From the NCBI RefSeq assembly GCF_022968795.1, contig NZ_JALJRB010000003.1:62001-126000 (forward strand): a stretch of DNA of 64,000 nucleotides, read 5' to 3'. The translations under genes were made by a program, and so were the position numbers. The notes beneath the pieces were generated by a model. That model searched no databases. It was not told the DNA's origin and was given only the letters and a program-made list of their open reading frames with translations. This stretch comes from Desulfatitalea alkaliphila (GTDB lineage: Bacteria > Desulfobacterota > Desulfobacteria > Desulfobacterales > Desulfosarcinaceae). Positions 1-64,000 of this stretch are shown in pieces; position 1 is the stretch's first letter; every line of letters begins with the position of its first letter.

Positions 1-411
1 CGCCACCCCCCGGAACAGATCCCCGGTGGCCGGCATGTAAAACATCCCCAGCACCGGCCAGTGGTTTTCGTACAAGGCAAGGGACATGCCCCAGATGGGG
101 ATGCCGGTCTGGAAATTGTCCACCCCGTCCAACGGATCGAAAATCCACAGATAGCGTTTGCCCTCGTGGCTGTAGCCTTCGTCCACGATGTCCTGACCGA
201 AGATTTGGTGACCCGCGAAACGATCCACAACGCAATCCTGAAAGGCCCCGGCAAGTTGCAATTCGGCCTGCGTGACCAAATCCTGGTCGAAGGGGGGCCG
301 TTTGCGTCCCTTGCCGTAAAACCGCAAAGCCTGGTCGCCCATGGCCTTGATCGTATTCAGTGCAAAGGTGTTCAATTCCTCGATGTCCGGCACGGGGGCT
401 GAAGGTGCCAT
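1..411 (-). CDS. Inositol monophosphatase family protein (3' end beyond window)
   Basis: The reverse strand from the ATG at 411 reads open to the window edge. It contains WIFDPLDGVDNF, the metal-binding signature of the inositol monophosphatase / FBPase / CysQ superfamily, and then a GIPIWGMSLAL segment typical of the fold. The family removes phosphate from small sugar or nucleotide phosphates using Mg2+. The usual GEE metal-ligand motif is replaced here by GQD (in FGQDIVDEG), so activity or substrate may be unusual. About 137 residues are visible; the C-terminal half is missing because of the edge. Family assignment is firm; substrate is unknown. Confidence 0.85.
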   Translation of the reverse strand, partial: MAPSAPVPDIEELNTFALNTIKAMGDQALRFYGKGRKRPPFDQDLVTQAELQLAGAFQDCVVDRFAGHQIFGQDIVDEGYSHEGKRYLWIFDPLDGVDNFQTGIPIWGMSLALYENHWPVLGMFYMPATGDLFRGVA

Positions 412-596
412 GAATCCTCCCTGTTATGTGGGTGATGGGGACGGGAACAACAAAAAAGGACGGGCAGCAAACAAAGGCAAAAATGGGGCGGCGTATACAC
501 GGATAGCCCATGGGCGCGAATGGGAACGAGCATGCGCCCGTGGGCTTTCATGGGTGTTCATAAACGGCAAAAGCGGCCGAGGAATGGGCGAGCCCC

Positions 597-782
597 CTAT
601 TTCCTGGTGGACGCATAACCATCGGCGTACCATCCACCCCCTTTGAGCTCGAAGGTGCAGGTACTCATGATTTTTTTCGCCTTTTTGCCCTTGCAGACAG
701 GGCATGGATGGTTTTCGGTGCCCATGGGCACCAAATCTTCGAAAACGTGACCGCATTTGCACTCGAATTCATATACCGGCAT
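597..782 (-). CDS. FmdB-family zinc ribbon protein
   Basis: This 61-residue protein starts MPVYEFECKCGHVFE and has two Cys pairs (C-K-C and CPVC) that form a zinc ribbon, as in the FmdB / CxxC_CxxC_SSSS regulatory family. A Gly-rich tail with KGGGWYADGY is also typical. The ATG at 782 is preceded by AGGAG at a good distance. The molecular role of these small proteins is not settled; FmdB was named from a putative regulator of formamidase. It stands alone, in the same direction as the phosphatase gene. Confidence 0.85.
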   Translation of the reverse strand: MPVYEFECKCGHVFEDLVPMGTENHPCPVCKGKKAKKIMSTCTFELKGGGWYADGYASTRK

Positions 783-1350
783 GATCGGATACTCCTGAAA
801 TAGATCAATAAGTTGGCGCTTACAGCTGCGCTAATTTAGAGCGTGACGGGCCGTCTGTCAACATCAATTCGGTCCGACAATCGCTCTGTCGCCCACATTT
901 GATTTCCGACACCGCCGATGCATCGGTGGTGAAGCCGTTTATTAAGCGCGCCCTCCTGTATCCCCGGCGCCAAAGGGGACGTCGACCCGGCCTCCCTGCG
1001 ATGGCAACCACTGTGCAAAACCGCAGCATACGATAATACATATATGTAATTTTTAATAGATCGTGTTCCATTTCCGTGATTTTTTCCTTCGCGCCTTCTT
1101 TTCCGCGCCTGCACACCCCTGGAACACTGCCGCTGCCACCCGGTATGGGGCTCAAGTTTTTGCTTTTCGGACAAGGTCACCGATACCCCGCCGAGCCCCC
1201 GGCCCTGATCCGTCGGTTGCGACGCCACAAATTTGTCCGGAGTGGATGTCACCGGCGCCGGTCCCGCCGGTCGTCAAACAGGGTGCGATTTTTCACTATA
1301 CATTGCAATTTCAGTTGCTTTCCAAAGAGCTACGCCGGGGTACAGACCGT
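783..1350. other. Intergenic region upstream of glnK
   Basis: About 570 bases without a supported gene. The short open frames here have no ribosome binding sites and no recognisable protein sequence. The stretch holds a perfect palindrome at 1037-1048 and ends at the sigma-54 promoter of glnK, so it probably contains the upstream activator sites for that promoter. Confidence 0.6.
1037..1048. promoter_or_regulatory. Palindrome TACATATATGTA, candidate activator or operator site
   Basis: A perfect 12-bp palindrome about 310 bp upstream of the glnK sigma-54 promoter. Eleven of the same 12 bases recur at 15126-15136, upstream of the gmaS sigma-54 promoter. Being upstream of both sigma-54 promoters suggests a shared regulator site, but this is inference; AT-rich palindromes also arise by chance. 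Confidence 0.35.
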
Positions 1351-1366
1351 TGGCACAGCCGTTGCT
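1351..1366 (+). promoter_or_regulatory. Sigma-54 promoter of glnK-amt
   Basis: TGGCACAGCCGTTGCT matches the -24/-12 consensus TGGCAC-N5-TTGCW exactly, with GG and GC ten bases apart. It lies 57 bases before the glnK start. Sigma-54 control of a PII protein and an ammonium transporter is the standard nitrogen-limitation arrangement, normally with an NtrC-type activator. Confidence 0.9.
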
Positions 1367-1422
1367 TTCTTGGCAGGAAACTTTATTGCCTAATGAACAA
1401 ACATATTTAAGGAGCGTGGGAG

Positions 1423-1761
1423 ATGAAAAAAATCGAAGCCATTATCAAACCCTTCAAGATCGAGGAGATCAAGAACGCCCTCGACGCCATCGGCGTCAAG
1501 GGCATGACCATCAATGAGGTCAGAGGTTATGGCCGCCAGAGAGGCCATAAGGAAATCTACCGCGGGACGGAATACAATGTGGAATTCATCCCCAAAGTCA
1601 AAATCGACCTCGTTGTTGAAGACGCCATGCTGGAGCGGACGCTGGAGACGATCACCGAGGTGGCCCGCACCGGCAAGGTGGGCGACGGCAAGCTGTTCGT
1701 CCTGCCCATCGAAAACGCCGTGCGTGTCCGCACAGGGGAATCCGGGCCGAGCGCCCTCTAA
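1423..1761 (+). CDS. glnK: Nitrogen regulatory protein PII
   Basis: This 112-residue protein has the full PII length. It carries the T-loop with Tyr51 in RGTEYNVEF, the residue uridylylated in many bacteria, and the C-terminal signature TGKVGDGKLFVLPIE that binds ATP and 2-oxoglutarate. PII proteins sense carbon/nitrogen status and block ammonium transporters or tune nitrogen enzymes. It sits directly before amt and behind a sigma-54 promoter, so GlnK is the best name. Start ATG follows GGAGCGTGGGAG. Confidence 0.95.
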   Translation: MKKIEAIIKPFKIEEIKNALDAIGVKGMTINEVRGYGRQRGHKEIYRGTEYNVEFIPKVKIDLVVEDAMLERTLETITEVARTGKVGDGKLFVLPIENAVRVRTGESGPSAL

Positions 1762-1823
1762 CCGACGGTGTTCGCCCATGGACACCATGCTGATGACCAC
1801 TGGTCGCACAAAGGAGATGAGCT

Positions 1824-3341
1824 GTGAAGATGCGTTGGAAAGCCTTGCATGAATCGTTACACGGGTTCGGCGCCCCTTGTCTTTTACTGTTTTGCGTGAT
1901 CCTCGCCCTGGCCGGGCCGGCCATGGCCGCCGATCCGGCCCTGGAAAAAGCCCTTGAATCCATGGACCCGTCGCTGTTGCGCGGCAAGACCCAGGCGCAG
2001 ATCCGCGCCGAATTGCCGCTTTCGGCCGCCTACCGGGACGAGACTTCGCCCCTGGAAGAGGAGATCGAAGTGCTGGTGGACGGCGAGGTGCGCGCCGTCT
2101 CCATCGTGCGCTACCTGTCGGACCTGGAAATCATGCAGTATCGCGGCGATGTGCTCTGGACATGCATCGCCGCCTTCCTGGTCTTCTTCATGCAGGCGGG
2201 GTTCGCGCTGCTGGAGGCCGGTTTCACCCGAGCCAAAAACGCAGTGAACATCTGCATGAAGAACATCATGGATTTTTCCATCGGTACCATGGCCTTCCTG
2301 GCCGTGGGCTTTCACCTGATGTTCGCCGGGCCGGAGGTGAACCTGTTCTGGTTGGGCGAGACCACGGCGACCCAGTGGGGTTTCCCGTTCTGGCTGTTCC
2401 AGTGCGTCTTCGCCGCCACCACCGCCACCATCGTCTCCGGCGGCATGGCCGAACGCACCAAGTTTCACAGCTACATCATCTACTCCGTCGTCATTTGCGC
2501 CTTTATCTATCCGACCTTCGGCGGTTGGGCCTGGGGTAGCCTGCTCGATGGCGAGGGTTGGCTGGAAAGCGTTCTGGGGGTCGGCTTCTACGATTTCGCC
2601 GGCTCCACGGTGGTGCACTCCATCGGCGGTTGGCTGGCTCTGGCCGGCACCCTGGTGCTCGGCCCGCGCATCGGCAAATTCGACGCCAAGGGCCGCCCCC
2701 GCGCCATTCCGGGCCACAGCCTGCCCTTCGCGGTGCTCGGCGGGTTCATTCTCTGGCTGGGCTGGTTCGGGTTCAACCCGGGCAGCACCACCACCTTCGA
2801 CGGTATGTTGGCGCGCATCGCCGTGATGACCAACATCGCCGCCGCCGCCGGCGCGTTGGGCGCCGTGGCCACCATCTGGCTGGTGGCCCGCAAACCCGAC
2901 GTGGGCATGACGGTCAATGGCTTTCTGGCCGGACTGGTGGCCATCTGCACCTCCGTGGATGTCGTGGGCCCCACCGGGGCGTTCTGCATCGGTCTGGGCG
3001 GCGGCATCCTGGTGGTGTTGAGCGTCCTCTTCCTGGAGCGGGTGTTCAAAATCGACGACCCGGTGGGCGCCATCAGCGTGCACGGCGTTTGCGGGGCCTG
3101 GGGCACCATGGCCTACGCCTTCTTCGGCGTGGAGTCCTTCAGCCTCACCGTTCTGGCCGCCCAGGCCATCGGCGTGGCAACGGGCTTTGCCTGGGCCTTC
3201 GGCACCGGCATGGCACTGTTCCTGGGCATCAAGTACACCATCGGCCTGCGGGTCTCCGCGGAAGAAGAGGTCGCCGGCCTGGACATCCTGGAGCACGGCA
3301 ACGAGGCCTACAGCGGATTCCAGATCGATCCCCACGCTTAA
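1824..3341 (+). CDS. amt: Ammonium transporter Amt with periplasmic N-terminal extension
   Basis: A 505-residue Amt/MEP/Rh-family channel. The GTG start at 1824 follows AAGGAGATGAGCT. Residues 1-36 look like a signal peptide ending AMA, then about 60 hydrophilic residues precede the first core helix. Such an N-terminal extension is seen in a subset of Amt proteins. The core has the expected run of membrane segments and family motifs such as the AKNAVNICMKN region and the FNPGS segment. Ammonium uptake would be gated by the adjacent GlnK. The neighbouring methylamine genes suggest methylammonium, a known Amt substrate analogue, could enter by the same route. Confidence 0.95.
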   Translation: MKMRWKALHESLHGFGAPCLLLFCVILALAGPAMAADPALEKALESMDPSLLRGKTQAQIRAELPLSAAYRDETSPLEEEIEVLVDGEVRAVSIVRYLSDLEIMQYRGDVLWTCIAAFLVFFMQAGFALLEAGFTRAKNAVNICMKNIMDFSIGTMAFLAVGFHLMFAGPEVNLFWLGETTATQWGFPFWLFQCVFAATTATIVSGGMAERTKFHSYIIYSVVICAFIYPTFGGWAWGSLLDGEGWLESVLGVGFYDFAGSTVVHSIGGWLALAGTLVLGPRIGKFDAKGRPRAIPGHSLPFAVLGGFILWLGWFGFNPGSTTTFDGMLARIAVMTNIAAAAGALGAVATIWLVARKPDVGMTVNGFLAGLVAICTSVDVVGPTGAFCIGLGGGILVVLSVLFLERVFKIDDPVGAISVHGVCGAWGTMAYAFFGVESFSLTVLAAQAIGVATGFAWAFGTGMALFLGIKYTIGLRVSAEEEVAGLDILEHGNEAYSGFQIDPHA

Positions 3342-3360
3342 GGCCTGATCCATGCGACAT

Positions 3361-3402
3361 GCCGGGCGCCGCAGGGCGCCCGGCACCCGGCCTTGTTTTT
3401 TT
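3361..3402 (+). terminator. Rho-independent terminator after amt
   Basis: A perfect 10-bp stem, GCCGGGCGCC at 3361-3370 with GGCGCCCGGC at 3375-3384, has a 4-base loop. A T-run follows at 3396-3402. It separates glnK-amt from the methylglutamate dehydrogenase genes, although the gap of about 12 bases before the T-run is longer than usual. Confidence 0.7.
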
Positions 3403-3505
3403 GCCGGGGGTGGCAGATTTCTGTTGACTTGTGTTTCTTTTAATGAAATTTAGTTTCCCAGTATGCACTTTTATCGACTTTAATGGCTCCCGGGGTGAGG
3501 CACCC

Positions 3506-4735
3506 ATGTTGAAACGAAGCACACAACCCAAACGGCTATGGCGCAGCGCGCCGCTGAAACCGGCCTACGACGCCGTGGTGATCGGCGGCGGACTGCACGG
3601 CCTGGCGGCCGCCTATTTCCTGGCCAGCCGCCACGGCATGCAGGATGTGGCCGTCATCGAGAAACGCTACATCGGCTACGGCGGCGCCGGTCGCAACACG
3701 GCCATCGTGCGGGCCAACCAGCGGACATCGGAAAACGTTCCGCTGTACAAGGAGGCCCTGGACATGTGGCCCCGGTTGACCCGCGAACTGGATTTCAACC
3801 TGATGTTCTACAACTGCGGCAACCTCAACCTGGCCCACAGTGAAGCGGCCCTCAAGGCGATGCGCCTGCAAACGGCCACGGCCCAGTTTCACGGCGTGGA
3901 CAGCCGGCTGTTGACGCCGGCGGAGTGCAAGGCGCTGATTCCGGCCCTGGACATCACCGATCGCCCCAAATATCCCATCTTCGGCGGCATGTTTCATCCG
4001 CCGGGGGGCATCGTGCGCCACGACGCGGTGGTCTGGGGTCTGGCCAAGGGCGCCTCGGCGCGGGGCGTGCACATCCACCAGGACACGGCGGTGACCGGCA
4101 TCGAAGTGCAACGGGGCAAGGTCGCCGCCGTGCAAACCAGCCGGGGCCGCATCGCCACCCCGCGGGTGCTCAATGCCGCCGGCGCCTATGCCGCCGCCCT
4201 GGCCGATCACTTGCTGGACATCCGGCTGCCCATCAGCGTGCTGACCATCCAGGCCATGGTCACCCAGCCGCTCAAACCGCTGCTGGACCACGTGATCTCC
4301 TCCGGCGGCTATCACATCTACGCCAATCAGACCCTCAAGGGCGAGATCGCCACCGGCGCCCACATGGACCGCTGGCCCAACTACACCACAGGCACCTCGG
4401 CCTACTACATCAAGCACCAGGCCGAAGCGTTGACCGATCTGCTGCCCTGCCTGCAGGGGGTCAAGTTCATGCGCACCTGGGCGGGCCTGGCGGACATGAC
4501 GCCGGACATGGCGCCCATCATGAGCGGTAACGACCCCGTGCAGGGCTACTACCAGGATTGCGGCTGGGGCTACTTCGGCTTCAAATCCTGTGCGGCGGCC
4601 GGCAAGTACATGGCCCAATACATGACCACTGGCACCTGCCCCGAAATCCTGGCGCCCTTCGATCCGGGGCGCTTCGCCGCCCATCGCCTGATGGGCGAAA
4701 CGGCGGCGCTGGTCAACTACAGCGCGGACAACTGA
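3506..4735 (+). CDS. mgdA: N-methylglutamate dehydrogenase subunit A (SoxB-like beta subunit)
   Basis: A 409-residue FAD-dependent amine oxidoreductase of the sarcosine oxidase beta / DAO family. The dinucleotide fold motif VVIGGGLHGLAAAYFLA begins near residue 24, and the C-terminal GWGYFGFKSCAAAGKY closes the FAD site. I chose ATG 3506 because GGGGTGAGG lies just upstream; an earlier in-frame ATG at 3431 has none. The order beta-delta-alpha-gamma over the next genes matches both heterotetrameric sarcosine oxidase and N-methylglutamate dehydrogenase. The nearby mgs and gmaS genes favour N-methylglutamate as substrate, oxidised to glutamate with the methyl group released at the formaldehyde level or to tetrahydrofolate. 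Confidence 0.85.
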   Translation: MLKRSTQPKRLWRSAPLKPAYDAVVIGGGLHGLAAAYFLASRHGMQDVAVIEKRYIGYGGAGRNTAIVRANQRTSENVPLYKEALDMWPRLTRELDFNLMFYNCGNLNLAHSEAALKAMRLQTATAQFHGVDSRLLTPAECKALIPALDITDRPKYPIFGGMFHPPGGIVRHDAVVWGLAKGASARGVHIHQDTAVTGIEVQRGKVAAVQTSRGRIATPRVLNAAGAYAAALADHLLDIRLPISVLTIQAMVTQPLKPLLDHVISSGGYHIYANQTLKGEIATGAHMDRWPNYTTGTSAYYIKHQAEALTDLLPCLQGVKFMRTWAGLADMTPDMAPIMSGNDPVQGYYQDCGWGYFGFKSCAAAGKYMAQYMTTGTCPEILAPFDPGRFAAHRLMGETAALVNYSADN

Positions 4736-4784
4736 CCCGGACCGTGATGGCCGGGCGATGGCAACCAATGGAAAGGGACATGCA

Positions 4785-5042
4785 ATGGCGCTCAACTTGA
4801 ATTGCCCGATCTGCGGACCCCGCAGCGGATACGAGTTCCGTTTCGGGGGCGAGGACAAGGGACCGCGGCCGGCGGAAGAAGGGGCGACGACGGCGTTGTG
4901 GCTGGCCTACGCCCACCTGAACCGCAACGTGGCCGGCGTGCAGCGGGAGTGGTGGTGCCACAAGGATGGCTGCGGCACCTGGTTCCGCGTCTGCCGCGAT
5001 ACCGTCACCAACTGTGAAGTGCCCACGGTGGACACGCTCTAA
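4785..5042 (+). CDS. mgdB: N-methylglutamate dehydrogenase subunit B (SoxD-like delta subunit)
   Basis: A small 85-residue zinc-binding delta subunit. Cys ligands are visible in LNCPICGPR and in WWCHKDGCGTWF, the latter also typical of SoxD. In sarcosine oxidase the delta subunit is structural. ATG 4785 is preferred over 4758 because GAAAGGGACA precedes it and homologues begin with a few residues before CPICG. The gap to mgdC is only 16 bases, so they are co-transcribed. Confidence 0.88.
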   Translation: MALNLNCPICGPRSGYEFRFGGEDKGPRPAEEGATTALWLAYAHLNRNVAGVQREWWCHKDGCGTWFRVCRDTVTNCEVPTVDTL

Positions 5043-5058
5043 AAAAAGGAAACCAACG

Positions 5059-7980
5059 ATGGAACGGCTGAAACATCTACCGACACTGCGCATCGCAGCG
5101 CGTCAACCCATCACGCTGCGATTCAATGGACGCACCCTGGCCGGTTGCGCCGGGGACACAGTGGCGACCCTGCTCTACGGCAGCGGCGAACGCATTTTCG
5201 GCCGCAGCCTCAAATACCACCGCCCCCGGGGCCTGTACAGCCTGGACGGCGAATGCAGCAACGCCATGATGACCATCGACGGCATGCCCAATCTCAACGC
5301 GGAACTGACCCCGGCGCGCGAAGGCATGCGGGTGGAACCCCAAAATGTGATGGGCTCCCTCAAATGGGACCTGCTGGGGGGGCTGGATCACCTGGCCTTC
5401 GCCATGCCGGCCGGCTTTTTCTATAAGACCCTGCACAAGCCGTCGTGGTTGTGGCCTCGGGCCGTCAAGGGAATCCGCCGGGCGGCCGGCCTGGGCGTCC
5501 TGCACCCCGAGGCGCGCTTCGATCAGCGCTGCGATGCGATCTATCCCAATGTCGATGTGTGCGTGGTGGGCGGGGGCCCGGCGGGCCTGAGCGCGGCCCT
5601 GGCCGCCGCTGAGGAGGGCCTGCGGGTCGCCCTGCTGGAGGCCCGGCCGCGCCTGGGCGGCTTTTGCGACTACCGGGTGCGCGCCGACGCGCAAGGCAAG
5701 CCCCTGCATCAATGGGCGGCGGCGTTGGCCGATCAAGTGCGCGCGCGGGACAACATCCGGGTGTTCACGGACGCGCCGGTGGTGGGTGCCTACCCCGACG
5801 GACGGGTGGCGGCCTTTCAGCGGGGCGGCCCCGAAGATGCTTTCGACCTGCGCTATATCGAAATCACCGCGGCCGGCGCGGTGGTCGCCACCGGTTGTAT
5901 CGAACGGCCGCTGCTGTTCGCCCACAACGACCGGCCGGGTGTGATGCAGATGGGCTGCGCCCACCGCCTGCTGCACACCTACGGTATCCGGCCGGCCGCC
6001 GATGCGGTGTTCAGCGTGGCCCACGACCTGGGCCTGGAGGCGGCCATCGACCTGCATGACCAGGGCGTGACGGTCCATTGCGTGGCCGATGCGCGCACGG
6101 ACGGCCAGGATCCTTTGTTGATCGCGGCGCTGGAGCAGCGCGGCATCCCGCTGCGGCGGGGGTGGGTGGCCCACACAGCCCACGGCCGGTCACGGTTGCG
6201 GGCGGTCACCCTCGGAACCCCGGCGGGCACCTTCCGCCAACGCATCGCCTGCGAGTTGCTGGTGGCCTCCGCCGGGTTGACGCCCTTGACCGGCCTGGTC
6301 ACCATGGCCGGGGGCCAGGTGAAATACGACCCTCGGACGGGCTTCTTCCTGCCCGTCCGGCTGCCGCCCAACATGCAGGCCTGCGGTCGCTTGCGGGGGC
6401 TGCACGACCCCGCCGCCCTGGCCGCCGACGGCACCCTGGCGGGGCTGCGGGCCGCCGAGGGCCTCGGCTGCCGGCCGCAGCGCAAGATCGCCGCGGCCGA
6501 GGCGGCTCTGGCCGCCGCGCCCGGAGCGCCCCGCGGCAGCAAATGGCTGGCCGCGCCGGGCAAAGGGGCCAAGACCTTCATTTGCTTCGACGAGGATGGC
6601 ACCCTCAAGCATCTTCATCAGGCCATGGCCCAGGGCTTCGACGTGCCCGAACTGATCAAGCGCTTCACCGCCATCGGCACCGGACCGGGCCAGGGGGGGA
6701 TTCCCGGCCACAACCTGCCGCTGCTGGTGGCGGCCGGCCAGGCGTCGCCGGCAAGCGACCCCATGCCCACCACGGTGCGCCCGCCCCTGGTGGCGGCCCC
6801 CATCGCGGCCTATGCGGGCGGCCGCCACGACATGGCCAAACGCACCCCCATGCATGACGCCCAGGTGGCCGCCGGCGGCCGCATGGAGCGGGTGGGCGAG
6901 TGGTTCCGGGCCCGACGGTTCGGTACCGATCCCGGCGCCGCGGCGGAAATCATGGCCGTGCGCACCAACGTGGGCCTGCTGGATGCCTCCACCCTGGGCA
7001 AATTCCGCGTTTTCGGCCCCGACGCGCTCAAGGCGCTGCAACGGGTGTACGTGGGCGACATGGCCCGCACCCGGCCCTTCCGGACCACCTACGCGGCCAT
7101 GTGCAACGAGGACGGGTGCGTGATCGACGACGGCGTGGTGATCCGCACCGGCGACAACGACTTCTACATCACCACCTCCACCGGGCGTGCCGCTCAAACC
7201 GTGGAGTGGTTCCGCTACCACACCCGCTACGACGGTTGGGACTACCACATCGTCAACCTGACCGATGCCCATGGCGTCATCAACATCGCCGGCCCCAACG
7301 CCCGCAAGGTGCTCGAAGCAATGACCGCCGACGATGTCGCCAACACGGCCTTTCCCTTCGCCGCCTGCCGCGACCTCACCCTGGCCGGCGGCATACCGGC
7401 CAGGGCCATGCGCCTGGGGTTCGTGGGCGAGCTTTCCTACGAACTGCATGTGCCGGCCTCCTGCATGGAAACGGCCTGGCGCATGGCCGAGGCGGCGGGC
7501 GCACCTTTCGGGATCGCCCCTTTCGGCCTGGAGGCCCAGAACACCCTGCGCATGGAAAAGGGCCACGTGATCCTGGGATCGGAGTCCGAGCAGCGTACCG
7601 TGCTGCACGATCTGGGCCTGGGTTTTCTGTGGTGCCGCACCAAACCGGAAGCGAAAACCGTGGGCGCCCTGGCCTTGCGCGACACGGCGGATCAGCCGGG
7701 ACGCCTGAAACTGGTGGGCTTCAAAATGGAGACCCCCGGCGACGGCCCCCCGCGGGACGGCAGCCCCGTCGTCAACGGCCGCATTCGCGGCTACGTCTGC
7801 ACGGCGCGGCACAGCCACGCCCTGGGCGAGCCGGTGGGCATGGCCCTGGTGGAGGAGGAATTGGCCCGCGGCGGCACCCGCCTGGGCATCTACGAAGACG
7901 GGTGCGGCGGCCGGCTGCGCTACGGCACCGTGGCGCCCATGCCCTTTTACGATCCCGAAGGGACGCGCATGCGGATCTGA
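5059..7980 (+). CDS. mgdC: N-methylglutamate dehydrogenase subunit C (SoxA-like alpha subunit)
   Basis: A 973-residue alpha subunit with the family's full domain order. First is an N-terminal 2Fe-2S-ferredoxin-like domain (Fer2_4 type, about residues 15-100). A NAD/FAD Rossmann domain with VCVVGGGPAGLSAALAAAE follows near residue 166. The C-terminal aminomethyltransferase (GCV_T) domain starts near residue 620 and is the tetrahydrofolate-binding part. This domain lets the enzyme pass the oxidised methyl group to tetrahydrofolate as methylene-THF. ATG 5059 follows AAAAAAAGGAAACC; the longer frame from 4966 lies inside mgdB. The presence of GCV_T matters for an anaerobe, because the carbon could enter C1 metabolism without free formaldehyde. 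Confidence 0.88.
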   Translation: MERLKHLPTLRIAARQPITLRFNGRTLAGCAGDTVATLLYGSGERIFGRSLKYHRPRGLYSLDGECSNAMMTIDGMPNLNAELTPAREGMRVEPQNVMGSLKWDLLGGLDHLAFAMPAGFFYKTLHKPSWLWPRAVKGIRRAAGLGVLHPEARFDQRCDAIYPNVDVCVVGGGPAGLSAALAAAEEGLRVALLEARPRLGGFCDYRVRADAQGKPLHQWAAALADQVRARDNIRVFTDAPVVGAYPDGRVAAFQRGGPEDAFDLRYIEITAAGAVVATGCIERPLLFAHNDRPGVMQMGCAHRLLHTYGIRPAADAVFSVAHDLGLEAAIDLHDQGVTVHCVADARTDGQDPLLIAALEQRGIPLRRGWVAHTAHGRSRLRAVTLGTPAGTFRQRIACELLVASAGLTPLTGLVTMAGGQVKYDPRTGFFLPVRLPPNMQACGRLRGLHDPAALAADGTLAGLRAAEGLGCRPQRKIAAAEAALAAAPGAPRGSKWLAAPGKGAKTFICFDEDGTLKHLHQAMAQGFDVPELIKRFTAIGTGPGQGGIPGHNLPLLVAAGQASPASDPMPTTVRPPLVAAPIAAYAGGRHDMAKRTPMHDAQVAAGGRMERVGEWFRARRFGTDPGAAAEIMAVRTNVGLLDASTLGKFRVFGPDALKALQRVYVGDMARTRPFRTTYAAMCNEDGCVIDDGVVIRTGDNDFYITTSTGRAAQTVEWFRYHTRYDGWDYHIVNLTDAHGVINIAGPNARKVLEAMTADDVANTAFPFAACRDLTLAGGIPARAMRLGFVGELSYELHVPASCMETAWRMAEAAGAPFGIAPFGLEAQNTLRMEKGHVILGSESEQRTVLHDLGLGFLWCRTKPEAKTVGALALRDTADQPGRLKLVGFKMETPGDGPPRDGSPVVNGRIRGYVCTARHSHALGEPVGMALVEEELARGGTRLGIYEDGCGGRLRYGTVAPMPFYDPEGTRMRI

Positions 7981-8036
7981 ATGTGCCGAGCGTTGCGCGG
8001 ACCCGTTGATTGGAAGCAGGCCAGAAGGAGTTGCAA

Positions 8037-8696
8037 ATGGAAAACCGTATCATGGAACGCAAATCACCCGTGGCGATGCCAACGGCGCCGGAACAGGTGA
8101 CCCGGCGCGGCGACTGGACGGTGGCGCTGCGCTATGGCGGGGAAGGCGCCGGCCCCTGGCTGGTGGACTTGAGCCACGGCGCCAAGTGGGATTTTCAATC
8201 GGCCGCCCTGGAAACACTCACCCCCTGGGGCATGGCCATTCCGGAAAAGCCGGGACAGTGCCGCTTCGCCGGCGGCATGCTGTGCAGCCGGTTGAACCGG
8301 ACCCAGGCGATTGCCTGGCACATCGCCGGTGCGCCGCCGCCCGCGCCCGGCGGGGAGGCCGTCACCGATGTCAGCGACGCGACGATGCTGCTGGCCCTGG
8401 TGGCCGTGGATCCGACGGGCATCCTGGAAAAGGTGACCGCCCTGGATTTCCAGCGCCCGCAAAGGCCCTGGCCCTTCGTATTGCAAGGGCCGGTGGCCCA
8501 TGTGCCCTGCCGCGTGGTCCATCTCGGCCCGGGCGCGGACGGCACCAACGCCCTGCTGATCAATTGCGCCCGCGGCTATGCCCGCGACATGGCCCATGCC
8601 TTGTTGGCGGCGGGCGACGAATTCGGCCTGCGGCCGGCCGGCGAGCAGGCTTGGAACGGATGGGTGGCCGCAATGGAACAATCAGCGGCCGCATGA
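8037..8696 (+). CDS. mgdD: N-methylglutamate dehydrogenase subunit D (SoxG-like gamma subunit)
   Basis: A 219-residue protein at the position of the gamma subunit, with weak but recognisable SoxG features: a folate-binding YgfZ/GCV_T-like fold, the segment LVDLSHGAKWDFQS, and a C-terminal SCARGYARDM-like pattern (here NCARGYARDM). It pairs with the GCV_T domain of the alpha subunit in this family. The ATG at 8037 is preceded by AGAAGGAG, better than the ATG 27 bases earlier. Gamma subunits diverge quickly, so the call rests mainly on gene order. Confidence 0.8.
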   Translation: MENRIMERKSPVAMPTAPEQVTRRGDWTVALRYGGEGAGPWLVDLSHGAKWDFQSAALETLTPWGMAIPEKPGQCRFAGGMLCSRLNRTQAIAWHIAGAPPPAPGGEAVTDVSDATMLLALVAVDPTGILEKVTALDFQRPQRPWPFVLQGPVAHVPCRVVHLGPGADGTNALLINCARGYARDMAHALLAAGDEFGLRPAGEQAWNGWVAAMEQSAAA

Positions 8697-8728
8697 TGCG
8701 GCGGGCGGCGCATTGACGGAAGATGGGA

Positions 8729-9433
8729 ATGGTGATAGGCGAGACGCACACACCAATGTGGTCGGCACCCAACGGGGCCGACGGTTGCCCTGCAACCCAT
8801 GACACCATGGCAACGGCGATGAAACGGGATCCATCCACACCCAACGGCGCGGCGGCGGAAAACGCCCTGGAGTTGGCCATCGGGCGGGAAATTCGCAATT
8901 TCCGCCTGCGGATGAACCTGACCATCGCCGAGCTGGCCAAGCTGGCCGGCCTCTCCCCGGGAATGTTGTCCAAAATCGAAAACGGCAACACCTCCCCTTC
9001 CCTGGCGACGCTGCGGTCGCTGTCCCGGGCGCTGAACATCCCGGTGACGGCCTTCTTCCGCAAGTACGAAGAAGAGCGCAACGCCAGTTTCGTTCGATCC
9101 GGCGAAGGCCTGGTCATCGAACGCCGGGGCACCCGGGCGGGGCACCAGTACCAGCTGTTGGGACATACCGTCGGCAAAAGCATTTCGGTGGAGCCGTACC
9201 TGATCACGCTCACCGAAAAATCGGAGATCTTTCCCCTGTTTCAGCACCCGGGCATGGAGTTCATCCACATGCTCGAAGGCAGCATGCTCTACCTGCATGG
9301 GGACAAGTCCTACCGGCTGAATCCCGGAGACTCGTTGTTCTTCGATGCCGACACCACCCACGGGCCGGAAGAGCTTTTCCAGCTGCCCATCCGGTTCCTG
9401 TCCGTCATCGTCTCGCCCCGCTTTTCCGAGTAG
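8729..9433 (+). CDS. XRE-cupin transcriptional regulator
   Basis: About 234 residues. A helix-turn-helix of the XRE type (REIRNFRLRMNLTIAELAKL, then LSPGMLSKIENGNTSPS) is followed by a C-terminal cupin domain with HPGMEFIHMLEG and a late H at THGPEE. This architecture is common in repressors and activators of amine, glutamine and polyamine pathways (for example PuuR), where the cupin binds the effector. It sits between the mgd and mgs genes, so it is the likely local regulator, possibly sensing methylamine, gamma-glutamylmethylamide or N-methylglutamate. The start is uncertain (8723, 8729 or internal 8807); GGAAG favours 8729. Confidence 0.88.
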   Translation: MVIGETHTPMWSAPNGADGCPATHDTMATAMKRDPSTPNGAAAENALELAIGREIRNFRLRMNLTIAELAKLAGLSPGMLSKIENGNTSPSLATLRSLSRALNIPVTAFFRKYEEERNASFVRSGEGLVIERRGTRAGHQYQLLGHTVGKSISVEPYLITLTEKSEIFPLFQHPGMEFIHMLEGSMLYLHGDKSYRLNPGDSLFFDADTTHGPEELFQLPIRFLSVIVSPRFSE

Positions 9434-9546
9434 CGTCGCGCGCCGTTCAACGCCCGCGACCGTAATACGATAGCCGCTCGCCGGTTCCGGCGCCTTTCGC
9501 GCCCACCGCCGGCCGCGGCGGGTCTCAACCACTGGAGGTAACGCTC

Positions 9547-10467
9547 ATGTGTGCCATTGCAGGATTGCTGTTTAAAAAAGCGCGCCCGGCCCATTTCCCC
9601 ATGACCACCGGCAGCGCGCTGACCGAAATACTGGACGCCACGCTGCACCGCGGCCCCGATTCCGCCGGCTGGGCCTTGTATCGGCCCCCGCTGGAGGGCG
9701 AACTGCGGATGCGGTTCTTCATCGACGCAAACGGCGACGCGCAAAAGGAGATCGCCGCAGTCCACACGGCCTTGGAAGCACAGGGCGCCACCGTCCTCGA
9801 CGGCGAAGTGCTGGGCTGCACCTACGGCGTCCGGGTGGGCTTCGCGGGAGATGTGCTGGCTCTGACCCGGGCCATCGAGCGCCGGGTGCGCCTGGTTTCC
9901 ATCGGCGCCAGCCTGGACATCATCAAGGATGTGGGGCAGCCCTATGCCCTGGCGCCGCGCTACGCCATCCACGAATTCGACGGCGGCCACGGCATCGCCC
10001 ACATCCGGCTGGCCACCGAATCGGGGGTGCACCCCGACACGGCGCACCCCTTCTGGGCCTGCGGCTTCGCCGACGTCGCCACGGTGCACAACGGCCAGTT
10101 GACCAACTACTGGATCATGCGCCGGCGCCTGGAGCGGCGGGGCATGGTGTTCCAGACCGAGAACGACACGGAACTGATCGCCGTCTACCTGGCCTACCGC
10201 ATGAGCCGCGGGGCCGACCTGGAAGAGGCCCTGCGCACCTCCCTGGAGGAGCTGGACGGCACCTACTCCTATCTCGTGGCCACCCGGGACGCCATCGGCT
10301 ACGCCAAGGACAAGCTGGCGGCCAAACCCATGGTCAAGTACGAGGACGAAGACCTGATCGCCATCTCCTCCGAGGAGGTGGGGCTCAATCGGCTCTTTCC
10401 GGGCCGCGCCCTGGCCACCAGCGAGCCGGCGCCCCTGACCTACGGACTGTGGCGCCGGGCGGCCTGA
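9547..10467 (+). CDS. mgsA: N-methylglutamate synthase subunit A (class II glutamine amidotransferase)
   Basis: A 306-residue Ntn-type amidotransferase that begins Met-Cys (MCAIAGLLF). The Cys becomes the N-terminal nucleophile after Met removal, as in glutamate synthase and PurF. Further family motifs are LHRGPDSAGW, HIRLATESGVHP and VHNGQLTNYW, forming the glutamine pocket. In the N-methylglutamate pathway this subunit handles gamma-glutamylmethylamide or glutamine and passes the amine to the synthase subunit. A GGAGGTAAC-type ribosome site precedes ATG 9547. It is separated by 53 bases from the fused synthase gene. Confidence 0.88.
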   Translation: MCAIAGLLFKKARPAHFPMTTGSALTEILDATLHRGPDSAGWALYRPPLEGELRMRFFIDANGDAQKEIAAVHTALEAQGATVLDGEVLGCTYGVRVGFAGDVLALTRAIERRVRLVSIGASLDIIKDVGQPYALAPRYAIHEFDGGHGIAHIRLATESGVHPDTAHPFWACGFADVATVHNGQLTNYWIMRRRLERRGMVFQTENDTELIAVYLAYRMSRGADLEEALRTSLEELDGTYSYLVATRDAIGYAKDKLAAKPMVKYEDEDLIAISSEEVGLNRLFPGRALATSEPAPLTYGLWRRAA

Positions 10468-10520
10468 TCCGCGCATCGGCGCCCGTCAAGGACTGTTCCT
10501 GTATAGAAAGGTTGTGACCC

Positions 10521-12458
10521 ATGGAATCCATCGATTTAGCCACCATGACCATCCGCACCGCCAACGAGGTGATCCGCGGCCACGGCGCCGCCCACCAGGA
10601 CGTGCAGATCTTCAACCCCGATGCCAAGCACTACCTGTGCGTCGGACTGACCAATCCCATCCGGGTGCGCATCCGCGGTTCGGCAGGCTACTTCTGCGGC
10701 GGTCTCACCGACGGCCCGCGCATCGAAGTGCAAAACAACGTCAGCTGGGGCGTGGGCGACAACATGCTGGCCGGCAGCATCGTGGTGGGGGGCAACGCCG
10801 GCGCCATCGCCGGCGAGGCGATGCGCGGCGGCGAGATCGTCATCAAGGGCAACATGGGCTCCCGCGCCGGGCAGGTGATGAAAAAGGGGACGCTGTGCTG
10901 CGCGGGGGATTCCAGTTTCATGGCCGGGTACATGATGTATGGCGGGCGCATGATCATCCTGGGCGACTCGGGCGAAAAGGTGGGCGAGGACATGGCCGGC
11001 GGCGCGATTTTCGTGGGCGGCCGGGTCACCTCCCTGGGCAGCGACGCCCGCCTGGAAGCCCCCACGGAGGAGGAACTGGAAGAGATCCGGACTTTTTTGG
11101 CGCGCCACGGACTGCCCATGCCGGATCGATTCAAGAAGATCGTCTGCGCGGGCGGGCAGCTCACCTACCCCACCCCCGAACCCCGGCTGCGCAGCCTGCC
11201 CCACCCCCGCTTCACCGGTAGCCGCGCCGATTACTGGAACGAAAAGGTGGTGGAGGACAACCGGGTCAAGGCACACATCGGCCGCTACCGCATCCGCGGC
11301 TACGGCGCCGCGCGGCCGGTGCCCCACCTGACCGACCTGGCCTTCCGCAAGGACCTCTCCGGCGCCGGCACCGATCCCGCGGCCATTGCCGGCGTCCATT
11401 TGCGCACCTTCATCGGCGGCAAGCACGGCGCACGCGCCCTGGACCTGAGCATGCCGGTGATGATCGCGCCCATGAGCTATGGCGCCCTGAGCGGCCGCAT
11501 GAAGCGCGCCCTGGGCATCGCTTCCCGGCTTTCGGGCATTTCCGAGAACACCGGGGAAGGCGGCATGTACGCCTACGAACGGGCCGAGGCGCGACAGTTG
11601 ATCGCCCAGTGCCTCTCAGGCCGCTTCGGCTGGAACATCCACGACATGAAACGGGCCGACGGGCTGGAGCTCTATATCTCCCAGGGCGCCAAACCGGGTC
11701 TCGGCGGCCAGTTGATGGCCTCCAAACTGACGCCGGAAATCGCTGCCATGCGCGGCATCCCCGCCGGCATGGACCTGCGCTCCCCTTCCCGACACCCCGA
11801 CGTACTGGGCGGCGACGACCTGATCATGAAAATCGAGGAGCTGCGCGAAGCCGTGGGCTGGCGCCTGCCGGTGAGTCTCAAGCTGGGGGCCGGCCGCACC
11901 CGCGACGACATCAAGATCGCCCTCAAGGACGGGCTCGATTTCGTGGAACTCGACGGCCTGCAGGGCGGCACGGGCGCCGCCGGCAACGAGGTGGCGGAGT
12001 ATGTGGGCATCCCGACCCTGGCCGCCTTGATGGAAGCGCTGGAGGGCCTGGAAGAGATCGACGCCAAGGGCCAACTGCCCATCGTGCTGATGGGGGGCAT
12101 CCAGAACGGCGTCGATGCCGCAAAAGCCCTGGCCCTGGGGGCCGACGCGGTGGGGTTGGGCACCGCCATGCTGATCGCCGCCGGCTGCATCGCCTGCATG
12201 CAGTGCAGCGTAGGCAACTGCGTGGCGGGGCTGGCGACCCAGAAAGCGGACCACGTGGCCCGCTTCGACATCGAGCGCCGGGCCCTTTCCATGCATCGCT
12301 ACCTGGAGTCGATCCGCCGGCAGCTGGCGGCCATCACCGCGGCCCTGGGCTACGACGATGTGCGTGGGCTCAACCGCAACGACCTGGTGGCCCTGACCCC
12401 CGAAGCGGCGGCCATGACCCGCCTGCCCTATGAACCTTCCGCCGGCCAAGGCCGGTGA
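10521..12458 (+). CDS. mgsBC: Fused N-methylglutamate synthase subunits B and C
   Basis: A 645-residue protein joining two parts of glutamate synthase that are separate genes (mgsB, mgsC) in well-studied methylotrophs. Residues 1-225 form the GXGXG beta-helix domain with repeated Gly turns (GGNAGAIAGEAMRGG, KGNMGSRAGQVM). Residues 240-645 form the FMN-binding glutamate synthase barrel with SYGALSGRMKRALG, SLKLGAGRTRDDI and, near residue 555, the Cys cluster GCIACMQCSVGNC for an Fe-S centre. Together with MgsA it should convert methylamine (as gamma-glutamylmethylamide) and glutamate into N-methylglutamate. The call over ordinary archaeal-type glutamate synthase depends on gmaS and mgd neighbours. 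Confidence 0.85.
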   Translation: MESIDLATMTIRTANEVIRGHGAAHQDVQIFNPDAKHYLCVGLTNPIRVRIRGSAGYFCGGLTDGPRIEVQNNVSWGVGDNMLAGSIVVGGNAGAIAGEAMRGGEIVIKGNMGSRAGQVMKKGTLCCAGDSSFMAGYMMYGGRMIILGDSGEKVGEDMAGGAIFVGGRVTSLGSDARLEAPTEEELEEIRTFLARHGLPMPDRFKKIVCAGGQLTYPTPEPRLRSLPHPRFTGSRADYWNEKVVEDNRVKAHIGRYRIRGYGAARPVPHLTDLAFRKDLSGAGTDPAAIAGVHLRTFIGGKHGARALDLSMPVMIAPMSYGALSGRMKRALGIASRLSGISENTGEGGMYAYERAEARQLIAQCLSGRFGWNIHDMKRADGLELYISQGAKPGLGGQLMASKLTPEIAAMRGIPAGMDLRSPSRHPDVLGGDDLIMKIEELREAVGWRLPVSLKLGAGRTRDDIKIALKDGLDFVELDGLQGGTGAAGNEVAEYVGIPTLAALMEALEGLEEIDAKGQLPIVLMGGIQNGVDAAKALALGADAVGLGTAMLIAAGCIACMQCSVGNCVAGLATQKADHVARFDIERRALSMHRYLESIRRQLAAITAALGYDDVRGLNRNDLVALTPEAAAMTRLPYEPSAGQGR

Positions 12459-12477
12459 ACCAAAGAGGATGCGCACC

Positions 12478-15057
12478 ATGTACGATTCATCTTGCGACAC
12501 GAAAAGGATGTCCCCCGCCTGCACCGCAACGGCATCGGCCGACACCCCGGACCCCATGGACCTGCCGCCCTGCCAGACCGCCTGCCCCGTGGGCACCGAC
12601 ATTCCCGGCTATGCCGCCCTGATCTGGAACGGGGAACTGGAAGCCGCCGTGGCGGCCATTTCAGCCACCAACCCCTTCAGCGCCATCTGCGGACGGGTCT
12701 GCCCCGCCCCCTGCGAGTCCCGCTGCAAGCGGGCCGAAAGCGATGGCGCCGTGACCATCCGGCAGCTCAAGCGGTTCGCCATGGACCGATTGGGCGCCGA
12801 CTACCACCTGCCGCCGGTGCCGGTCACCCGCACCCGGACCATCGCCATCGTCGGCGGCGGTCCCGCCGGCCTTACCGCCGCCCAGGACCTGGCCGAAGCC
12901 GGCTATGCCGTGCACCTGCATGAAGCCGGCGACCGCCTGGGAGGCATGATGAACGCCATCCCCCCCTTCCGGCTGCCGGCGAACCTGCTGCAGCAGGATA
13001 TCCGGCGCATCCTGGCGCACTGCCCCGGCATCACCGTGCATTACAACAGCGCCCTGGGCGCGCAAATCGATCTGGCGACCTTGGAAACCCGGCACGACGC
13101 GGTGCTGCTGACCATCGGCTTGAGCATCGACCGCCCCCTGACCGTGCCGGGCCTGTCGCCCGAAACGGCCGGCGTCCACGGCATCCGCTGGATGGAAGCG
13201 GTCGCACGGGGCGATGCGCCCCGGCTGGCCGGCGCCGTGGTGGTGGTCGGCGGCGGCAACGTGGCCATGGACATGGCCCGGGCGGCACTGCGCCACGGGG
13301 CCGAAAGCGTGGATCTGTTCTGCCTGGAGTCCCGGCAGGAGATGCCGGCCTGGCCCCACGAAATCGAACAGGCGGTGACCGAAGGGGTGACCCTGCACAA
13401 CGGCTGGGGGCCCGCCGAGGTCCTGACCCGCGACGGTGCGGTGAGCGGCGTGGTGTTCCGGCGCTGCACATCGGTGTTCGATGACAAGGGCTGCTTCGCG
13501 CCGGTTTTCGGTAAGGAAACCCGCACCCTCGCGGCCGACCGGCTGCTTTCGGCCATAGGACTCGAAGCGCGCAACGCCACCCTGGCCGACCGGGGGTTGC
13601 TGGCCCAAGGGCGTGTACCCACAAACGATGCCCTCGGCCGCACGGCGGCCGCCAAGGTGTTCGCCGCCGGCGACTGTGCCCGCGGGCCCTCGGCCATCGT
13701 TCAGGCCATGCACGAAGGGCACAAGGCGGCCTTCGCCATCCGCGGCTTTCTCGAGGGCACGGCGCCGGAAAGCTATCGGCCCGCCTATCGCTCCCGCCGC
13801 ATCGCCCCGGCCCCGGAGGCGGCCTGGGAGACCCTGGCCCGGGAAGCACCGCCGGCCGCGGACGCGGCGGCGGCCTGCCGCATGGACGCCGAATGCGAAG
13901 CGCCCTTCGACCCCGGCATGGCCCGGCGCCAGGCCGCCCGCTGCCTGCGCTGCGACACCGAAACCGGTACCGCCAACTATTCGCGCCGCGCCCGCAACCT
14001 GATCCAGGCCATGGCCGCCACCGACCCCGAAGACACCCGCGCCCAGAACGCGCTGCTGCGCACCCTGCTGCAGCCGCGGGAGAACCCCTTTCCCCCCGGG
14101 CGTCCGGCCCACATCGACGACGTGGTCTTTCTCTCGGCCGCCCTGACCCGTCTGGTGATCGACCCCTACCGGGAAGCTTGCAGCACCCGCACGCGCATCA
14201 CGCGGCGGCGGGAGGTGGGTTTCACGCCGGACGACCTGCCCACCCTGGATCTCGACCACCCGCTGCTGTTCACCGGCTTCGACGAGGCCCCCCTGCCCGT
14301 GCGCGCGGCCCTGGCCGAGGGCCTGGCCGCCGCCGGCTGCGGCTACATCGGGCGCGCGCCGTTAGTGGCCGGCACAGCGGACGGCAAGCCGCCGATGCCT
14401 TGGCTGCAACTGCTCGGGGCGCAAGATACCCCCAGCGCCGCAGCCGCTGGCCTGGTGTACCTGTCGGACACGGCCGCCGCCCCGGTGCCGCTGGAGCGCC
14501 GCCACCCCGGCCAGTTGCTGGGCCGCCGCGTCACGGCCCGCACCCTGGCGGCGGCAATTCCCCTCGCCATCGACCAACAACTGGATTTTCTCCTGCTGGA
14601 CGGCTCGCCGGACATCGGCCAACCATGGGCCGAGCTGAACGGCCATCCGGACCTCACCGTCATCCGGGAAGCCATCCGCATTTTGCGACAGTTGAACATG
14701 GAAGAAGAAATCGCCCTGCTCTACTTCGGCGGCATGCGCTCGGGCACCGACGCCGCCAAGGTGCTGGCCCTCAACTGCAACGCCGCCGTCTTCAGCGTGG
14801 CCATGGCCCTGGCGCTGGACGGCCGCATCGACGGCCGCGGGATCCACTTCGATTCCTCGGACGAAGCGCCCCTGCGACAGGCCGTGGCGCACTGGATCAA
14901 AGGCACCTCCCAGGAAGCGGCCATCATCGCCCGCTGCACCGGTAAGACCGATGTGCATAACCTGGAACCCGAAGACATGCGCTGCATCACCCTGACCACC
15001 GCCGAAGCGCTGGGACTGCCCCTGGCCTCCGGACAAGGCCGACGGGAGTGGTTCTGA
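12478..15057 (+). CDS. GltD-like oxidoreductase fused to a degenerate glutamate-synthase FMN domain
   Basis: An 859-residue protein. The first ~470 residues match the small subunit of NADPH-glutamate synthase: an N-terminal Cys-rich 4Fe-4S domain (CQTACPVGTDIPG, then CGRVCPAPCESRC), an FAD motif IAIVGGGPAGLTAAQDLAEA and an NAD(P) motif VVVGGGNVAMDMARAAL. After a further Cys cluster (CLRC) the C-terminal ~330 residues resemble the FMN barrel of glutamate synthase (HPGQLLGRRVT, LLYFGGMRSGTDAAKVLAL) but lack the Fe-S Cys cluster. Start ATG 12478 follows AAAGAGGAT. It probably supplies or removes electrons for the methylglutamate synthase, but such a subunit is not required in described NMG pathways, so its role is open. 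Confidence 0.75.
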   Translation: MYDSSCDTKRMSPACTATASADTPDPMDLPPCQTACPVGTDIPGYAALIWNGELEAAVAAISATNPFSAICGRVCPAPCESRCKRAESDGAVTIRQLKRFAMDRLGADYHLPPVPVTRTRTIAIVGGGPAGLTAAQDLAEAGYAVHLHEAGDRLGGMMNAIPPFRLPANLLQQDIRRILAHCPGITVHYNSALGAQIDLATLETRHDAVLLTIGLSIDRPLTVPGLSPETAGVHGIRWMEAVARGDAPRLAGAVVVVGGGNVAMDMARAALRHGAESVDLFCLESRQEMPAWPHEIEQAVTEGVTLHNGWGPAEVLTRDGAVSGVVFRRCTSVFDDKGCFAPVFGKETRTLAADRLLSAIGLEARNATLADRGLLAQGRVPTNDALGRTAAAKVFAAGDCARGPSAIVQAMHEGHKAAFAIRGFLEGTAPESYRPAYRSRRIAPAPEAAWETLAREAPPAADAAAACRMDAECEAPFDPGMARRQAARCLRCDTETGTANYSRRARNLIQAMAATDPEDTRAQNALLRTLLQPRENPFPPGRPAHIDDVVFLSAALTRLVIDPYREACSTRTRITRRREVGFTPDDLPTLDLDHPLLFTGFDEAPLPVRAALAEGLAAAGCGYIGRAPLVAGTADGKPPMPWLQLLGAQDTPSAAAAGLVYLSDTAAAPVPLERRHPGQLLGRRVTARTLAAAIPLAIDQQLDFLLLDGSPDIGQPWAELNGHPDLTVIREAIRILRQLNMEEEIALLYFGGMRSGTDAAKVLALNCNAAVFSVAMALALDGRIDGRGIHFDSSDEAPLRQAVAHWIKGTSQEAAIIARCTGKTDVHNLEPEDMRCITLTTAEALGLPLASGQGRREWF

Positions 15058-15345
15058 TTCGCACCGACCGGAACGCCGACGTCATCTCGATTTATTACAA
15101 CTTTGGGCGACATATCTGCACTTTTTACATATATGTCGCCCTTCCCATTTCCTCCTATCCGCGCCGAGCTGCTGATCGAACCGCGCCGGCGCCGTCCACG
15201 AACCACGGCGCCGGCGCAAGCCGACCAATTTTACATATCTTTTCAATACGATAAGAAGTTCTTCGCCTCTTCTTTCATCTGTCAGCACCCGGTCGCTCGC
15301 CGGTCAGGGACCCGCGCATGCCGGGGTCAAGCAGCAAGGTGAGAG
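15058..15345. other. Intergenic region between the GltD-like gene and gmaS
   Basis: About 290 bases with no gene. It contains an 11-bp perfect inverted repeat (15105-15115 with 15131-15141) that may terminate the upstream operon. The right arm overlaps a palindrome ACATATATGT shared with the glnK upstream region. A related half-site ACATATC lies near 15232. Confidence 0.6.
15105..15141 (+). terminator. Inverted repeat GGGCGACATAT / ATATGTCGCCC
   Basis: An 11-bp perfect stem with a 15-base loop lies 50 bases after the GltD-like gene. There is no strong T-run, so it is either a weak terminator or an operator; it overlaps the ACATATATGT palindrome also found upstream of glnK. Confidence 0.45.
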
Positions 15346-15361
15346 TGGCACAACCCCTGCA
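15346..15361 (+). promoter_or_regulatory. Sigma-54 promoter of gmaS
   Basis: TGGCACAACCCCTGCA matches TGGCAC-N5-TTGCW with one mismatch (CTGCA) and has GG and GC ten bases apart. It lies 57 bases before the gmaS start, the same distance as the glnK sigma-54 promoter from glnK. It links methylamine assimilation to nitrogen control. Confidence 0.82.
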
Positions 15362-15417
15362 GTAAGCCAGAGAAGAATATCATGGGATTAAATTTTTTCT
15401 AACCGGGGGAATTCAAA

Positions 15418-16830
15418 ATGACACAAGTGCTCGCCATGGAAACCGTTTCGCCGGTGGACGACGAGAAGCGTGAACAGGTCCGCCACACACTCGAATCGCA
15501 GAAAATCGAATTCATCCTTGCCCAGTTCGTGGACATCCATGGGTGCCCGAAAGTCAAGCAGGTGCCGGTGGATTGCTTCGACGACCTGGTGGACGGCGGT
15601 GCCGGGTTCGCCGGCGGCGCGGTTTGGGGATTGGGTCAGGGGCCCCACAACCACGATCTGATGGCCCGCGCCGACCTGGACACCTTCGTCCGCCTGCCCT
15701 GGCGCCCCAACGTGGCCGTGGCCAACTGCGACATTTTCGTCGACAACGAACCCTGGCCCTTCTGCGTGCGCACCAACCTGCGGCGCATGGTGGGCCGGTT
15801 CGCCGAGGCCGGCTACACCCTCAACGGCGGCTTCGAGCCGGAGCACTTCCTGGTGGAGAAAACCCCCGACGGCGGCATCCGGCCCTGGGACCCGCTGGGC
15901 GTCGACACCCTGGCCAAGCCGTGCTACGACTTCCGCGGCATGTGCCAGACCATGGACTACCTGCAGGAGATCATCCGCTGCGGCAACCAGATGGGCCTGG
16001 GGATTTACCAGAGCGATCACGAAGATGCCAACGGCCAGTACGAAATCAACTTCGGCTGGACCCACGCCCTGCACGCCGGCGACCAGCTGGTGCGTTTCCG
16101 CATGATGGCCGGCCAGATCGCCCCCAAATACGGCGCCGTGGCCACCTTCATGGCCAAGCCCTTCGACGACAAGACCGGCTCCGGCGCCCACCTGCACTTC
16201 CATGTGGCCGACAGCGCCAGCGGGCGCAACCTCTTTCCCCTCAACGGCGACGGCGAAGACCTCAAAGGTCTCGGATTGTCTTCCACGGCCATCCATTTCA
16301 TCGGTGGGCTGCTCAAGCATATCGGCGCCATCACCGCCATCGCCTCGCCCACCATCAACTGCTACCGCCGCATCCAGAGCGGCGAGTTCGTCTATTCATC
16401 GGCCTCCGGCTACACCTGGACCCCGGCCTACGCCTCCTACGGCGACAACAACCGCACCCAACTCTTCCGCTGCCCGGACCCCAACCGCTTCGAAGACCGA
16501 TCACCGTCGGCCATGGTCAATCCCTACCTGCTGCTGGCGGCCCATATGGCGGCGGGCCTGGATGGCATCCGCAACCGCATCGACCCCGGCGATGCCATCA
16601 TCGGCGAAAACGTATGGAACCTCTCCCACCGGCAGCGCCGCGAGCGGGGCATGATCCTGCTGCCCCAGAACCTCTCGGAAGCCATCGCGGCCCTGGAGGC
16701 GGACCCGGTTGTCCAGGCGGGCCTCGGCCCCATCGCCCAAGAGTACATCCGACTCAAGAAGGCCGAATGGAGCGAATTCATGCGCACCGTAACCCCCTGG
16801 GAAGTGCAACGCCTGCTGACCTTCATCTGA
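15418..16830 (+). CDS. gmaS: Gamma-glutamylmethylamide synthetase (glutamine synthetase family)
   Basis: A 470-residue glutamine synthetase fold. Active-site motifs visible are NGGFEPEHFLVEK, YQSDHEDANGQYEINFGW and KPFDDKTGSGAHLHFHV (the ATP/metal-binding region), with a late NRTQLFR-type segment. The length and the SDHEDANGQYEIN variant fit the GlnT/GMAS branch rather than housekeeping GlnA. The enzyme joins methylamine to glutamate using ATP, giving gamma-glutamylmethylamide, the first step of the N-methylglutamate pathway. GGGGGA precedes ATG 15418. With mgs and mgd genes immediately upstream, GMAS is much more likely than ordinary ammonia assimilation. Confidence 0.85.
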   Translation: MTQVLAMETVSPVDDEKREQVRHTLESQKIEFILAQFVDIHGCPKVKQVPVDCFDDLVDGGAGFAGGAVWGLGQGPHNHDLMARADLDTFVRLPWRPNVAVANCDIFVDNEPWPFCVRTNLRRMVGRFAEAGYTLNGGFEPEHFLVEKTPDGGIRPWDPLGVDTLAKPCYDFRGMCQTMDYLQEIIRCGNQMGLGIYQSDHEDANGQYEINFGWTHALHAGDQLVRFRMMAGQIAPKYGAVATFMAKPFDDKTGSGAHLHFHVADSASGRNLFPLNGDGEDLKGLGLSSTAIHFIGGLLKHIGAITAIASPTINCYRRIQSGEFVYSSASGYTWTPAYASYGDNNRTQLFRCPDPNRFEDRSPSAMVNPYLLLAAHMAAGLDGIRNRIDPGDAIIGENVWNLSHRQRRERGMILLPQNLSEAIAALEADPVVQAGLGPIAQEYIRLKKAEWSEFMRTVTPWEVQRLLTFI

Positions 16831-16896
16831 CCGGAAAACCAGCGGCACCGCGACGCCCACCGGCGAAGGGGAACCCGGCAATCCCAAGCATGCCGC

Positions 16897-16928
16897 GCAA
16901 TGGGCGGAGACGCAGGCCCGCCCATTGC
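16897..16928. terminator. Hairpin between gmaS and the selenoprotein gene
   Basis: An 11-bp perfect inverted repeat, GCAATGGGCGG at 16897-16907 with CCGCCCATTGC at 16918-16928, lies between two converging genes. It could end transcription from both sides, though neither strand has a strong T-run after it. Confidence 0.5.
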
Positions 16929-16947
16929 AACGGCCCTTGTGTCGAAA

Positions 16948-17517
16948 TCACACGACCCGCGTGCGCATGGCCCATGCACTGCTCGAATAGCGCCGGCGCA
17001 GATCGCTCCAGCCGCGCAGCAAGTCCTGGGCATCATGGGAGGTCATGTAGTTCCCCACCGCCAGGTAGTAGAGCGCCTCAGGGGCGAATTCGCTTTGCGG
17101 ATAACGTTCGTAGACGGTTTTGAAATGGGCCGCGGCTTCCTCATGGCGTTTGCTTTTCAAAGCATGATGCCCCAAACCAAGATGAAGCATGGCGGCGAAC
17201 TCGCCGGGTGACAGCCAACCTTCCAGGTGAAAAGCCACCCTTTCACGGGCGTCCACCACATTGAGGTTGGGCGTCCAGATCACCTGGAACCGATCCGCCA
17301 ACTTGGGCACTTGGGTCAGGTCCAGCTGCACAGGGACGAACTGCCCATTCAACAGTTCGCTGACGGTTGCGTCCGGGTACGTCACGGCACCCAGTTTGGC
17401 ACAACCGCCTCACCCATCCTTGAAAAAATCCAGAAACATCGGCTTTTTCCGCTCCCGGCAAGCTTCCAGCCCGGCATCGTAATCATTCAACCATTTTACA
17501 CGGCTATTGGTTCCCAT
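16948..17517 (-). CDS. Thioredoxin-like selenoprotein (in-frame UGA at residue 36)
   Basis: From ATG 17517, behind a strong AAAGGAGAA site, the frame reads MGTNSRVKWLNDYDAGLEAC and continues to LDFFKDG, then TGA at 17412-17410, then GGCAKLGAVTYPD and on to the stop at 16948. Read as selenocysteine, residues 36-39 are U-G-G-C, exactly the CxxC redox site of a thioredoxin fold after the usual beta strand (PMFLDFF). The upstream codons have no other good start, and both sides belong to one family pattern. The C-terminal part (residues ~115-189) carries a TPR-like helical repeat (EEAAAHFKTVYERYPQSEFA). Total 189 residues. A gene finder that treats TGA as stop would start it wrongly at GTG 17385. 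Role: a cytosolic thiol/selenol redox protein; partner unknown. Confidence 0.82.
17373..17412 (-). promoter_or_regulatory. Candidate bacterial SECIS element
   Basis: Directly after the TGA codon (17412-17410) and a 15-base spacer, CUGGGU pairs with ACCCGG (17394-17389 with 17378-17373), enclosing a 10-base loop that starts with G. The UGA-to-loop distance is 21 bases. This fits the bacterial SECIS pattern of a stem-loop with an early loop G some 16-37 bases after UGA. Confidence 0.65.
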
Positions 17518-17951
17518 AACGATTCTCCTTTCTATTCGGGCACCCCATGGGCAAAGATGGCAGCGCCCTTCGATAGAAAGAATCTAATGCAGAATTGCCG
17601 GCAGAAAACAGCCCCTTTCCGACAATTCACCTGATCGCCACGCCTCACATCAACTGCCATCACCGGAATGATCACCATATTCAGATAAGCCAGGGGGAAA
17701 CCGTCCAAACCCCGGCATAGGCCGGATCACCCTGAGCACGGCGCAAAAACGCCCTCCCACCTACGCGCTATGCCCCTACGGCAAACGATTGAACAGCCCA
17801 GCAACAAACTGTTTAGCTGTCTAAATCGGGATTTTCGAATATTAGACGACTGAATGGCCGTATAAACAAATTTCGTATTGCAAACGGTCGCAAAATAAAA
17901 CGGCTATTGGGTCGTCTAATCCATGTTGGGCCCACTTCCTTATAGTCACGC
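17518..17951. other. Intergenic left border of the AT-rich island
   Basis: About 430 bases without a gene. Base composition shifts to AT-rich from about 17800. Repeated GTCTAA / TTAGAC motifs occur at 17819-17824 and 17842-17847, and a perfect inverted pair ATTAGACGAC (17841-17850) and GTCGTCTAAT (17911-17920) is 60 bases apart. These may be remnants of a recombination site or operators for the toxin-antitoxin genes. Confidence 0.5.
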
Positions 17952-17980
17952 TTGACGTTAATCACGCAATGCGTTAGTAT
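17952..17980 (+). promoter_or_regulatory. Sigma-70 promoter of higBA
   Basis: TTGACG and TAGTAT are separated by 17 bases, close to the consensus. The -10 box ends only 7 bases before the higB ATG, so the message has almost no leader and higB may be poorly translated. Confidence 0.7.
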
Positions 17981-17987
17981 TGGGTAC

Positions 17988-18266
17988 ATGATCAGATCGT
18001 TCAAATGTGCATACACCGAGAAGCTATCAGATGGCTATCGTGTCAAGCGATTTGTGAATATAGCCAAAATCGCAAGGCGAAAACTGAGACAGCTCGAAAT
18101 CTCTAATCGGCTTGATGATTTAAGGGTTCCTCCCGGCAACCATCTTGAAGCGCTTAAAGGCGATCGGTCTGGTCAATTCAGTATTCGCATCAACGATCAG
18201 TGGCGGGTCTGTTTTCGTTGGACGGACGCCGGTGCAGAGGATGTGGAAATCGTTGATTACCATTGA
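17988..18266 (+). CDS. higB: HigB/RelE-family toxin
   Basis: A 92-residue RelE-superfamily ribosome-dependent mRNase. The family pattern HLEALKGDRSGQFSIRINDQWRVCFRW is split across positions ~55-80 (key residues: Leu/Lys before GDR, R-I-N-D-Q-W-R, and a final D-Y-H). It is followed after 10 bases by its antitoxin HigA, the toxin-first order typical of HigBA. I chose ATG 17988 because the frame before it overlaps the promoter. AT-rich composition marks it as part of an acquired island. Confidence 0.92.
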   Translation: MIRSFKCAYTEKLSDGYRVKRFVNIAKIARRKLRQLEISNRLDDLRVPPGNHLEALKGDRSGQFSIRINDQWRVCFRWTDAGAEDVEIVDYH

Positions 18267-18276
18267 GGGGGTCATC

Positions 18277-18588
18277 ATGAAAAAACTCGAACCTATCACT
18301 CCGGGTGAAATTTTATTTGAGGAGTTTCTGAAACCTATGGGGATTAGCCAATATCGCTTGGCTAAAGAAATTGACGTTCCCGCACAGCGCATCAGTGAGA
18401 TTGTTTCAGGGAAACGTTCAATAACCGCTGATACTGATTTACGATTATGCCGCTTTTTTGGTCTATCCAACGGCTATTGGCTACGTGCTCAAGTTGCCTA
18501 CGATACGGAAGTCGCAGAGCAAGTTCTTGGTCCATTACTTAATAAGATCAAACCATGGGCTGAGCATGCGGCCCAACAACAGCATTAA
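18277..18588 (+). CDS. higA: HigA-family antitoxin
   Basis: A 103-residue XRE-type protein of the HigA/VapI family. It starts MKKLEPITPGEILFEEFLKP, the characteristic N-terminus, and carries a helix-turn-helix (ISQYRLAKEIDVPAQRISEI) and the SITADTDLRL segment. It neutralises HigB and represses the operon. GAGGGGG precedes ATG 18277; longer frames extending into higB are not needed. Confidence 0.93.
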   Translation: MKKLEPITPGEILFEEFLKPMGISQYRLAKEIDVPAQRISEIVSGKRSITADTDLRLCRFFGLSNGYWLRAQVAYDTEVAEQVLGPLLNKIKPWAEHAAQQQH

Positions 18589-18650
18589 CTCGGACTGGTA
18601 AAAGCTGCACCGCTTCGCTTTGCAGCTTTTACCAGCCGGTTATGCTGAGC
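18580..18650 (+). repeat. Extended imperfect palindrome after higA (attC-like or terminator)
   Basis: A perfect 14-bp stem TGGTAAAAGCTGCA (18596-18609) with its complement at 18621-18634 has an 11-base loop. Outside it, AGCATTAAC...CGG-A-CTGG on the left pairs with CCAG-CCG-GTTATGCT on the right, leaving unpaired bases only on the left arm. AAC/GTT ends and one-sided bulges are features of integron attC sites, and higBA pairs are frequent cassettes. There is no integrase in the window, so a plain terminator is also possible. Confidence 0.45.
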
Positions 18651-18731
18651 GTGTTGGCCTCTCTAATGATTGACAAAATTTTTTCGATCGAGTTATCGTA
18701 TTACAAATACCACATCGATTGAGGTGCAATT

Positions 18732-18938
18732 ATGGAAACGGTTACAGTTTCTCCAAAATATCAGGTGGTAATCCCTAAGCTTATTCGAGAAACAATGAAA
18801 TTGCGGCCTGGGCAAAAATTAAGGGTAATTGAATACGAAGGAAGGATTGAATTAATCCCAGATAGAGATATCTCAGAGCTTCGAGGATTCCTGAAAGGTA
18901 TTGATACAGAGTTTGAGCGAGAGGATGATCGTCTATGA
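18732..18938 (+). CDS. vapB: AbrB/VapB-family antitoxin
   Basis: A 68-residue SpoVT-AbrB-fold protein: VTVSPKYQVVIPKLIRE is the swapped-hairpin DNA-binding motif, followed by LRPGQKLRVIEYEGRIELIP. The gene overlaps the following toxin start by ATGA, the usual coupled antitoxin-toxin arrangement. It probably binds its own promoter together with VapC. Confidence 0.88.
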   Translation: METVTVSPKYQVVIPKLIRETMKLRPGQKLRVIEYEGRIELIPDRDISELRGFLKGIDTEFEREDDRL

Positions 18939-19346
18939 ACATTGTCGACTCGTCTGGGTGGTTGGAATACTTTGCAGGTGGACCAAATTCAGCGAATTTT
19001 TCATTGCCTTTTAAAGGACGCTTCTTCGCTTATGGTGCCTGTCATCACCATATATGAAGTGTTTAAAGTGGTGTTGCGTGAAGCTGGTGAAAACGAAGCA
19101 TTTCAGTGTGTAGCTGCGATGCAAAAGGGGAATATTATCGATCTCACCATGAACCTGTCCATAAGTGCCGCTAAACTAAGTATGCAATTCAATCTTCCGA
19201 TGGCAGATAGTATAATATTCGCAACTGCCAAAAAGCATCAATGTGATATTTGGACTCAAGATGCTCATTTTAAGAATTTGCCAAGAGTAAAATATTTTTC
19301 CAAAATACAGGAAGGCCAAGATCAGCCTCCGGCAGCCCGCCGATAG
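18935..19346 (+). pseudogene. vapC: VapC-type PIN-domain toxin with a frameshift
   Basis: The start MNIVDSSGWLEYFAGGPNSA at 18935, including the first catalytic Asp (D5), overlaps the vapB stop. After about 20 codons the frame must shift to reach the rest of the PIN domain (LMVPVITIYEVFKVVLREAG, LPMADSIIFATA, IWTQDAHF), which lies in another frame. Removing one T from the five-T run at 18997-19001 restores a continuous ~136-residue VapC. So the toxin is inactivated, or rescued by slippage on the T-run, or the base is a sequencing error. Confidence 0.85.
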
Positions 19347-19822
19347 ATCGCCGCGGCTGCTGAGGCATGCGTGAGCCGTGGAAAATTGATGTCATTGTAT
19401 GGGGAAAATCGAAGTTGGAAACCTTATCATCACATAGCGCAACAATGGTGTCATGTCCAGCGAAAAATGATCGCAACCGGAAAATTTTTTCATCGGGATT
19501 TTCAAAACCTCCCGAGTACCCGTACAAAAGGCAGGCATATGCTTTATCGCAATTGCTATCTCGGCCAATGCAGCTGGCGATTCAGTGTAAAAACAGCGTA
19601 ACTTTCTATTACTATAGCTTTTTATGGTCGTTCTAAAAGAGCCGCACCCAATTCATTTCAAGGAAGCTTTGCATATTGAAAAGATACGAAATACATTTTT
19701 CTTTCGGCTATACGAATTGCTTGAGAATGCAAAAGAAAGATAAAATCGGCTAACAAGGCGAATGCAGCCGTCGCAAAAAGCCGCGCTGCTGATTTGTAGC
19801 GTTCGCAGGCACAGGAGGAATA
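19347..19822. other. AT-rich stretch without a supported gene
   Basis: About 475 bases. Short open frames exist (for example 19371-19601) but lack ribosome sites and recognisable sequence. An imperfect palindrome GCCTC..GCAGCC / GGCTGC..GAGGC spans roughly 19327-19373, and an attC-like structure lies at 19748-19806. Confidence 0.5.
19748..19806 (+). repeat. attC-like recombination site
   Basis: GGCTAACAAGGCG at the left fits the RYYYAAC start and spacer of integron attC sites. AATGCAGC on the left pairs with GCTGC-TG-ATT on the right around a central segment, and the right end is GTT. The next gene begins 17 bases later, as in a cassette. The last bases do not match the left end, which is allowed when a different cassette follows. 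No integrase is present. Confidence 0.45.
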
Positions 19823-20248
19823 ATGAAAATAAACGCTTGGCTTATTTTTGGAATAATTGGGGTATCTGTGTTTGGTTCACAATTCGTCATTCATTATTAT
19901 CGGGCAGTATGGGGCAACGCTGAAATGTGGTGGACACCGAAAACGATGGCATTGTCGATAGATGATACGAGAAATTATGTTGAGCTGTATTTGAATGATG
20001 AACTTCTTCAAGATCATATCAAACGGGGATCTTTATCGGTAACTGGCCGGAATGGACAATCTATGTTGGTAGGGGCGGATGATATCAAGGCGAGACTCAA
20101 CAACTGGCATAAGATGAAGGCTTCTTTTCTGCATACCGCCGTGTACATGGCACTCTTGTTGGGAGCATCTCTGATGTCTATAGCTACTGGGATTGTACAA
20201 ATACTTGCTGGGGCGAACCTGTCGCCTGGTACGGTCCGGTCGTTATGA
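19823..20248 (+). CDS. Small membrane protein, function unknown
   Basis: 141 residues with a strong AGGAGGAATA ribosome site before ATG 19823. There is a hydrophobic N-terminal segment (LIFGIIGVSVFGSQFVI), a polar middle, and a second membrane segment near residues 110-130 (AVYMALLLGASLMSIATGIV). I do not recognise a family. The last ~12 codons run into a pirin remnant in a different frame, so the natural C-terminus may have been lost at the island junction. Composition is AT-rich like the TA genes. Confidence 0.6.
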   Translation: MKINAWLIFGIIGVSVFGSQFVIHYYRAVWGNAEMWWTPKTMALSIDDTRNYVELYLNDELLQDHIKRGSLSVTGRNGQSMLVGADDIKARLNNWHKMKASFLHTAVYMALLLGASLMSIATGIVQILAGANLSPGTVRSL

Positions 20249-20322
20249 ACACGCAGGAAGAGTTGCAGATCGCTTTCGAAGAATATGAGAAGGGGAGCTT
20301 CATCAAACACAAGAAGCGGTGA
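20212..20322 (+). pseudogene. Pirin C-terminal remnant
   Basis: Read in the frame starting at GGC 20212 the sequence is GEPVAWYGPVVMNTQEELQI and then AFEEYEKGSFIKHKKR to TGA 20322. This is the typical end of pirin-family (YhhW-like cupin) proteins, with the invariant G-P-x-V-M-N-T and the E-E-L-x-x-A-F-x-x-Y pattern. The rest of the pirin gene is absent. It marks the right edge of the AT-rich island, which presumably replaced or cut off the gene. Confidence 0.75.
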
Positions 20323-20346
20323 TTGCTATACGGCGGAACGCATCGC

Positions 20347-20378
20347 GATGCGCCCTTTTGGAAATCAAAGGGCGCATC
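20347..20378 (-). terminator. Hairpin downstream of the ABC transporter operon
   Basis: A perfect 12-bp inverted repeat, GATGCGCCCTTT (20347-20358) and its complement (20367-20378), lies just past the end of the minus-strand ATPase gene. The T's are inside the stem and no T-run follows on either strand, so its strength as a terminator is uncertain. Confidence 0.55.
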
Positions 20379-20385
20379 GCGCGCT

Positions 20386-21042
20386 TCAAGCTTCAACCAT
20401 GCCGTCCTTGATCCGGATGATCCGATCGGCTCTCGCGGCCAGATTCGCATTGTGGGTGATCATCAGCACCGTGAGGCCGCTGCGGTTGAGGCCTTTGAGA
20501 ATGTCGAAGATCTTTTCGCTGTTTTTGGAATCCAGGTTGCCGGTAGGTTCGTCGGCCAATATAATCTCCGGCCGGTTGACAAGGGCCCTGGCGATGGCGG
20601 TGCGCTGCATCTCTCCGCCCGAAAGCGCCGCGGGCACATGGCGGGTGCGGTTCTCGAGCCCCACCATCCTGGCAAGCGTTGCGATGCGGTCTTTGTCCGG
20701 CTTCTGCTTTCTGAAAAGCAGGGGCAGCGCGATGTTGTCCGCCACCGACAGGCCGGGTATCAGATAGAACTGCTGAAAAACGAATCCGATTTTTTCCCGG
20801 CGCAGCCGCGTGAGTTTCTTGTCGGTCCAGCCATCGACGCTTACCCCGTCGAACAACACCTCTCCCCTGCCCGGCGTATCGAGACAGCCGACGATGTGCA
20901 GCAAGGTTGTCTTGCCCGCTCCCGATGGGCCGGTGACCGCCGCGAATTCCCCGGAATGGATTTCAAGGTCGACACCTCTCAGGGCCCGCACTGTTTCGGC
21001 GCCTCTGCGGTATATTTTTTCCACTTTTTGCAGTCGAATCAT
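20386..21042 (-). CDS. MacB/LolD-type ABC transporter ATPase
   Basis: 218 residues with Walker A GPSGAGKTT, Q-loop FVFQQFYLIPG, signature LSGGEMQR, Walker B IILADEPTGNLD and switch H in ITHN. The ADEPTGNLDSKNS segment is diagnostic of the LolD/MacB/FtsE class, which drives mechanotransmission rather than classical substrate transport. ATG 21042 follows AAAGGATA, directly after the permease stop (TAG at 21050-21048). It powers the adjacent FtsX-like permease. Confidence 0.95.
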   Translation of the reverse strand: MIRLQKVEKIYRRGAETVRALRGVDLEIHSGEFAAVTGPSGAGKTTLLHIVGCLDTPGRGEVLFDGVSVDGWTDKKLTRLRREKIGFVFQQFYLIPGLSVADNIALPLLFRKQKPDKDRIATLARMVGLENRTRHVPAALSGGEMQRTAIARALVNRPEIILADEPTGNLDSKNSEKIFDILKGLNRSGLTVLMITHNANLAARADRIIRIKDGMVEA

Positions 21043-21047
21043 GGTCA

Positions 21048-22214
21048 CTATCCTTTGATGGCTTCAATGGGGTTGATCCGTGACGCCTTCCAGGCCGGAT
21101 AGAATCCCGCCAGCAGGCCGATGGTCATGGCGAACAGCACACAGCCCATGGCCAGCAGCGGCTCAAAGCGGAGCATCTCCCCCGTCGGCATGTAGGGCAT
21201 CACCCGTCGCACAAAGCCCTCGATGAGGGTGGATCCGGCCGCCGCGATCAGAATGCCGGCGATGCCGCCGACCATGGTGAGCAGCGCCGTCTCTTTCAGA
21301 ATGATGCGAAAGATGTCCCAGCGGGAGGCGCCAATGGCCCGCATCATGCCGATCTCCTGAGTGCGCTCGAAAACCGCCATGAGGATGGCATTCATCACGC
21401 CCACGGTGCCGATGATCAGGGCCACCAGGGCCACGGCAAGGCTTAGGGAGCGCGCCGAAGCCGCTACGGTGCTGACGGAATTCATGACCTGCCCCATGGT
21501 GACGATCTGAATGCCCGGCACCCGGCTTTCGAGGCCTTCGATCACTTCCTGCATGCGAACAGGGTCCGTCAATTTGACGCCCACGGCGGTGGCGCCGCCG
21601 GGATGCTGCAAAATCGCCTGGGCTTCTCTGATGTCCATGTAGATGAACGCATCGTCCTGGCTGCCGGTTTGCGCCACGATGCCGGTTACGGTGAACACCC
21701 CTTCGACGCCGGGGTAACGGATCCCATCCCCGGGTGTGATGCCATTGTGCAGGGCCACATTATAGCCCAGCAGCAGCTCGTTGGCCGCCGCCGGATAGGC
21801 GCCCGTGATTTCCCAGTCGGGCTTGATATCCGGCAACATGGCGGTTTCGACGCCATAGATCAGGTCAATGCGTCCGCCTTGGGGATTGGGCATCTGGGCC
21901 ACCAGGATGGGTGTGGCCAGGGAGACCCCCTCGGCGCGGTTGACATCATCTATCACGCCGGCTTCAAGAAACTTGGGGATCACCGCGCCGTGGAGCACCA
22001 GGGCCGCCACCTCATGGGCGCAGCCCGAGGGCACCACCATGAAATGCAAACCGGTGCCCTTCAACTCCCTTTCAAGGCCCGCCTCGAACCCCCGGTTAAA
22101 GGACAATACGGAGAAGAGCACCGCCACTGCCGCGCCGATGCCCAGCATGGTGAGCAGGCTGCGCGTCCGGTGCCGGAACAGATTCTGTACCGCGAGTTTC
22201 ATCAATCCGCTCAT
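21048..22214 (-). CDS. MacB/FtsX-like ABC permease
   Basis: 388 residues. One N-terminal membrane helix (SLLTMLGIGAAVAVLFSVLS) is followed by a ~220-residue periplasmic MacB-PCD domain, then three C-terminal helices with VALVALIIGTVGVMNAILMAV and the motif ERTQEIGMMRAIGASRWDIF. This is the MacB topology. ATG 22214 overlaps the stop of the upstream lipoprotein gene (ATGA). With the ATPase it forms a tripartite-type or lipoprotein-handling machine; no TolC or adaptor gene is adjacent, so the cargo is unknown. Confidence 0.92.
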   Translation of the reverse strand: MSGLMKLAVQNLFRHRTRSLLTMLGIGAAVAVLFSVLSFNRGFEAGLERELKGTGLHFMVVPSGCAHEVAALVLHGAVIPKFLEAGVIDDVNRAEGVSLATPILVAQMPNPQGGRIDLIYGVETAMLPDIKPDWEITGAYPAAANELLLGYNVALHNGITPGDGIRYPGVEGVFTVTGIVAQTGSQDDAFIYMDIREAQAILQHPGGATAVGVKLTDPVRMQEVIEGLESRVPGIQIVTMGQVMNSVSTVAASARSLSLAVALVALIIGTVGVMNAILMAVFERTQEIGMMRAIGASRWDIFRIILKETALLTMVGGIAGILIAAAGSTLIEGFVRRVMPYMPTGEMLRFEPLLAMGCVLFAMTIGLLAGFYPAWKASRINPIEAIKG

Positions 22215-22585
22215 TTCAGCACAACCCCTTCCGCGACCATCATCTTGGTGCCTCTGAAGGTGGACACCACGCCGGTCGCCGCTATGGCCCGCCCTTGCAT
22301 GGGCGGCAGTTCGAAGCCGTTGCGGGACAGATCCACGTAGATCTGTCCCGTGCCGTCCTGAAGCACGAACCAGCAGCCATTTGTAGGGCACTGGGCGTGG
22401 ATGCGGCCTTCAATCGTGACCTTCCGCCCCTGAAGGTCCGCCTGGGTGAATATCTCGGACACCGTTTTGGTTTCCGCCTTGGGGTCCAAGCCGCTGCCAT
22501 AGGACTTTTCGCCGCAGGCATAGAGGGACAGGGACAGGGTAATGGCCGACAAAAACAGAAAAGTTGCACGCAACTTTGTTTTCAT
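22211..22585 (-). CDS. OB-fold lipoprotein (DUF4920 / tRNA_anti-like)
   Basis: 124 residues. A signal peptide ends in the lipobox LSLYAC, giving an acylated Cys near residue 21. The rest has the beta-rich OB-fold pattern with GRKVTIEGRIHAQCPTNGCW and VLQDGTGQIYVDLS, as in small periplasmic proteins with a conserved C..GCWF pair. ATG 22585 follows AAGGAGAATTC. Because it overlaps the permease start it probably works with the ABC complex as a periplasmic partner. Confidence 0.8.
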   Translation of the reverse strand: MKTKLRATFLFLSAITLSLSLYACGEKSYGSGLDPKAETKTVSEIFTQADLQGRKVTIEGRIHAQCPTNGCWFVLQDGTGQIYVDLSRNGFELPPMQGRAIAATGVVSTFRGTKMMVAEGVVLK

Positions 22586-22868
22586 TGCAGAATTCTCCTT
22601 GATCGATGGATGGCCGAATATCGACGGGGTCTGATGGCAACCGTACAAATTGCCTGGGATCTATGGGGGAATGCACACTGCATCCACCTGGCGGCAAGGA
22701 ATCGCGATGGAGCACAGTTCCGACGGCCGCCCGGTTTGATACCGGCCGGCATTGCCGGGATCGCTCCCGAAGGGGAAGCAATCAGGTACATTCCACCAAG
22801 ATCCGCGACACTGTCGATGTCCGGAAACGGGTATTCAGTTGTTTTTGCGCAGAGGGGGAAGGCGGCCC

Positions 22869-23276
22869 TTAACAGAGCAGGGTCAGGGTCCGCAGATAGA
22901 CCGGTATGGTCCCTCCCCAGGGAGGCGAATAGCGGTAATGGTCGGGTGCCCTTTCAACGGCGATGAGCGGATCCGATGCAAGGGCGGATGGTTGCAGTGC
23001 GGCATGGATGGCCCGGGAGTGGGTTTGAGCCGCGGCGGCCGGCAGCGGCGCCTGGTGCGAATCCAATGGGTCGATATCACAGCAAGGGGCCTTCGATGTA
23101 CATGGTTGCGGTGTGGGTACCGGCGGGCACTCCCCATGTTGCATGCCCGTCGACCCTGTGCGGCAGCACGCCATGGGTGCGCATGCAGGCGGTTCGGAAA
23201 AAGCCTGAGCGACCATGCTCAGCAAGAGCGTGGCGAGCAAGGTAAAGCAGAGAAGGGTTGGTTTTCGGGTATGCAT
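22869..23276 (-). CDS. Exported Cys-rich small protein, function unknown
   Basis: About 135 residues: a signal peptide (LLCFTLLATLLLSMVAQAFS) and then clusters of Cys (CAPMACCR, CTSKAPCCD, further single Cys), His and Met, which suggests metal or redox binding. The C-terminus ends LLC. The start is uncertain (23291, 23282 or 23276); none has a strong ribosome site. It points the same way as the OB-fold/MacB operon, 280 bases upstream of it, so a shared role (for example metal or toxic-compound stress) is possible but unproven. Confidence 0.5.
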   Translation of the reverse strand: MHTRKPTLLCFTLLATLLLSMVAQAFSEPPACAPMACCRTGSTGMQHGECPPVPTPQPCTSKAPCCDIDPLDSHQAPLPAAAAQTHSRAIHAALQPSALASDPLIAVERAPDHYRYSPPWGGTIPVYLRTLTLLC

Positions 23277-23566
23277 ATCCATCCGTGTCATTTTGCGATG
23301 AATAGATTTCTCACCTTTGCCCGCCGCTTGTCAAGCCTTTTACCGGCCTCTCGGCGTTTACGACCGAACCGCTTAAAGGGCCTATGGAGGCGCCTTTTCA
23401 AGAACGCCTCCGGACGACTTAATTTTCCTATTCATAAAGCCGATATCACTGCAGGTGAATCTTGACGGGTACTGTTTGGATTGCGTCGGATGGATACCGG
23501 CTTATTGCGATCCGAAGGCTGCCGTCGTTCATGTTTTAGAAAATCTTCACGGTAAGGATGGCGTTC

Positions 23567-24352
23567 ATGCAAAGGTTCTCGGTTGTTTTTGTGTCGGTGT
23601 TATTCATTTTGGTAAACGGCGCCTCTGCGAGTGCCACCTCGCACAACGCCGTGTATTTCCGCGGCGCGGTGGCTGCAATGCAGAGTACCGGTGCCGATTT
23701 CTCTGATAAGGATTGCAGCAGCACGTCTCCGCCCGCGCTATTCGGTTGCGGAGCGGGAAACGACGGGCGACCCTTGGGTGCCTATGGAGATTTCGGAGAG
23801 TATTTGGCCATGGAAATCGCGGCTGGCCGATATGTTTCGCCCTGGCTTCGTATAGATCTGGCGTTTAATTATCGGCCGAATATGAACTATTCGGGAACAG
23901 CAAATTTCCGAGGTGTATCCGGCCCACAGCCCGTTTCGTCCACGGCCCGCTCCCTTAGTGCCATGGCGAATCTGTTTATTGAGCTTGGGCCGATCCTGAA
24001 TATTTCTTCGGATCGATGGCATCCCTATATCGGCACCGGCGTGGGCGTCAGCTACAACCGGCTGAAGGAAGTCGAATATCTATTTCCGGAAGCGACAACG
24101 CACAAAATCAGCATCACACCTTCTGGTGAGCGTTTCGACCCGGCCTTCACGTTTTTCGGCGGTCTCGGGGTTGCGCTGTCCCGGGAGTGGATGATCGATA
24201 TTTCGGTCCGCTATGAAGATCTGGGCCGCGTAGAAACCGACCGGGGCGGCATGTATATGAACCATATCCCCCAGGATCTCGAGATTGACAAAACGTCAGC
24301 GGCCTTGCGCGGATTCGGGTTGGCCCTGGGCGTGCGCTATTCATTCTTTTAG
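23567..24352 (+). CDS. Outer-membrane beta-barrel protein
   Basis: 261 residues. It has a signal peptide ending ASA (FVSVLFILVNGASASA), then alternating hydrophobic/polar strands, Tyr/Gly-rich turns, and a final aromatic residue in LALGVRYSFF, the classic barrel end signal for BAM recognition. It resembles OmpA-type or OmpW-type 8-strand barrels (e.g. WHPYIGTGVGVSYNR). ATG 23567 has AAGGATGG upstream. No operon partner is evident; the cobalamin riboswitch follows about 150 bases later. Confidence 0.78.
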   Translation: MQRFSVVFVSVLFILVNGASASATSHNAVYFRGAVAAMQSTGADFSDKDCSSTSPPALFGCGAGNDGRPLGAYGDFGEYLAMEIAAGRYVSPWLRIDLAFNYRPNMNYSGTANFRGVSGPQPVSSTARSLSAMANLFIELGPILNISSDRWHPYIGTGVGVSYNRLKEVEYLFPEATTHKISITPSGERFDPAFTFFGGLGVALSREWMIDISVRYEDLGRVETDRGGMYMNHIPQDLEIDKTSAALRGFGLALGVRYSFF

Positions 24353-24504
24353 GACTGCAAGTCGAAGGGGATATGGGGATAACGCGGTTCGTCGCGTTCG
24401 TCAAAAACGTTCCCTGCTGCGATCCATTTTGGTTTGACATGACCCATGAGGTCGGTTATGAGAAGTGTTGTGCAAGGGTCGTACGGCGCCCTTGCGCGTC
24501 TGTT

Positions 24505-24705
24505 GAACCACTCCGGGGTCACGGAACCCTGTTCAAGTCAGGGGCGGGCCCGCCGCTGTAACCCCTTCGGCCATGCACAGCACTTGCCGGACAGTAAAAC
24601 CGGCAGCGCATGACCGACCCCGTCAGTCAACCATGCCACTGTTGTCGATGGACAATGGGAAGGCGGCTGCCGGCAGGGGAAGCCAGAAGACGTTCCCGGA
24701 GGCTG
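24505..24705 (+). promoter_or_regulatory. Cobalamin riboswitch upstream of cobN-like gene
   Basis: The conserved core GGGCCCGCCGCTGTAACC (near 24545-24562) is followed by GCCACTG near 24633, GGGAAGGCGGCTGC near 24657-24670 and AAGCCAGAAGACG near 24680-24692, all cobalamin riboswitch landmarks in order. It ends about 90 bases before the CobN-like gene, whose ribosome site (AGGAGGAAG) lies near a GC-rich hairpin (CCGCCG/CGGCGG), so control may act on translation. B12 binding should lower expression. Confidence 0.92.
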
Positions 24706-24793
24706 TATACCTTGTTGGAAAACGGCATGTGCGCGCCTGTAGCGCCGCCGTGGACCGGCCGGCGGGCTGTCATTTCAGGAGGAAGACCACGAC

Positions 24794-27700
24794 ATGCCAC
24801 GCCGCACCCCACCCCGCCAGCAATCTCCCCATTCGTGGGGGGACGCCCTTAACTTATTAACTTCAGGAAAGAAAGACGCAGCTGCCACTAGATGTACATC
24901 GCCTAAAGTTAATAAGTTAAGGGCGTCCCCCCTATCCGTTGGCATCCTATTGGTTTTGCTTATCTCGGCAGTGGCCGCCGGACCGGTTCATGGCGCAGGC
25001 GCCATCGGGCTGTTCGTCGGTGATTCGGACACATTGGCCTGTGTGCGCGCATTGGCCGAGTTGGATATCACGGACACGGAAATCCGGATCTTCACGGACG
25101 AAGATATCCGCCGCCCCGATTTTGAAGCGTTCGTGCGCAACATGGACGTGGCCGTGGTGGATATCATGCAGTCCCAGCCATCGGGATGGCTGCTGGAACA
25201 GCGCGCCATCATGAAACCGGATGCCCGGATCTACGCGGTGCGGCGCTCCAGTCGCACCGAAGCTTTCCTGGATGCGGGTTTTAAAATGGACCGCACCGTG
25301 CGGGCCTATTTCGACTACACATCGGCGGTCAACATCGCCAACATGATACGGTTTCTGGCCCATCGGGACCTGAGCGTCGACACCCCATACGCCCCGCCGA
25401 TGACGCCGCCGGAGAACGGTCTCTATCATCCGGATGCGCCCGTTATCTTCCCCGACATGGCGGCCTACGCGCAGTGGTACCGCTCTTCCGGTCGATTCCG
25501 GGAGGGGGCCCTTTGGAATCTGACGGTCATCTTTCCAACCTCCACCCTGGATGGCAAGAAAGCACCGGTGGACGCCTTGATGCGTGCCTATGAATCCAAG
25601 GGCATCAATACCGTAGCATGGATGCGAGCGTCCAAGGATTGGGAAACAACACTGGACCGGCTGGTATCCAGCCCGCCGCTTGCCGACGAACTGGGGTCCA
25701 TTACCGGTTTTGCGTTCAAGTTCAGCTCCATATTCACGGTGGATCTGCTGCCGGTGCTGCAAAAGGCGAACGTGCCGGTGTTCAATGCCCAGAATCTTTT
25801 TTTCGCCACCGGCCCGCAATGGCGGGCATCGGTGAGCGGCATCCCGCCCCGGGGTTTGACCTTGCAGTTCTCCAACCCGGAAATCAGCGGCCTGGTGGAG
25901 CCGACGGTGGTGGGCGTGAAAGAGCGTGATCCGGACGTTTCAAGCGACAGCGACGCCCTGCGCTTCGTCCCGGTTCAAGACCAGGTGGAGCTGCTGGCCC
26001 GGCGGGCCGCGCGCTGGCATGCCCTCAAACGCAAGCCGAATCATGAGAAGAAGATTGTGCTGCTCTACTACAATCACGGGGCCGGCAAACAGAACATCGG
26101 GGCCAGCTATCTCAATGTGTTTCGCAGCATCGATGAAATCATTCGGCGCCTCAAGGCGAAAGGCTACCGTATCGAAGGAGAAATCAGCGAGGCGGCGGTC
26201 AAGGATCTGCTCCTTAAAGCCGGGCGCAACATCGGTTCGTGGGCGCCGGCGGAACTGGACAACCTGCTTGCGGCCGGCAATGCGGCCCTGATTCCCATGA
26301 CCGACTACCATCGCTGGTTTGCCCGAACGCCGCCGGTGTTTCAGCAAGCGGTGAACCAGGAATGGGGGGCGCCCGACCAAGCGCGCATCATGGTCAAGGA
26401 CGGCCGATTTGTGATCCCCCACATCCGCCTGGGCAATCTGATTCTGGCCCCCCAACCGATGCGCGGATTGGGCGACGACCCGGACAAACTCTACCACAGC
26501 ACGACGCTCTACCCGCATCATCAGTACAACGCCTTCTACTTCTGGTTGCACCACGAAATCCAACCGGACGCCATGATCAGCCTGGGCACCCACGGCACCC
26601 ACGAATGGCTGCCGGGCAAACAGGCCGGGCTATCCGCCCAATGCCCGCCGGAGGTCCTCATCGGCGACATCCCCAGCCTCTATCCGTACATCGTGGACGA
26701 CGTGGGCGAAGGCATTCAGGCCAAGCGCCGAGGACGGGGCGTGATCATCGACCATGCCGTGCCGCCATTCAAAAGGGGCGGTGTGTATGAAGAGTACGCA
26801 ACCCTCACCGCACTGATCGGCGAATTCGAGACGGCTGCCTCCGACCCGATCCGCGATGCCCGCCTGGCGCGGATCGCGCAATTGACGACGCGACTGGGCC
26901 TGGACAAAGACCTTGGGCTTGCATCGGTCACCGAGGATGCGCTGGAGCAGATCGAACATTACCTGCTGGCCCTCAAAACCGAAATGATTCCCTACGGCCT
27001 GCACACCTTCGGCGTGTCACCGTCGGACGAGACCCTGAGGGAGACCGCGCAAGCGATGGCGGAAAGGGGCAGCGAAACCGAATCGGTTTATGCGGACCGG
27101 ATCCGGGCCTGCGGGCCGTCGGAGATGGATGCCCTGATCCGGGGGCTTTCCGGCGGATACATTGAACCGGGATCGGGCAACGATCCCGTGCGCAATCCGG
27201 AAAGCCTGCCCACCGGGAAAAATTTCTATGCCTTCGACCCGGATAAGGTGCCCTCCAAGGAAGCCTGGCATGCCGGCAGCAGCGCGTCCCGCGACATTAT
27301 CGCCGCCTACCGTGAAAAGCACGCAGGCGCCTACCCCGAGCAGGTGGGCGTGGTGCTTTGGTCGGTGGAAACCATCCGCGACGAAGGCATCAATATCGCC
27401 ACGGCATTGCACCTCATGGGCATGACACCGATCTGGGACCACCGGGACAAAGTGATCGATGTCGCCCCCATTGCCGCGGCGCAGTTGAACCGGCCCCGCA
27501 TCGACGTGCTGCTGCAGATGTCCGGCCTGTTCCGGGACACCTTTCCTCAGTTGGCCCTTATGCTGGACAAGGCCGTGAAAGAGGCGGCGACCCTCACCGA
27601 TCTGGACAACTTCATCCGCAAACATTCAGCGGCGCTGGAGAAAACCCTCATCGCACAAGGCGCGTCCCCGGCCGAGGCCAGGCAGCTTTCCCTGATACGC

Positions 27701-28855
27701 CTGTTCAGTGCGCCGCCCGGCGCCTACGGCACCAAGGTGGACGACATGGCCGGCAGCAGCGGCATGTGGGAAACAGACGATATTGTCGCGGAACAGGGCT
27801 TCGTGCAGGTGCAGTCCTTCGGCTACTCCGCCGAGATTTGGGGCGAAGCCATGCAAGCACCCTACCGGGAACACCTCAAATCCGTGGACGCCACGGTGCA
27901 TACCATCTCCTCCAACCTCTACGGCGTCATGGACAACGACGACATGTTTCAATACCTGGGCGGGTTGAGCATGGCGGTACGCAAAGCATCGGGCAAAGAC
28001 CCCGAAGTGTTCGTCTCCATGCAGCGCAGCACCGGTGGCGGCCGCCTGGAGCCCCTGGCCGCCACCTTGGGACGGGAAATGCGCACCCGCTATCTCAACC
28101 CCCGCTGGATCGAGGGCATGAAGCGGGAGAATTATGCCGGGGCCCGCGAGATGGCCGATTTCCTGGAAAACATGTGGGGATGGCAGGTGACAACGCCCGC
28201 CGCGGTGGACAACAGCCTTTGGCGGCAAAGCTACGAAGTGTATGTGGAAGACAAGTACGGCCAGGACCTCCGTGCCTTTTTCGATCGCGAAAATCCCTGG
28301 GCCTATCAGTCCATGACCGCCCGCATGTTGGAAGCGGTCCGCAAGCAGTATTGGAACGCCGACGAACCGACGACGAAAAAGCTTGCCGCGGAATATGCCG
28401 TGAGCGTCCTGGGAAAGGGCGTGGCCTGCTGCGACCACACCTGCAACAACCCGCTGCTGCATCAGATGGTGGTGAACCTCATTTCCCTGCCCGGCGTGCT
28501 GTCGCCGGAGATGGTGGAAAAGTTCAAGCTGGCCGTCGCGCAAGCGGCCCGCATGCCGCTTGCCGAGCAGGTGACACAGCGCGAGGCGTTGCTGGAAAAG
28601 CTGCGGGATCCAGCGGCCCGGTCGCACACGGTGGCGCCGTCCGATACTCCGATGGAAAAGGCGGCCCGGGAGCCCGGCGAGGCCGTGTCGGATACCCCCG
28701 CGGCGGAAGCCGTGCAAGGGTACAAAATGGAAGACATGAACCAAAAGGACGACACCACCGAAGTCGCTTCATCCGGCATCCAGTGGGCAGCATCGCTGTT
28801 CGTGCTGCTGATCCTGGCGCTGGTGGGGTGGGGCATACGGCGCAAAACAAGGTAA
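24794..28855 (+). CDS. cobN: Membrane-anchored CobN-like chelatase (HmuS/CobN family)
   Basis: 1353 residues, the size of CobN, the large ATP-independent core of cobaltochelatase. Family motifs include SLGTHGTHEWLPGKQAGL, LIGDIPSLYPYIVDDVGEG and QRSTGGGRLEPLAATLGR, plus CCDHTCNN near residue 1215. Unlike cytosolic CobN it has an N-terminal hydrophobic export segment (VGILLVLLISAVAAG, residues 49-63) and a C-terminal helix (AASLFVLLILALVGWG) before GIRRKTR. It is thus probably periplasmic and membrane-tethered, as in HmuS of Bacteroidetes. Neighbours DUF2162, ExbB-like and DUF2149 match HmuSTUV. A B12 riboswitch controls it, so the tetrapyrrole is probably a corrinoid. A palindromic repeat lies in codons 15-47. 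Confidence 0.88.
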   Translation: MPRRTPPRQQSPHSWGDALNLLTSGKKDAAATRCTSPKVNKLRASPLSVGILLVLLISAVAAGPVHGAGAIGLFVGDSDTLACVRALAELDITDTEIRIFTDEDIRRPDFEAFVRNMDVAVVDIMQSQPSGWLLEQRAIMKPDARIYAVRRSSRTEAFLDAGFKMDRTVRAYFDYTSAVNIANMIRFLAHRDLSVDTPYAPPMTPPENGLYHPDAPVIFPDMAAYAQWYRSSGRFREGALWNLTVIFPTSTLDGKKAPVDALMRAYESKGINTVAWMRASKDWETTLDRLVSSPPLADELGSITGFAFKFSSIFTVDLLPVLQKANVPVFNAQNLFFATGPQWRASVSGIPPRGLTLQFSNPEISGLVEPTVVGVKERDPDVSSDSDALRFVPVQDQVELLARRAARWHALKRKPNHEKKIVLLYYNHGAGKQNIGASYLNVFRSIDEIIRRLKAKGYRIEGEISEAAVKDLLLKAGRNIGSWAPAELDNLLAAGNAALIPMTDYHRWFARTPPVFQQAVNQEWGAPDQARIMVKDGRFVIPHIRLGNLILAPQPMRGLGDDPDKLYHSTTLYPHHQYNAFYFWLHHEIQPDAMISLGTHGTHEWLPGKQAGLSAQCPPEVLIGDIPSLYPYIVDDVGEGIQAKRRGRGVIIDHAVPPFKRGGVYEEYATLTALIGEFETAASDPIRDARLARIAQLTTRLGLDKDLGLASVTEDALEQIEHYLLALKTEMIPYGLHTFGVSPSDETLRETAQAMAERGSETESVYADRIRACGPSEMDALIRGLSGGYIEPGSGNDPVRNPESLPTGKNFYAFDPDKVPSKEAWHAGSSASRDIIAAYREKHAGAYPEQVGVVLWSVETIRDEGINIATALHLMGMTPIWDHRDKVIDVAPIAAAQLNRPRIDVLLQMSGLFRDTFPQLALMLDKAVKEAATLTDLDNFIRKHSAALEKTLIAQGASPAEARQLSLIRLFSAPPGAYGTKVDDMAGSSGMWETDDIVAEQGFVQVQSFGYSAEIWGEAMQAPYREHLKSVDATVHTISSNLYGVMDNDDMFQYLGGLSMAVRKASGKDPEVFVSMQRSTGGGRLEPLAATLGREMRTRYLNPRWIEGMKRENYAGAREMADFLENMWGWQVTTPAAVDNSLWRQSYEVYVEDKYGQDLRAFFDRENPWAYQSMTARMLEAVRKQYWNADEPTTKKLAAEYAVSVLGKGVACCDHTCNNPLLHQMVVNLISLPGVLSPEMVEKFKLAVAQAARMPLAEQVTQREALLEKLRDPAARSHTVAPSDTPMEKAAREPGEAVSDTPAAEAVQGYKMEDMNQKDDTTEVASSGIQWAASLFVLLILALVGWGIRRKTR
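24837..24932. repeat. 27-bp palindromic repeat inserted in the cobN 5' coding region
   Basis: Two perfectly complementary 27-bp arms (24837-24863 and 24906-24932) surround a 42-base spacer. The outer part is GGGGGGACGCCC, shared with the repeats at 30577-30730. Such GC-ended palindromes resemble REP / Y1-transposase (RAYT)-associated elements. The insertion stays in frame, adding about 32 residues before the signal-peptide core of CobN. Confidence 0.85.
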
Positions 28856-28864
28856 GGAGCGTTT

Positions 28865-29608
28865 ATGGAAATCAAAAGTCTGATACTGGGCATGGTCTTC
28901 AGCATCGGCGTGTTCGCCGTCAAAAGCGGCGCGGGGCTTCATTACTGCCTGGCCCATGCGCCCACCGCGATGCGGCGGCGCATGGCCTGGGCGGGTTTCG
29001 CCGCTGTTTACGGCCTTTTGTTCGCGGCGGCATTCTGGCTGCTGCGCAGCGTGGATCTGATGCGACACCTGCCAGCGATGCAAACCTGGCTGCAATCCGG
29101 CATGCTCATGCACCTGCTGATGGCGGGTTTGCTCATGCTTTACGGCATCCGACTGCTTCGCAACAGTGCACCCCCGCATACCCGGAGCCGGTCCTGGATT
29201 CTGCTGGCCCTGCCCTGCCCGCTGTGTGCCACCGTGGTGCTGTTTTCCCTGGCCTTTCTGCTGGCCGTCCGGCCGGAGACGCCGATCCTGACCACCGGCA
29301 TGCTGTACGGCGCCTTTCTGCTGGTCAATCTGGCGACAGTACTCGCGTTGGGCAATCATTGGATGCAACGGGTCGCTTCGCCGGAAACCCTGCTGGGCGG
29401 GGCAATGCTCTTCATCGCCGTCTATTTCCTGCTGTCCGTCACCATCCTGCCCAACTTCAGCGATCTGGAAGCGATCCACCGCATGGCCGCCGCCTTGCCG
29501 GGCAAAAGCCAAGCGACCGCGCATCAGATGGCGGTGGCCGCCGTCACCGCAGCCGCCTTCTTGTACGGGTTCGCTCGGATGGCGGCAGTGATCCGGAGGT
29601 CGGCATGA
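28865..29608 (+). CDS. DUF2162 membrane protein (transporter-like)
   Basis: 247 residues with six to seven hydrophobic segments and the family motif LALPCPLCATVVLFSLAF, a Pro-Cys-Pro-x-Cys inside a membrane helix. DUF2162 proteins travel with CobN-like, ExbB-like and DUF2149 genes in bacteria and archaea. GGAGCG precedes ATG 28865, nine bases after the CobN stop. It may form a channel or energy-coupling part for the chelatase; no activity has been firmly shown. Confidence 0.85.
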   Translation: MEIKSLILGMVFSIGVFAVKSGAGLHYCLAHAPTAMRRRMAWAGFAAVYGLLFAAAFWLLRSVDLMRHLPAMQTWLQSGMLMHLLMAGLLMLYGIRLLRNSAPPHTRSRSWILLALPCPLCATVVLFSLAFLLAVRPETPILTTGMLYGAFLLVNLATVLALGNHWMQRVASPETLLGGAMLFIAVYFLLSVTILPNFSDLEAIHRMAAALPGKSQATAHQMAVAAVTAAAFLYGFARMAAVIRRSA

Positions 29609-30243
29609 CGGACATCGGCGCCTTGCTCAAGGCATTCATCTATCTGATCTCCACTTCCCTGCTCTACCCGGTGCTGTTGCTGCTGGTGGTCCTCACCCTT
29701 TTCGTGATCGTCCATGCCGGCACCTTCTTCGCCGAGTGGCTGGAGCGAACCCGCCTCAAAAAATGCCGCCCCCAGGACCTGCCCGAGGTGCTGCAACACG
29801 GCGATCCGCAAGGCATCGTGTCCCACCGGGTGATCCTGTACCTGCAAAGACTCAAGCAGGTCACAAACCGACCGCCATTTTTGGAGACAGCCGTTGAGAA
29901 CCTGCTCCAAGAGTCCACCCTGGCGCTCTGGAAATCCATGGACCGCCTCCGCATTCTATTTCGCGTCGGCCCTTCACTGGGCCTGATCGGAACCCTCATC
30001 CCCATGGGTACGGGTTTGGCCGCGCTGGGACAGGGCGACATGACGCGGCTTTCCGCCGATCTGGTCATCGCCTTCACCACCACGGTCACGGGACTCGCCG
30101 TCGGCACCGCCGCCTTTTTCTTTTTTACCATCCAAAGACGGTGGATCGAAGAGGACATCAAGAACATGGAGCTGGCCACCGAACTGCTCGCAAGCCCTTC
30201 GGAAAGGACGCCGCATGCGCTACATGAACCGGCAGCGAATTAG
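29605..30243 (+). CDS. MotA/TolQ/ExbB-type proton channel protein
   Basis: 212 residues with three membrane segments. The C-terminal pair carries VGPSLGLIGTLIPMGTGL and IAFTTTVTGLAVGTAAF, the conserved ExbB/TolQ pore helices. ATG 29605 overlaps the DUF2162 stop by four bases (ATGA). With the DUF2149 protein as ExbD-like partner, it would use the proton gradient to power the module. A far larger open frame covering this region starts in another frame inside cobN and is not a gene. Confidence 0.92.
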   Translation: MTDIGALLKAFIYLISTSLLYPVLLLLVVLTLFVIVHAGTFFAEWLERTRLKKCRPQDLPEVLQHGDPQGIVSHRVILYLQRLKQVTNRPPFLETAVENLLQESTLALWKSMDRLRILFRVGPSLGLIGTLIPMGTGLAALGQGDMTRLSADLVIAFTTTVTGLAVGTAAFFFFTIQRRWIEEDIKNMELATELLASPSERTPHALHEPAAN

Positions 30244-30574
30244 AAGCACACGAAACAATACAAGGGATCATGCCTTCCGGGATGACGACCCCTTGACCGG
30301 CGTCGGCAACCTCTTCGACATCGGTTTGGTTTTCATCGTGGGTCTGATCATGGCCCTTTTCAGCGTGTATCACCTTCAGGACCTGTTCAGCGAGACCTCC
30401 TCCTTCACCCTGCTCAAGCAGAACGCACACAACCAGGAAATGGAAATCATCACCAAGCAGGGCAAAACCATCAAGGCCGTGAAGGTGACAAAGGACACCG
30501 TTCAAGGAAGAGGCCGGCGCCTCGGCACCGCCTATCAATTGGAAGACGGCAACATGGTCTATGTTCCGGAATGA
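30215..30574 (+). CDS. DUF2149 protein (ExbD-like partner)
   Basis: 119 residues with one membrane helix (IGLVFIVGLIMALFSV) following DDPLTGVGNLFDIG, the DUF2149 signature, and a short soluble C-terminal domain. This topology equals that of ExbD/TolR, and the family accompanies ExbB-like genes. The ATG overlaps the 3' end of the ExbB-like gene by 29 bases and has GGAAAGGACG upstream. It completes the CobN-DUF2162-ExbB-DUF2149 operon. Confidence 0.88.
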   Translation: MRYMNRQRIRSTRNNTRDHAFRDDDPLTGVGNLFDIGLVFIVGLIMALFSVYHLQDLFSETSSFTLLKQNAHNQEMEIITKQGKTIKAVKVTKDTVQGRGRRLGTAYQLEDGNMVYVPE

Positions 30575-30576
30575 TC

Positions 30577-30730
30577 GGGACCATAGGGGGGACGCCCTTT
30601 ATATTTTGGGACCATAGGGGGGACGGACCATAGGGGGGACGCCCTTTACGGACCATAGGGGGGACGCCCTTTATATTTTTACATTTCAGCCCAAAAGGCT
30701 GAAATGTAAAAATATAAAGGGCGTCCCCCC
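30577..30730. repeat. Cluster of GGACCATAGGGGGGACG repeats ending in a 34-bp palindrome
   Basis: Four direct copies of GACCATAGGGGGGACG or close variants are followed by a perfect palindrome, 30658-30691 with 30697-30730, with only a 5-base loop. The outer GGGGGGACGCCC is identical to the repeat in cobN. It lies between two converging transcription units and may also terminate both. It fits a REP/BIME-type or palindrome-associated mobile element rather than CRISPR. Confidence 0.85.
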
Positions 30731-30749
30731 CCATCGTCCCTCCCCATCA

Positions 30750-32894
30750 TCAGAAGTTGATGGCCAACGCTGCTTCCAGGTAGATGCCGTCCTGGACATA
30801 GTAGGCCGTGGCTGGGGTTCCTCCGGCGGCCGTCAACTGACCGGTGCTGTTGATGGCCCGTTCGATCTTTTCGTCGAAGAGGTTCTTGCAAAGGACCCAG
30901 AACTTGTAACGGCGCCAGGTATAGACCACCGACGCATCGACGGTGGTCTTGGAAGGATAGGTCAGCCGGTTGGTGTAATCCAGGTAGTACTTACCCCAGA
31001 TATTGGCGTCCAGGCTCGCCCTGAGCCCGTGCAGCGGGTAGAAATCGAGGCCGATGCGGCCGTTGAATTCAGGGATGCCGTAAACCTGGTAGCCGTCCAG
31101 GTCCACCACGACGCGTTCGTTGCTCGGATGGTCATAGATACGGGCCGCACCCGATTTCCATTCGGCCTGGATGTAAGCCGCCGCCAGGCGGTAGCCGAGC
31201 CAGTGCAGCGACCGGCCATCGAGCTCCAGTTCCAGCCCGTAGGTTTCGGCGTCACCGGTGTTCTTCTGCCCCATGTATGCGTCGCCTTCGTAATAGCCGG
31301 CGAATTTGTCGGTGGTCTTGGCGAAATAGGCGGTCAGGGCCATGTTCAGCGAGCGGTGCAGGCGGTGTTTACAACCCAATTCATAGGTGGTGGTTTCTTC
31401 CGGTTTTAAATCTTCCGGGCGGTTGTGCGCGCTGCCGTAATCGGCGGCCCAGTGGTAATATTGTGGACTGGGGAACCAGTGGTTGCGACTGATGCTCAGA
31501 TAGACATTGGCATCGGGATTGAAATGGTAGGAGGGCGCCACGATCCAACTCCAACGGGTCTCATGGTTGTCCAACCGCCAGGGGGTACGGTTCTCGAATG
31601 AAAGGGAGACGGTGTCGAACCGCCCCCCCACCTTCAACCCCCAATGCGCCCCCCAGGAGAAATCGTTGTCCCAGAAGGCGCCGTAGCTCTCTTCCGCCAA
31701 ATCCAGATCGTAGGGCGATATGTCGGCCGTACCGGCGGTGTCGTACGGGTAGGACCGGCGCTGCTTGAAATCGACCTTGTCAAAGTTGATCCCGAAAGTC
31801 GGTGTGTAACCGAGAGACCCGGTGGTAACCCGGTAGCCGGCGGAAAGGGCCGCCGCAACGGTGTCCTGCCAGCGATCATCCACATCGCCCCGGGTCCGGG
31901 CGGTGGAGTAATAAATATCTTTCGTATCGTGGTAGATTTCCTTGTATTGCGTGTAGGCCACATTGCCGTCCACGAACAGCTTAGGGCCTTTGTGAGCGAA
32001 TTCCAAGGCGTAGGTCCCCGAATCCTGCTCCTGGCGGTTGTGCCATACCAGACGGTCGTCCTCCTCGGATCTTGGAAAGTGGATCCTGCGGCGGTGTTCT
32101 TGCAAGTGCCAAGCATATTTTCCAAGCCCGTAGGCTCTGTCCTGATCGCGATGGACCCAGTTGCCGCTCAGCCCGATGCGGGTCAGGGCGGAAAGGTTGT
32201 AGCCCAGCTTCGTCAGCCCCGCCGTGCGGGACTCGTTTTCTTCCTCATAGCCGTCGGTGGCATAGTGAGCAATGTCCGCGTAGTAGTCCCACTGTTGGAG
32301 ACGGCCGCCAAGGCCGCCGGACACATTGACGGTGTTCCACGAACCGTAGCTGCCGGACAGGTGGAGGCTCAACGGCTTGCGGTTCAAGCCCTTTTTGGTG
32401 ATGATGTTGATCACACCGCGCGCGGATCCCGGGCCGTACGCCACCCCGGCCGAACGCAGCACCTCGACCCTTTCGATCTGCGACACGGGAATGATGTCCA
32501 ACTCCTCGCGACGGTAGTTGCCATATTTCTGGGCCACGCCGTCCACCAGGATTACCGGCCCCCCGGCCATGGAGCTGCGCGTGCCACGAATGGACAAAGT
32601 AGTACTGCCGGCGCTGGTATTGTAGACGCCGGGAATGCGTTCCAAGGCCTCGATGATGTTCTTGGCCCCCATTTTTTCCAGGTCATCGGCCGTGATCACC
32701 GATATACTGGCCGGCGTGTCGATCATCTTGCTTTTGCTGGTGGTGGTGACCACGACCTCCTCCAGCACATGAACCCGCCCATGTTCGTTCCAATCCGCCG
32801 CTGCGCCCCCCGAAAGCACTGCGAACACTGCCAGCACCGCCACATTTACCCGCATCCATTCACCCATCTGTGCACTCAATACACGATGTTTCAT
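30750..32894 (-). CDS. TonB-dependent receptor, corrinoid-type (BtuB/HmuR role)
   Basis: 714 residues. It has a signal peptide, then the TonB box region EVVVTTTSK, a plug domain (IEALERIPGVYNTSAGSTTLSIRG cut into: ALERIPGVYNTS and TLSIRGTRSS; GPGSARGVINIITKKG) and a 22-strand barrel ending AALAINF. GGAGGAGATC precedes ATG 32894. A cobalamin riboswitch and a terminator are in its leader, so the natural substrate is most likely a corrinoid. It converges with the CobN operon, giving an outer-membrane entry for the periplasmic chelatase module. Confidence 0.92.
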   Translation of the reverse strand: MKHRVLSAQMGEWMRVNVAVLAVFAVLSGGAAADWNEHGRVHVLEEVVVTTTSKSKMIDTPASISVITADDLEKMGAKNIIEALERIPGVYNTSAGSTTLSIRGTRSSMAGGPVILVDGVAQKYGNYRREELDIIPVSQIERVEVLRSAGVAYGPGSARGVINIITKKGLNRKPLSLHLSGSYGSWNTVNVSGGLGGRLQQWDYYADIAHYATDGYEEENESRTAGLTKLGYNLSALTRIGLSGNWVHRDQDRAYGLGKYAWHLQEHRRRIHFPRSEEDDRLVWHNRQEQDSGTYALEFAHKGPKLFVDGNVAYTQYKEIYHDTKDIYYSTARTRGDVDDRWQDTVAAALSAGYRVTTGSLGYTPTFGINFDKVDFKQRRSYPYDTAGTADISPYDLDLAEESYGAFWDNDFSWGAHWGLKVGGRFDTVSLSFENRTPWRLDNHETRWSWIVAPSYHFNPDANVYLSISRNHWFPSPQYYHWAADYGSAHNRPEDLKPEETTTYELGCKHRLHRSLNMALTAYFAKTTDKFAGYYEGDAYMGQKNTGDAETYGLELELDGRSLHWLGYRLAAAYIQAEWKSGAARIYDHPSNERVVVDLDGYQVYGIPEFNGRIGLDFYPLHGLRASLDANIWGKYYLDYTNRLTYPSKTTVDASVVYTWRRYKFWVLCKNLFDEKIERAINSTGQLTAAGGTPATAYYVQDGIYLEAALAINF

Positions 32895-33134
32895 TTAGAT
32901 CTCCTCCTGGTACCATAGTGGGTTGCCATTCCTGCAACGAAATCCGAAACGGGCAGAATCGGATGGAAAGCCGGCATCAAGGCTCGGTCGAGGCCGATCG
33001 AATTCTGCCGGTGGCCCTATTTCAAACGGAACTTCAATTGCCAATCCATTGAGATTCCCACGTGCAGATCTCCTCGATAAGCGGCAAAGCCCTGTCCAAC
33101 ACAAATGGATCCGGCGGCGGGAGGAGTGGAGAGC

Positions 33135-33168
33135 AAAAAAAACCCGGATCGAAAAAATTCGATCCGGG
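33135..33168 (-). terminator. Intrinsic terminator in the TonB receptor leader
   Basis: On the minus strand a perfect stem CCCGGATCGAA / TTCGATCCGGG is followed by eight T's (33142-33135). It lies between the riboswitch (ending near 33240) and the receptor start at 32894, so it is well placed as the expression platform: B12 bound, transcription stops. Confidence 0.85.
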
Positions 33169-33239
33169 ATATCCCTGATTTAATCCTCGGAAGCTCAACG
33201 TGGTACGCCACCGTCCGCGCGGCCGTCACCCTATGTGTC

Positions 33240-33395
33240 CAGGGAGGTCTTCTGACTTTCGGATCGTCCTACCGGCCGCGCCTTCCCGGCCTCGCGGCCA
33301 GTGGCATTCTGCGGCTTTCGTCCCCGATCACAGCGGCGGGCCCGTCTCCGATTCACACGGAGTTCCCTCTTCGGCTCTGTGACGAGCACCTGAAC
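33240..33395 (-). promoter_or_regulatory. Cobalamin riboswitch upstream of the TonB receptor
   Basis: Read on the minus strand: AGGTGCTCGTCACAGAGCC, GAGGGAACTCCGTGTGAATC, GGGCCCGCCGCTGTGATC, ATGCCACTGG, GCCGGGAAGGCG and GTCAGAAGACC occur in the canonical order and spacing. This is a textbook cobalamin riboswitch. Confidence 0.97.
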
Positions 33396-34128
33396 AATGC
33401 CTGGCAGCATAAAGAATTACGCAAGCATGTCAAGAAAAATTTCAAATCCAAAAAGAAAGGCGCATGCATCATGCCAAATCTATACCAGACTCAGCTCCGT
33501 AGCGACGGGAGATGCAATTGATTGGGGTAGCTTTTCAGACAAAATCCTTCGGTGCTTAGAATGCAACGAGGTTGGGAAAAGGATGTGGGCCGATAGGGCA
33601 CGAAGCCGGTGAAGGGCGTCGTTGATTTTTTGAATAAAAACAGTGATTATTCGCCAACAGCCGTTTCAGCGGTCAAGCCGCGAAACGATACTCAACGTTA
33701 TGCGGCAGCACCCTTGAGTGCACCCTTTTCCGGCAGCAAAGGGCCGCATGTCCCATAATCCTCTCACTCCGCCGGTTGTCCGGATCGATTTGCATGGCGC
33801 CTGCATCATGGCGGGAAGACCGAAAAAAAGCCATGAAGCGCAACGCCGATGGAATCGGCGCGCATCATGCGGTTCCTTGATGGATGAATCTCTATAGGTT
33901 CTGCTTTAACTTCGCTTTGAGAATTCTTTTTTTATTTTGATATTCTAACTCGTCGGCCATTTACTGCCATTACCCGCAGGGCATGTCAACGATTATTTTC
34001 GTTGTCGCGCTGGAGAATAATAGACGTCCATCCAATTATAACTTTCCAAGTCGCTTATGTTCTGGCAATAGAAGAGAGGCGATTTAGCTGATAATGGATG
34101 CGCATAGTACATTTGAGGTCTGGAACTG
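33396..34128. other. Intergenic region, no gene seen
   Basis: About 730 bases between the riboswitch and the membrane sensor gene. One 71-codon frame (33397-33612) has no ribosome site or recognisable sequence. The DNA becomes AT-rich from about 33890, likely holding the promoter of the sensor gene; I could not assign a clear -35/-10 pair. Confidence 0.5.
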
Positions 34129-35787
34129 ATGAATTCTTGGACGTCTCTGTGGGTACTGTTGGTCGTGTTGGTAATGGTCCTTTTTGGCGTTGGCTGCTCC
34201 TCGCGGCAAAATGCCCCAAATGCGCACCATGGTTGGCTGGACCTTGCCGAATGGGATTTTGTTGAGCAAGGCCCGGTTGCCCTGCGCGGACAGTGGGAGT
34301 TCGCCTGGATGGCGGTTTATGATCCCAAAGCGCCCCGGTGGGGCGAACAATTCCCGGCCCGCGATTTCCTGACCCTGCCCGGGCTGTGGCAAGGAGAAAC
34401 GCAAGCCGGCGTGCTCCTTTCGCCTTATGGCTACGGGGTCTACCGATTGCGAATCCGTCTTGACCCGGACTCGGACCCGGATCGCATGTCCCTGTTGGTT
34501 TCCGCCCCCCTGTCGGCCTGCCGCATCTGGGTGGACGGCCTTTTGGTCGATGAAACCGGCAGGCCAGGGGAAGACGCCGAATCGGAGCAGCCCATGGCCC
34601 ATATGGCCACACCATGGTTCGTGCCCACCGGGGAGGTTGTGGAGATCGTTTTGCAGGTTTCCAACCATCATAACCTGCAGGGCGGCCTGAACAATAGCAT
34701 CCTTTTGGGCACGGAGGCGCAGATCAAGCATTTGATCCACACGCGCTGGATTCTTGGCGCCCTTATCTGTGGGTGCCTGCTGGCGCTGGCCGTGTACCAC
34801 CTGACATTGTTCATTCTGCACCGCCGTGAACGGGCCAACTTGTTTTTCGGCTTGTTTTGCCTGATGTGGACCGGGGCCATCGCTTTCAGCCCGTCCTACG
34901 CCTTCTTGTTGCCCCATTTTCTTGCGTTGCCCTGGAACTGGGGCGTGACCTTCTCGCTGCTGCCCTTTGGGTTGACCATCCCCCTGATGACCCTATTCTA
35001 CCACGAGCTGTTCCCCAAGCGATATGGACAATGGGTCAACATCGGGTACTTGTCTTTGGGAACGGCCTTCATGGCATACATTTTGGCCTCGCCGCCGAAT
35101 GCCTACGACACCGTACCCTTCTTGTATTTCCTCATCACCAGAACGGTGTTCGTGTATCTGATCGGCGCCTTTATCCTCGATGTAGTGAACAGACAGCGGG
35201 GCGTGCTTCTACTCATCCCCGGCTATCTGGCCCTGGGAGCGGCGGAGCTCGACGACATTTTGTTCGATTTGGATCTGGTCGGTTCCACGGATCTGGCCCC
35301 GCTGGGTGTGTTTATCTTTATCTGTTGCTACTCGTTATTCATGTCTTCGCGGTATTCACGGGACCGCGAGCGGATAGCGCGGCTTTCGGCCGAACTGGAA
35401 ACCGCCAGCCGGCACCTTTCGCAAATGCATGCAATGCAAGAATCGCTCGATCCTGCCCGCCAAGGGGCCATGCCGCCGCCGGACAGACGGCTGCTGGCCG
35501 TGCGGGTCATGAATCTGGCCGTGGATTGCTGGATGGTATGCACACAGACCGGCAAAGCAGAGCTGGCCAAACAGTCCGGCTTGTGGAACGTGTATGTGGA
35601 AAAGGACGGCTATTGCCGGACCCAGACCCTGGATAAATACCTCAGCGAGGATGCTCTGCCGCGTCATCCGCGGTGGCTGAAAATTCATGCCACCGCGGAA
35701 TTCGTCCTGGTCGCGTGCGACGACGCGAACCTGCCCGCGAGGTCCGAACTGGTGCAATGTCTTAGCGAGTTGAAGACCCTCGCATAG
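34129..35787 (+). CDS. 7TMR-DISM membrane sensor lipoprotein with unknown C-terminal domain
   Basis: 552 residues. The N-terminus ends in a lipobox-like VGCSS. Residues ~35-190 form an extracellular beta-sandwich (7TMR-DISMED2 type, e.g. LPGLWQGETQ and YGYGVYRLRI). Seven hydrophobic segments follow (~205-420), then a short coiled coil (RERIARLSAELETASRHLSQ). The C-terminal ~100 residues contain LAKQSGLWNVYVEKDG and RTQTLDKYLS, a domain I have no name for. Instead of a kinase or cyclase output it ends there, so it may signal by protein contact. It precedes a cluster of exported hydrolases. Confidence 0.82.
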   Translation: MNSWTSLWVLLVVLVMVLFGVGCSSRQNAPNAHHGWLDLAEWDFVEQGPVALRGQWEFAWMAVYDPKAPRWGEQFPARDFLTLPGLWQGETQAGVLLSPYGYGVYRLRIRLDPDSDPDRMSLLVSAPLSACRIWVDGLLVDETGRPGEDAESEQPMAHMATPWFVPTGEVVEIVLQVSNHHNLQGGLNNSILLGTEAQIKHLIHTRWILGALICGCLLALAVYHLTLFILHRRERANLFFGLFCLMWTGAIAFSPSYAFLLPHFLALPWNWGVTFSLLPFGLTIPLMTLFYHELFPKRYGQWVNIGYLSLGTAFMAYILASPPNAYDTVPFLYFLITRTVFVYLIGAFILDVVNRQRGVLLLIPGYLALGAAELDDILFDLDLVGSTDLAPLGVFIFICCYSLFMSSRYSRDRERIARLSAELETASRHLSQMHAMQESLDPARQGAMPPPDRRLLAVRVMNLAVDCWMVCTQTGKAELAKQSGLWNVYVEKDGYCRTQTLDKYLSEDALPRHPRWLKIHATAEFVLVACDDANLPARSELVQCLSELKTLA

Positions 35788-36051
35788 CGTCCAACGGACA
35801 AAATTTGCGAGCACGCAGGGCCGTAAATCCCTTCATCAACATCCTTACAGCTTTCCCTTTTCAGCGCCATCCAGTCCCTGTCGCTTGCCCTGGCCGCTCC
35901 GGTTTTCCAATTTGAATTCCTTGTTTTTCCGAAGTGTTGCAGGAAAAATCACGGGAATTCACGTGGTATTTTCTTGACATCGGCAACCTCTCCGGGACCT
36001 TATGATGGCGGCAATCCATGAAATGGTCGTGCTCACAACAGGGGAGGTTGC

Positions 36052-37785
36052 ATGCGCTTTATTATCGAAAGATCGTCTGCACTGCGGTTTTGGTTTTTGG
36101 TTTTTGGTCTGTGTCTGTTTTTGCAGTCGCTGTCGGGTCAAGGCACGGTATGGGCCGCCGGCGGCATTGACCCGGCCGACCCCATGGTCCGGATCACTTA
36201 TGCCCGTTCAGACCTGGATGTGCCAAAGGTCCTGGCCCGGCTCAGCCGGGAGGTGACTGCTGCCACGGGCATCGAAGAGCGGTTCATCACCTACTACTGG
36301 CAGACCTTTGACGCCATTCACTGCATGGGCGAACCGGTCACGGACAAGCCCCTTTTCGTGGATTTGTATGTTCCGGGATTTTTCACGGATCAGGATGTGG
36401 CCGGGATGATGACGGCCATTGCCGACGCCCTGGCAAACCTGACCGCCGTGGACAAGCAATGGGTTTTCATCCACACCCATTTCCCCCTCGATGGGCATGT
36501 CTACATCAGCGGTAAGGTGGAACATTGGGACAACTACCGCGGAAAGACCGGCAGCAGCCCACGTGACATATCCCAGCGGGCCATGAGCAAGTTCCTGTTC
36601 AACGACACCGCCTTCGTCTTTCAAAGCCTGTGGCGATTCGGCCTGATCGCAACGGGCGGGGCCGATCTGGGCGAACTGCTGACCATCACCGGCCAGGTGA
36701 CGGATTATGACCCGGAAAGCTGGTACCAGGCCTGGCACGCCATGGCCGTGAAGGTGCGGGCCACTGGGAATGAATTTGCCGCAACCGGCCACGACCTCGC
36801 CGCCAGGCAGGCCTATTTCCGAGCCTCCAACTATTTCCGCGCCGCGGCCATCTATATGTACGACAAGGACCCCCGCGGCCGACTCGCCTGGCAAAACGGC
36901 CGGGATACTTTTCTCAAGGCTGCCGAGCTTTCGGGCGGGCTGATCGAACCCGTACGCATTCCCTATGAACGGACAACCCTGCCCGGGTATTTCCTCAGCC
37001 CGGACAACAGCGCCAAGAGAAGGCCGCTTTTACTGATCCAGACCGGTCTCGACGCCACGGCCGAGGATCTCTATTTCATCCTGGGCGCTTTGAGCGTGCA
37101 ACGCGGATACAACTGCCTCATTTTCGAAGGCCCGGGCCAAGGGGAGATGATCAGCGCGCAGAGGCTGCCCTTCCGCCATGACTGGGAACAGGTGGTCACG
37201 CCGGTGGTGGACTATGCCCTGAGCCGGCCGGATGTGGATCCCCAGCGCGTCGCCCTGCTGGGCTATTCCATGGGCGGATATCTCGTGCCGCGGGCTTTGG
37301 CCTTTGAAAAGCGGATTCACTGGGGCATTGTGGACGGCGGTGTATACAGCGTGTTTGACGGAACCATGACCAAGTTCCCCGACGAGGTGCGCCAGGCCGT
37401 GGCATCCGGCAAGTGTTCGGCAGAAATAGACGCTATGGTGCTTCAGGAAATGGATAACCGCCCGGATGTGCGCCAGTTCATCACCCAGATGCTGTGGACG
37501 TTCCAGGCGGAAACCCCCTGCGAGCTATTTACCAAGCTGCAAGCCTATACCCTGGAAGACGTCATCGGTGAGATCCAGACCGAAATGCTGGTGGTCAATT
37601 CCAGTCAAGACCAGGTGGCGGGGTCCAATGCCCAGGCCAAGAAGGTTTTCCAGGCCCTCGAGGGACAAAAGACCTACCTGGAATTCGATGCCTCCCAGGG
37701 CGGACAGTTTCATTGCCAGCTCGGTGCGCCCGTGGTTTCCAGCGAACGCATTCTGAACTGGCTGGATGAACGGGCAAGGCCGTGA
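36052..37785 (+). CDS. Exported fusion of a tautomerase-fold (DUF1904-like) domain and a FrsA-type alpha/beta hydrolase
   Basis: 577 residues with a signal peptide ending VWA. Residues ~40-165 (MVRITYARSD, KPLFVDLYVPGFFTDQDVAG) look like DUF1904, a tautomerase/MIF-like fold. Residues ~220-577 are a FrsA / dihydropseudooxynicotine-hydrolase-like esterase: the cap motif ASNYFRAAAIYMYDKDPR, nucleophile GYSMGG, acid in NSSQDQVAG and His in GGQFHC. The tautomerase Pro would be internal, so that domain may not be catalytic. An intergenic gap of 260 bases precedes it; the next hydrolase begins 55 bases after. Substrate unknown. Confidence 0.75.
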   Translation: MRFIIERSSALRFWFLVFGLCLFLQSLSGQGTVWAAGGIDPADPMVRITYARSDLDVPKVLARLSREVTAATGIEERFITYYWQTFDAIHCMGEPVTDKPLFVDLYVPGFFTDQDVAGMMTAIADALANLTAVDKQWVFIHTHFPLDGHVYISGKVEHWDNYRGKTGSSPRDISQRAMSKFLFNDTAFVFQSLWRFGLIATGGADLGELLTITGQVTDYDPESWYQAWHAMAVKVRATGNEFAATGHDLAARQAYFRASNYFRAAAIYMYDKDPRGRLAWQNGRDTFLKAAELSGGLIEPVRIPYERTTLPGYFLSPDNSAKRRPLLLIQTGLDATAEDLYFILGALSVQRGYNCLIFEGPGQGEMISAQRLPFRHDWEQVVTPVVDYALSRPDVDPQRVALLGYSMGGYLVPRALAFEKRIHWGIVDGGVYSVFDGTMTKFPDEVRQAVASGKCSAEIDAMVLQEMDNRPDVRQFITQMLWTFQAETPCELFTKLQAYTLEDVIGEIQTEMLVVNSSQDQVAGSNAQAKKVFQALEGQKTYLEFDASQGGQFHCQLGAPVVSSERILNWLDERARP

Positions 37786-37840
37786 CAGCCATACGAAATA
37801 TCAGCATATACAAATCAACCCTTTAAATGGAGATTCGGTC

Positions 37841-39145
37841 ATGAAAACCTTGGGATTTCGTATGGGCAAAGCGCTAATTAGTCTTCTGGCGGTAACTGTT
37901 TTTCAGGCGTGGGCCGGAATTGCCGCCGCCTCCGATCAGTCGCTTGACGTCTCGGACATGCATGCCACGGCCTTCAACTACTTTTTCCAGGACGGGGACA
38001 TGGATTTCCACTTCGGCAATATTGTACTGGGCTCGGCGGTAAACGGCGGCGTGGAAATCGGCGAGGCCTTTTACGCGGCCTCGCACATTGAAGACGGCGA
38101 CGCCGCGAGTTGGCAGCGGGAATGGTCCGAGCTGGCCAAGCGGGTCCAGGCCCGGGGAGAGAAGTCCCTGGCCGCGGGGCACACTGTAAGTGCCAGGGAT
38201 CAGCTCCTGCGGGCCGCATATTCTTATCGCTTCTCCCTGATTTCCATGCTGCCGGACAACCCGGCCTTTATAGATCGGGGAAACAAGCTGCGGGAGCTGT
38301 TCCGGAAAGCCGGTGCTTTTTTTGATCCGCCGGTGGAATATTTCGAAGTTCCCTTCGAGGGTTCCGTTCTCCCCGGGTATTTTTGGAAAGCCGCGCCCGG
38401 CCCCGAGCCTACCAAAACCCTGCTGATGATCGGCGGGGGCGAAACCTTTGCCGAGGATCTTTTTTTCTACATCGCTCCCCAGGCCCACGCCCGGGGCTAC
38501 AACTTCGCGACTGTTGATTTACCCGGTCAGGGCATGCTTCCGCTGGAGGGCATGGTATTCCGTACGGACACCCATTTCGCCATGAAGGCTGTGGTTGACT
38601 TCCTTGTCGCAAAGCCGGACGTAGATCACCAAAAACTGGCAGCTTACGGCATCAGCGGCGGCGGGCTTTTCGTGCCCCAGGCGGCCATGCACCATTCGGG
38701 CATCAAAGCCATTGCCATGAATTCGGCCGTGGTGGACGCCCACGCCCTGTTCGCTACCATGCCCGCGGCCCTGGAAACGCCGGAGCAGCGCTCAGCCTGG
38801 TCTTCGTTCCATGACGGCGTGGTCAGATCCATCTGCTGGCGCTACGGTGTGCCCATGGACCGGCCCGCCAAGCTGATTGACGCAAACAAGGGCAATACCT
38901 TCGACCCGGCACGGATAACGGTTCCGGCCCTGATTATTGTCGGCCAGGGGGAGTACAAGAGCCAGGAAGTGCAACGCCAGCAGAAGATCGCTATAGACAA
39001 TTTTCCGAACCCACTTAAAAAAATGGTTGTCACCCCGAGCGATGAAGGAGCGAGCAACCATTGCGTCATGGAAAACAGCAGCCTCATCGGCCAAGTTCTC
39101 TTCGACTGGCTGGATGAGGTCTTTGCCCGGCAGGAATTGAAATGA
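37841..39145 (+). CDS. Exported FrsA-type alpha/beta hydrolase
   Basis: 434 residues with a signal peptide (residues 1-30, ending AAAS). It shares the FrsA-like layout with its upstream neighbour: helical part ARDQLLRAAYSYRFSLISM, FEGSVLPGYFWK, a nucleophile elbow GISGGG, and a late GASNHC that could supply the His. Lower similarity in the elbow (GISGGG versus GYSMGG) suggests different substrates. GGAGATTC precedes ATG 37841. The stop overlaps the next lipoprotein gene (ATGA), so they are co-translated. Confidence 0.8.
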   Translation: MKTLGFRMGKALISLLAVTVFQAWAGIAAASDQSLDVSDMHATAFNYFFQDGDMDFHFGNIVLGSAVNGGVEIGEAFYAASHIEDGDAASWQREWSELAKRVQARGEKSLAAGHTVSARDQLLRAAYSYRFSLISMLPDNPAFIDRGNKLRELFRKAGAFFDPPVEYFEVPFEGSVLPGYFWKAAPGPEPTKTLLMIGGGETFAEDLFFYIAPQAHARGYNFATVDLPGQGMLPLEGMVFRTDTHFAMKAVVDFLVAKPDVDHQKLAAYGISGGGLFVPQAAMHHSGIKAIAMNSAVVDAHALFATMPAALETPEQRSAWSSFHDGVVRSICWRYGVPMDRPAKLIDANKGNTFDPARITVPALIIVGQGEYKSQEVQRQQKIAIDNFPNPLKKMVVTPSDEGASNHCVMENSSLIGQVLFDWLDEVFARQELK

Positions 39146-40239
39146 AGCAGGCCATGCCGAAAGCAATTTGGGGACTGTGGTTGAGCGTACTGGTTTTGCT
39201 TTCAGGATGCGCGTCCATTGGTCCGGGGAATATGACCGCTGACCGCACCGGATACAATGCCTCCATCACCGAGTCCTGGAAACAGCAACTCCTGCTGAAC
39301 ATCGTCAAGATCCGCTATGTGGAGCCGCTGTTTTTCGTGGATGTTGGGGACATCGTGGCCGCCTATTCCCTGGAGACCGGGGCCAATGTCGGTTTTTCCG
39401 GGTCCATGTTCGGTTTGTCCGGCACCGGCGACACCAGCCGGCTGGAGCTGGGAATCTCGGGCAAATATACCGACCGGCCGACCATCACTTACAGGCCCCT
39501 GACCGGGACAGCGTTCCGCAAGGGCGTGGTCTCGCCCATCCCCGTGCGCAACATCTTGCTGGGTCTGAATTCGGGAATCTCGGCCGAATTCCTATTCGAG
39601 ATGAGTGTCCGCGGCATCAACGGTCTGCGCAACGAGGCCCATCTCCCTGGCGCCCATCTCCCGGTCCAATCCGCTTTCCAGCGGGTTGTGCAGATCATCT
39701 CCCGTCTGCAGATGCTGGACGCGGTGCGTGTGACCAGCCGAAGCTTGCAGTCCGACGAACCGCCCATCCTGGTCCTTGCCTTGGGCGGATGGCATTCCTC
39801 GTACGAAACCAATGCCCTGGTTCGGGAACTGCAAGATCTACTCGGCCTGGATCCCGCCCTGAACGAGTATGTTTTGACCGCAGGGCACCCGGTCCGGAAG
39901 GACAATGTGATCGCCTTGCAAACTTTCTCCCTGATGCAGATGCTGGCGGCAGTGGCCGCCCGGATCCAAATCCCGGAACCGGACCTGGTAAAAGGCCGGG
40001 CCATCCCCGGAGCGTCGCAGCATCCGGAGACGGCGGGGATGGGCGCCGTTGCGGTGAAGTCGTCTTCGACCCGGCCTGACCAGGCATTTGTCTCGGTCCG
40101 ATATCGCGACCACTGGTTCTGGGTCGACGACAGCGATTTGGGAACCAAGCGGGTTTTTTCTTTTATCATGCTGGCCTTCACCATGCTGGAGGATGTCCGG
40201 GCTCCCAGTGTGCTGCAGCTGACTATTCCCGCACAATAG
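39142..40239 (+). CDS. Lipoprotein of unknown function
   Basis: 365 residues with a clear lipoprotein signal (LSVLVLLSGCAS). No family is recognised. Visible features: an early conserved-looking stretch LLNIVKIRYVEPLFFVDVG and a C-terminal VSVRYRDHWFWVDDSDLGTK, which recalls uncharacterised lipoproteins whose C-terminal beta region is predicted to face the periplasm. Its start overlaps the upstream hydrolase stop (ATGA), so it belongs to the hydrolase operon. Confidence 0.75.
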   Translation: MKQAMPKAIWGLWLSVLVLLSGCASIGPGNMTADRTGYNASITESWKQQLLLNIVKIRYVEPLFFVDVGDIVAAYSLETGANVGFSGSMFGLSGTGDTSRLELGISGKYTDRPTITYRPLTGTAFRKGVVSPIPVRNILLGLNSGISAEFLFEMSVRGINGLRNEAHLPGAHLPVQSAFQRVVQIISRLQMLDAVRVTSRSLQSDEPPILVLALGGWHSSYETNALVRELQDLLGLDPALNEYVLTAGHPVRKDNVIALQTFSLMQMLAAVAARIQIPEPDLVKGRAIPGASQHPETAGMGAVAVKSSSTRPDQAFVSVRYRDHWFWVDDSDLGTKRVFSFIMLAFTMLEDVRAPSVLQLTIPAQ

Positions 40240-40334
40240 ATTATCGTGACGGCCGGCCGGCCACTCATCTGCGTATGAACTTTAAGAAATACCCAGTAAT
40301 AAAGTGCAGTAAAAGCAGTAACAAAGAAAGTGCC

Positions 40335-41333
40335 ATGCGTATTATTTGCCTGCTGTTGCTCTGCGCAGCGATATTTTCCTGCGCCTCGGATCCTTCACGG
40401 CTGCATCAGACCGAAACCATGAGTCCTCAAGCCCAACGGTTTTTGAAGCAGAGCACGCCTCCTGTTTTTGAAAGTCCGCTCACTGCGGCCACGGTGTCCC
40501 CGATCCGGGAAGGGCAACGGGCCGCAAGTGAGGCGGAACGCGAGCATTTGCGCAAAACGCTTATGTCTTCCATGCGATGGGAAACGATAGGCGGCGTACC
40601 CGTCGCCGTGCTGACGCCCAAGACCATTGCCGCGGAAAACAAAGGCCGAGCGGCCTTGTATCTACATGGCGGCGGTTTTACCCTGGGTATCCCTGACGAC
40701 GCCTACGCCATGCGCCTTGCGGCCCTCCTGCAATTTCCAGTGTATGGCGTCCAATACCGGCTGGCCCCGGAGCATCCCTTCCCCGCGGCCCTGGACGACT
40801 GCCTGACCGTGTACGCAAAGCTGGTAGCCTCGCACGACCCGCACAATGTAGTCGTGTTTGGGGGCTCGGCCGGCGGCAACCTGGCTTTGGCCATGCTTAT
40901 CAAGGCGAATACGGCGGGTCTTCCCATGCCCGCGGCCCTGGGATTGTCCTCTCCGGCCGCCGACCTGACCCGAACCGGAGACAGCCCTTTCGCCAATCAA
41001 GGCCGGGACCCCGTGCTGCAATGGGACGGGCTGATGGAATACTTTGCCCTGGCCTACACCGGGGACGACAATCCCGGGGATCCGCTGCTTTCGCCCGTGT
41101 ATGCCGACTATTGGCCAGGCTTCCCGCCGACCCTGATCACGACCGGAACCCGGGACCTGTTTTTGAGCGGTTGCGTCAGGCTCAGCCGGGCATTGCGCCT
41201 GGCCGGCGCGCAGGTGAAGCTTCTGGTCTGGGAAAACATGTTCCACGGTTTTGATCTGATCCCGGATCTGCCCGAAGGGCAGGAAGCCCGGGAGGAGATG
41301 GCGTTATTCCTGCTGGGAGGAGGGGAACAATAA
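40335..41333 (+). CDS. Lipoprotein esterase of the hormone-sensitive lipase family
   Basis: 332 residues. A lipobox (AAIFSCAS) is followed by an HSL-type alpha/beta hydrolase: oxyanion-hole HGGG in YLHGGGFTLG, nucleophile GGSAGG, acid in TGTRDLFLSG and His in MFHGFDL. Such enzymes hydrolyse short-chain carboxyl esters. ATG 40335 is preferred over 40275 because the signal peptide begins there, with AAAGAAAG upstream. It is the last member of the exported hydrolase cluster. Confidence 0.9.
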   Translation: MRIICLLLLCAAIFSCASDPSRLHQTETMSPQAQRFLKQSTPPVFESPLTAATVSPIREGQRAASEAEREHLRKTLMSSMRWETIGGVPVAVLTPKTIAAENKGRAALYLHGGGFTLGIPDDAYAMRLAALLQFPVYGVQYRLAPEHPFPAALDDCLTVYAKLVASHDPHNVVVFGGSAGGNLALAMLIKANTAGLPMPAALGLSSPAADLTRTGDSPFANQGRDPVLQWDGLMEYFALAYTGDDNPGDPLLSPVYADYWPGFPPTLITTGTRDLFLSGCVRLSRALRLAGAQVKLLVWENMFHGFDLIPDLPEGQEAREEMALFLLGGGEQ

Positions 41334-41648
41334 AATATGGTCTTTGTCACCACGTTCGGCCCGCAGAACAGCTCGCCGCCGGTGAGTGAATATGCATGCG
41401 CGCGCCGGACGCCCCCGCCGGACCAATGGCCGTCGCAGGACGGCCGGCGACGTATCGCAGGGCCGATCGCAACCCGCGCAAGGCTCGCCGGCGGCGGAGC
41501 AGGCCCCATCTGCCTGAAGCGGTTCCAAGGCGGAGCGGCGAAGGTGGATGGCGCGAAGAGGATACGCCTGCCTCGAAATTCATCTTCGCGCCATCCCAAG
41601 GGTACGGCATTAACCGGTAAATAAAAAGCCCCCATGCAAGAATGCGCA
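41334..41648. other. GC-rich intergenic stretch, no gene seen
   Basis: About 315 bases. All reading frames on both strands are open by composition alone, but none shows recognisable sequence or a ribosome site. It may be decayed DNA like the next 2 kb. Confidence 0.4.
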
Positions 41649-42140
41649 TTAAGGGCTGCACCCCGCTTTCAGGGGATGCTTGACGACGCGCATCTCGGTC
41701 ACCAGGTCGGCCGCTTCCACCAGGACCTGCGAGGCCCCCGTCCAGTGATCACGACGTGCAGGGTGGCGGGCCGGCTCCCCGTAGAAAGTATACGCCCGAC
41801 GGTTCTCCGGATCGCCACCGCCGAGAAGGACTTTCAGCTCCCCGTCGATGAGCAGCCGAACCAGATCGGGCAGCGCGGCATCCAACACACCGACAATGCC
41901 GATCCGCTCCTGGGCCATGGGCAACAACACCTTGACGGCCGGGCTGGAGATGATGGCGGCCGCCATTTTCGGCGTGACCTCCCCCTCCAGTGCATGGACC
42001 CAAGTAACGGCCACCGGGCCAAGCAGCCATTCGGCCCGGGCCACGGTATGGCAAACGGCATTTTCGCCGGTGGCGCCCTTGTCGGCCCCGGCCTTGATCA
42101 TGTGGGCGGTGGCAACGGCGTTGGTCCCCAGGGCAATCAA
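41649..42140 (-). pseudogene. DUF3842 protein lacking its N-terminus
   Basis: The frame reads IALGTNAVATAHMIKAGADK and later GEVTPKMAAAIISSPAVKVL and RIGIVGVLDAALPDLV, the body of DUF3842. Normal members begin with a Rossmann-like glycine motif (VIDGQGGGIG) about 30 residues earlier; here that part is missing and the upstream codons are unrelated. The likely start is lost, so it is called a remnant. A C-terminal extension of about 50 residues is unusual. Confidence 0.7.
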
Positions 42141-42186
42141 TGCCGGAGATCCCCCGTAAGCCGCCCGGATGATGGGCTTCCAGGGT

Positions 42187-42384
42187 CTAGAAGCGCACCC
42201 GACAAGTCACCCCGATGGTCATGGGGTCCCCCGATTGCCCGACCGGATCGGAACCGGGGAACTCGAAGGCGACGGCGTTGTAGTGCGTGTCGAGGAGATT
42301 CCGGGTCCACAGCAGCAGATCGACATGGCGGGTCTCCAGGCCGATGTTCAGATAGTACGGCGATCTTCCGCGCATCCGCCTACA
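42187..42384 (-). pseudogene. TonB-dependent receptor C-terminal fragment
   Basis: About 60 residues, YLNIGLETRHVDLLLWTRNL then LDTHYNAVAFEF and ending VTCRVRF, match the last strands of a TonB receptor barrel (family-typical W-x-x-N-L-x-D-x-x-Y and terminal Phe). No plug or barrel remains upstream; a toxin-antitoxin pair sits there instead. Confidence 0.75.
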
Positions 42385-42396
42385 GGCGTCGGTTCG

Positions 42397-42654
42397 CTAC
42401 CGATATACATCTTTCCGATTGCCGACTTTGACCACCCATATCGTAAGCGCATTATCCTGTATCGAGTATACGATACGATAGTTCCCTTGACGGATGCGGT
42501 ATAATTCTAGTGCAGTGAGTTTTTCGCAGCCCATGGGCCGTGGATCGTTTCCGAGTTGCTCAACCCGTGCAAGAACTTTTTTCAGGTCGCTTTTCGGGAT
42601 CTTCCTGAGCTCCTTCCAAACCGATTCCTTGAAAAAGATCTCATATCCGGGCAT
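42397..42654 (-). CDS. relE: RelE/ParE-family toxin
   Basis: 85 residues with the RelE core: FFKESVWKELRKIPKSDLKK, then LYRIRQGNYRIVYSI and VVKVGNRKDVYR, including the Arg and Tyr positions used for mRNA cleavage. The start overlaps the antitoxin end by 14 bases. It is inserted between broken genes. Confidence 0.92.
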   Translation of the reverse strand: MPGYEIFFKESVWKELRKIPKSDLKKVLARVEQLGNDPRPMGCEKLTALELYRIRQGNYRIVYSIQDNALTIWVVKVGNRKDVYR

Positions 42655-42874
42655 CTTTTTTCAGCCTTTTCAACATTTCAGAAAAACTGATTAGCGGCTC
42701 ATTTGCCCTTTCCTCAAATGCAGTTAAATCCTCAGCATCCTCCGCAAGCGCTGCCTTAACGGCGTCGTTAACGAGATCAGATATTGATTTCGATGTTTCA
42801 ATAGATTTTAATTTTAATGCCTTATGTATAATGGGGTCGAAATATACCGTAGAGCGCTTGGCTTGTGTTGCCAT
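42641..42874 (-). CDS. Antitoxin of the RelE pair
   Basis: 77 residues starting MATQAKRSTVYFDPIIHKAL, a ribbon-helix-helix N-terminus (R-S-T-V-Y-F-D, then LKSIETSKSISDLVNDAV), followed by an acidic C-terminal tail that would wrap the toxin. GGGAGGTGAC precedes ATG 42874. Its frame happens to be open into the upstream methyltransferase remnant, giving a false 218-codon fusion that I reject. Confidence 0.88.
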   Translation of the reverse strand: MATQAKRSTVYFDPIIHKALKLKSIETSKSISDLVNDAVKAALAEDAEDLTAFEERANEPLISFSEMLKRLKKDARI

Positions 42875-42934
42875 GATGTCACCTCCCAAAATCGTTATGA
42901 TGACACTATAGCGTTTGGACGTTATGACGTCAAC

Positions 42935-43243
42935 GGTAAAAGGCCCCGGTAAACAGACAAAGCTGCTCAGCGTGCCGCTCAGCGGGTTGGGCCGAAAAAA
43001 CCGTTGGTGCAGACCGGCGCGCTTTTCCAGCAGATCGCTGGTGGTCAAGGCGTCGAGCAGGCGGCGGGTGTTCTCCGCATGGGTGCCCAGCCGCCCGGCG
43101 ACCTCATCGGGGGCGGCGTCGGCGGTCAGCAGGTCGAAAACCTTGAGATCGATGCCGCAATTCAACAGGGCCGCCTTGAGCGGCCCCATGGCAATATCGT
43201 GCAGGGGACGGTAGCTCATCTCGGCGTCGGGGGGCCTCTTCAT
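42935..43243 (-). pseudogene. O-methyltransferase N-terminal fragment
   Basis: From ATG 43243, behind AAGGAGCGTGAA, the sequence MSYRPLHDIAMGPLKAALLN and LKVFDLLTADAAPDEVAGRL matches the dimerisation/winged-helix domain of SAM-dependent O-methyltransferases. It stops being recognisable after about 100 residues, where the toxin-antitoxin pair begins; the catalytic SAM-binding domain is gone. Confidence 0.7.
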
Positions 43244-43281
43244 TTCACGCTCCTTTCGGGTGCTAACCGGTTTCCAGCGAA

Positions 43282-43310
43282 AAGGCAGGATGCCCACCGC
43301 GTCCTGCCTT
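43282..43310 (-). terminator. Hairpin in the methyltransferase leader
   Basis: AAGGCAGGA (43282-43290) pairs with TCCTGCCTT (43302-43310); on the minus strand it is followed by TTTTCGC, 40 bases before the gene start. It looks like a leader attenuator or terminator left from the original regulated gene. Confidence 0.45.
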
Positions 43311-43495
43311 GGCCTTGGCCGGCATCATGACGGAAGCGCCGCCGGCTGTCTAACACCTGGCGAACGTTTTCTGTCATTTACCGAACTATGCTTCGCACGC
43401 CCGTTCCAATGAACTCCGACTGCCGGCGAAATCGCCTTCCAGGCATTCATGCACGGCTCCGGGCCGAGGGATCGGAAGATGATAGGGGGAATATC

Positions 43496-44359
43496 TTAAG
43501 GAAGAAGACCATTGAAAGTCATACGGAGGTTGGATCGGTGCCATGGCCGGAGAAGCCCGGTGACGCTTCCTCCGGGCGGATTGCTCAGATCGCGCAGCAA
43601 TAGAGTTCGGGCCATGCGGATGCGCTCCCGTTCCCGGTGGTCCGCCACCGGCCGCGGGGCGGCCGGCCCCTTGAAGGCGCCGGACAGTTGCAGGGCCATC
43701 AGTTCCAGCGTCTTGCTCTCGTAAAACAAGCGCCTGGTGGCCCCCTGGTAGGGGCAATCCAGCAATTGTCCGGCCGCGAGACGCATCGCGGGAGACATTT
43801 CCGAGGGCCGGCAAAGGCAATGGGAGGCAGCCCCCTGGACAAAGGCCTGGAGTACCGGATCTTCCATTTCCGGCTGGTCCGCAAGCAGCGCGTGGCAGAA
43901 CTGCGGCGACATATAAATGGCCACCATGCGGATGGGATCGCGGTCGAAGAATTCCATGGTCCCGTGGGAACGCGGAAAGGCGCAAACCATGCCGAATCGC
44001 GGTTGCGCGGTCAAGACGCTTTTACCCGCAGGGTGATGCACCGTGTACCGGGCACGGCCGGAAACATGGTACGAGAACTCCAACGGTACGCGGTCGGTCT
44101 CGAAATCGATCCGAAAGGGGGCGCGCGGCGGCAGGCTGACCAGAAACAGTGTCAGACCCGGCCGGATGTCGATCCGGCGCGCCAGGTCATCGGCACCGGA
44201 TTGCGGGCTGACCGGCCGCGGGTTGTCCGCGATCCGGCAAGTCATTTCCAAATCAACAGCCTTTTCCTCGCACAATGCGGTCATAATGGAATTAATAGCG
44301 AACCTTTTTAGTAAAAGGATTCCCTCTGCCGGTTGGACTGCCCGCATATGGACATACAT
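43496..44359 (-). pseudogene. AraC-family regulator truncated before its DNA-binding domain
   Basis: 287 residues resemble the ligand-binding half of PchR-like AraC regulators (e.g. FSYHVSGRARYTVHHPAGK, SKTLELMALQL, RERERIRMARTLLLRDLSNP). The C-terminal double helix-turn-helix should follow immediately after L-S-N-P-P, but the frame continues into unrelated SVTGLLRPWHRSNL and stops. So it cannot bind DNA in the normal way and is probably inactive. The start is uncertain (44359 or 44284). Confidence 0.7.
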
Positions 44360-44624
44360 TTAATTCTCAATTTTAGCAAGAATTGTCTTTCTTTATTCTG
44401 CATTTCTATTTTTATTATAATTTACCACCACCCTGGTGGCGAGGTGCCACGGATATGCTCTTCACGCTGTATAAATCCGTTTTGGTTCAATTATCAGGTT
44501 GCCAACCCCTTTGCATCCACACTATAGTTTTTATGTCTGTAATCGACGCTAAGCCATCGGAGAACGAAACACCAGGGCGCAGGTGCGTATCCTTCCACTG
44601 GTCTCAACAGAAGAGGGATGCCGA

Positions 44625-45371
44625 ATGGAAGCACTGTTGTACAGTTTTCTGGCAGGAACCAGCACCGTTGTCGGCGCTTTGCTGCTCTTCTTGATAGGAG
44701 AACCGGGCAAGAGGACCCTGGCAGGACTGCTCGGATTCGCGGGTGGAATCATGCTGGGCATTTCGGTTTTCGAACTGCTACCCGAAGCGGTGGCGTTCGG
44801 GTCGCTTGGCACGGCGCTCACTGGCTTTGTGCTGGGGGCCGCCATGATGTACGGCCTGGACCGGGTGCTGCCCCATTCTCACATGTCCACGGGTGACGAC
44901 CTGGTGGTGGAGAACCCGAAGAAGATGGGCCGGCAGCAATCGCCCATCCTGCGCACCGGCTACCTGGTGCTGTTCGGCATCGCCATGCACAACCTGCCCG
45001 AGGGGCTGGCCATCGGCGCGGGCCTGGAAGCCAGCCCGGATGTGGGCCTTTTGATCGCGGTGGCCATCGGCCTGCACAACATCCCGGAGGGCCTGGCCAT
45101 GTCCGGTCCCCTGCGCGCCGGCGGCATGCCCATGGGCAAGGTACTGCTCTTCACCCTATTGGCCGGCCTGGTGACCCCTATCGGCACGGCCATCGGGCTT
45201 TTGGTGATGCAGGCCGCACCGGCGATGGTGGGCGGCGCCATGGCCTTTGCCGCCGGCGCCATGGTCTATATCGTCAACGACGAATTGGTCCCGCAATCCA
45301 ACGAGATGAACAGCCACCTGGCCAATGCCGGCCTGATCAGCGGAATTTTGCTGGCCTTCGCACTGCTGTAA
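44625..45371 (+). CDS. ZIP-family divalent metal transporter
   Basis: 248 residues with eight hydrophobic segments and the two ZIP metal-path motifs, MHNLPEG (helix 4) and LHNIPEG (helix 5), plus GGIMLGISVFELLPE. ZIP proteins import Zn2+, Fe2+ or related metals. AGAGGG precedes ATG 44625; the in-frame ATG at 44583 has no ribosome site. A His-rich loop is nearly absent (only HSHMS), typical of GufA-like bacterial members. Confidence 0.92.
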   Translation: MEALLYSFLAGTSTVVGALLLFLIGEPGKRTLAGLLGFAGGIMLGISVFELLPEAVAFGSLGTALTGFVLGAAMMYGLDRVLPHSHMSTGDDLVVENPKKMGRQQSPILRTGYLVLFGIAMHNLPEGLAIGAGLEASPDVGLLIAVAIGLHNIPEGLAMSGPLRAGGMPMGKVLLFTLLAGLVTPIGTAIGLLVMQAAPAMVGGAMAFAAGAMVYIVNDELVPQSNEMNSHLANAGLISGILLAFALL

Positions 45372-45436
45372 AATTGCGATGTCTCCGGCAGGGGGCGCCG
45401 GGGATCAAAGATGCGATTTCGAAATCCGGTAAGAAG

Positions 45437-45471
45437 GCCCGGCGGGAATAGCGTTCGGAACCCCGCCGGGC
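45437..45471. terminator. Hairpin between converging ZIP and rubrerythrin genes
   Basis: GCCCGGCGGG (45437-45446) pairs perfectly with CCCGCCGGGC (45462-45471). It lies between the 3' ends of two converging genes, the usual place for a shared terminator, though T-runs are weak. Confidence 0.6.
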
Positions 45472-45502
45472 ATGTCGCAGGAATTTTGAGCAGAATAAAT
45501 CG

Positions 45503-45997
45503 TTAGTCCACTTTGAAGAAGGCCTGCTTCTTCGATTTGCAGACCGGGCATTCATCCGGGGCTTCGCCCTCCACGGTGTAGCCGCAGACGCGGCAGACGT
45601 GGATATCGGTCTGTGCCAGATCCCCCATCTTCTCCATCGCCTTGTTGTAGAGCGCGGCGTGGACCTTCTCCACCTCGTTGGCGTAGGTGAAGGTCCTGAC
45701 CGCGGCGGTGTTGCCTTCCGCTTCGGCGGCGGCGATCATCGGGGGGTACATGGACTTGAATTCGTAGGTTTCGCCTTCCACGGCTTCCTTGAGGTTCTCG
45801 GCCGTGGATTTAATACCATCGAGGGCCCGCAGGTGGGCATGCGCATGAATGGTTTCGGCGGCGGCGGCGGCCCGGAACAGCTTGGCGACCTGGCGGTAGC
45901 CTTCCTGGTCGGCTTTTTCGGCAAAGGCCAGGTATTTGCGGTTGGCTTGGGATTCGCCGGCAAAGGCTTCCTTCAGGTACTTCTCGGTCTGACTCAT
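45503..45997 (-). CDS. rbr: Rubrerythrin
   Basis: 164 residues. The ferritin-like di-iron domain has E-A-F-A-G-E-S-Q-A-N-R at residues ~10-20, AAAAAETIHAHAHL and a second helix pair with YANEVEKVHAALY; the C-terminal rubredoxin-like domain has CRVCG and CPVCKS for an Fe(SCys)4 centre. It reduces hydrogen peroxide in anaerobes. AAAGGAGCAATGCA precedes ATG 45997. A PerR-type regulator gene lies upstream on the same strand. Confidence 0.97.
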   Translation of the reverse strand: MSQTEKYLKEAFAGESQANRKYLAFAEKADQEGYRQVAKLFRAAAAAETIHAHAHLRALDGIKSTAENLKEAVEGETYEFKSMYPPMIAAAEAEGNTAAVRTFTYANEVEKVHAALYNKAMEKMGDLAQTDIHVCRVCGYTVEGEAPDECPVCKSKKQAFFKVD

Positions 45998-46118
45998 TGC
46001 ATTGCTCCTTTGTGTTGTTTTGGTTGGGGTGCTTCAACGACGCCTGTCGGTTATTCAGGCGCCTATGGTCAAGGCCGACGCAACCCCCCGCGGGGGCTGC
46101 ACCGGCTTAAAACACGCT

Positions 46119-46571
46119 TCAGTGGGCGGCCTTTCTGCGGCATTCCGGACAGATGCCGTAGAAGTCCACCCGGTGGCTCAGAATGCGAAAGCCGGTGGAT
46201 TGCGCCAAGGTTTCAGTCAGGTGATCGAGGGCGTCCAACTCCGCGTCCAGGATGCGCCGGCATCGGGTGCACACCAAATGGGGATGGGGCGTCGGCACCC
46301 GCACGTCGTAGCGGTTGCCACCCTCGCCGAATCCGATCTCCATCACCTCACCCAGCTCCTTGAGCAATACCACGGTCTTGTAGACCGTGGCCAGGCTGGT
46401 GGTGGGAAAGTTGGGTTTGACCGCCGCGTAGACCATATCCACGCTGGGGTGGCTGTGACTGTCGGCAAAGGCACGCAGAATGGCAAGCCGCTGGGGCGTT
46501 ATCCGGTGCCCGGCCCGCCTCAATCTTTGCAGGATATCCTCGACGCGCGGGGAGTTGGAATGCACATTCAC
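46119..46571 (-). CDS. perR: Fur-family regulator, PerR-like
   Basis: 150 residues. A winged helix (HRITPQRLAILRAF, then TTSLATVYKTVVLL) is followed by a dimerisation domain with PHPHLVCTRC and CPECRR, giving a structural zinc site of two Cys pairs. The classic HHDH motif of Fur is absent, as in PerR/Irr branches. Gene order with rubrerythrin (120 bases downstream) fits peroxide-stress control. ATG 46571 has GGAAAGGATGATCG upstream. Confidence 0.9.
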   Translation of the reverse strand: MNVHSNSPRVEDILQRLRRAGHRITPQRLAILRAFADSHSHPSVDMVYAAVKPNFPTTSLATVYKTVVLLKELGEVMEIGFGEGGNRYDVRVPTPHPHLVCTRCRRILDAELDALDHLTETLAQSTGFRILSHRVDFYGICPECRRKAAH

Positions 46572-46634
46572 TCGCGATCATCCTTTCCAATGGCATCTTC
46601 AAATCATTCAATCGCTACGATAGAACTATTATTA

Positions 46635-46655
46635 TTTTTAGATAATGATTATTAA
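46635..46655 (-). promoter_or_regulatory. PerR/Fur-box-like palindrome upstream of perR
   Basis: TTAGATAATGATTATTAATA on the plus strand resembles the PerR box TTATAATNATTATAA and the Fur-box core GATAATGAT. It is about 70 bases upstream of the perR start in a very AT-rich promoter region, consistent with self-regulation. Confidence 0.65.
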
Positions 46656-46863
46656 TAACAAAGGACCATACCCCCCGTCAAGCAAAAAATCATACGTCAC
46701 GGCGCCTTGGTCCGTAAGTCTCCCAAGGCGATGAGAACCCCGTAAAGCCTGCCGCCGCCTTGCAATTCTTGCGGCGCATGGATGCTGGTGCAAGCGGGTA
46801 ATGTAAGTGCTGTTCCGAACAGGTAACCTGCTCTACGGAATGGGCAAAGGAGGGGCAGTTCTT

Positions 46864-47481
46864 TTACGTATACAGGGTGACGCCATCCGGCGACGGGTCC
46901 ATGGCGACCATGGCTGCGCCGAGGTGACGCAGCGGCTCGAACTGGTGGCTGACCATTAGCACCGTGGTGCCGCGGGATTGGTTGAGGCGGTGCACCAGTT
47001 GCGCCACCACGCGCTGCCAGTGGTCATCCAGGAAGGAAAAGGGTTCGTCCAGCAGCAGCAGGTCGGGGCCGACGGCCAGGGCGGCGGCGATGGCGAGCCG
47101 GCGCCGCATGCCGCCGCTCATCGCGTGGGGCTTGTATGCGGCGGCGTCCGCCAGCCCCAGGTTCTCCAGCCAGGTCCGGGCCAACTCGCTGCGCGTTGCC
47201 GACGGCACGGCGGCGGCAAGCATGAAGTCCATGTTTTCCAGGGCGGTGCGCCAGGGCAGCAGCGGAGCGTCCTGCAAGGCGCAGCCGATGCGGCCCGGTC
47301 CCCGAACGCAGGTGCCGATGTCCGGAGCGCGAATGCCTGCTGCGATCTCCAGCAACGTGGTCTTACCGATGCCCGAAGGACCGGTCAGGCAGACCATATC
47401 CCCCTTGGCCAGCCGCAGGGTCAAGTCCCGCAGCACCGGTCGGCCCCGGATGCTTTTGGATACGCGGCGCAGCTCAAGCAC
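46864..47481 (-). CDS. NitT/TauT-type ABC transporter ATPase
   Basis: About 205 residues from GTG 47481, which has GGAGGG upstream; a GTG at 47508 has none. Walker A is GPSGIGKTT, the signature is MSGGMRRRL, Walker B LLLLDEPFSFLDD and the H-loop VSHQ. It is shorter than usual at the C-terminus and has an atypical C in the Q-loop region (GCALQDAPLLPWRT). It is the last gene of the seven-gene unit that starts at 53750 and would energise the adjacent permease. Confidence 0.9.
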   Translation of the reverse strand: MLELRRVSKSIRGRPVLRDLTLRLAKGDMVCLTGPSGIGKTTLLEIAAGIRAPDIGTCVRGPGRIGCALQDAPLLPWRTALENMDFMLAAAVPSATRSELARTWLENLGLADAAAYKPHAMSGGMRRRLAIAAALAVGPDLLLLDEPFSFLDDHWQRVVAQLVHRLNQSRGTTVLMVSHQFEPLRHLGAAMVAMDPSPDGVTLYT

Positions 47482-48214
47482 TGGTCGCCCTCCCCGCTTC
47501 GGCGGCACGCCGCAATGGGCGGATCAGGCCGAATTCGATGCACATGCCGATGCTCACCAGAACGACAGCCCAGGCAAACAATTGTTCCATTTCCAGCATG
47601 CGGTAGGCCCAATAGATGCGCGCACCAATGCCTTGGCCGCTGGCCAGGAACTCCGCCACCGCCGTGACTTTCCAGCAACTGGCCAGCACGTGGGAAAGCC
47701 CGCCCAGCAGATGCGAATGGATGCCGGGCAGCAGAAGATCCTTTAGCACACGCAAGGGCGGTACGCGGTAAACCCGCGCCATTGCGAACAGCCGGTGGTC
47801 CAAGGCGGCAGTGCCCTGGGCCACATTCAAGAACAGCGGCGGATAAAGGGAAGCGATCACTACCAGCACGGGCACGGCGCTGCCGGTGCCCACCCAGACC
47901 ATCAAAAGGGTGACCCACAGGATGGGGGGCGTGGCCTGCAGGGCGGCCACCAACGGCGATATCAGAGACATGGTGCGGTGGGAGAGCCCCGCCGCCAGGC
48001 CGGTGACCAGCGCCATCACCAGGGTCAAGGCCACGGCGAACAGCCCACGGAACAGGGTGATGGCCACATGCCCCCACATGGCGGGCTCCCGGACCATGCC
48101 GACCAAACAGCCCAAGGTGGCCAACGGTGAAGGCACCAGGTGGGCGCCGTAAAGCAGCGTCAGCAGGGTCCAGATCGTTGCCAGCACGGCGGCGGAGAAG
48201 CCGAAAGCGATCAC
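47474..48214 (-). CDS. NitT/TauT-type ABC transporter permease
   Basis: 246 residues with six hydrophobic segments and the BPD_transp_1 EAA-like loop, ARVYRVPPLRVLKDLLLPG. The GTG start at 48214 overlaps the preceding gene's stop (GTGA) and has GGAG six bases before it; an in-frame GTG at 48226 is possible. The family imports small organic or inorganic anions, sulfonates or pyrimidine-type compounds. Confidence 0.9.
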   Translation of the reverse strand: MIAFGFSAAVLATIWTLLTLLYGAHLVPSPLATLGCLVGMVREPAMWGHVAITLFRGLFAVALTLVMALVTGLAAGLSHRTMSLISPLVAALQATPPILWVTLLMVWVGTGSAVPVLVVIASLYPPLFLNVAQGTAALDHRLFAMARVYRVPPLRVLKDLLLPGIHSHLLGGLSHVLASCWKVTAVAEFLASGQGIGARIYWAYRMLEMEQLFAWAVVLVSIGMCIEFGLIRPLRRAAEAGRATSA

Positions 48215-49236
48215 GGGGGACTCCACAAAAAAGCCGGATCCGCCATCGGACTGCGCGCAGAGGCCATGAGTTCCGGCATGAGCATGCGCAAGTAGCCGTC
48301 GATTTCGTCGGCCACGGCCGCGGCCGGTTGGAGCAGCACCGGGTCCCTTTCCAGGGAACGCGTAACGATCTCCCGGGGGATGTAGGCTTCAAAAGCCGGC
48401 GGCAGCGCGGCGACGCCCACCTGCGGATCGGCCTGCAGCCGCTGCGCGGCAGCCGCCATGGCGGCCACCAGGTGGGCGATGAGCTCCGGGTGGCGTCGGG
48501 CGGTTTCCCGGTGGACGGCCATGCCGGCGATGGGCATCCGTGCGGGACCGCCGGTGCGGCGGCCGTACCACTGTTCAACGCTGCCGGCCACCCGCAGGCT
48601 TGCGTCCCTGGACAGCAGGGTGCTGGCCAGGGGCTCGGGCACCAGGGCCGTATCGACCCGCCCGCTGTGCAGCAGCAAGGCCAGTTGCCGGGGCTCGTGG
48701 GGTTGAAAGCGGATGGACATGGCTCCGGCATCCCCCAGGGCGGTCAAGACGAACACCGCCGGAGAATCGGCCGGTGCGAAGGGCAGGTCCCGGCCGGCCA
48801 GATCATCGATGTCCTGAAGGGCGGGATCCCGGGTGACGATGTGAAACTTGCGCCACCCGCTGATCAAAAGCAAGGTGACCGGCGCGCCGGCGGCATGGGC
48901 CTGGGCGAACCCTTCGGTGTGTCCCAGCCAAAGGTCGCCCTTGCCGGCCAGCAGCACCCCCCGCAGGTCATCCAGGTTTTTCCACAAAACGACACGGATG
49001 TTGCAGTATTCGAGGATATCGCCGCTGCCCAGCGCCTCCCAGAAGGGCAACTGGGGCGTTGTGGCGAACCCGGTGGTGTAAAAGGTCAAGGTGGGCAGCG
49101 CCGGATCGCGGCCGTACACCATTGTGTGCCCGTCGCTCTCGTCCCGCAGGTGCCTGGCGCCGAAGAGCGCCAGGCCGACGAACGCCAGCACCCCGGCCGC
49201 CCCCACCCATCGTCGCAAGTTGCGGCCCATGGCCAT
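48211..49236 (-). CDS. NMT1/THI5-like periplasmic substrate-binding protein
   Basis: 341 residues. After a membrane anchor (VGAAGVLAFVGLALFGARHL) comes a type-2 periplasmic-binding fold with LTFYTTGFATTPQLPFWEAL and LVPEPLASTLLSRD, typical of NMT1/SsuA/TauA relatives. The anchor suggests it stays at the membrane. Its ATG overlaps the TonB receptor stop by one base (TGATG). It should deliver the ligand, after outer-membrane import by that receptor, to the permease and ATPase. Confidence 0.85.
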   Translation of the reverse strand: MAMGRNLRRWVGAAGVLAFVGLALFGARHLRDESDGHTMVYGRDPALPTLTFYTTGFATTPQLPFWEALGSGDILEYCNIRVVLWKNLDDLRGVLLAGKGDLWLGHTEGFAQAHAAGAPVTLLLISGWRKFHIVTRDPALQDIDDLAGRDLPFAPADSPAVFVLTALGDAGAMSIRFQPHEPRQLALLLHSGRVDTALVPEPLASTLLSRDASLRVAGSVEQWYGRRTGGPARMPIAGMAVHRETARRHPELIAHLVAAMAAAAQRLQADPQVGVAALPPAFEAYIPREIVTRSLERDPVLLQPAAAVADEIDGYLRMLMPELMASARSPMADPAFLWSPP

Positions 49237-51296
49237 CAGAAGGTCATTCTCCAGGTTGCCAGGACACTGCGGCCCGGCGCGTTCAACAGGGCGGGTTTGC
49301 GCCCGGTGGAAAGGTGCTCCCGATAGGTGGCGTCCAGCAGGTTGTGGGCCGCCAGACCCAGCTCCTGCACCGTGCCGGCCCACTGGAAACGGTAGGCGAG
49401 CCCGGCGTTGAGGGTTTGCCATCCGGGCGTTTCGTGCTCGGCGGGCCCCACCTTGGATTGACGGGAGGCCCAGGCCATTTCCAAGTGCCCATTGAGACCG
49501 ATGGCGGCATCACGGCGGATACCGGCCACGCCGTTGAGGGGCGGAATGTCGGCCAGATCCCGGTCCTCGGTGCGGTTGCGGCCCACGGTGTAGGCCGCGG
49601 TGGCATAGGCGCTCCAGAGCGGCATGAAACGCCACTGGACGGACGCTTCGGCCCCGTAAATGCGGGCCTCGGCCACATTGGCCATTTCACGCCGATCGGC
49701 GGCGACCGGAAGCTCCACGATCAGGTCGTCCACCCGGTTCCAGAAGGCGCCGAGGCCCATTACCAGGCGCGGCCGGATGTAGTGGAGCCCGTACTCGAAA
49801 AAGAGGGAGCGCTCGGGGTCCAGGTCCGGCGAGCCGTACACTTCGTAGCTGCCCAGGTGGATGTACTTGAACCGCTCCATCAAATCGGGCGCCCGGTAGC
49901 TGGAGGCACCCAGGAAGGTCATGGACCAGTCGGGCAGGAAGCGCCAGGTGAGGCCCAGGTGGGCGTCCCAGCTGGTGTCTTCGTATTCGTCGGCGGGCCG
50001 CTTGAGGGGGTTGGGGGCACCCGCCTGGGGCGGCTGCAGCCACACATAATGCGCCTCGCTTTCGGCCCGGATCAGATCGATCCGGCCGCCGGCATTGAGC
50101 GCCAGCGTGTCGCCGAGACGCCAGTGGTCTTCCAGAAACAATCCCGCCGACAACTGCTTGGCGTCGGCCACGGGCTGGTCGATGCCGACGGTGCCGTTGG
50201 CGAAGCGCCGGGTGCGTTCGGAGGTGATGGCCCACTGCCAGATGTCCGCGCCGATGGAGAGGCGGTGGTCGCCGCCGCGTATCGAATTGAACCATTTGAA
50301 GCCCCGGGTGCGGTGATGGGCCGAGGGGTGGATGCTGGTAATGGGCCCGGCCGCCGGAAGTCGGTCCACGCGCACGTTGCGGTCGATCTCCTGGTGGAAA
50401 AGATTCACGACCGAACCCTCCCAGGCCCCCCGCGCGGGTGTAAAGCTGTGGGTCAGGTCGATCAGTTTGCGGCTCGTGCGCGGGTAGGTCACATCGGCCA
50501 CCGCCGGCAGGGACGCCTCCCCCGTGCCGGGAATACCGATTTCGGCGCCCTCATGGTGCTGGTACTGGATCTGCGTGTGGTTCAAGGGGTTCCATTTGAA
50601 ACCGGCCTTCAGCGCCCCGCCGTAATCCTTGAACCGGCTGTTGGGAATCACCGTGCCGGTGCCGTCCTTGTAACTGTCGTAATCGCGCAGGTTGCCCGAT
50701 CCGTACACCCAGAAACGCGGGTTGTTGAGCATCAATCCGGCATGGGTGCCGAACCCGTCGGGGTTGCTCTTGTAAACGGAAGTGACGGTGCCGCCCGCCT
50801 CGGTGGTGTCGCTGAAGCGCCCCTTGCGGGTGATCACATTGACCACGCCGCCGATGGCGCCGGAGCCGTATAGCGCGCTGACCGGCCCTTTGAGCACCTC
50901 GATGCGCTCGATCTCCGCCGGATCGATCAGCCCGAACTGGGCGTTGAGATCGGTGGCGGTGTTGACCCGGCAGCCGTCGATGAGAAATACCACCCGGCCC
51001 CGCCCCAACCCGCGGATATTGACCTCCGCGCCCCAGGGACTGTCCGGGGAGATGGTGACCCCGGGTATGCGCCGCAGGGCATCGGCGATGCCGATGGGCT
51101 GGTCCCGGTGAACATCTTCCGCGTCCACCAACCCGATGCCGCCCGGTGTGTCGGAAATCCGGCTCTCGACCCCACGGGCCGAGACGACGATGTCGTCCAA
51201 CGCTACCGGCGGCGCGTCGGCGGCCGGCGCGGCCGGCGGCGCAAGGATCAGAACAATGAGAACAAACGCAACAATCCAAAGGTGACGTTTCGGCAT
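49236..51296 (-). CDS. TonB-dependent receptor of the seven-gene unit
   Basis: 686 residues: signal peptide (AFVLIVLILAPPAAPAA), TonB-box-like DDIVVSARG, plug with ALRRIPGVTISPDSPWG and YGSGAIGGVVNVITRKG, and a barrel ending in ATWRMTF. It is a standard ligand-gated outer-membrane importer. Because it shares an operon with a GTPase, a cytosolic ABC ATPase and an inner-membrane ABC importer, its ligand is presumably a metal complex or cofactor rather than a ferric siderophore. AGGATA precedes ATG 51296. Confidence 0.92.
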   Translation of the reverse strand: MPKRHLWIVAFVLIVLILAPPAAPAADAPPVALDDIVVSARGVESRISDTPGGIGLVDAEDVHRDQPIGIADALRRIPGVTISPDSPWGAEVNIRGLGRGRVVFLIDGCRVNTATDLNAQFGLIDPAEIERIEVLKGPVSALYGSGAIGGVVNVITRKGRFSDTTEAGGTVTSVYKSNPDGFGTHAGLMLNNPRFWVYGSGNLRDYDSYKDGTGTVIPNSRFKDYGGALKAGFKWNPLNHTQIQYQHHEGAEIGIPGTGEASLPAVADVTYPRTSRKLIDLTHSFTPARGAWEGSVVNLFHQEIDRNVRVDRLPAAGPITSIHPSAHHRTRGFKWFNSIRGGDHRLSIGADIWQWAITSERTRRFANGTVGIDQPVADAKQLSAGLFLEDHWRLGDTLALNAGGRIDLIRAESEAHYVWLQPPQAGAPNPLKRPADEYEDTSWDAHLGLTWRFLPDWSMTFLGASSYRAPDLMERFKYIHLGSYEVYGSPDLDPERSLFFEYGLHYIRPRLVMGLGAFWNRVDDLIVELPVAADRREMANVAEARIYGAEASVQWRFMPLWSAYATAAYTVGRNRTEDRDLADIPPLNGVAGIRRDAAIGLNGHLEMAWASRQSKVGPAEHETPGWQTLNAGLAYRFQWAGTVQELGLAAHNLLDATYREHLSTGRKPALLNAPGRSVLATWRMTF

Positions 51297-51317
51297 GGCG
51301 TATCCTCGTATTATGTA

Positions 51318-52175
51318 TTAGTGCGCTCCCAGGGACGCGTAATCCTCCCAGCCCATCCACAGCAGCCGCCCCCCATTGGCCTTCATCTCGTCGAACAGCG
51401 GCGCACTGCCCAGTACCGGGGCGAAGAGGCCCTGGACCGCCAGCATCTCCTGAAACGGCAGGGCCAGCAAATGACGCAGGACCGCAACGGCATCCGGGCC
51501 GGCGCCCCGCTTCACGAAGGCGATCAACGGCACGGCCAGGGCGCCCTCCTCGGGCCAGACCGCCCGGGCCATGCCGTTGCGGAACGTGCGCGCGAAGGCG
51601 GGAAAAACCATGCCGGCCTTGTAGCGCCCCTCGTCCACCGCCTTGTTGATGTCCTGGGGAAACAGCTGCGGATCCACCTGTCCGGCGGCCCGCCGCCCCT
51701 CCTCCCCGCACAACCGGGTCATCCAATATTTGCAGAGCGCCGGCGCCGGCGTGCTGTGGGGCGGAATGACCACCGCGCCGGCCAAATCCGCCCGGCAAAG
51801 ATCGGCCCACCCGACCGGCGGCGGGTCCACGTCGCGGTGGTGTATCAGCAGCAAGGGCACCACCCCGATCACCTTGAAAAACGGATGGGACTCCAAAAGC
51901 CCCGCCTTGGCCAGCTCCGGGCGCATGGGCGGCAGGTCCGCCGGCAAAGCGGCCAGTTGGTTGCGGTGCGTGAGGGCACGGGTCAGGGCGCCCGGGTAGG
52001 CGGTGACGGTCAGATCGGCAGTGGCTTGCGCTTCGCCGAAGCGGGCATTGTAGAAATCGGACATCTCCTCGTGGGTTTGCGGTTCGCGGACGATGACATC
52101 GGCAAAGCGGGCCCGGATGTCGTCGCCGGCCTGCCGTGCGATGTTGGGCGGCAGGGACAGGTGCAAGAGTGTCAT
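51318..52175 (-). CDS. Cytosolic solute-binding-like protein
   Basis: 285 residues with a type-2 periplasmic-binding-protein pattern (SHPFFKVIGVVPLLLIHHRD, GAVVIPPHSTPAPAL, VDEGRYKAGMVFPAFARTF, a final WMGWEDY) but no signal peptide: it starts MTLLHLSLPPNIARQ. So it should stay in the cytosol. The ATG overlaps the stop of the cytosolic ABC ATPase by four bases (ATGA), indicating tight coupling with it and with the GTPase. I do not know a characterised homologue; a role in holding a metal or cofactor inside the cell is inference. Confidence 0.72.
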   Translation of the reverse strand: MTLLHLSLPPNIARQAGDDIRARFADVIVREPQTHEEMSDFYNARFGEAQATADLTVTAYPGALTRALTHRNQLAALPADLPPMRPELAKAGLLESHPFFKVIGVVPLLLIHHRDVDPPPVGWADLCRADLAGAVVIPPHSTPAPALCKYWMTRLCGEEGRRAAGQVDPQLFPQDINKAVDEGRYKAGMVFPAFARTFRNGMARAVWPEEGALAVPLIAFVKRGAGPDAVAVLRHLLALPFQEMLAVQGLFAPVLGSAPLFDEMKANGGRLLWMGWEDYASLGAH

Positions 52176-53002
52176 GGAATCCAATCTCCGTTGGTAAGGG
52201 TTCGTCCGCCGCGCAAGGTTTCGCGGCAAGCCGCGAGGGTCGCATCGATGCGCCGCAAACCGGCCAGGCAGCGAATCTCGTCGGCGGAGGTGACATGCAG
52301 TTGGGTCATTGCGCCATTTTGCATCACCACCCGTTGCTGGGTCATGAGGGTCAGGACCGGATCGTGGGTGGCGATGAGGATCGGTTTATTGCTTGCGCTG
52401 AGCACGTTCAACGCCTCGAATTTATGGATACCGGCATTCTCGATCTCGTCGATCAGCACGATGGGCGCATCGGAAATAGCGGCGATATCGGCAATCATCA
52501 GCGCCCGTGACTGTCCCCCGCTCAGGGTGGGCAAGTCGGCTTCCGGCCGAATCGGCTCACCGCACAGGGTGTTGGCAACGGCCAGCACCGCCTCCACCAG
52601 CCCATCGGTCGCGCGTTGTTTGCTCTCTGCGTGACGCCGGAGAAAGGTCGCCACGGTGCCGTCCATGATGAAACCGGTTCTTTGGGACAGCCGGGCGACC
52701 AGGCCGCCGCCGTTCAGGGTGTCCCCCGGCGCCGCCCGGTTGATCAAAATGCGCCGGCCGCTGATGGTATCGCCCCGGGCAAGCTGTTCGATATCCGCCA
52801 GCAACTCGCTCTTGCCTGACCCGGTGGGGCCCACCACGGCAAGACACTCTCCGGCCCGGATGGTCAGTTCGGCGACCCTCTCCGGCTTGCCGTCCTTGCA
52901 AGTGCCCGCCAGCACGGTCAGGGCAGCAACCGGTCGCGCCGTTGCGGCCTGCGGCGCCGGCCCCCTTTCAGCGGCATCAGTGCTCATCGACATCTGGTGC
53001 AT
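52172..53002 (-). CDS. ABC-type ATPase without a membrane partner
   Basis: 276 residues with Walker A GPTGSGKSE, signature LSGGQSRAL, Walker B PIVLIDEIEN and switch ATHDP. The Walker B ends in E-I-E rather than the transporter-typical E-P, and no permease is next to it; the downstream permease has its own ATPase. It thus resembles soluble ABC ATPases used in enzyme maturation or repair. ATG 53002 follows AAAGGAT and overlaps the GTPase end by 26 bases. Confidence 0.8.
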   Translation of the reverse strand: MHQMSMSTDAAERGPAPQAATARPVAALTVLAGTCKDGKPERVAELTIRAGECLAVVGPTGSGKSELLADIEQLARGDTISGRRILINRAAPGDTLNGGGLVARLSQRTGFIMDGTVATFLRRHAESKQRATDGLVEAVLAVANTLCGEPIRPEADLPTLSGGQSRALMIADIAAISDAPIVLIDEIENAGIHKFEALNVLSASNKPILIATHDPVLTLMTQQRVVMQNGAMTQLHVTSADEIRCLAGLRRIDATLAACRETLRGGRTLTNGDWIP

Positions 53003-53750
53003 GGCAGCATCCTTTCTCAGCGGCGCGGCACGCGGCGGTGGTTCGAACGGACCCGCCCTGCGGCGCGATGGCGATCTTCTTGACATTCCCTGATTGGTAG
53101 GGTTGCCCGACGCGGACCTCCCCGGTGCAGTAGGAGCAGATGGCGGCCGGCATGGAATAGCGCAGCCGCCGGTGAACCGGTTCCGTCACGGGCGGCCAAC
53201 CCGCCACGATCCGCTTGAGCAGCACGACCCCCGTGCCGGTCAGCCCGTTGAAATGGATGATGGCCGCCGTAGGGTTCGCCTGCCGGACGTTGTAAGCGAA
53301 CACCTCCTTTTCGGCCTGGGAGACCATGTCGCCCTTGGTCACCACCACCAGGTCCGCCAGGCTCAATGCCGGCCCCATCTTGCCGGGAGCGTCCATCCCG
53401 CCCAGGTTGTCGATCACCGTGACGGCGGGCACCGCCTCGACATGGGGCGCGCAGCGGAAGCAGAGCCCGGCCGTTTCCACGAACAGCACATCGGCCGACT
53501 GCGCCAAGCCCCAGGCGTACACCTCTTCCAGGTTGGAGACATAGTAGTGGTCCGGGCAGACGTAATCGCCGAGGCCCTTGATGGCGGGGATGCCCACCCG
53601 GCGGGCATAGTGCCGATCATCCCCGGTGGCCAGGGCATCGAACTTGGCCGCCGCCACCCGCACCCCCTCGGCCAGCAGCCGCCGGGCCAAGTGGGAGATG
53701 ACGGCGGTTTTGCCGGACGAAGGTGTTCCGGCAACGGTGATCATTTTCAT
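52977..53750 (-). CDS. HypB/CobW-like GTPase with Cys motifs
   Basis: 257 residues of the SIMIBI GTPase class. P-loop GTPSSGKTAV is at the N-terminus, and the guanine site VVTKGD and VETAGLC switch region are visible. Cys pairs CFRC near residue 97 and CSYC near 207, and a C-terminal CCHAPDVDEH, could bind metal. Relatives (HypB, UreG, CobW, CooC-type) insert metals into enzymes. It is the first gene after RNA element a. ATG 53750 follows AAAGG. Together with the ATPase and cytosolic binding protein it looks like an intracellular metallocofactor handling set. Confidence 0.82.
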   Translation of the reverse strand: MKMITVAGTPSSGKTAVISHLARRLLAEGVRVAAAKFDALATGDDRHYARRVGIPAIKGLGDYVCPDHYYVSNLEEVYAWGLAQSADVLFVETAGLCFRCAPHVEAVPAVTVIDNLGGMDAPGKMGPALSLADLVVVTKGDMVSQAEKEVFAYNVRQANPTAAIIHFNGLTGTGVVLLKRIVAGWPPVTEPVHRRLRYSMPAAICSYCTGEVRVGQPYQSGNVKKIAIAPQGGSVRTTAACRAAEKGCCHAPDVDEH

Positions 53751-53811
53751 GGGCAAACCTTTCCACATGCTGCGCACCGGGCGCGGGACCGGCGGTGCCT
53801 GCTGTACAAAT

Positions 53812-53900
53812 AAAAAAAAGGGCGCAACAGGAAGCGGCTGACGCGCTTCGTGTTACGCCCTCACTTTCTTCGACCCTGCTGTAAGCCGAAGACCGCAAGA
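53812..53900 (-). promoter_or_regulatory. Leader RNA element, copy a (candidate riboswitch or attenuator)
   Basis: On the minus strand: TCTTCG (stem 5' side), a 14-base variable loop, CGAAGA, then AAGTGA, then a terminator stem beginning GGGCGTAACA and ending TGTTGCGCCC, followed by eight T's at 53819-53812. The terminator ends 62 bases before the GTPase start. The same layout occurs at 57544-57615 and 61586-61676. The shared AGTGA-rGGCGYAAC block and the sequence-varying first stem suggest a sensed ligand. Confidence 0.75.
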
Positions 53901-54262
53901 CGCCAATTTTGAAATTACTTGTAAAGTTTTAATTTTCTAAATTCGAACGAGTACTGAATTTCATATCCCGAGTTGCTTGTCAAGCCATTTTGACGTTTGA
54001 CCGCAAAAATTCCTCATTATTTGGATACGAGCGCTTCAGATATCAAACAAATGACTTGACAACATAATTTTAAATTTCGTATTAATTTTGTAGCCTTTAT
54101 CTTTGTTTTAATAAACTAACCATAGACACCCTGCACGTCATGCGCGTTTCCGGTGCCGGGCACGAGAAGTGACGTCCGAAGCACGCGACAGCGGTTTCTT
54201 CATAATGGTGATAGATGCAATGCACCAGCCATCTGCTGCTATGCGATTAAGGAGCAATAACG
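53901..54262. other. AT-rich intergenic region with divergent promoters
   Basis: About 360 bases between RNA element a (minus strand) and a small plus-strand gene. It is AT-rich. A plus-strand promoter is visible at 54056-54085. I could not assign a clear minus-strand promoter for the element. Confidence 0.5.
54056..54085 (+). promoter_or_regulatory. Sigma-70 promoter for the small plus-strand genes
   Basis: TTGACA at 54056-54061 and TATTAA at 54080-54085 are separated by 18 bases. The -35 matches the consensus exactly. It is about 180 bases upstream of the gene at 54263. Confidence 0.6.
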
Positions 54263-54637
54263 ATGAGTTCTTCATTCGAAACCACAGAATTGAACAACCG
54301 GAGCAAAGGGACGAATACCGGCACACCTGTTCGTTTGAGCGTCTCCCTCTCTGTGGAGACCTTGCACCGGCTGCTTGCGACAAGCCAGCTGTGTGCTGCG
54401 GAATTACAATGTCTGGACCGGGCCTCTCGGTTTGCGTTGCGGCGGCTTTGCCTGGAAAGCTGCATCGGACCCGCAAATTGCGCAGTTCGCAGACCGCAAC
54501 AACCAGGACCAATTCCCCGGAACCCTTGTCATCCGCTTCGGCATCAACCCCGCGCCGAGCGCCGCGCGGATGCCATCACCGCCCCACCCGCCGGTGTCCG
54601 CAGGAGAAGCTTATGCAACCCTTTCATGAGTCACTAA
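54263..54637 (+). CDS. Small protein of unknown function with LCAAEL..LCLESC pattern
   Basis: A strong ribosome site (AAGGAGCAATAACG) precedes ATG 54263, so a gene starts here. The first ~65 residues look like a conserved small domain: RLSVSLSVETLHRLLATSQL then CAAELQCLDRASRFALRRLC. After residue ~68 (LESC) the sequence becomes Pro/Arg-rich and resembles out-of-frame GC-rich DNA, so a frameshift or a shorter natural product is possible. No family known to me. It reads divergently from the metallocofactor operon. Confidence 0.55.
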   Translation: MSSSFETTELNNRSKGTNTGTPVRLSVSLSVETLHRLLATSQLCAAELQCLDRASRFALRRLCLESCIGPANCAVRRPQQPGPIPRNPCHPLRHQPRAERRADAITAPPAGVRRRSLCNPFMSH

Positions 54638-54807
54638 AGACCCTTTTCAACGTGGCGGCGACAGCATCGAACGCGGACGCCGGCTACGGACGCATCAACT
54701 GCCGCCGCCGCCGGGAAAACCGCAACCCTGTGCGGGAAGAGATTTCACGGATCATCGCACGCCCGAGCATCGTCAAAAACAGTACGGCCGCTGTACCGGA
54801 AAGATGA
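54613..54807 (+). CDS. Small protein of unknown function
   Basis: 64 residues, MQPFHESLKTLFNVAATASN to the end VPER, with an excellent ribosome site AGGAGAAGCTT directly before ATG 54613. It overlaps the end of the preceding small gene by 25 bases. The middle is Arg-rich (INCRRRREN). No recognisable family. The strong start and overlap suggest co-expression with the gene at 54263. Confidence 0.5.
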   Translation: MQPFHESLKTLFNVAATASNADAGYGRINCRRRRENRNPVREEISRIIARPSIVKNSTAAVPER

Positions 54808-54837
54808 TGGCGCGTTTTGACGGCCTTTATGGTCCCA

Positions 54838-54873
54838 GCCACTGCGCGCACTGCAATGGATGTGCGCAGTGGC
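54838..54873. terminator. Hairpin between small genes and the TonB receptor
   Basis: GCCACTGCGC (54838-54847) pairs perfectly with GCGCAGTGGC (54864-54873). It sits between converging genes, about 30 bases after the small gene and 95 bases after the receptor's stop on the other strand, so it may end both transcripts. No T-run follows. Confidence 0.5.
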
Positions 54874-54967
54874 AGAGACGATCAGACGGCCTCCCTGTGC
54901 CGATCAACTGCCTGCGAAAGTTGCCTCAACGGCACAAAAACAGCTGTGTGGCCGTCAGCCCGGCCGA

Positions 54968-57451
54968 TTAAAACCGGGTGGCGACACTCAGATAGAAATT
55001 GCGCCCCTTGCCCACGCGGGTCGTGGTTTCCACGTCGCGGGCGTTGATGTAGGCATCATCGAACAGGTTGTTGATACCCAGGGTCAGTTCGGGAGCGCGA
55101 CCGAAAAGGGACAGACCCTTGACCTCCGGCGTCCATGTGGCGGCGACATTGGCCTGGGTGAAGCTCTCCCGCACGCGCCAGTAGGTGGTGCCGCCGCTGA
55201 CGACGGTCTCGGGGTTCTGGTCGGGCTTGAACCAGTGGGTGACGGAGGCCCCCACCCGCAAGGTGTGCAGCGGACGGACATAGGCGCCCAGAGTGGCTTT
55301 GTCCGCGAAGCCCTGGGGGGTTTTCTCCTTGGTGGCGTCGTCGACCTGGTCCAGATGGGAGTAGCTGAGCCGCGCGCCCCAGCGTGGAGCGTCGTACATG
55401 GCGGTCATCTCGTACCCGTCCCGGGAGACGCTGTCGACATTGCGGTAGGTGCCGTAGGGGGTTCCCTCGGGCGAGTCAGGCCCGTCGAGAGCGGCCTTGA
55501 AGGCGATCATGTCCTTGATCTTGCCATTGAAATACATCGCCTTGAACATCAACCGGTCCCGGTTGGCGAGCAGCCCGTTCTTGGCATAGGATAGTCCGGC
55601 TTCGTACTCGCGGGCGATTTCCGGTTTCAGGTCGGGATTGGGCAGGTACCAGTAGTGGCGGTTGAGGGGGCCCTCCGAGGAGGTTTCGTGGGGCGTCGGG
55701 GCGCGGAACGATTCGGAGTAGTTGCCCAGCAAGTGCAACCCTTCGAACAAACGCACCGCTAAACCGATGCGCGGCGAGAAGTGCTCATCGGTGTATTTTC
55801 CCGCGTTGGCCTTGACCCGCCGGTCGAAAGTGTCGTAGCGGCCGCCGGCCTGGACGATCAATCCTTCGTTGAAAAAAGCCGATTCGAGATGTACGAAAAG
55901 ACCGGTGTCCTTGTAGGTATTGGGCATGGACCCGAACACCGTCGCCACGCCGTTGCGTACGTAGGAGGCGTCTTCTTCCCTGTTTTCGTGGTCGAAACCG
56001 AGCAGCAGACGGTTGCGGGCCGCGAGGGCATCGAAGATCATTTGATTGTGCAAGCGGAAACCCCAACGATCGTCCTCGTTTTCGTAGTCCAGTTTCTGTT
56101 GGACGCCGCCGGTGTCCTCGTATACCCAGCCCCGGTCGTAACTGGACCAGCCTTTGTAGGCCGTGGCCTGCAGGTTGACCCAGCGGGAGCCGTAGGGGTT
56201 CAGGCTGTAGGTGGCCACGAGATCGCGCTGGGTCAGGGTGCCGATCACCGGTCCGGTGACGGTGCTGTAACCGGGGTGGTACAAGGATTGCCAGGTCACC
56301 TCCGCATCCTGGTGAAAATCGTAATAGGAGAGCGCGATGCGCGAACCGCCGCCCAGGTGCAGGGCCCCTTTGGTGAAAATTACGCGCAGATCCTCCTTGT
56401 TGTCCACCGTGTCCGTGTACCCGCCGTCGGCCGTTTGATATTTGCGGGCCAGCGCCTTGTCGCCGTGGCGGCCGAGTTTGCCGTACAACAGGAACTCGTA
56501 AGGTCCGTCGGCCGGTGCCACCGCGCCGGCCACATAGCCTTCGCGATAGTTGTTGGTTTCGTAGCGCATTTTCGCGGCGACCCCGAGGTGTCGCCCCGGT
56601 GCCAGGAAATCATGGGCATCCTTGGTGGTCATGGCCACCACGCCGCCGATGGCGCCGCCGCCGTGGTGGACCGACGAGGCCCCCTTCACGATTTCCACGC
56701 TTTTGAGCAGGTCGTTGTCGGAACGGAAGGAGGAGACCTGGTTGGAGTAGAGCGCCGGCGACCGACGAACGCCGTCCTGCAAAATGATGACCCGGTCCTC
56801 GGATTGGTAGCCGAAACCGCGGATGTTGAACTGCTGCCCCATGCCGCGGCCGCTGTCGCCGCCGGTGGAGACCCCCGGCACATCCGCAAGGGCTTCGATG
56901 ACGGTGCTGGTGCCGCGCAACTCCTCTTCGCCGAGCACGGTGACCGATCCCGGATATTTGTTCACCGCCAGTGCCATGCTTGTGCCGGTCACCGTGACAT
57001 CGGACACCGTCGCCCTGTCGTCCGGGCGGCGGGTTCCGCGGCTGCCGATGCGCAGGGTGTAGGGGTCTTGACCGGCCACGGTCACGGCAAGATCGTGTCC
57101 GGCCAGCAGGCGCTCCAGGGCGTCGTCGACGGCGTAGCTGCCCTGCAACGCAGGACTCAGCCGCCCGGCCACCAGCGCGGGATCGAAAACGAGGACAATG
57201 CCCGCTTGTCGGGCAACGAGATGCAGGGCTTCGGCCATGTCACCGGCCGGCACCTGGAAATGCCTCTGCTCGGCGCCGCCGGTTCGGGCCCAGGCCGTGG
57301 CGGCGTCGGCGCTGATCATGATGGCGATCGACAGGAGCCAGACCGACAATACCATCATCGCCGCGCCGAGAGCGGTGCGGCGCACGGCTGCCGGACGGGA
57401 GGCGGGGTGCATGGTTTTGTTGGAAAACTGCGCGTGGGGCGTACGGTACAT
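54968..57451 (-). CDS. TonB-dependent receptor with N-terminal STN domain
   Basis: 827 residues. After a signal segment (MMVLSVWLLSIAIMISADA) there is an STN domain (about residues 60-135: FQVPAGDMAEALHLVARQAG, AVDDALERLLAGHDLAV) used in FecA-type surface signalling or structural roles. The plug follows (EALADVPGVSTGGDSGRGMG, HHGGGAIGGVVAMTTKDA) and a barrel ending FYLSVATRF. No FecI/FecR pair is in the window. ATG 57451 follows AAAAGGAAAGG. RNA element b lies 93 bases upstream, so it should respond to the same signal as units 1 and 3. Confidence 0.92.
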   Translation of the reverse strand: MYRTPHAQFSNKTMHPASRPAAVRRTALGAAMMVLSVWLLSIAIMISADAATAWARTGGAEQRHFQVPAGDMAEALHLVARQAGIVLVFDPALVAGRLSPALQGSYAVDDALERLLAGHDLAVTVAGQDPYTLRIGSRGTRRPDDRATVSDVTVTGTSMALAVNKYPGSVTVLGEEELRGTSTVIEALADVPGVSTGGDSGRGMGQQFNIRGFGYQSEDRVIILQDGVRRSPALYSNQVSSFRSDNDLLKSVEIVKGASSVHHGGGAIGGVVAMTTKDAHDFLAPGRHLGVAAKMRYETNNYREGYVAGAVAPADGPYEFLLYGKLGRHGDKALARKYQTADGGYTDTVDNKEDLRVIFTKGALHLGGGSRIALSYYDFHQDAEVTWQSLYHPGYSTVTGPVIGTLTQRDLVATYSLNPYGSRWVNLQATAYKGWSSYDRGWVYEDTGGVQQKLDYENEDDRWGFRLHNQMIFDALAARNRLLLGFDHENREEDASYVRNGVATVFGSMPNTYKDTGLFVHLESAFFNEGLIVQAGGRYDTFDRRVKANAGKYTDEHFSPRIGLAVRLFEGLHLLGNYSESFRAPTPHETSSEGPLNRHYWYLPNPDLKPEIAREYEAGLSYAKNGLLANRDRLMFKAMYFNGKIKDMIAFKAALDGPDSPEGTPYGTYRNVDSVSRDGYEMTAMYDAPRWGARLSYSHLDQVDDATKEKTPQGFADKATLGAYVRPLHTLRVGASVTHWFKPDQNPETVVSGGTTYWRVRESFTQANVAATWTPEVKGLSLFGRAPELTLGINNLFDDAYINARDVETTTRVGKGRNFYLSVATRF

Positions 57452-57543
57452 GTTTCGATTCCTTTCCTTTTCAGATGGCATTGAGTGACCATGCCCACCC
57501 TGTGAGCATGGCGGCCGGTTTTCCATCACGCCGTCCGAGATGC

Positions 57544-57615
57544 AAAAAGGCGCAACCCCATGATGGGTTACGCCTTCACTGCCTTCGTCCGCGCTGCTAA
57601 CGAAGATCGTAGGGC
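57544..57615 (-). promoter_or_regulatory. Leader RNA element, copy b (candidate riboswitch or attenuator)
   Basis: On the minus strand: ACGATCTTCG, a 13-base variable loop (TTAGCAGCGCGGA), CGAAG, GC, AGTGA, then the terminator stem AGGCGTAACCC / GGGTTGCGCCT and five T's (57548-57544). Copy b is the most compact. It has the same order and conserved blocks as copies a and c. Confidence 0.75.
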
Positions 57616-57705
57616 ATTCCTGGTTGAAATTGAATCGCGATAGGGTTTACCGTTATCGCGGATCGGGGTGTAACCACCCCTGCTGCGTGGATTTGCGCTT
57701 GACCG

Positions 57706-58740
57706 CTATTGAACGCTGTCCGAAGTGTGCTCCCAGGCGCCGAGTGCATCCGCCCAGGTGCGCAGCACGTCCGGGTATTCGATCACGCCGGCATCGACAT
57801 AGGCCGGCAGGCTGAACAGGCGGTGGTTTTTCAACGCCGGCACTTCCGCCAGGGCCGGCATTTGCCGGACGGCTTCGGCCAGGGCCTTTTGCACCGCAAA
57901 GGCGTTGCCGGTCATCACGATGACATCCGGGGCCGCTTCGACCAGGGGGTCCAACACAGGCCCGGTTTTGCGACGGGGGACGGCGAAGTGGCCTTTGGCC
58001 GGCTTGCTGCCGTCGATCCGGAAATGGTGCCCGACATTCTTTGCGCCGATCCTTTCAAGCAAGAAGACATCGGCATACCCCCCGGGCGCTTCGATCCGCA
58101 GCATGGCGCGCCCGGTGGATTCCTGGTAGGTGCCGTTGATGATAATCACGCTCTTGCCGGGGTTTCGGGCCTTGAGACTGTTTTGCACGGTGGCCCGCTT
58201 GGTATTGTAGGTTTCGATCAGCGCTTCGGCCTCGGCGCGGCGATCCAGCAATTCGGCGGCTTGGCGGATGGCGCTTTCAAGCCCATTGGAGAAATCGACA
58301 TAGGCGATTTCCAATCCCTTGTCCGCCAGTATCGTCCCCAGGTTCTCCGGCTTGAGGTCGGGCCGGTACTCGCAGTAGCGGGGATGCTTTTCTACCAGAA
58401 TCCGTTTGAGTCCGTTGCGCCGGGCGGCTTCGATGATGGCCTCGCCTTCGCCCCTGGCGACACAGTTGGGACACCCCAGAACCTGTACACGGTTCTTGAG
58501 TTGATCACACAAGGGCCAGAGGGAGCAGCGCACCGACATGGCCACCGGCACGACACCCAGGTGATAGGCCACATCGGCGACGCGATCTCCCAAGATGATC
58601 ACATCCGCCCGCGCGGGCACTTGCTGCGGCGCGGCGGCCGATTCGCGGACAACGGTGCCGAAGGCCACCAGCGCCGCGATCACCAGGATATGAGCGCACA
58701 TGGCGGCCAAGGTTGCAAAGGGATGGGTGCTTCGTTTCAT
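57706..58740 (-). CDS. Periplasmic binding protein, FepB/BtuF-like, with extra Cys
   Basis: 344 residues with an export signal (ILVIAALVAFGTVVRESAAA) and a type-3 periplasmic-binding fold (VIILGDRVADVAYHLGVVPV; LVEAAPDVIVMTGNAFAVQK). Such proteins carry siderophores, heme, B12 or metal chelates. Unusual features are CSLWPLC, CPNC and a single C in RYCEYRP, which could bind a metal or Fe-S cluster. ATG 58740 follows AAGGAG. It follows a TonB receptor by 69 bases. No permease or ATPase is in this unit, so it may deliver to a transporter elsewhere, perhaps unit 1. Confidence 0.82.
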   Translation of the reverse strand: MKRSTHPFATLAAMCAHILVIAALVAFGTVVRESAAAPQQVPARADVIILGDRVADVAYHLGVVPVAMSVRCSLWPLCDQLKNRVQVLGCPNCVARGEGEAIIEAARRNGLKRILVEKHPRYCEYRPDLKPENLGTILADKGLEIAYVDFSNGLESAIRQAAELLDRRAEAEALIETYNTKRATVQNSLKARNPGKSVIIINGTYQESTGRAMLRIEAPGGYADVFLLERIGAKNVGHHFRIDGSKPAKGHFAVPRRKTGPVLDPLVEAAPDVIVMTGNAFAVQKALAEAVRQMPALAEVPALKNHRLFSLPAYVDAGVIEYPDVLRTWADALGAWEHTSDSVQ

Positions 58741-58808
58741 GGACACACTCCTTGATGTGGATGGTTTCAGGTGACCGGCCGATACCGCGCTTGGCGGCCG
58801 GTGATGCG

Positions 58809-60713
58809 CTACATGCGAATCGAGACCCCGGCATGGAAAGTGGTGGGCGCGATCAGGGTGACGCCGTCCCGGACGATGCGCTTGTCGAGGATGTTCTCCA
58901 CCCCCGCGAACAGCTCCAGATGCCGGCCGAGCCCTTTGGCGACGTAGGCCCCGAACAGGGGGTAGGAGTAGCGTTCGCCGTCGGCGTAAGTGATCCGGCC
59001 GATGCCGCTCATGCGCAGGTTGGCCCGCAGGCGCATCTCCGGATGGTGAAATCCCAGCTTGATGAAGTATTTGTATTCGGGCTGGGCGCCGATGTTCTCG
59101 CTGCCGGAGCGGTTTTCCACGTCCAGCCAGGTGAAATTGCCGTCCAGGGTGAGGCCCAGGGGCAGGCGGACGCCGGCCTCCGCTTCGATGCCCTTGAGGG
59201 TGGCTTCGGCGATGTTGCGGTACTGGTAAAAATCCCTGCGGTTCTGGCCGCTGCCCTCGGAGCGATCAAAGACGGTTTCGATCAGGTTGTCCACCTCCGT
59301 CTGAAAGCCGGTCATCCTGCCGTAATATCGGGCTTGGGTCAGTTCGATGCCGAGCTCGTAGGTGATGGAAGATTCCGCTTCCAGGTCCGGATTGGCGGCA
59401 TACACATCGCGCCCCCGGCGGCGGAAAGAGGTGACGTTCAGTTCCGTCAGCGATGGCGCCCGGAAGCCGTGTGCGTAAGCACCCTTGAGGCGCAGGGCGT
59501 CGGTGAGGCTGTAGATGGCGGATGCGCGAGGCGTCCATCGGTCCCCGAAGCCCGAGTGGTTGTCGTAGCGCAGGCCCAACACCACGTATAGGGGATCGAG
59601 CAGGTGAAATTCGTTTTGCGCGAACACACTGCTGTTGTCCACCGACGCGTCCGTGCGCAACCCCATCTGGGTGTCGTCCAGGCCGTCCCGACGCAGCTCG
59701 CCCCCGATGGTCAACAGGTGACGATGCCACAGCAGGCCGGAATAACGCGCTTCGGCCTGGTTGATGTACTGCTCGGTTTGCCGGCGGCCCGATTCGGCAA
59801 AGGGGTTGAAGCCCATCTCATTCCGGTATTCGGAGCGGTTGACCCGCAGCAGCAGTTGATGCATGGGTTTCAGCCGCAAATCGTACTGCAGGTGGTAGCC
59901 CCGGCGCTCCTCCTGGAACCGTCGTTCACGAGCCAGGTTCTCGTAGAACTGATCGCCGGTGTACACGTTGTCGTTGTACTCCATCCCGCCGGACAGGGAT
60001 TGGCGGTCGGTGAAGTCAAAGGCGACGCGGCCGGCGGCGAAGCGCGGCCGCTGCCTGAAGCCGTCGTCGGGCAGCATCCCGTCCTGGTCCCACCCTTGCG
60101 TGTGTCCCGATTCGGCCGCCGCCAGCAGGCGCAACCGATCCAGGGACCCGCCTACCAAGGCGCCGCCGGTGAAACTCTGGGCGTCGCCGAAGCGGTTGAC
60201 GCCATACTGCCCGGTGAGTTCGGCGGTGGTCGCTTCGGGCGCGCGCCGCGTGATGATGTTGACCACGCCGCCAAGAGCGTCGCTGCCGAACAGGGCCGAT
60301 GCCGGACCGCGCACCACCTCGATGCGCTCCACCATATGGGCCGGAATCTGCCGCAGATCGATCATGTCGTTGAACCCGAAGGCCAACCGCCGGCCGTCCA
60401 GCAGCACCAGGGTGTGCTTGCTGCGCCCCCCCCGAATGGCGGGCACCCGGACCCGTCCGGACTCCCGCGAAACCACCAGCCCGGCGGCGCTCTCCAGGGC
60501 GTCGGCCACCGTCAAGGCATTCATTTCGCGCATCTCCCGGGCGCTGATCACCTGCACGGCGCCGGGCGCATCGACGATGGTCTTCTCCGTCATGGTGGCC
60601 GTCACCACCACCTCACCCGCCTGCAACGCCTCTTCTCCATTGGCGGCGGCAGTGGGAACCACCGCCGGGCAAAACATCATGACCGCAGCCGCTAACAACA
60701 ACCGTCGAAACAT
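58809..60713 (-). CDS. TonB-dependent receptor of the FmdE unit
   Basis: 634 residues: signal peptide, TonB-box-like GEVVVTATM, plug (VADALESAAGLVVSRESGRV; FGSDALGGVVNIITRRA) and a barrel ending AGVSIRM. ATG 60713 follows GAGGTG. It is between an FmdE-like gene and a periplasmic binding protein gene in the unit led by RNA element c, so the three should act on one ligand: capture, outer-membrane import and periplasmic binding. Confidence 0.92.
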   Translation of the reverse strand: MFRRLLLAAAVMMFCPAVVPTAAANGEEALQAGEVVVTATMTEKTIVDAPGAVQVISAREMREMNALTVADALESAAGLVVSRESGRVRVPAIRGGRSKHTLVLLDGRRLAFGFNDMIDLRQIPAHMVERIEVVRGPASALFGSDALGGVVNIITRRAPEATTAELTGQYGVNRFGDAQSFTGGALVGGSLDRLRLLAAAESGHTQGWDQDGMLPDDGFRQRPRFAAGRVAFDFTDRQSLSGGMEYNDNVYTGDQFYENLARERRFQEERRGYHLQYDLRLKPMHQLLLRVNRSEYRNEMGFNPFAESGRRQTEQYINQAEARYSGLLWHRHLLTIGGELRRDGLDDTQMGLRTDASVDNSSVFAQNEFHLLDPLYVVLGLRYDNHSGFGDRWTPRASAIYSLTDALRLKGAYAHGFRAPSLTELNVTSFRRRGRDVYAANPDLEAESSITYELGIELTQARYYGRMTGFQTEVDNLIETVFDRSEGSGQNRRDFYQYRNIAEATLKGIEAEAGVRLPLGLTLDGNFTWLDVENRSGSENIGAQPEYKYFIKLGFHHPEMRLRANLRMSGIGRITYADGERYSYPLFGAYVAKGLGRHLELFAGVENILDKRIVRDGVTLIAPTTFHAGVSIRM

Positions 60714-60806
60714 TGTCATCACCTCGTTGGATTCCATAGATGGCGGGACCAAAATGGCATATCGGCGTTCGCGGCCGTCGCCGCCGGGGCCGCGAACGCC
60801 GTCGTT

Positions 60807-61532
60807 TCACAGTTCGCCGCTATCCCCCGCCCGGGCCTGGCGCCGCATGTCGCGGATGTGCCGATCGATCTCCCCCGGCACGATGGCCCCCCAGGCGACA
60901 AAGTGAGCCACTTCCGCCTCGCCGAACAGTTCCGCAGCCTTCAACCGGGTGAAATTATCCAGCATGCCTTGGCGGTCCCGACTGCGTTTGGCGCTTTCCG
61001 CCTCGCTTATCGTGCCCTCCTTGGTTTTCGCCCGCAGGATGAACCAATCTTCAGGCCACAACTCTGTGTTGAGCCGCAGGGTCACCATCTGCATGGTGGA
61101 TTTGCGCATGAACTGAAACACGAACTTGTCGGTGCCGCCGGCGATTCCGGGCGGCGGCCAGGTGCGGCTGCCCGGACCGGTGCCCCTGACGATCAGGTCC
61201 AGCAGGTCCATGGGTCCGCCGGGCGCCAGGGTGAGGATCACCACGTCGTCGAGGTCGGGGGTCTGCTGTCCGAATAGCAGGTCCATGCCATGCTGGACGG
61301 CCCGAAACGCCAGGGTGGCGCCGGCGCACACCCCGCCGTGATGATCGTAAACATCGGTCAAATAGATGGAGCGCGTTTCACCCTTCTGAAGGACGGTGAT
61401 CGGCGCCAGCGTCTTGGCCGCCGGCGGATAGGCATCGTCGTCGCAGGCCTTGGCCACGCCCATGCCCAAGCACACGGCCATCGCCAGGGCAGCCAACACA
61501 ATACCTGGCTTTCTCAATGAAAATCGGAACAT
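60807..61532 (-). CDS. Exported FmdE-like protein
   Basis: 241 residues. A perfect AAGGAGGTAAGCATT site precedes ATG 61532. A signal peptide (VLAALAMAVCLGMGVAKA) is followed by an FmdE-like domain: HHGGVCAGATLAFRAVQHGM resembles the H-x-C-P-G-x-x-x-G-x-R-A motif, and APGGPMDLLDLIV the second conserved part. FmdE was named from formylmethanofuran dehydrogenase operons; the domain is zinc-binding and often lies beside metal or cofactor transport genes. Export of such a protein suggests ligand binding or modification in the periplasm. The identification rests on short motifs, so moderate confidence. Confidence 0.65.
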   Translation of the reverse strand: MFRFSLRKPGIVLAALAMAVCLGMGVAKACDDDAYPPAAKTLAPITVLQKGETRSIYLTDVYDHHGGVCAGATLAFRAVQHGMDLLFGQQTPDLDDVVILTLAPGGPMDLLDLIVRGTGPGSRTWPPPGIAGGTDKFVFQFMRKSTMQMVTLRLNTELWPEDWFILRAKTKEGTISEAESAKRSRDRQGMLDNFTRLKAAELFGEAEVAHFVAWGAIVPGEIDRHIRDMRRQARAGDSGEL

Positions 61533-61585
61533 AATGCTTACCTCCTTGTAATGAAATCGGTTCACGCCGCGGTGACACGCGGCAC

Positions 61586-61676
61586 AAAAAAAGGCGCAAC
61601 CGGACGCTGGGTAACGTCGTCGGTTGCGCCTTCACTTATTTCGGCGGTTCTTACGAACCCCGAAAGACGTAAGGAT
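61586..61676 (-). promoter_or_regulatory. Leader RNA element, copy c (candidate riboswitch or attenuator)
   Basis: On the minus strand: TTACGTCTTTCGG, a loop that itself folds (GGTTC GTAA GAACC), CCGAAA, TAAGTGA, then a long terminator stem starting AGGCGCAACCG and ending CGGTTGCGCCT, with seven T's at 61592-61586. Compared with copies a and b the first stem has compensating changes (UUUCGG/CCGAAA versus UCUUCG/CGAAGA). It lies 54 bases before the FmdE-like gene. Confidence 0.75.
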
Positions 61677-61764
61677 TATCGCACTTATTTTGAGTTCTCT
61701 AATTTATAAAATGGGGGAATTACCACAACCGTTCGACCCATGTCAACAGCCAAAACAGTATGGG

Positions 61765-63924
61765 TCAACGGGATGTTCGGTCCAGTTCCGCCCGGACGGC
61801 AAGTCCGATCTTCTCCAGGGTGTAGGGTTTGCGAACGAACACGCCGGCGCCCATTTGCAAGGTCTTGCGCACATCCTCGGTTTCCGAAAACCCGCTGACG
61901 ATGATCGCCTTCTGAACGGGATTGATTTCGAGAATGCGGCGATAGGTTTCCATGCCGTCGATGCCGGGCGCCATGATCATGTCCAGCAGCACAAGGTCCG
62001 CCTTGTTCTTCTGGAGGTGCGCAACCGCATCCTCGCCTCCGGGAACCGTGGACACCGTGTACCCGATGCTCGTTAATAGACCGGCGGCCACCTCGCGCTG
62101 CTCTTTGACATCATCGACCACCAGGATGGACTCCCCCCTGCCTTTGTAGGACGCCGGTGAGGCAGCGGTAACGGTTTGCGCGGGGGCGTCCCTTGTCACG
62201 GGAAAATAGAGGGTGATGGTGCTGCCTTCGCCTTCCTTGCTGCGCGCGTCGATGTAGCCCCTGTGATCCTTGACGGTTCCCCAGACCACCGCAAGCCCCA
62301 AGCCGGTGCCGCTTCTGCCCATTACCTTCTTCGTGTAGAAGGGCTCGAAAATCTGGCCCAAGTCCGCCGGGGATATGCCGCAGCCCGTGTCGGAAACCGT
62401 TACCACCGCGTAGTCGCCGCTTTCAATTTGGTCGTATCCGCGGACGGGTTCATCCAGGTAGCGGCTCTGCGTTCGAACGGTCACCGTTCCCTGGCGGCCG
62501 ATGGATTCGGCGGCATTGGTCACCAGATTCATGATCGCTTTGGCCAAATGAACGGGCGAGCCTTTGATAGGCAAAAGTTCATCATCCAGTTCGGCCGCAA
62601 TGCGGACCTCCGGGAAACGCGCTTTCAGGGCCTCGAATTCAGGTGTTTGCAAGTAATCGCCGATCACCTTGTTCAGGCACACCACCTGCGCAACGCTGAC
62701 GCCTCTTCTGGCAAGGGTCAGCAGGTCCTGGATGATGGCCGCGCCCCGGAGGCTGGCGCTCAGGATGTTCTCCGCATGGCGCCGCTCGTTGCTGTCCGTG
62801 GGCAGCTTCTGCGCCAGCAGCTCCGAATAGCCGACCATGACGCCCAGGATATTGTTCAAGTCGTGGGCGACGCCACCGGCCAGGGTACCCAACGCCTCCA
62901 TCTTTTCCGCACGGTACAAGCGTTCGCGCAATGTTTTGCTTTCGTTCTCCATCTGCATGCGCTCGGTGATGTCACGCAGGACGTAGACGAAGCTGTACGG
63001 CTCACCCGCCTCCGACCGCAGAACATCTCCGTTGACTTCAAAAACCCGCTCCTCGCCACTTTTCATCAGCAGGTGGTAGGTCTTGGGGCCAAGGGGCCGC
63101 TCGATCATCAACAGGGTGTTGTGAAAGGCCTCTTCCTGGTCCCGTGGCGCGATGAAAGAGATCATGTTTTTTCCGACCAGGTCCGCGTGTTCATACCCGC
63201 TCACCTTGACAACCATTTCATTGAAAAATTGGATGGCACCTTGGCTGTCCGTACGCACGACCAGATCAGGGATTGTGGCAAGCAGTTTGTCATACTGCTC
63301 CTGGCTTGCATGCAGCGCCTTATCGGCCTCGATGCGGTCCGCAAGCTGCTGCTGTGCCGCGCTCAGGGCGGTGCTGCGTTCACGGAGGGCAAGGTTCAGC
63401 GTGCTGGTTGTCAGAATCAGGGCAAACACCAATTGCGCCCAATTGCTCAGCGGAGATCCCATGAAATAGGCCTCGGGCAGACGGCCGAACATCTCGAGCA
63501 TTGCCAATCCGAAACCCATGGCGACACCCGCCCCGGCAACCAGCAAGGCGACCCGTTCTCCCAAAAGCAAGCCGGCCACGACCGTCAGGGAAACAAAAAA
63601 CAAGGCGTTGATGTTGCCCAGTCCGCCCCCCATGAAGACGAGGCAGGCAAACACACCCCACACACCCGCAACGGTGCATAGACCGGCCGACTTGATCTTC
63701 CCCTGCCACAATAGAAACATTGCGGTGCCGATCGTTATCGACAAAGCCGCAATGATGATAACGCTGCCCAACTTTCTTTCATACAAGAAAAAGGTGGCCA
63801 CCAAGCCGGCGGCCGACAAGATGGCGATAAGAAGAAATACGCGGGTCAGCACGTTCTTTGAGCGCAGCAGGTACTCATCGTCGACGATCCGTGTGACTTT
63901 GCGCGTACGTTTTTCGGTGCGCAT
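61765..63924 (-). CDS. Membrane hybrid histidine kinase (PAS, HisKA, HATPase, receiver)
   Basis: 719 residues. Six or so membrane helices occupy residues ~25-185 (FLLIAILSAAGLVATFFLYE and others). A PAS domain follows (LLATIPDLVVRTDSQGAIQF), then the H-box LGTLAGGVAHDLNNILGVM with the phospho-accepting His, the N-box IMNLVTNAAESI, G-boxes DTGCGIS and GTGLGLAVV, and a C-terminal receiver with phospho-Asp in LVLLDMIMAP. It phosphorylates itself and its own receiver. ATG 63924 is preferred because AAAGG lies nine bases before it. No output regulator gene is adjacent within the window. Confidence 0.93.
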   Translation of the reverse strand: MRTEKRTRKVTRIVDDEYLLRSKNVLTRVFLLIAILSAAGLVATFFLYERKLGSVIIIAALSITIGTAMFLLWQGKIKSAGLCTVAGVWGVFACLVFMGGGLGNINALFFVSLTVVAGLLLGERVALLVAGAGVAMGFGLAMLEMFGRLPEAYFMGSPLSNWAQLVFALILTTSTLNLALRERSTALSAAQQQLADRIEADKALHASQEQYDKLLATIPDLVVRTDSQGAIQFFNEMVVKVSGYEHADLVGKNMISFIAPRDQEEAFHNTLLMIERPLGPKTYHLLMKSGEERVFEVNGDVLRSEAGEPYSFVYVLRDITERMQMENESKTLRERLYRAEKMEALGTLAGGVAHDLNNILGVMVGYSELLAQKLPTDSNERRHAENILSASLRGAAIIQDLLTLARRGVSVAQVVCLNKVIGDYLQTPEFEALKARFPEVRIAAELDDELLPIKGSPVHLAKAIMNLVTNAAESIGRQGTVTVRTQSRYLDEPVRGYDQIESGDYAVVTVSDTGCGISPADLGQIFEPFYTKKVMGRSGTGLGLAVVWGTVKDHRGYIDARSKEGEGSTITLYFPVTRDAPAQTVTAASPASYKGRGESILVVDDVKEQREVAAGLLTSIGYTVSTVPGGEDAVAHLQKNKADLVLLDMIMAPGIDGMETYRRILEINPVQKAIIVSGFSETEDVRKTLQMGAGVFVRKPYTLEKIGLAVRAELDRTSR

Positions 63925-64000
63925 GAAGTGCATCCTTTACCGGGTAAAGCCGAGCCTTCCGAACTGTACCCATTGCCATACCGATTCCATCGAAAGCCAT

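Follow-up and report, generated by a model that had tools for sequence, protein, structure and literature searches.

The analysed window, a 64,000-nucleotide stretch of the Desulfatitalea alkaliphila genome (assembly GCF_022968795.1, contig NZ_JALJRB010000003.1, positions 62,001 to 126,000), carries three minus-strand gene units, each preceded by a copy of the same leader RNA element (Table 1). The first unit encodes an FmdE-type protein, a TonB-dependent receptor and a periplasmic binding protein, the second an STN-type TonB-dependent receptor, and the third a CobW/HypB/UreG-type GTPase, an ABC transporter ATPase, an extracellular solute-binding protein and a further TonB-dependent receptor. 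The hypB match of the GTPase fell below the cut-off, and the FmdE protein, used as a query against the genome contigs, found no relative. An earlier note, made from the letters of this DNA, had placed three related leaders here, each 54 to 93 bases before the first gene of a TonB-receptor unit. Reading of the sequences and model matches confirmed the leaders at these places, and their distances to the likely start codons (62, 93 and 54 bases) agreed with that range. The units were described less exactly, as copy 2 directly heads a TonB receptor gene and copy 3 heads the CobW/HypB-type gene of a TonB/ABC unit. The element also begins about 10 bases earlier than had been supposed, with a conserved CUUACGG ahead of the stem, and a model built on 19 pattern sequences found a fourth copy beyond the window on the same contig, where it precedes a DUF3450-type gene.

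Table 1. Features of the element-bearing units. Positions are those of the window unless a contig (C23) is named.
Feature	Positions	Strand	Support or remark
RNA element copy 1	61585..61683	-	R1 74.1 bits; R2 E 2.2e-12; whole model match
Copy 1, antiterminator hairpin P0+P1 (putative)	about 61675-61628	-	
Copy 1, terminator	5' arm 61630-61623, 3' arm 61600-61593, U-run 61592-61586	-	
FmdE-type protein, first gene after copy 1	60807..61532	-	Pfam PF02663 E 2.6e-5; ATG with AGGAGG; listed ORF begins at 61565
TonB-dependent receptor, copy-1 unit	58809..60752	-	PF00593/PF07715
Periplasmic binding protein	57706..58746	-	PF01497 E 1.5e-9
RNA element copy 2	57541..57623	-	R1 58.6 bits
Copy 2, hairpin	about 57615-57572	-	
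Copy 2, terminator	arms 57574-57567 and 57556-57549, U-run 57548-57544	-	
STN-type TonB-dependent receptor directly after copy 2	54968..57451	-	PF00593, PF07715, PF07660; listed ORF from 57529
RNA element copy 3	53813..53909	-	R1 74.0 bits
Copy 3, hairpin	about 53901-53857	-	
Copy 3, terminator	arms 53859-53852 and 53828-53821, then C + U-run to 53812	-	
CobW/HypB/UreG-type GTPase, first gene after copy 3	52977..53750	-	PF02492 E 8.4e-11; listed ORF from 53777
ABC transporter ATPase, copy-3 unit	52172..53086	-	PF00005; listed ORF, real start probably lower
Extracellular solute-binding protein, copy-3 unit	51318..52229	-	PF13343
TonB-dependent receptor, copy-3 unit	49236..51296	-	PF00593/PF07715
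RNA element, fourth copy	G000:C23:148904-149003		
Small helical protein gene	C23:132776-133057		
DUF2325 gene	C23:131517-131789		

The copies share a layout consisting of a CTTACGG-like block, a 6-pair stem, a variable top, AAGTGAAGGCG(C/T)AAC, GTT(A/G)CGCC and a T-run. A strict form of this pattern matched the 5.07-Mb genome exactly three times, always in the window, and never when read backwards; a looser form gave 19 matches in 13 of 146 genomes (the present one included) and none in the reversed control. A first model, built from these 19 sequences, which had been chosen without regard to genes, placed the element in 31 of the 146 genomes at up to 11 copies per genome. Matches to model R2 were found in 24 of 395 genomes of the phylum and 48 of 291 genomes of the class, both sets including the genome under study. 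Beyond the window's phylum the scan consisted of one strict pattern, CTTACGG-gap-AAGTGAAGGCGYAAC, which picked out 56 stretches among named genomes, 53 of them titled deltaproteobacterial, Desulfo-, Syntropho-, Smithella- or "Proteobacteria," with Desulfosarcina widdelii PP31, D. alkanivorans PL12 and Desulfobotulus alkaliphilus among the named carriers. The other stretches came from three metagenome-assembled genomes titled Thermodesulfovibrionales (two strong copies), Acidobacteria (one strong copy and a weak one of 30 bits) and WOR-3. From 94 model matches, the 24 under 25 bits were omitted, 23 of which lay on the opposite strand over a strong match. After merging of the models and the named-genome scan, 191 aligned matches collapsed into 153 distinct copies, of which nearly all belong to the phylum of the window or to named Desulfobacterota; this set includes one 49-base partial copy at a contig end and four copies scoring 30 to 32 bits, and some of its members (E near 1e-4) may be false. 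The model searches, a check that the earlier note had proposed, thus returned many homologues, with covariation, and the three leaders are confirmed as real copies of one conserved RNA element.

Structure was assessed on two alignments: A3, with 70 copies, was fitted to the first stem (P1) and the terminator without use of the outer helix P0, and A4, with 108 distinct rows that are partly the same copies, was fitted to P0 and P1 without use of the terminator. P1 and the terminator together paired in 92.1% of the A3 cells, with 206 both-side changes and a covariation score of 0.536 against 0.224 in shuffles, none of 500 reaching it, which bears out the compensating changes first noticed in the first stem. 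The terminator in A4 was 96.0% paired, with 21 both-side changes and a score that none of 500 shuffles reached. The letters of its stem had also been said to be conserved, and they are, except that in diverged copies the stem differs in sequence, the changes on its two sides compensating each other (e.g., GACATAAAG/CTTTATGTC). Base conservation is strongest in CUUACGG ... AAGUGAAGG, around an internal loop and a bulge.

The architecture first proposed lacked the outer helix P0, in which CUUAC pairs with GU(G)AAG (A3 columns 9-15 with 83-84 and 86-90, G85 bulged). P0 was 94.1% paired in A3, and versions slid by 1 to 3 columns paired at 27 to 67%; pairing fell to 71.8% when the bulged G was left out. 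This G is present in 69 of 70 copies and G16/A82 in all 70. The covariation score of P0 was 0.155 against 0.124 ± 0.008 in shuffles (0/500 reaching), while for two of five measures 16 and 13 of the 500 shuffles did as well, and the +2 slide scored 0.129. Since related sequences can beat shuffles without any structure, double exchanges carry more weight than these counts: A-U became G-C at pair 14-84 in 4 of the 70 sequences, U-A became G-C at another pair and G-C became A-U at a third in one sequence each, and in A4, C-G replaced U-A at pair 12-84 in 6 of 108 rows. On the aligned sequences, P0 also covaries, more weakly than the first stem and the terminator.

P0 shares three bases (GGC, A3 columns 88-90) with the foot of the terminator 5' arm. 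Because P0 needs the GGC that starts the terminator, full P0 and full terminator would be mutually exclusive by column numbers, which makes P0 a plausible antiterminator. Two features count against this: the competition spans only three pairs (plus possible A-U pairs), and the terminator is predicted to be more stable than the hairpin in 121 of 150 copies (medians of -20.4 and -16.6 kcal/mol, respectively, for 150 of the 153 copies). An alternative antiterminator, CUUACG with CGYAA of the terminator arm, was rejected; although it pairs in 89% of cells, its covariation score is matched by 99 of 500 shuffles, and it breaks at pair 14-92 in 22 of 69 cells. The alignments point to an attenuator, with an intrinsic terminator and a mutually exclusive upstream helix that both covary, P0 having the weaker support.

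A known riboswitch was rejected, as no Rfam family matched in the window or at nine relatives' loci, and the failure of the earlier note to place the element in a familiar riboswitch class was thereby upheld. With Rfam 15 at the gathering cut-off, only two cobalamin riboswitches, away from the elements, were found in the window, and permissive scans of 49000-62500 and of the nine loci gave matches that were all far below gathering scores. The literature searched, which was of partial coverage and did not include a 2017 list, reportedly of 224 RNA candidates, yielded no such element. The NiCo/czcD and yybP-ykoY Mn riboswitches have a multi-helix junction, whereas the element has a single hairpin and no Rfam match in the scanned sequences. 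In the part of the source considered, both are likewise leader RNAs of metal-homeostasis genes, and NiCo/czcD responds to iron(II) according to a title cited there (PMC10043782). The Desulfotalea-1 motif, whose name points to Desulfotalea, is set apart from the element by a table listing alone: in the excerpt considered of Weinberg (2010), it is an orphan RNA candidate under Proteobacteria, marked "?" as RNA and "n" as cis-regulatory, and has no Rfam number (PMC2864571). No such element is mentioned in the passages considered from these two sources or from PMC545781, PMC8632094 and PMC8934654.

Downstream gene families were assigned by tblastn with seeds from the same loci, within 3 kb on the same strand of the 153 copies. 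FeoA was found at 43 copies (in 36 as the first assigned gene) and FeoB at 40, followed by a DUF2325 Cys-rich protein (21), an LbtU-type porin (20), the STAS-like and HD-GYP seeds, which share a domain (18 each), a TonB receptor (14), a DUF4198 type (14), DUF3450 (8), a periplasmic binding protein (6), AraC-type, MoxR-like and FecI/FecR genes (3 each) and flavodoxin (2), with four families occurring once each; 37 copies had no assigned family, partly because of contig ends. Seed identities were supported for FeoA (PF04023), FeoB (PF02421), the LbtU porin (NF033652 at 5e-92) and flavodoxin (TIGR01753), and by Pfam for the TonB receptor and binding protein. The STAS-like seed had no Pfam match and the MoxR-like seed fell below the Pfam cut-off; "STAS-like," "HD-GYP," "FecI-FecR" and "CDF" are labels that we presume, without library support. 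Flavodoxin together with Fe(II) uptake is a classical iron-shortage gene set. The downstream genes point to iron, as those assigned in relatives are mostly iron-uptake genes. FmdE- and HypB-like genes, which the earlier note expected downstream in general, hold for this genome only, FeoA and FeoB being the commonest elsewhere; its broader claim, of an undescribed structured leader with a conserved terminator common to a metal-uptake regulon, agrees with the lack of an Rfam match, the covarying homologues and the iron-uptake genes.

For the window's own genome, iron as the signal is inferred from relatives, because its four element units (FmdE/TonB/binding protein; TonB; CobW-HypB-type/ABC/TonB; DUF3450) do not contain feoAB. 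This gene content, with FmdE, CobW/HypB-type, ABC and TonB genes in the window and a CbiM gene on the same contig, would also suit another metal or cofactor (Mo, W, Ni or Co) as the common signal, which we consider hardly probable given that, in relatives, the named genes met most often are FeoA/FeoB and LbtU porins, and flavodoxin also occurs.

A recurring open reading frame lies upstream of the element and ends just before it in most of the 42 copies in which it was first seen. It encodes a small protein of ~97 residues with the C-terminus AIxEAIxVLEESRKAFKSKRLExLRKxLTxVLI, in which F, S, K, E, L, R and L are invariant in 38 sequences; the median pI is 8.5 and the median net charge around the conserved motif is +3, while Cys is not conserved (0 in 5 of 38 sequences). 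The predicted structure is all-helical (mean pLDDT 81, pTM 0.44). Five representatives gave no significant Pfam or NCBIfam family, nor an ANTAR or CAT RNA-binding domain in the same libraries at E up to 1, and Foldseek and PDB sequence searches returned no reliable match (best E 3.3 and 0.27). That these family and structure searches recognised no known RNA-binding fold counts against a role as an RNA operator. In the 2 kb upstream, 55 of the 153 copies have the protein or a fragment of it and 30 have a DtxR-type gene, both being present in 26, and the order where linked is dtxR, protein, element and then feoAB or the DUF2325 gene. In the own genome, the small protein and DUF2325 genes occupy the same contig stretch as the four elements, and no element was found adjoining the small protein gene.

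Across genomes, the element and the protein are strongly associated. Among the 146 genomes, 31 had the element, 27 the protein and 25 both (expected overlap 5.7, p 2.5e-20), or 16, 15 and 13, respectively, at the genus level; among 291 class genomes the counts were 48, 37 and 35 (p 6e-32); and in the phylum set, the protein was found in 18 of 22 element genomes versus 0 of 58 without the element. The class sample overlaps the 146-genome sample, so these linkage tests are not fully independent; the protein profile was built from element-adjacent proteins, and the p-values ignore shared ancestry, which inflates them. There is usually one protein gene per genome and up to 13 elements, as would be expected if the protein regulates in trans. 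Searches gave no protein for 6 of 31 (146-genome set), 13 of 48 (class) and 4 of 22 (phylum) element genomes, some of which had weak matches or are incomplete. A lax search of the six (G001, G009, G010, G053, G074 and G076) gave nothing convincing, and G074, listed as 100% complete and carrying seven elements, counts against the protein reading. Among the four element genomes of the phylum set that gave no protein, one (G147) is 66% complete; the element match is very weak in G366 and G434 and strong in G227. Conversely, relaxing the threshold brought up no element in the four protein-only genomes (best E 0.59), whose protein matches are short, interrupted or beside a contig end. The DUF2325 protein was rejected as the trans factor and kept only as a regulon member; it stands downstream of many copies, but its co-occurrence is looser (15 of 24 element genomes among 97, p 9e-6), and some element genomes, e.g., G033 (98% complete), gave no match to it.

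Conservation, covariation, helix overlap, gene content and genomic linkage make an attenuator for an iron regulon the best-supported reading. We modestly favor an attenuator that responds to iron limitation and whose antiterminator is probably stabilized by the ~97-residue protein, where we infer the binding, the direction and the iron response. The nascent leader would take either the long hairpin or the intrinsic terminator. In the hairpin, P0 (CUUAC with GU-G-AAG, G bulged) would stack on P1 via conserved G-A contacts and occupy the GGC at the foot of the terminator 5' arm, so that the two states compete. The protein, with its RKAFKSKRLE-type C-terminus, would act in trans at all copies, binding the conserved P0/internal-loop region and holding the antiterminator so that polymerase reads on. 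The iron signal would come chiefly via the DtxR-type repressor, whose gene often precedes the protein gene in an operon, and the RNA or the small protein itself may contribute to it.

A direct riboswitch, in which the P0/P1 internal loop and bulged G bind Fe(II) or an iron-linked metabolite, shift the P0/terminator balance and leave the small protein a merely co-regulated neighbor, is in our view unlikely. Compact hairpin-plus-terminator layouts do occur in ON riboswitches, and the element fits this form; its most conserved bases surround the internal loop and bulge, and 6 of 31 element genomes, including G074 with its seven copies, lack a detected protein. However, the candidate pocket is very small, the protein linkage (18/22 versus 0/58) would be left unexplained, and stabilization of P0 by Fe(II) would activate uptake genes when iron is present, which is the wrong way round; a suitable ligand would need either to signal a shortage of iron or to destabilize P0. 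Because the element is so strongly associated with a small, basic, helical protein, we consider a protein-operated antiterminator more likely than a stand-alone riboswitch. The linkage would fit equally well if the protein bound the hairpin or terminator and promoted termination in iron plenty, as a second lock behind the DtxR-type repressor; where adjacent, its gene precedes the element, so the protein would be made even when the element terminates. We regard this as distinctly improbable, as a conserved helix competing with a terminator is the usual design of antitermination and the terminator is already predicted to be strong alone.

The protein-operated antiterminator that we prefer resembles known systems in its working mode, those of LicT/RAT and ANTAR, and by the features tested belongs to neither. 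BglG/SacY/LicT antiterminators act with RAT hairpins in sugar-PTS control, whereas the element precedes iron genes, and their RNA-binding domain had no significant Pfam match in the small protein. In the ANTAR (EutV) system, according to the part of the source considered, the protein stabilizes an RNA motif that is mutually exclusive with a terminator, at several sites in one genome, which is the likeness to the element (PMC8934654). ANTAR RNAs have hexaloops with A1 and G4; in contrast, the element conserves the hairpin base, and inspection of 70 aligned copies showed P1 loops of varying length and sequence.

In sulfate reducers and their relatives, a conserved terminator switch thus stands before FeoAB, LbtU-type porins, TonB receptors and flavodoxin. 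We see about an even chance that it marks a Desulfobacterota iron regulon controlled at transcription elongation, with a new family of RNA antiterminators, a new family of small RNA-binding proteins acting in trans and expression of these proteins set by a DtxR-type iron repressor. If true, iron genes would be under protein-RNA antitermination, a mode of control that differs from Fur, from metal riboswitches and from translational control of the IRE type. Confirmation would add a class of RNA element and a candidate family of RNA-binding proteins, both new, and would help to annotate the iron genes of uncultured bacteria that drive the sulfur and carbon cycles in sediments. Experiments could then ask whether the sensing of iron takes place in elongation, and which molecule performs it.

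The usual account of iron control in bacteria has Fur or DtxR repressing promoters. The dFUR-box regulon of delta-proteobacteria (Rodionov et al. 2004), as given in the portion considered, includes feoAB, flavodoxin, MoxR-like and AraC-type genes, and the gene list of the element overlaps it and the Fur regulon reported for Desulfovibrio (PMC545781). The dFUR box is, however, a DNA operator of a repressor, whereas the element is an RNA structure, and the dyad upstream of it here is TAGA-N4-TCTA. Loss of Fur as the reason for the element was rejected; no Fur-family match was obtained in the element genomes G064 (77% complete), G074 and G077, but the family is present in 87 of 97 genomes, so the element is no general replacement. 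Three of three DtxR-type representatives scored above both Pfam cut-offs (Fe_dep_repress and Fe_dep_repr_C). With the promoter, through DtxR-type or Fur repression, exerting all iron control, the element could be a passive attenuator or processed leader that merely sets a fixed read-through or protects the mRNA. The DtxR-type genes in 30 of 153 upstream regions and the TAGA-N4-TCTA dyads, with 28 matches in the 153 regions (a raw count without chance control), would agree with this, but a terminator of fixed strength would have no need of a covarying P0, a near-invariant CUUACGG or a linked protein, and we find this reading very unlikely. If TAGA-N4-TCTA is the operator of the DtxR-type repressor, as we suppose, control would instead have two layers, promoter repression and leader attenuation. 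A TTGACA-like box was seen by eye upstream of many copies, and 19 of the 28 dyads stand at a fixed position, 28 bases before CUUACGG.

Upstream of some elements, the small-protein gene is represented by its 3′ portion alone, as seen at the element-bearing loci L118 and L110 and on contig C17 of another genome, G262; this pattern suggests that duplication from the small-protein locus is how the element spreads. A protein of the DUF2325 family with Cys-rich motifs is encoded 3′ of 21 of the 153 elements, including that of locus L057. Frequently, the element is directly followed by the DUF2325 gene and then by a gene for a protein of approximately 120 amino acids without a Pfam match.

The elements of one subgroup (loci L086, L159, and L132) have no iron gene next to them; a frame that resembles type IV pilin genes starts approximately 280 to 500 bases downstream instead, and at L086 an uncharacterized 71-residue frame intervenes. 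The frame behind the weak second element of L170 resembles a ZIP metal transporter.

The TAGA-N4-TCTA dyad was matched 28 times across the 153 element-upstream regions, 19 of them at a single fixed place. Because longer complementary arms flank the dyad in some loci, an additional RNA hairpin is a further possible option.

Coordinates of the features, including other regulatory features of the window
Feature	Position	Strand	Remark
Cobalamin riboswitch	33225-33419	-	112.7 bits, Rfam scan of window
Cobalamin riboswitch	24498-24713	+	54 bits, Rfam scan of window
Fur-family gene	46158-46514 (G000:C23:108158-108514, the window's own contig)	-	Near the regulon cluster
DUF2325 protein gene	L057:5807-7051	-	
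Element	L086:7134-7235		Subgroup before a pilin-like frame
Element	L159:6630-6732		Subgroup before a pilin-like frame
Element	L132:2184-2273		Subgroup before a pilin-like frame
Weak second element	L170:4115-4210		MAG titled Acidobacteria
Small-protein gene, 3′ part only, before element	G262 contig C17: 1648-1716, 3549-3737
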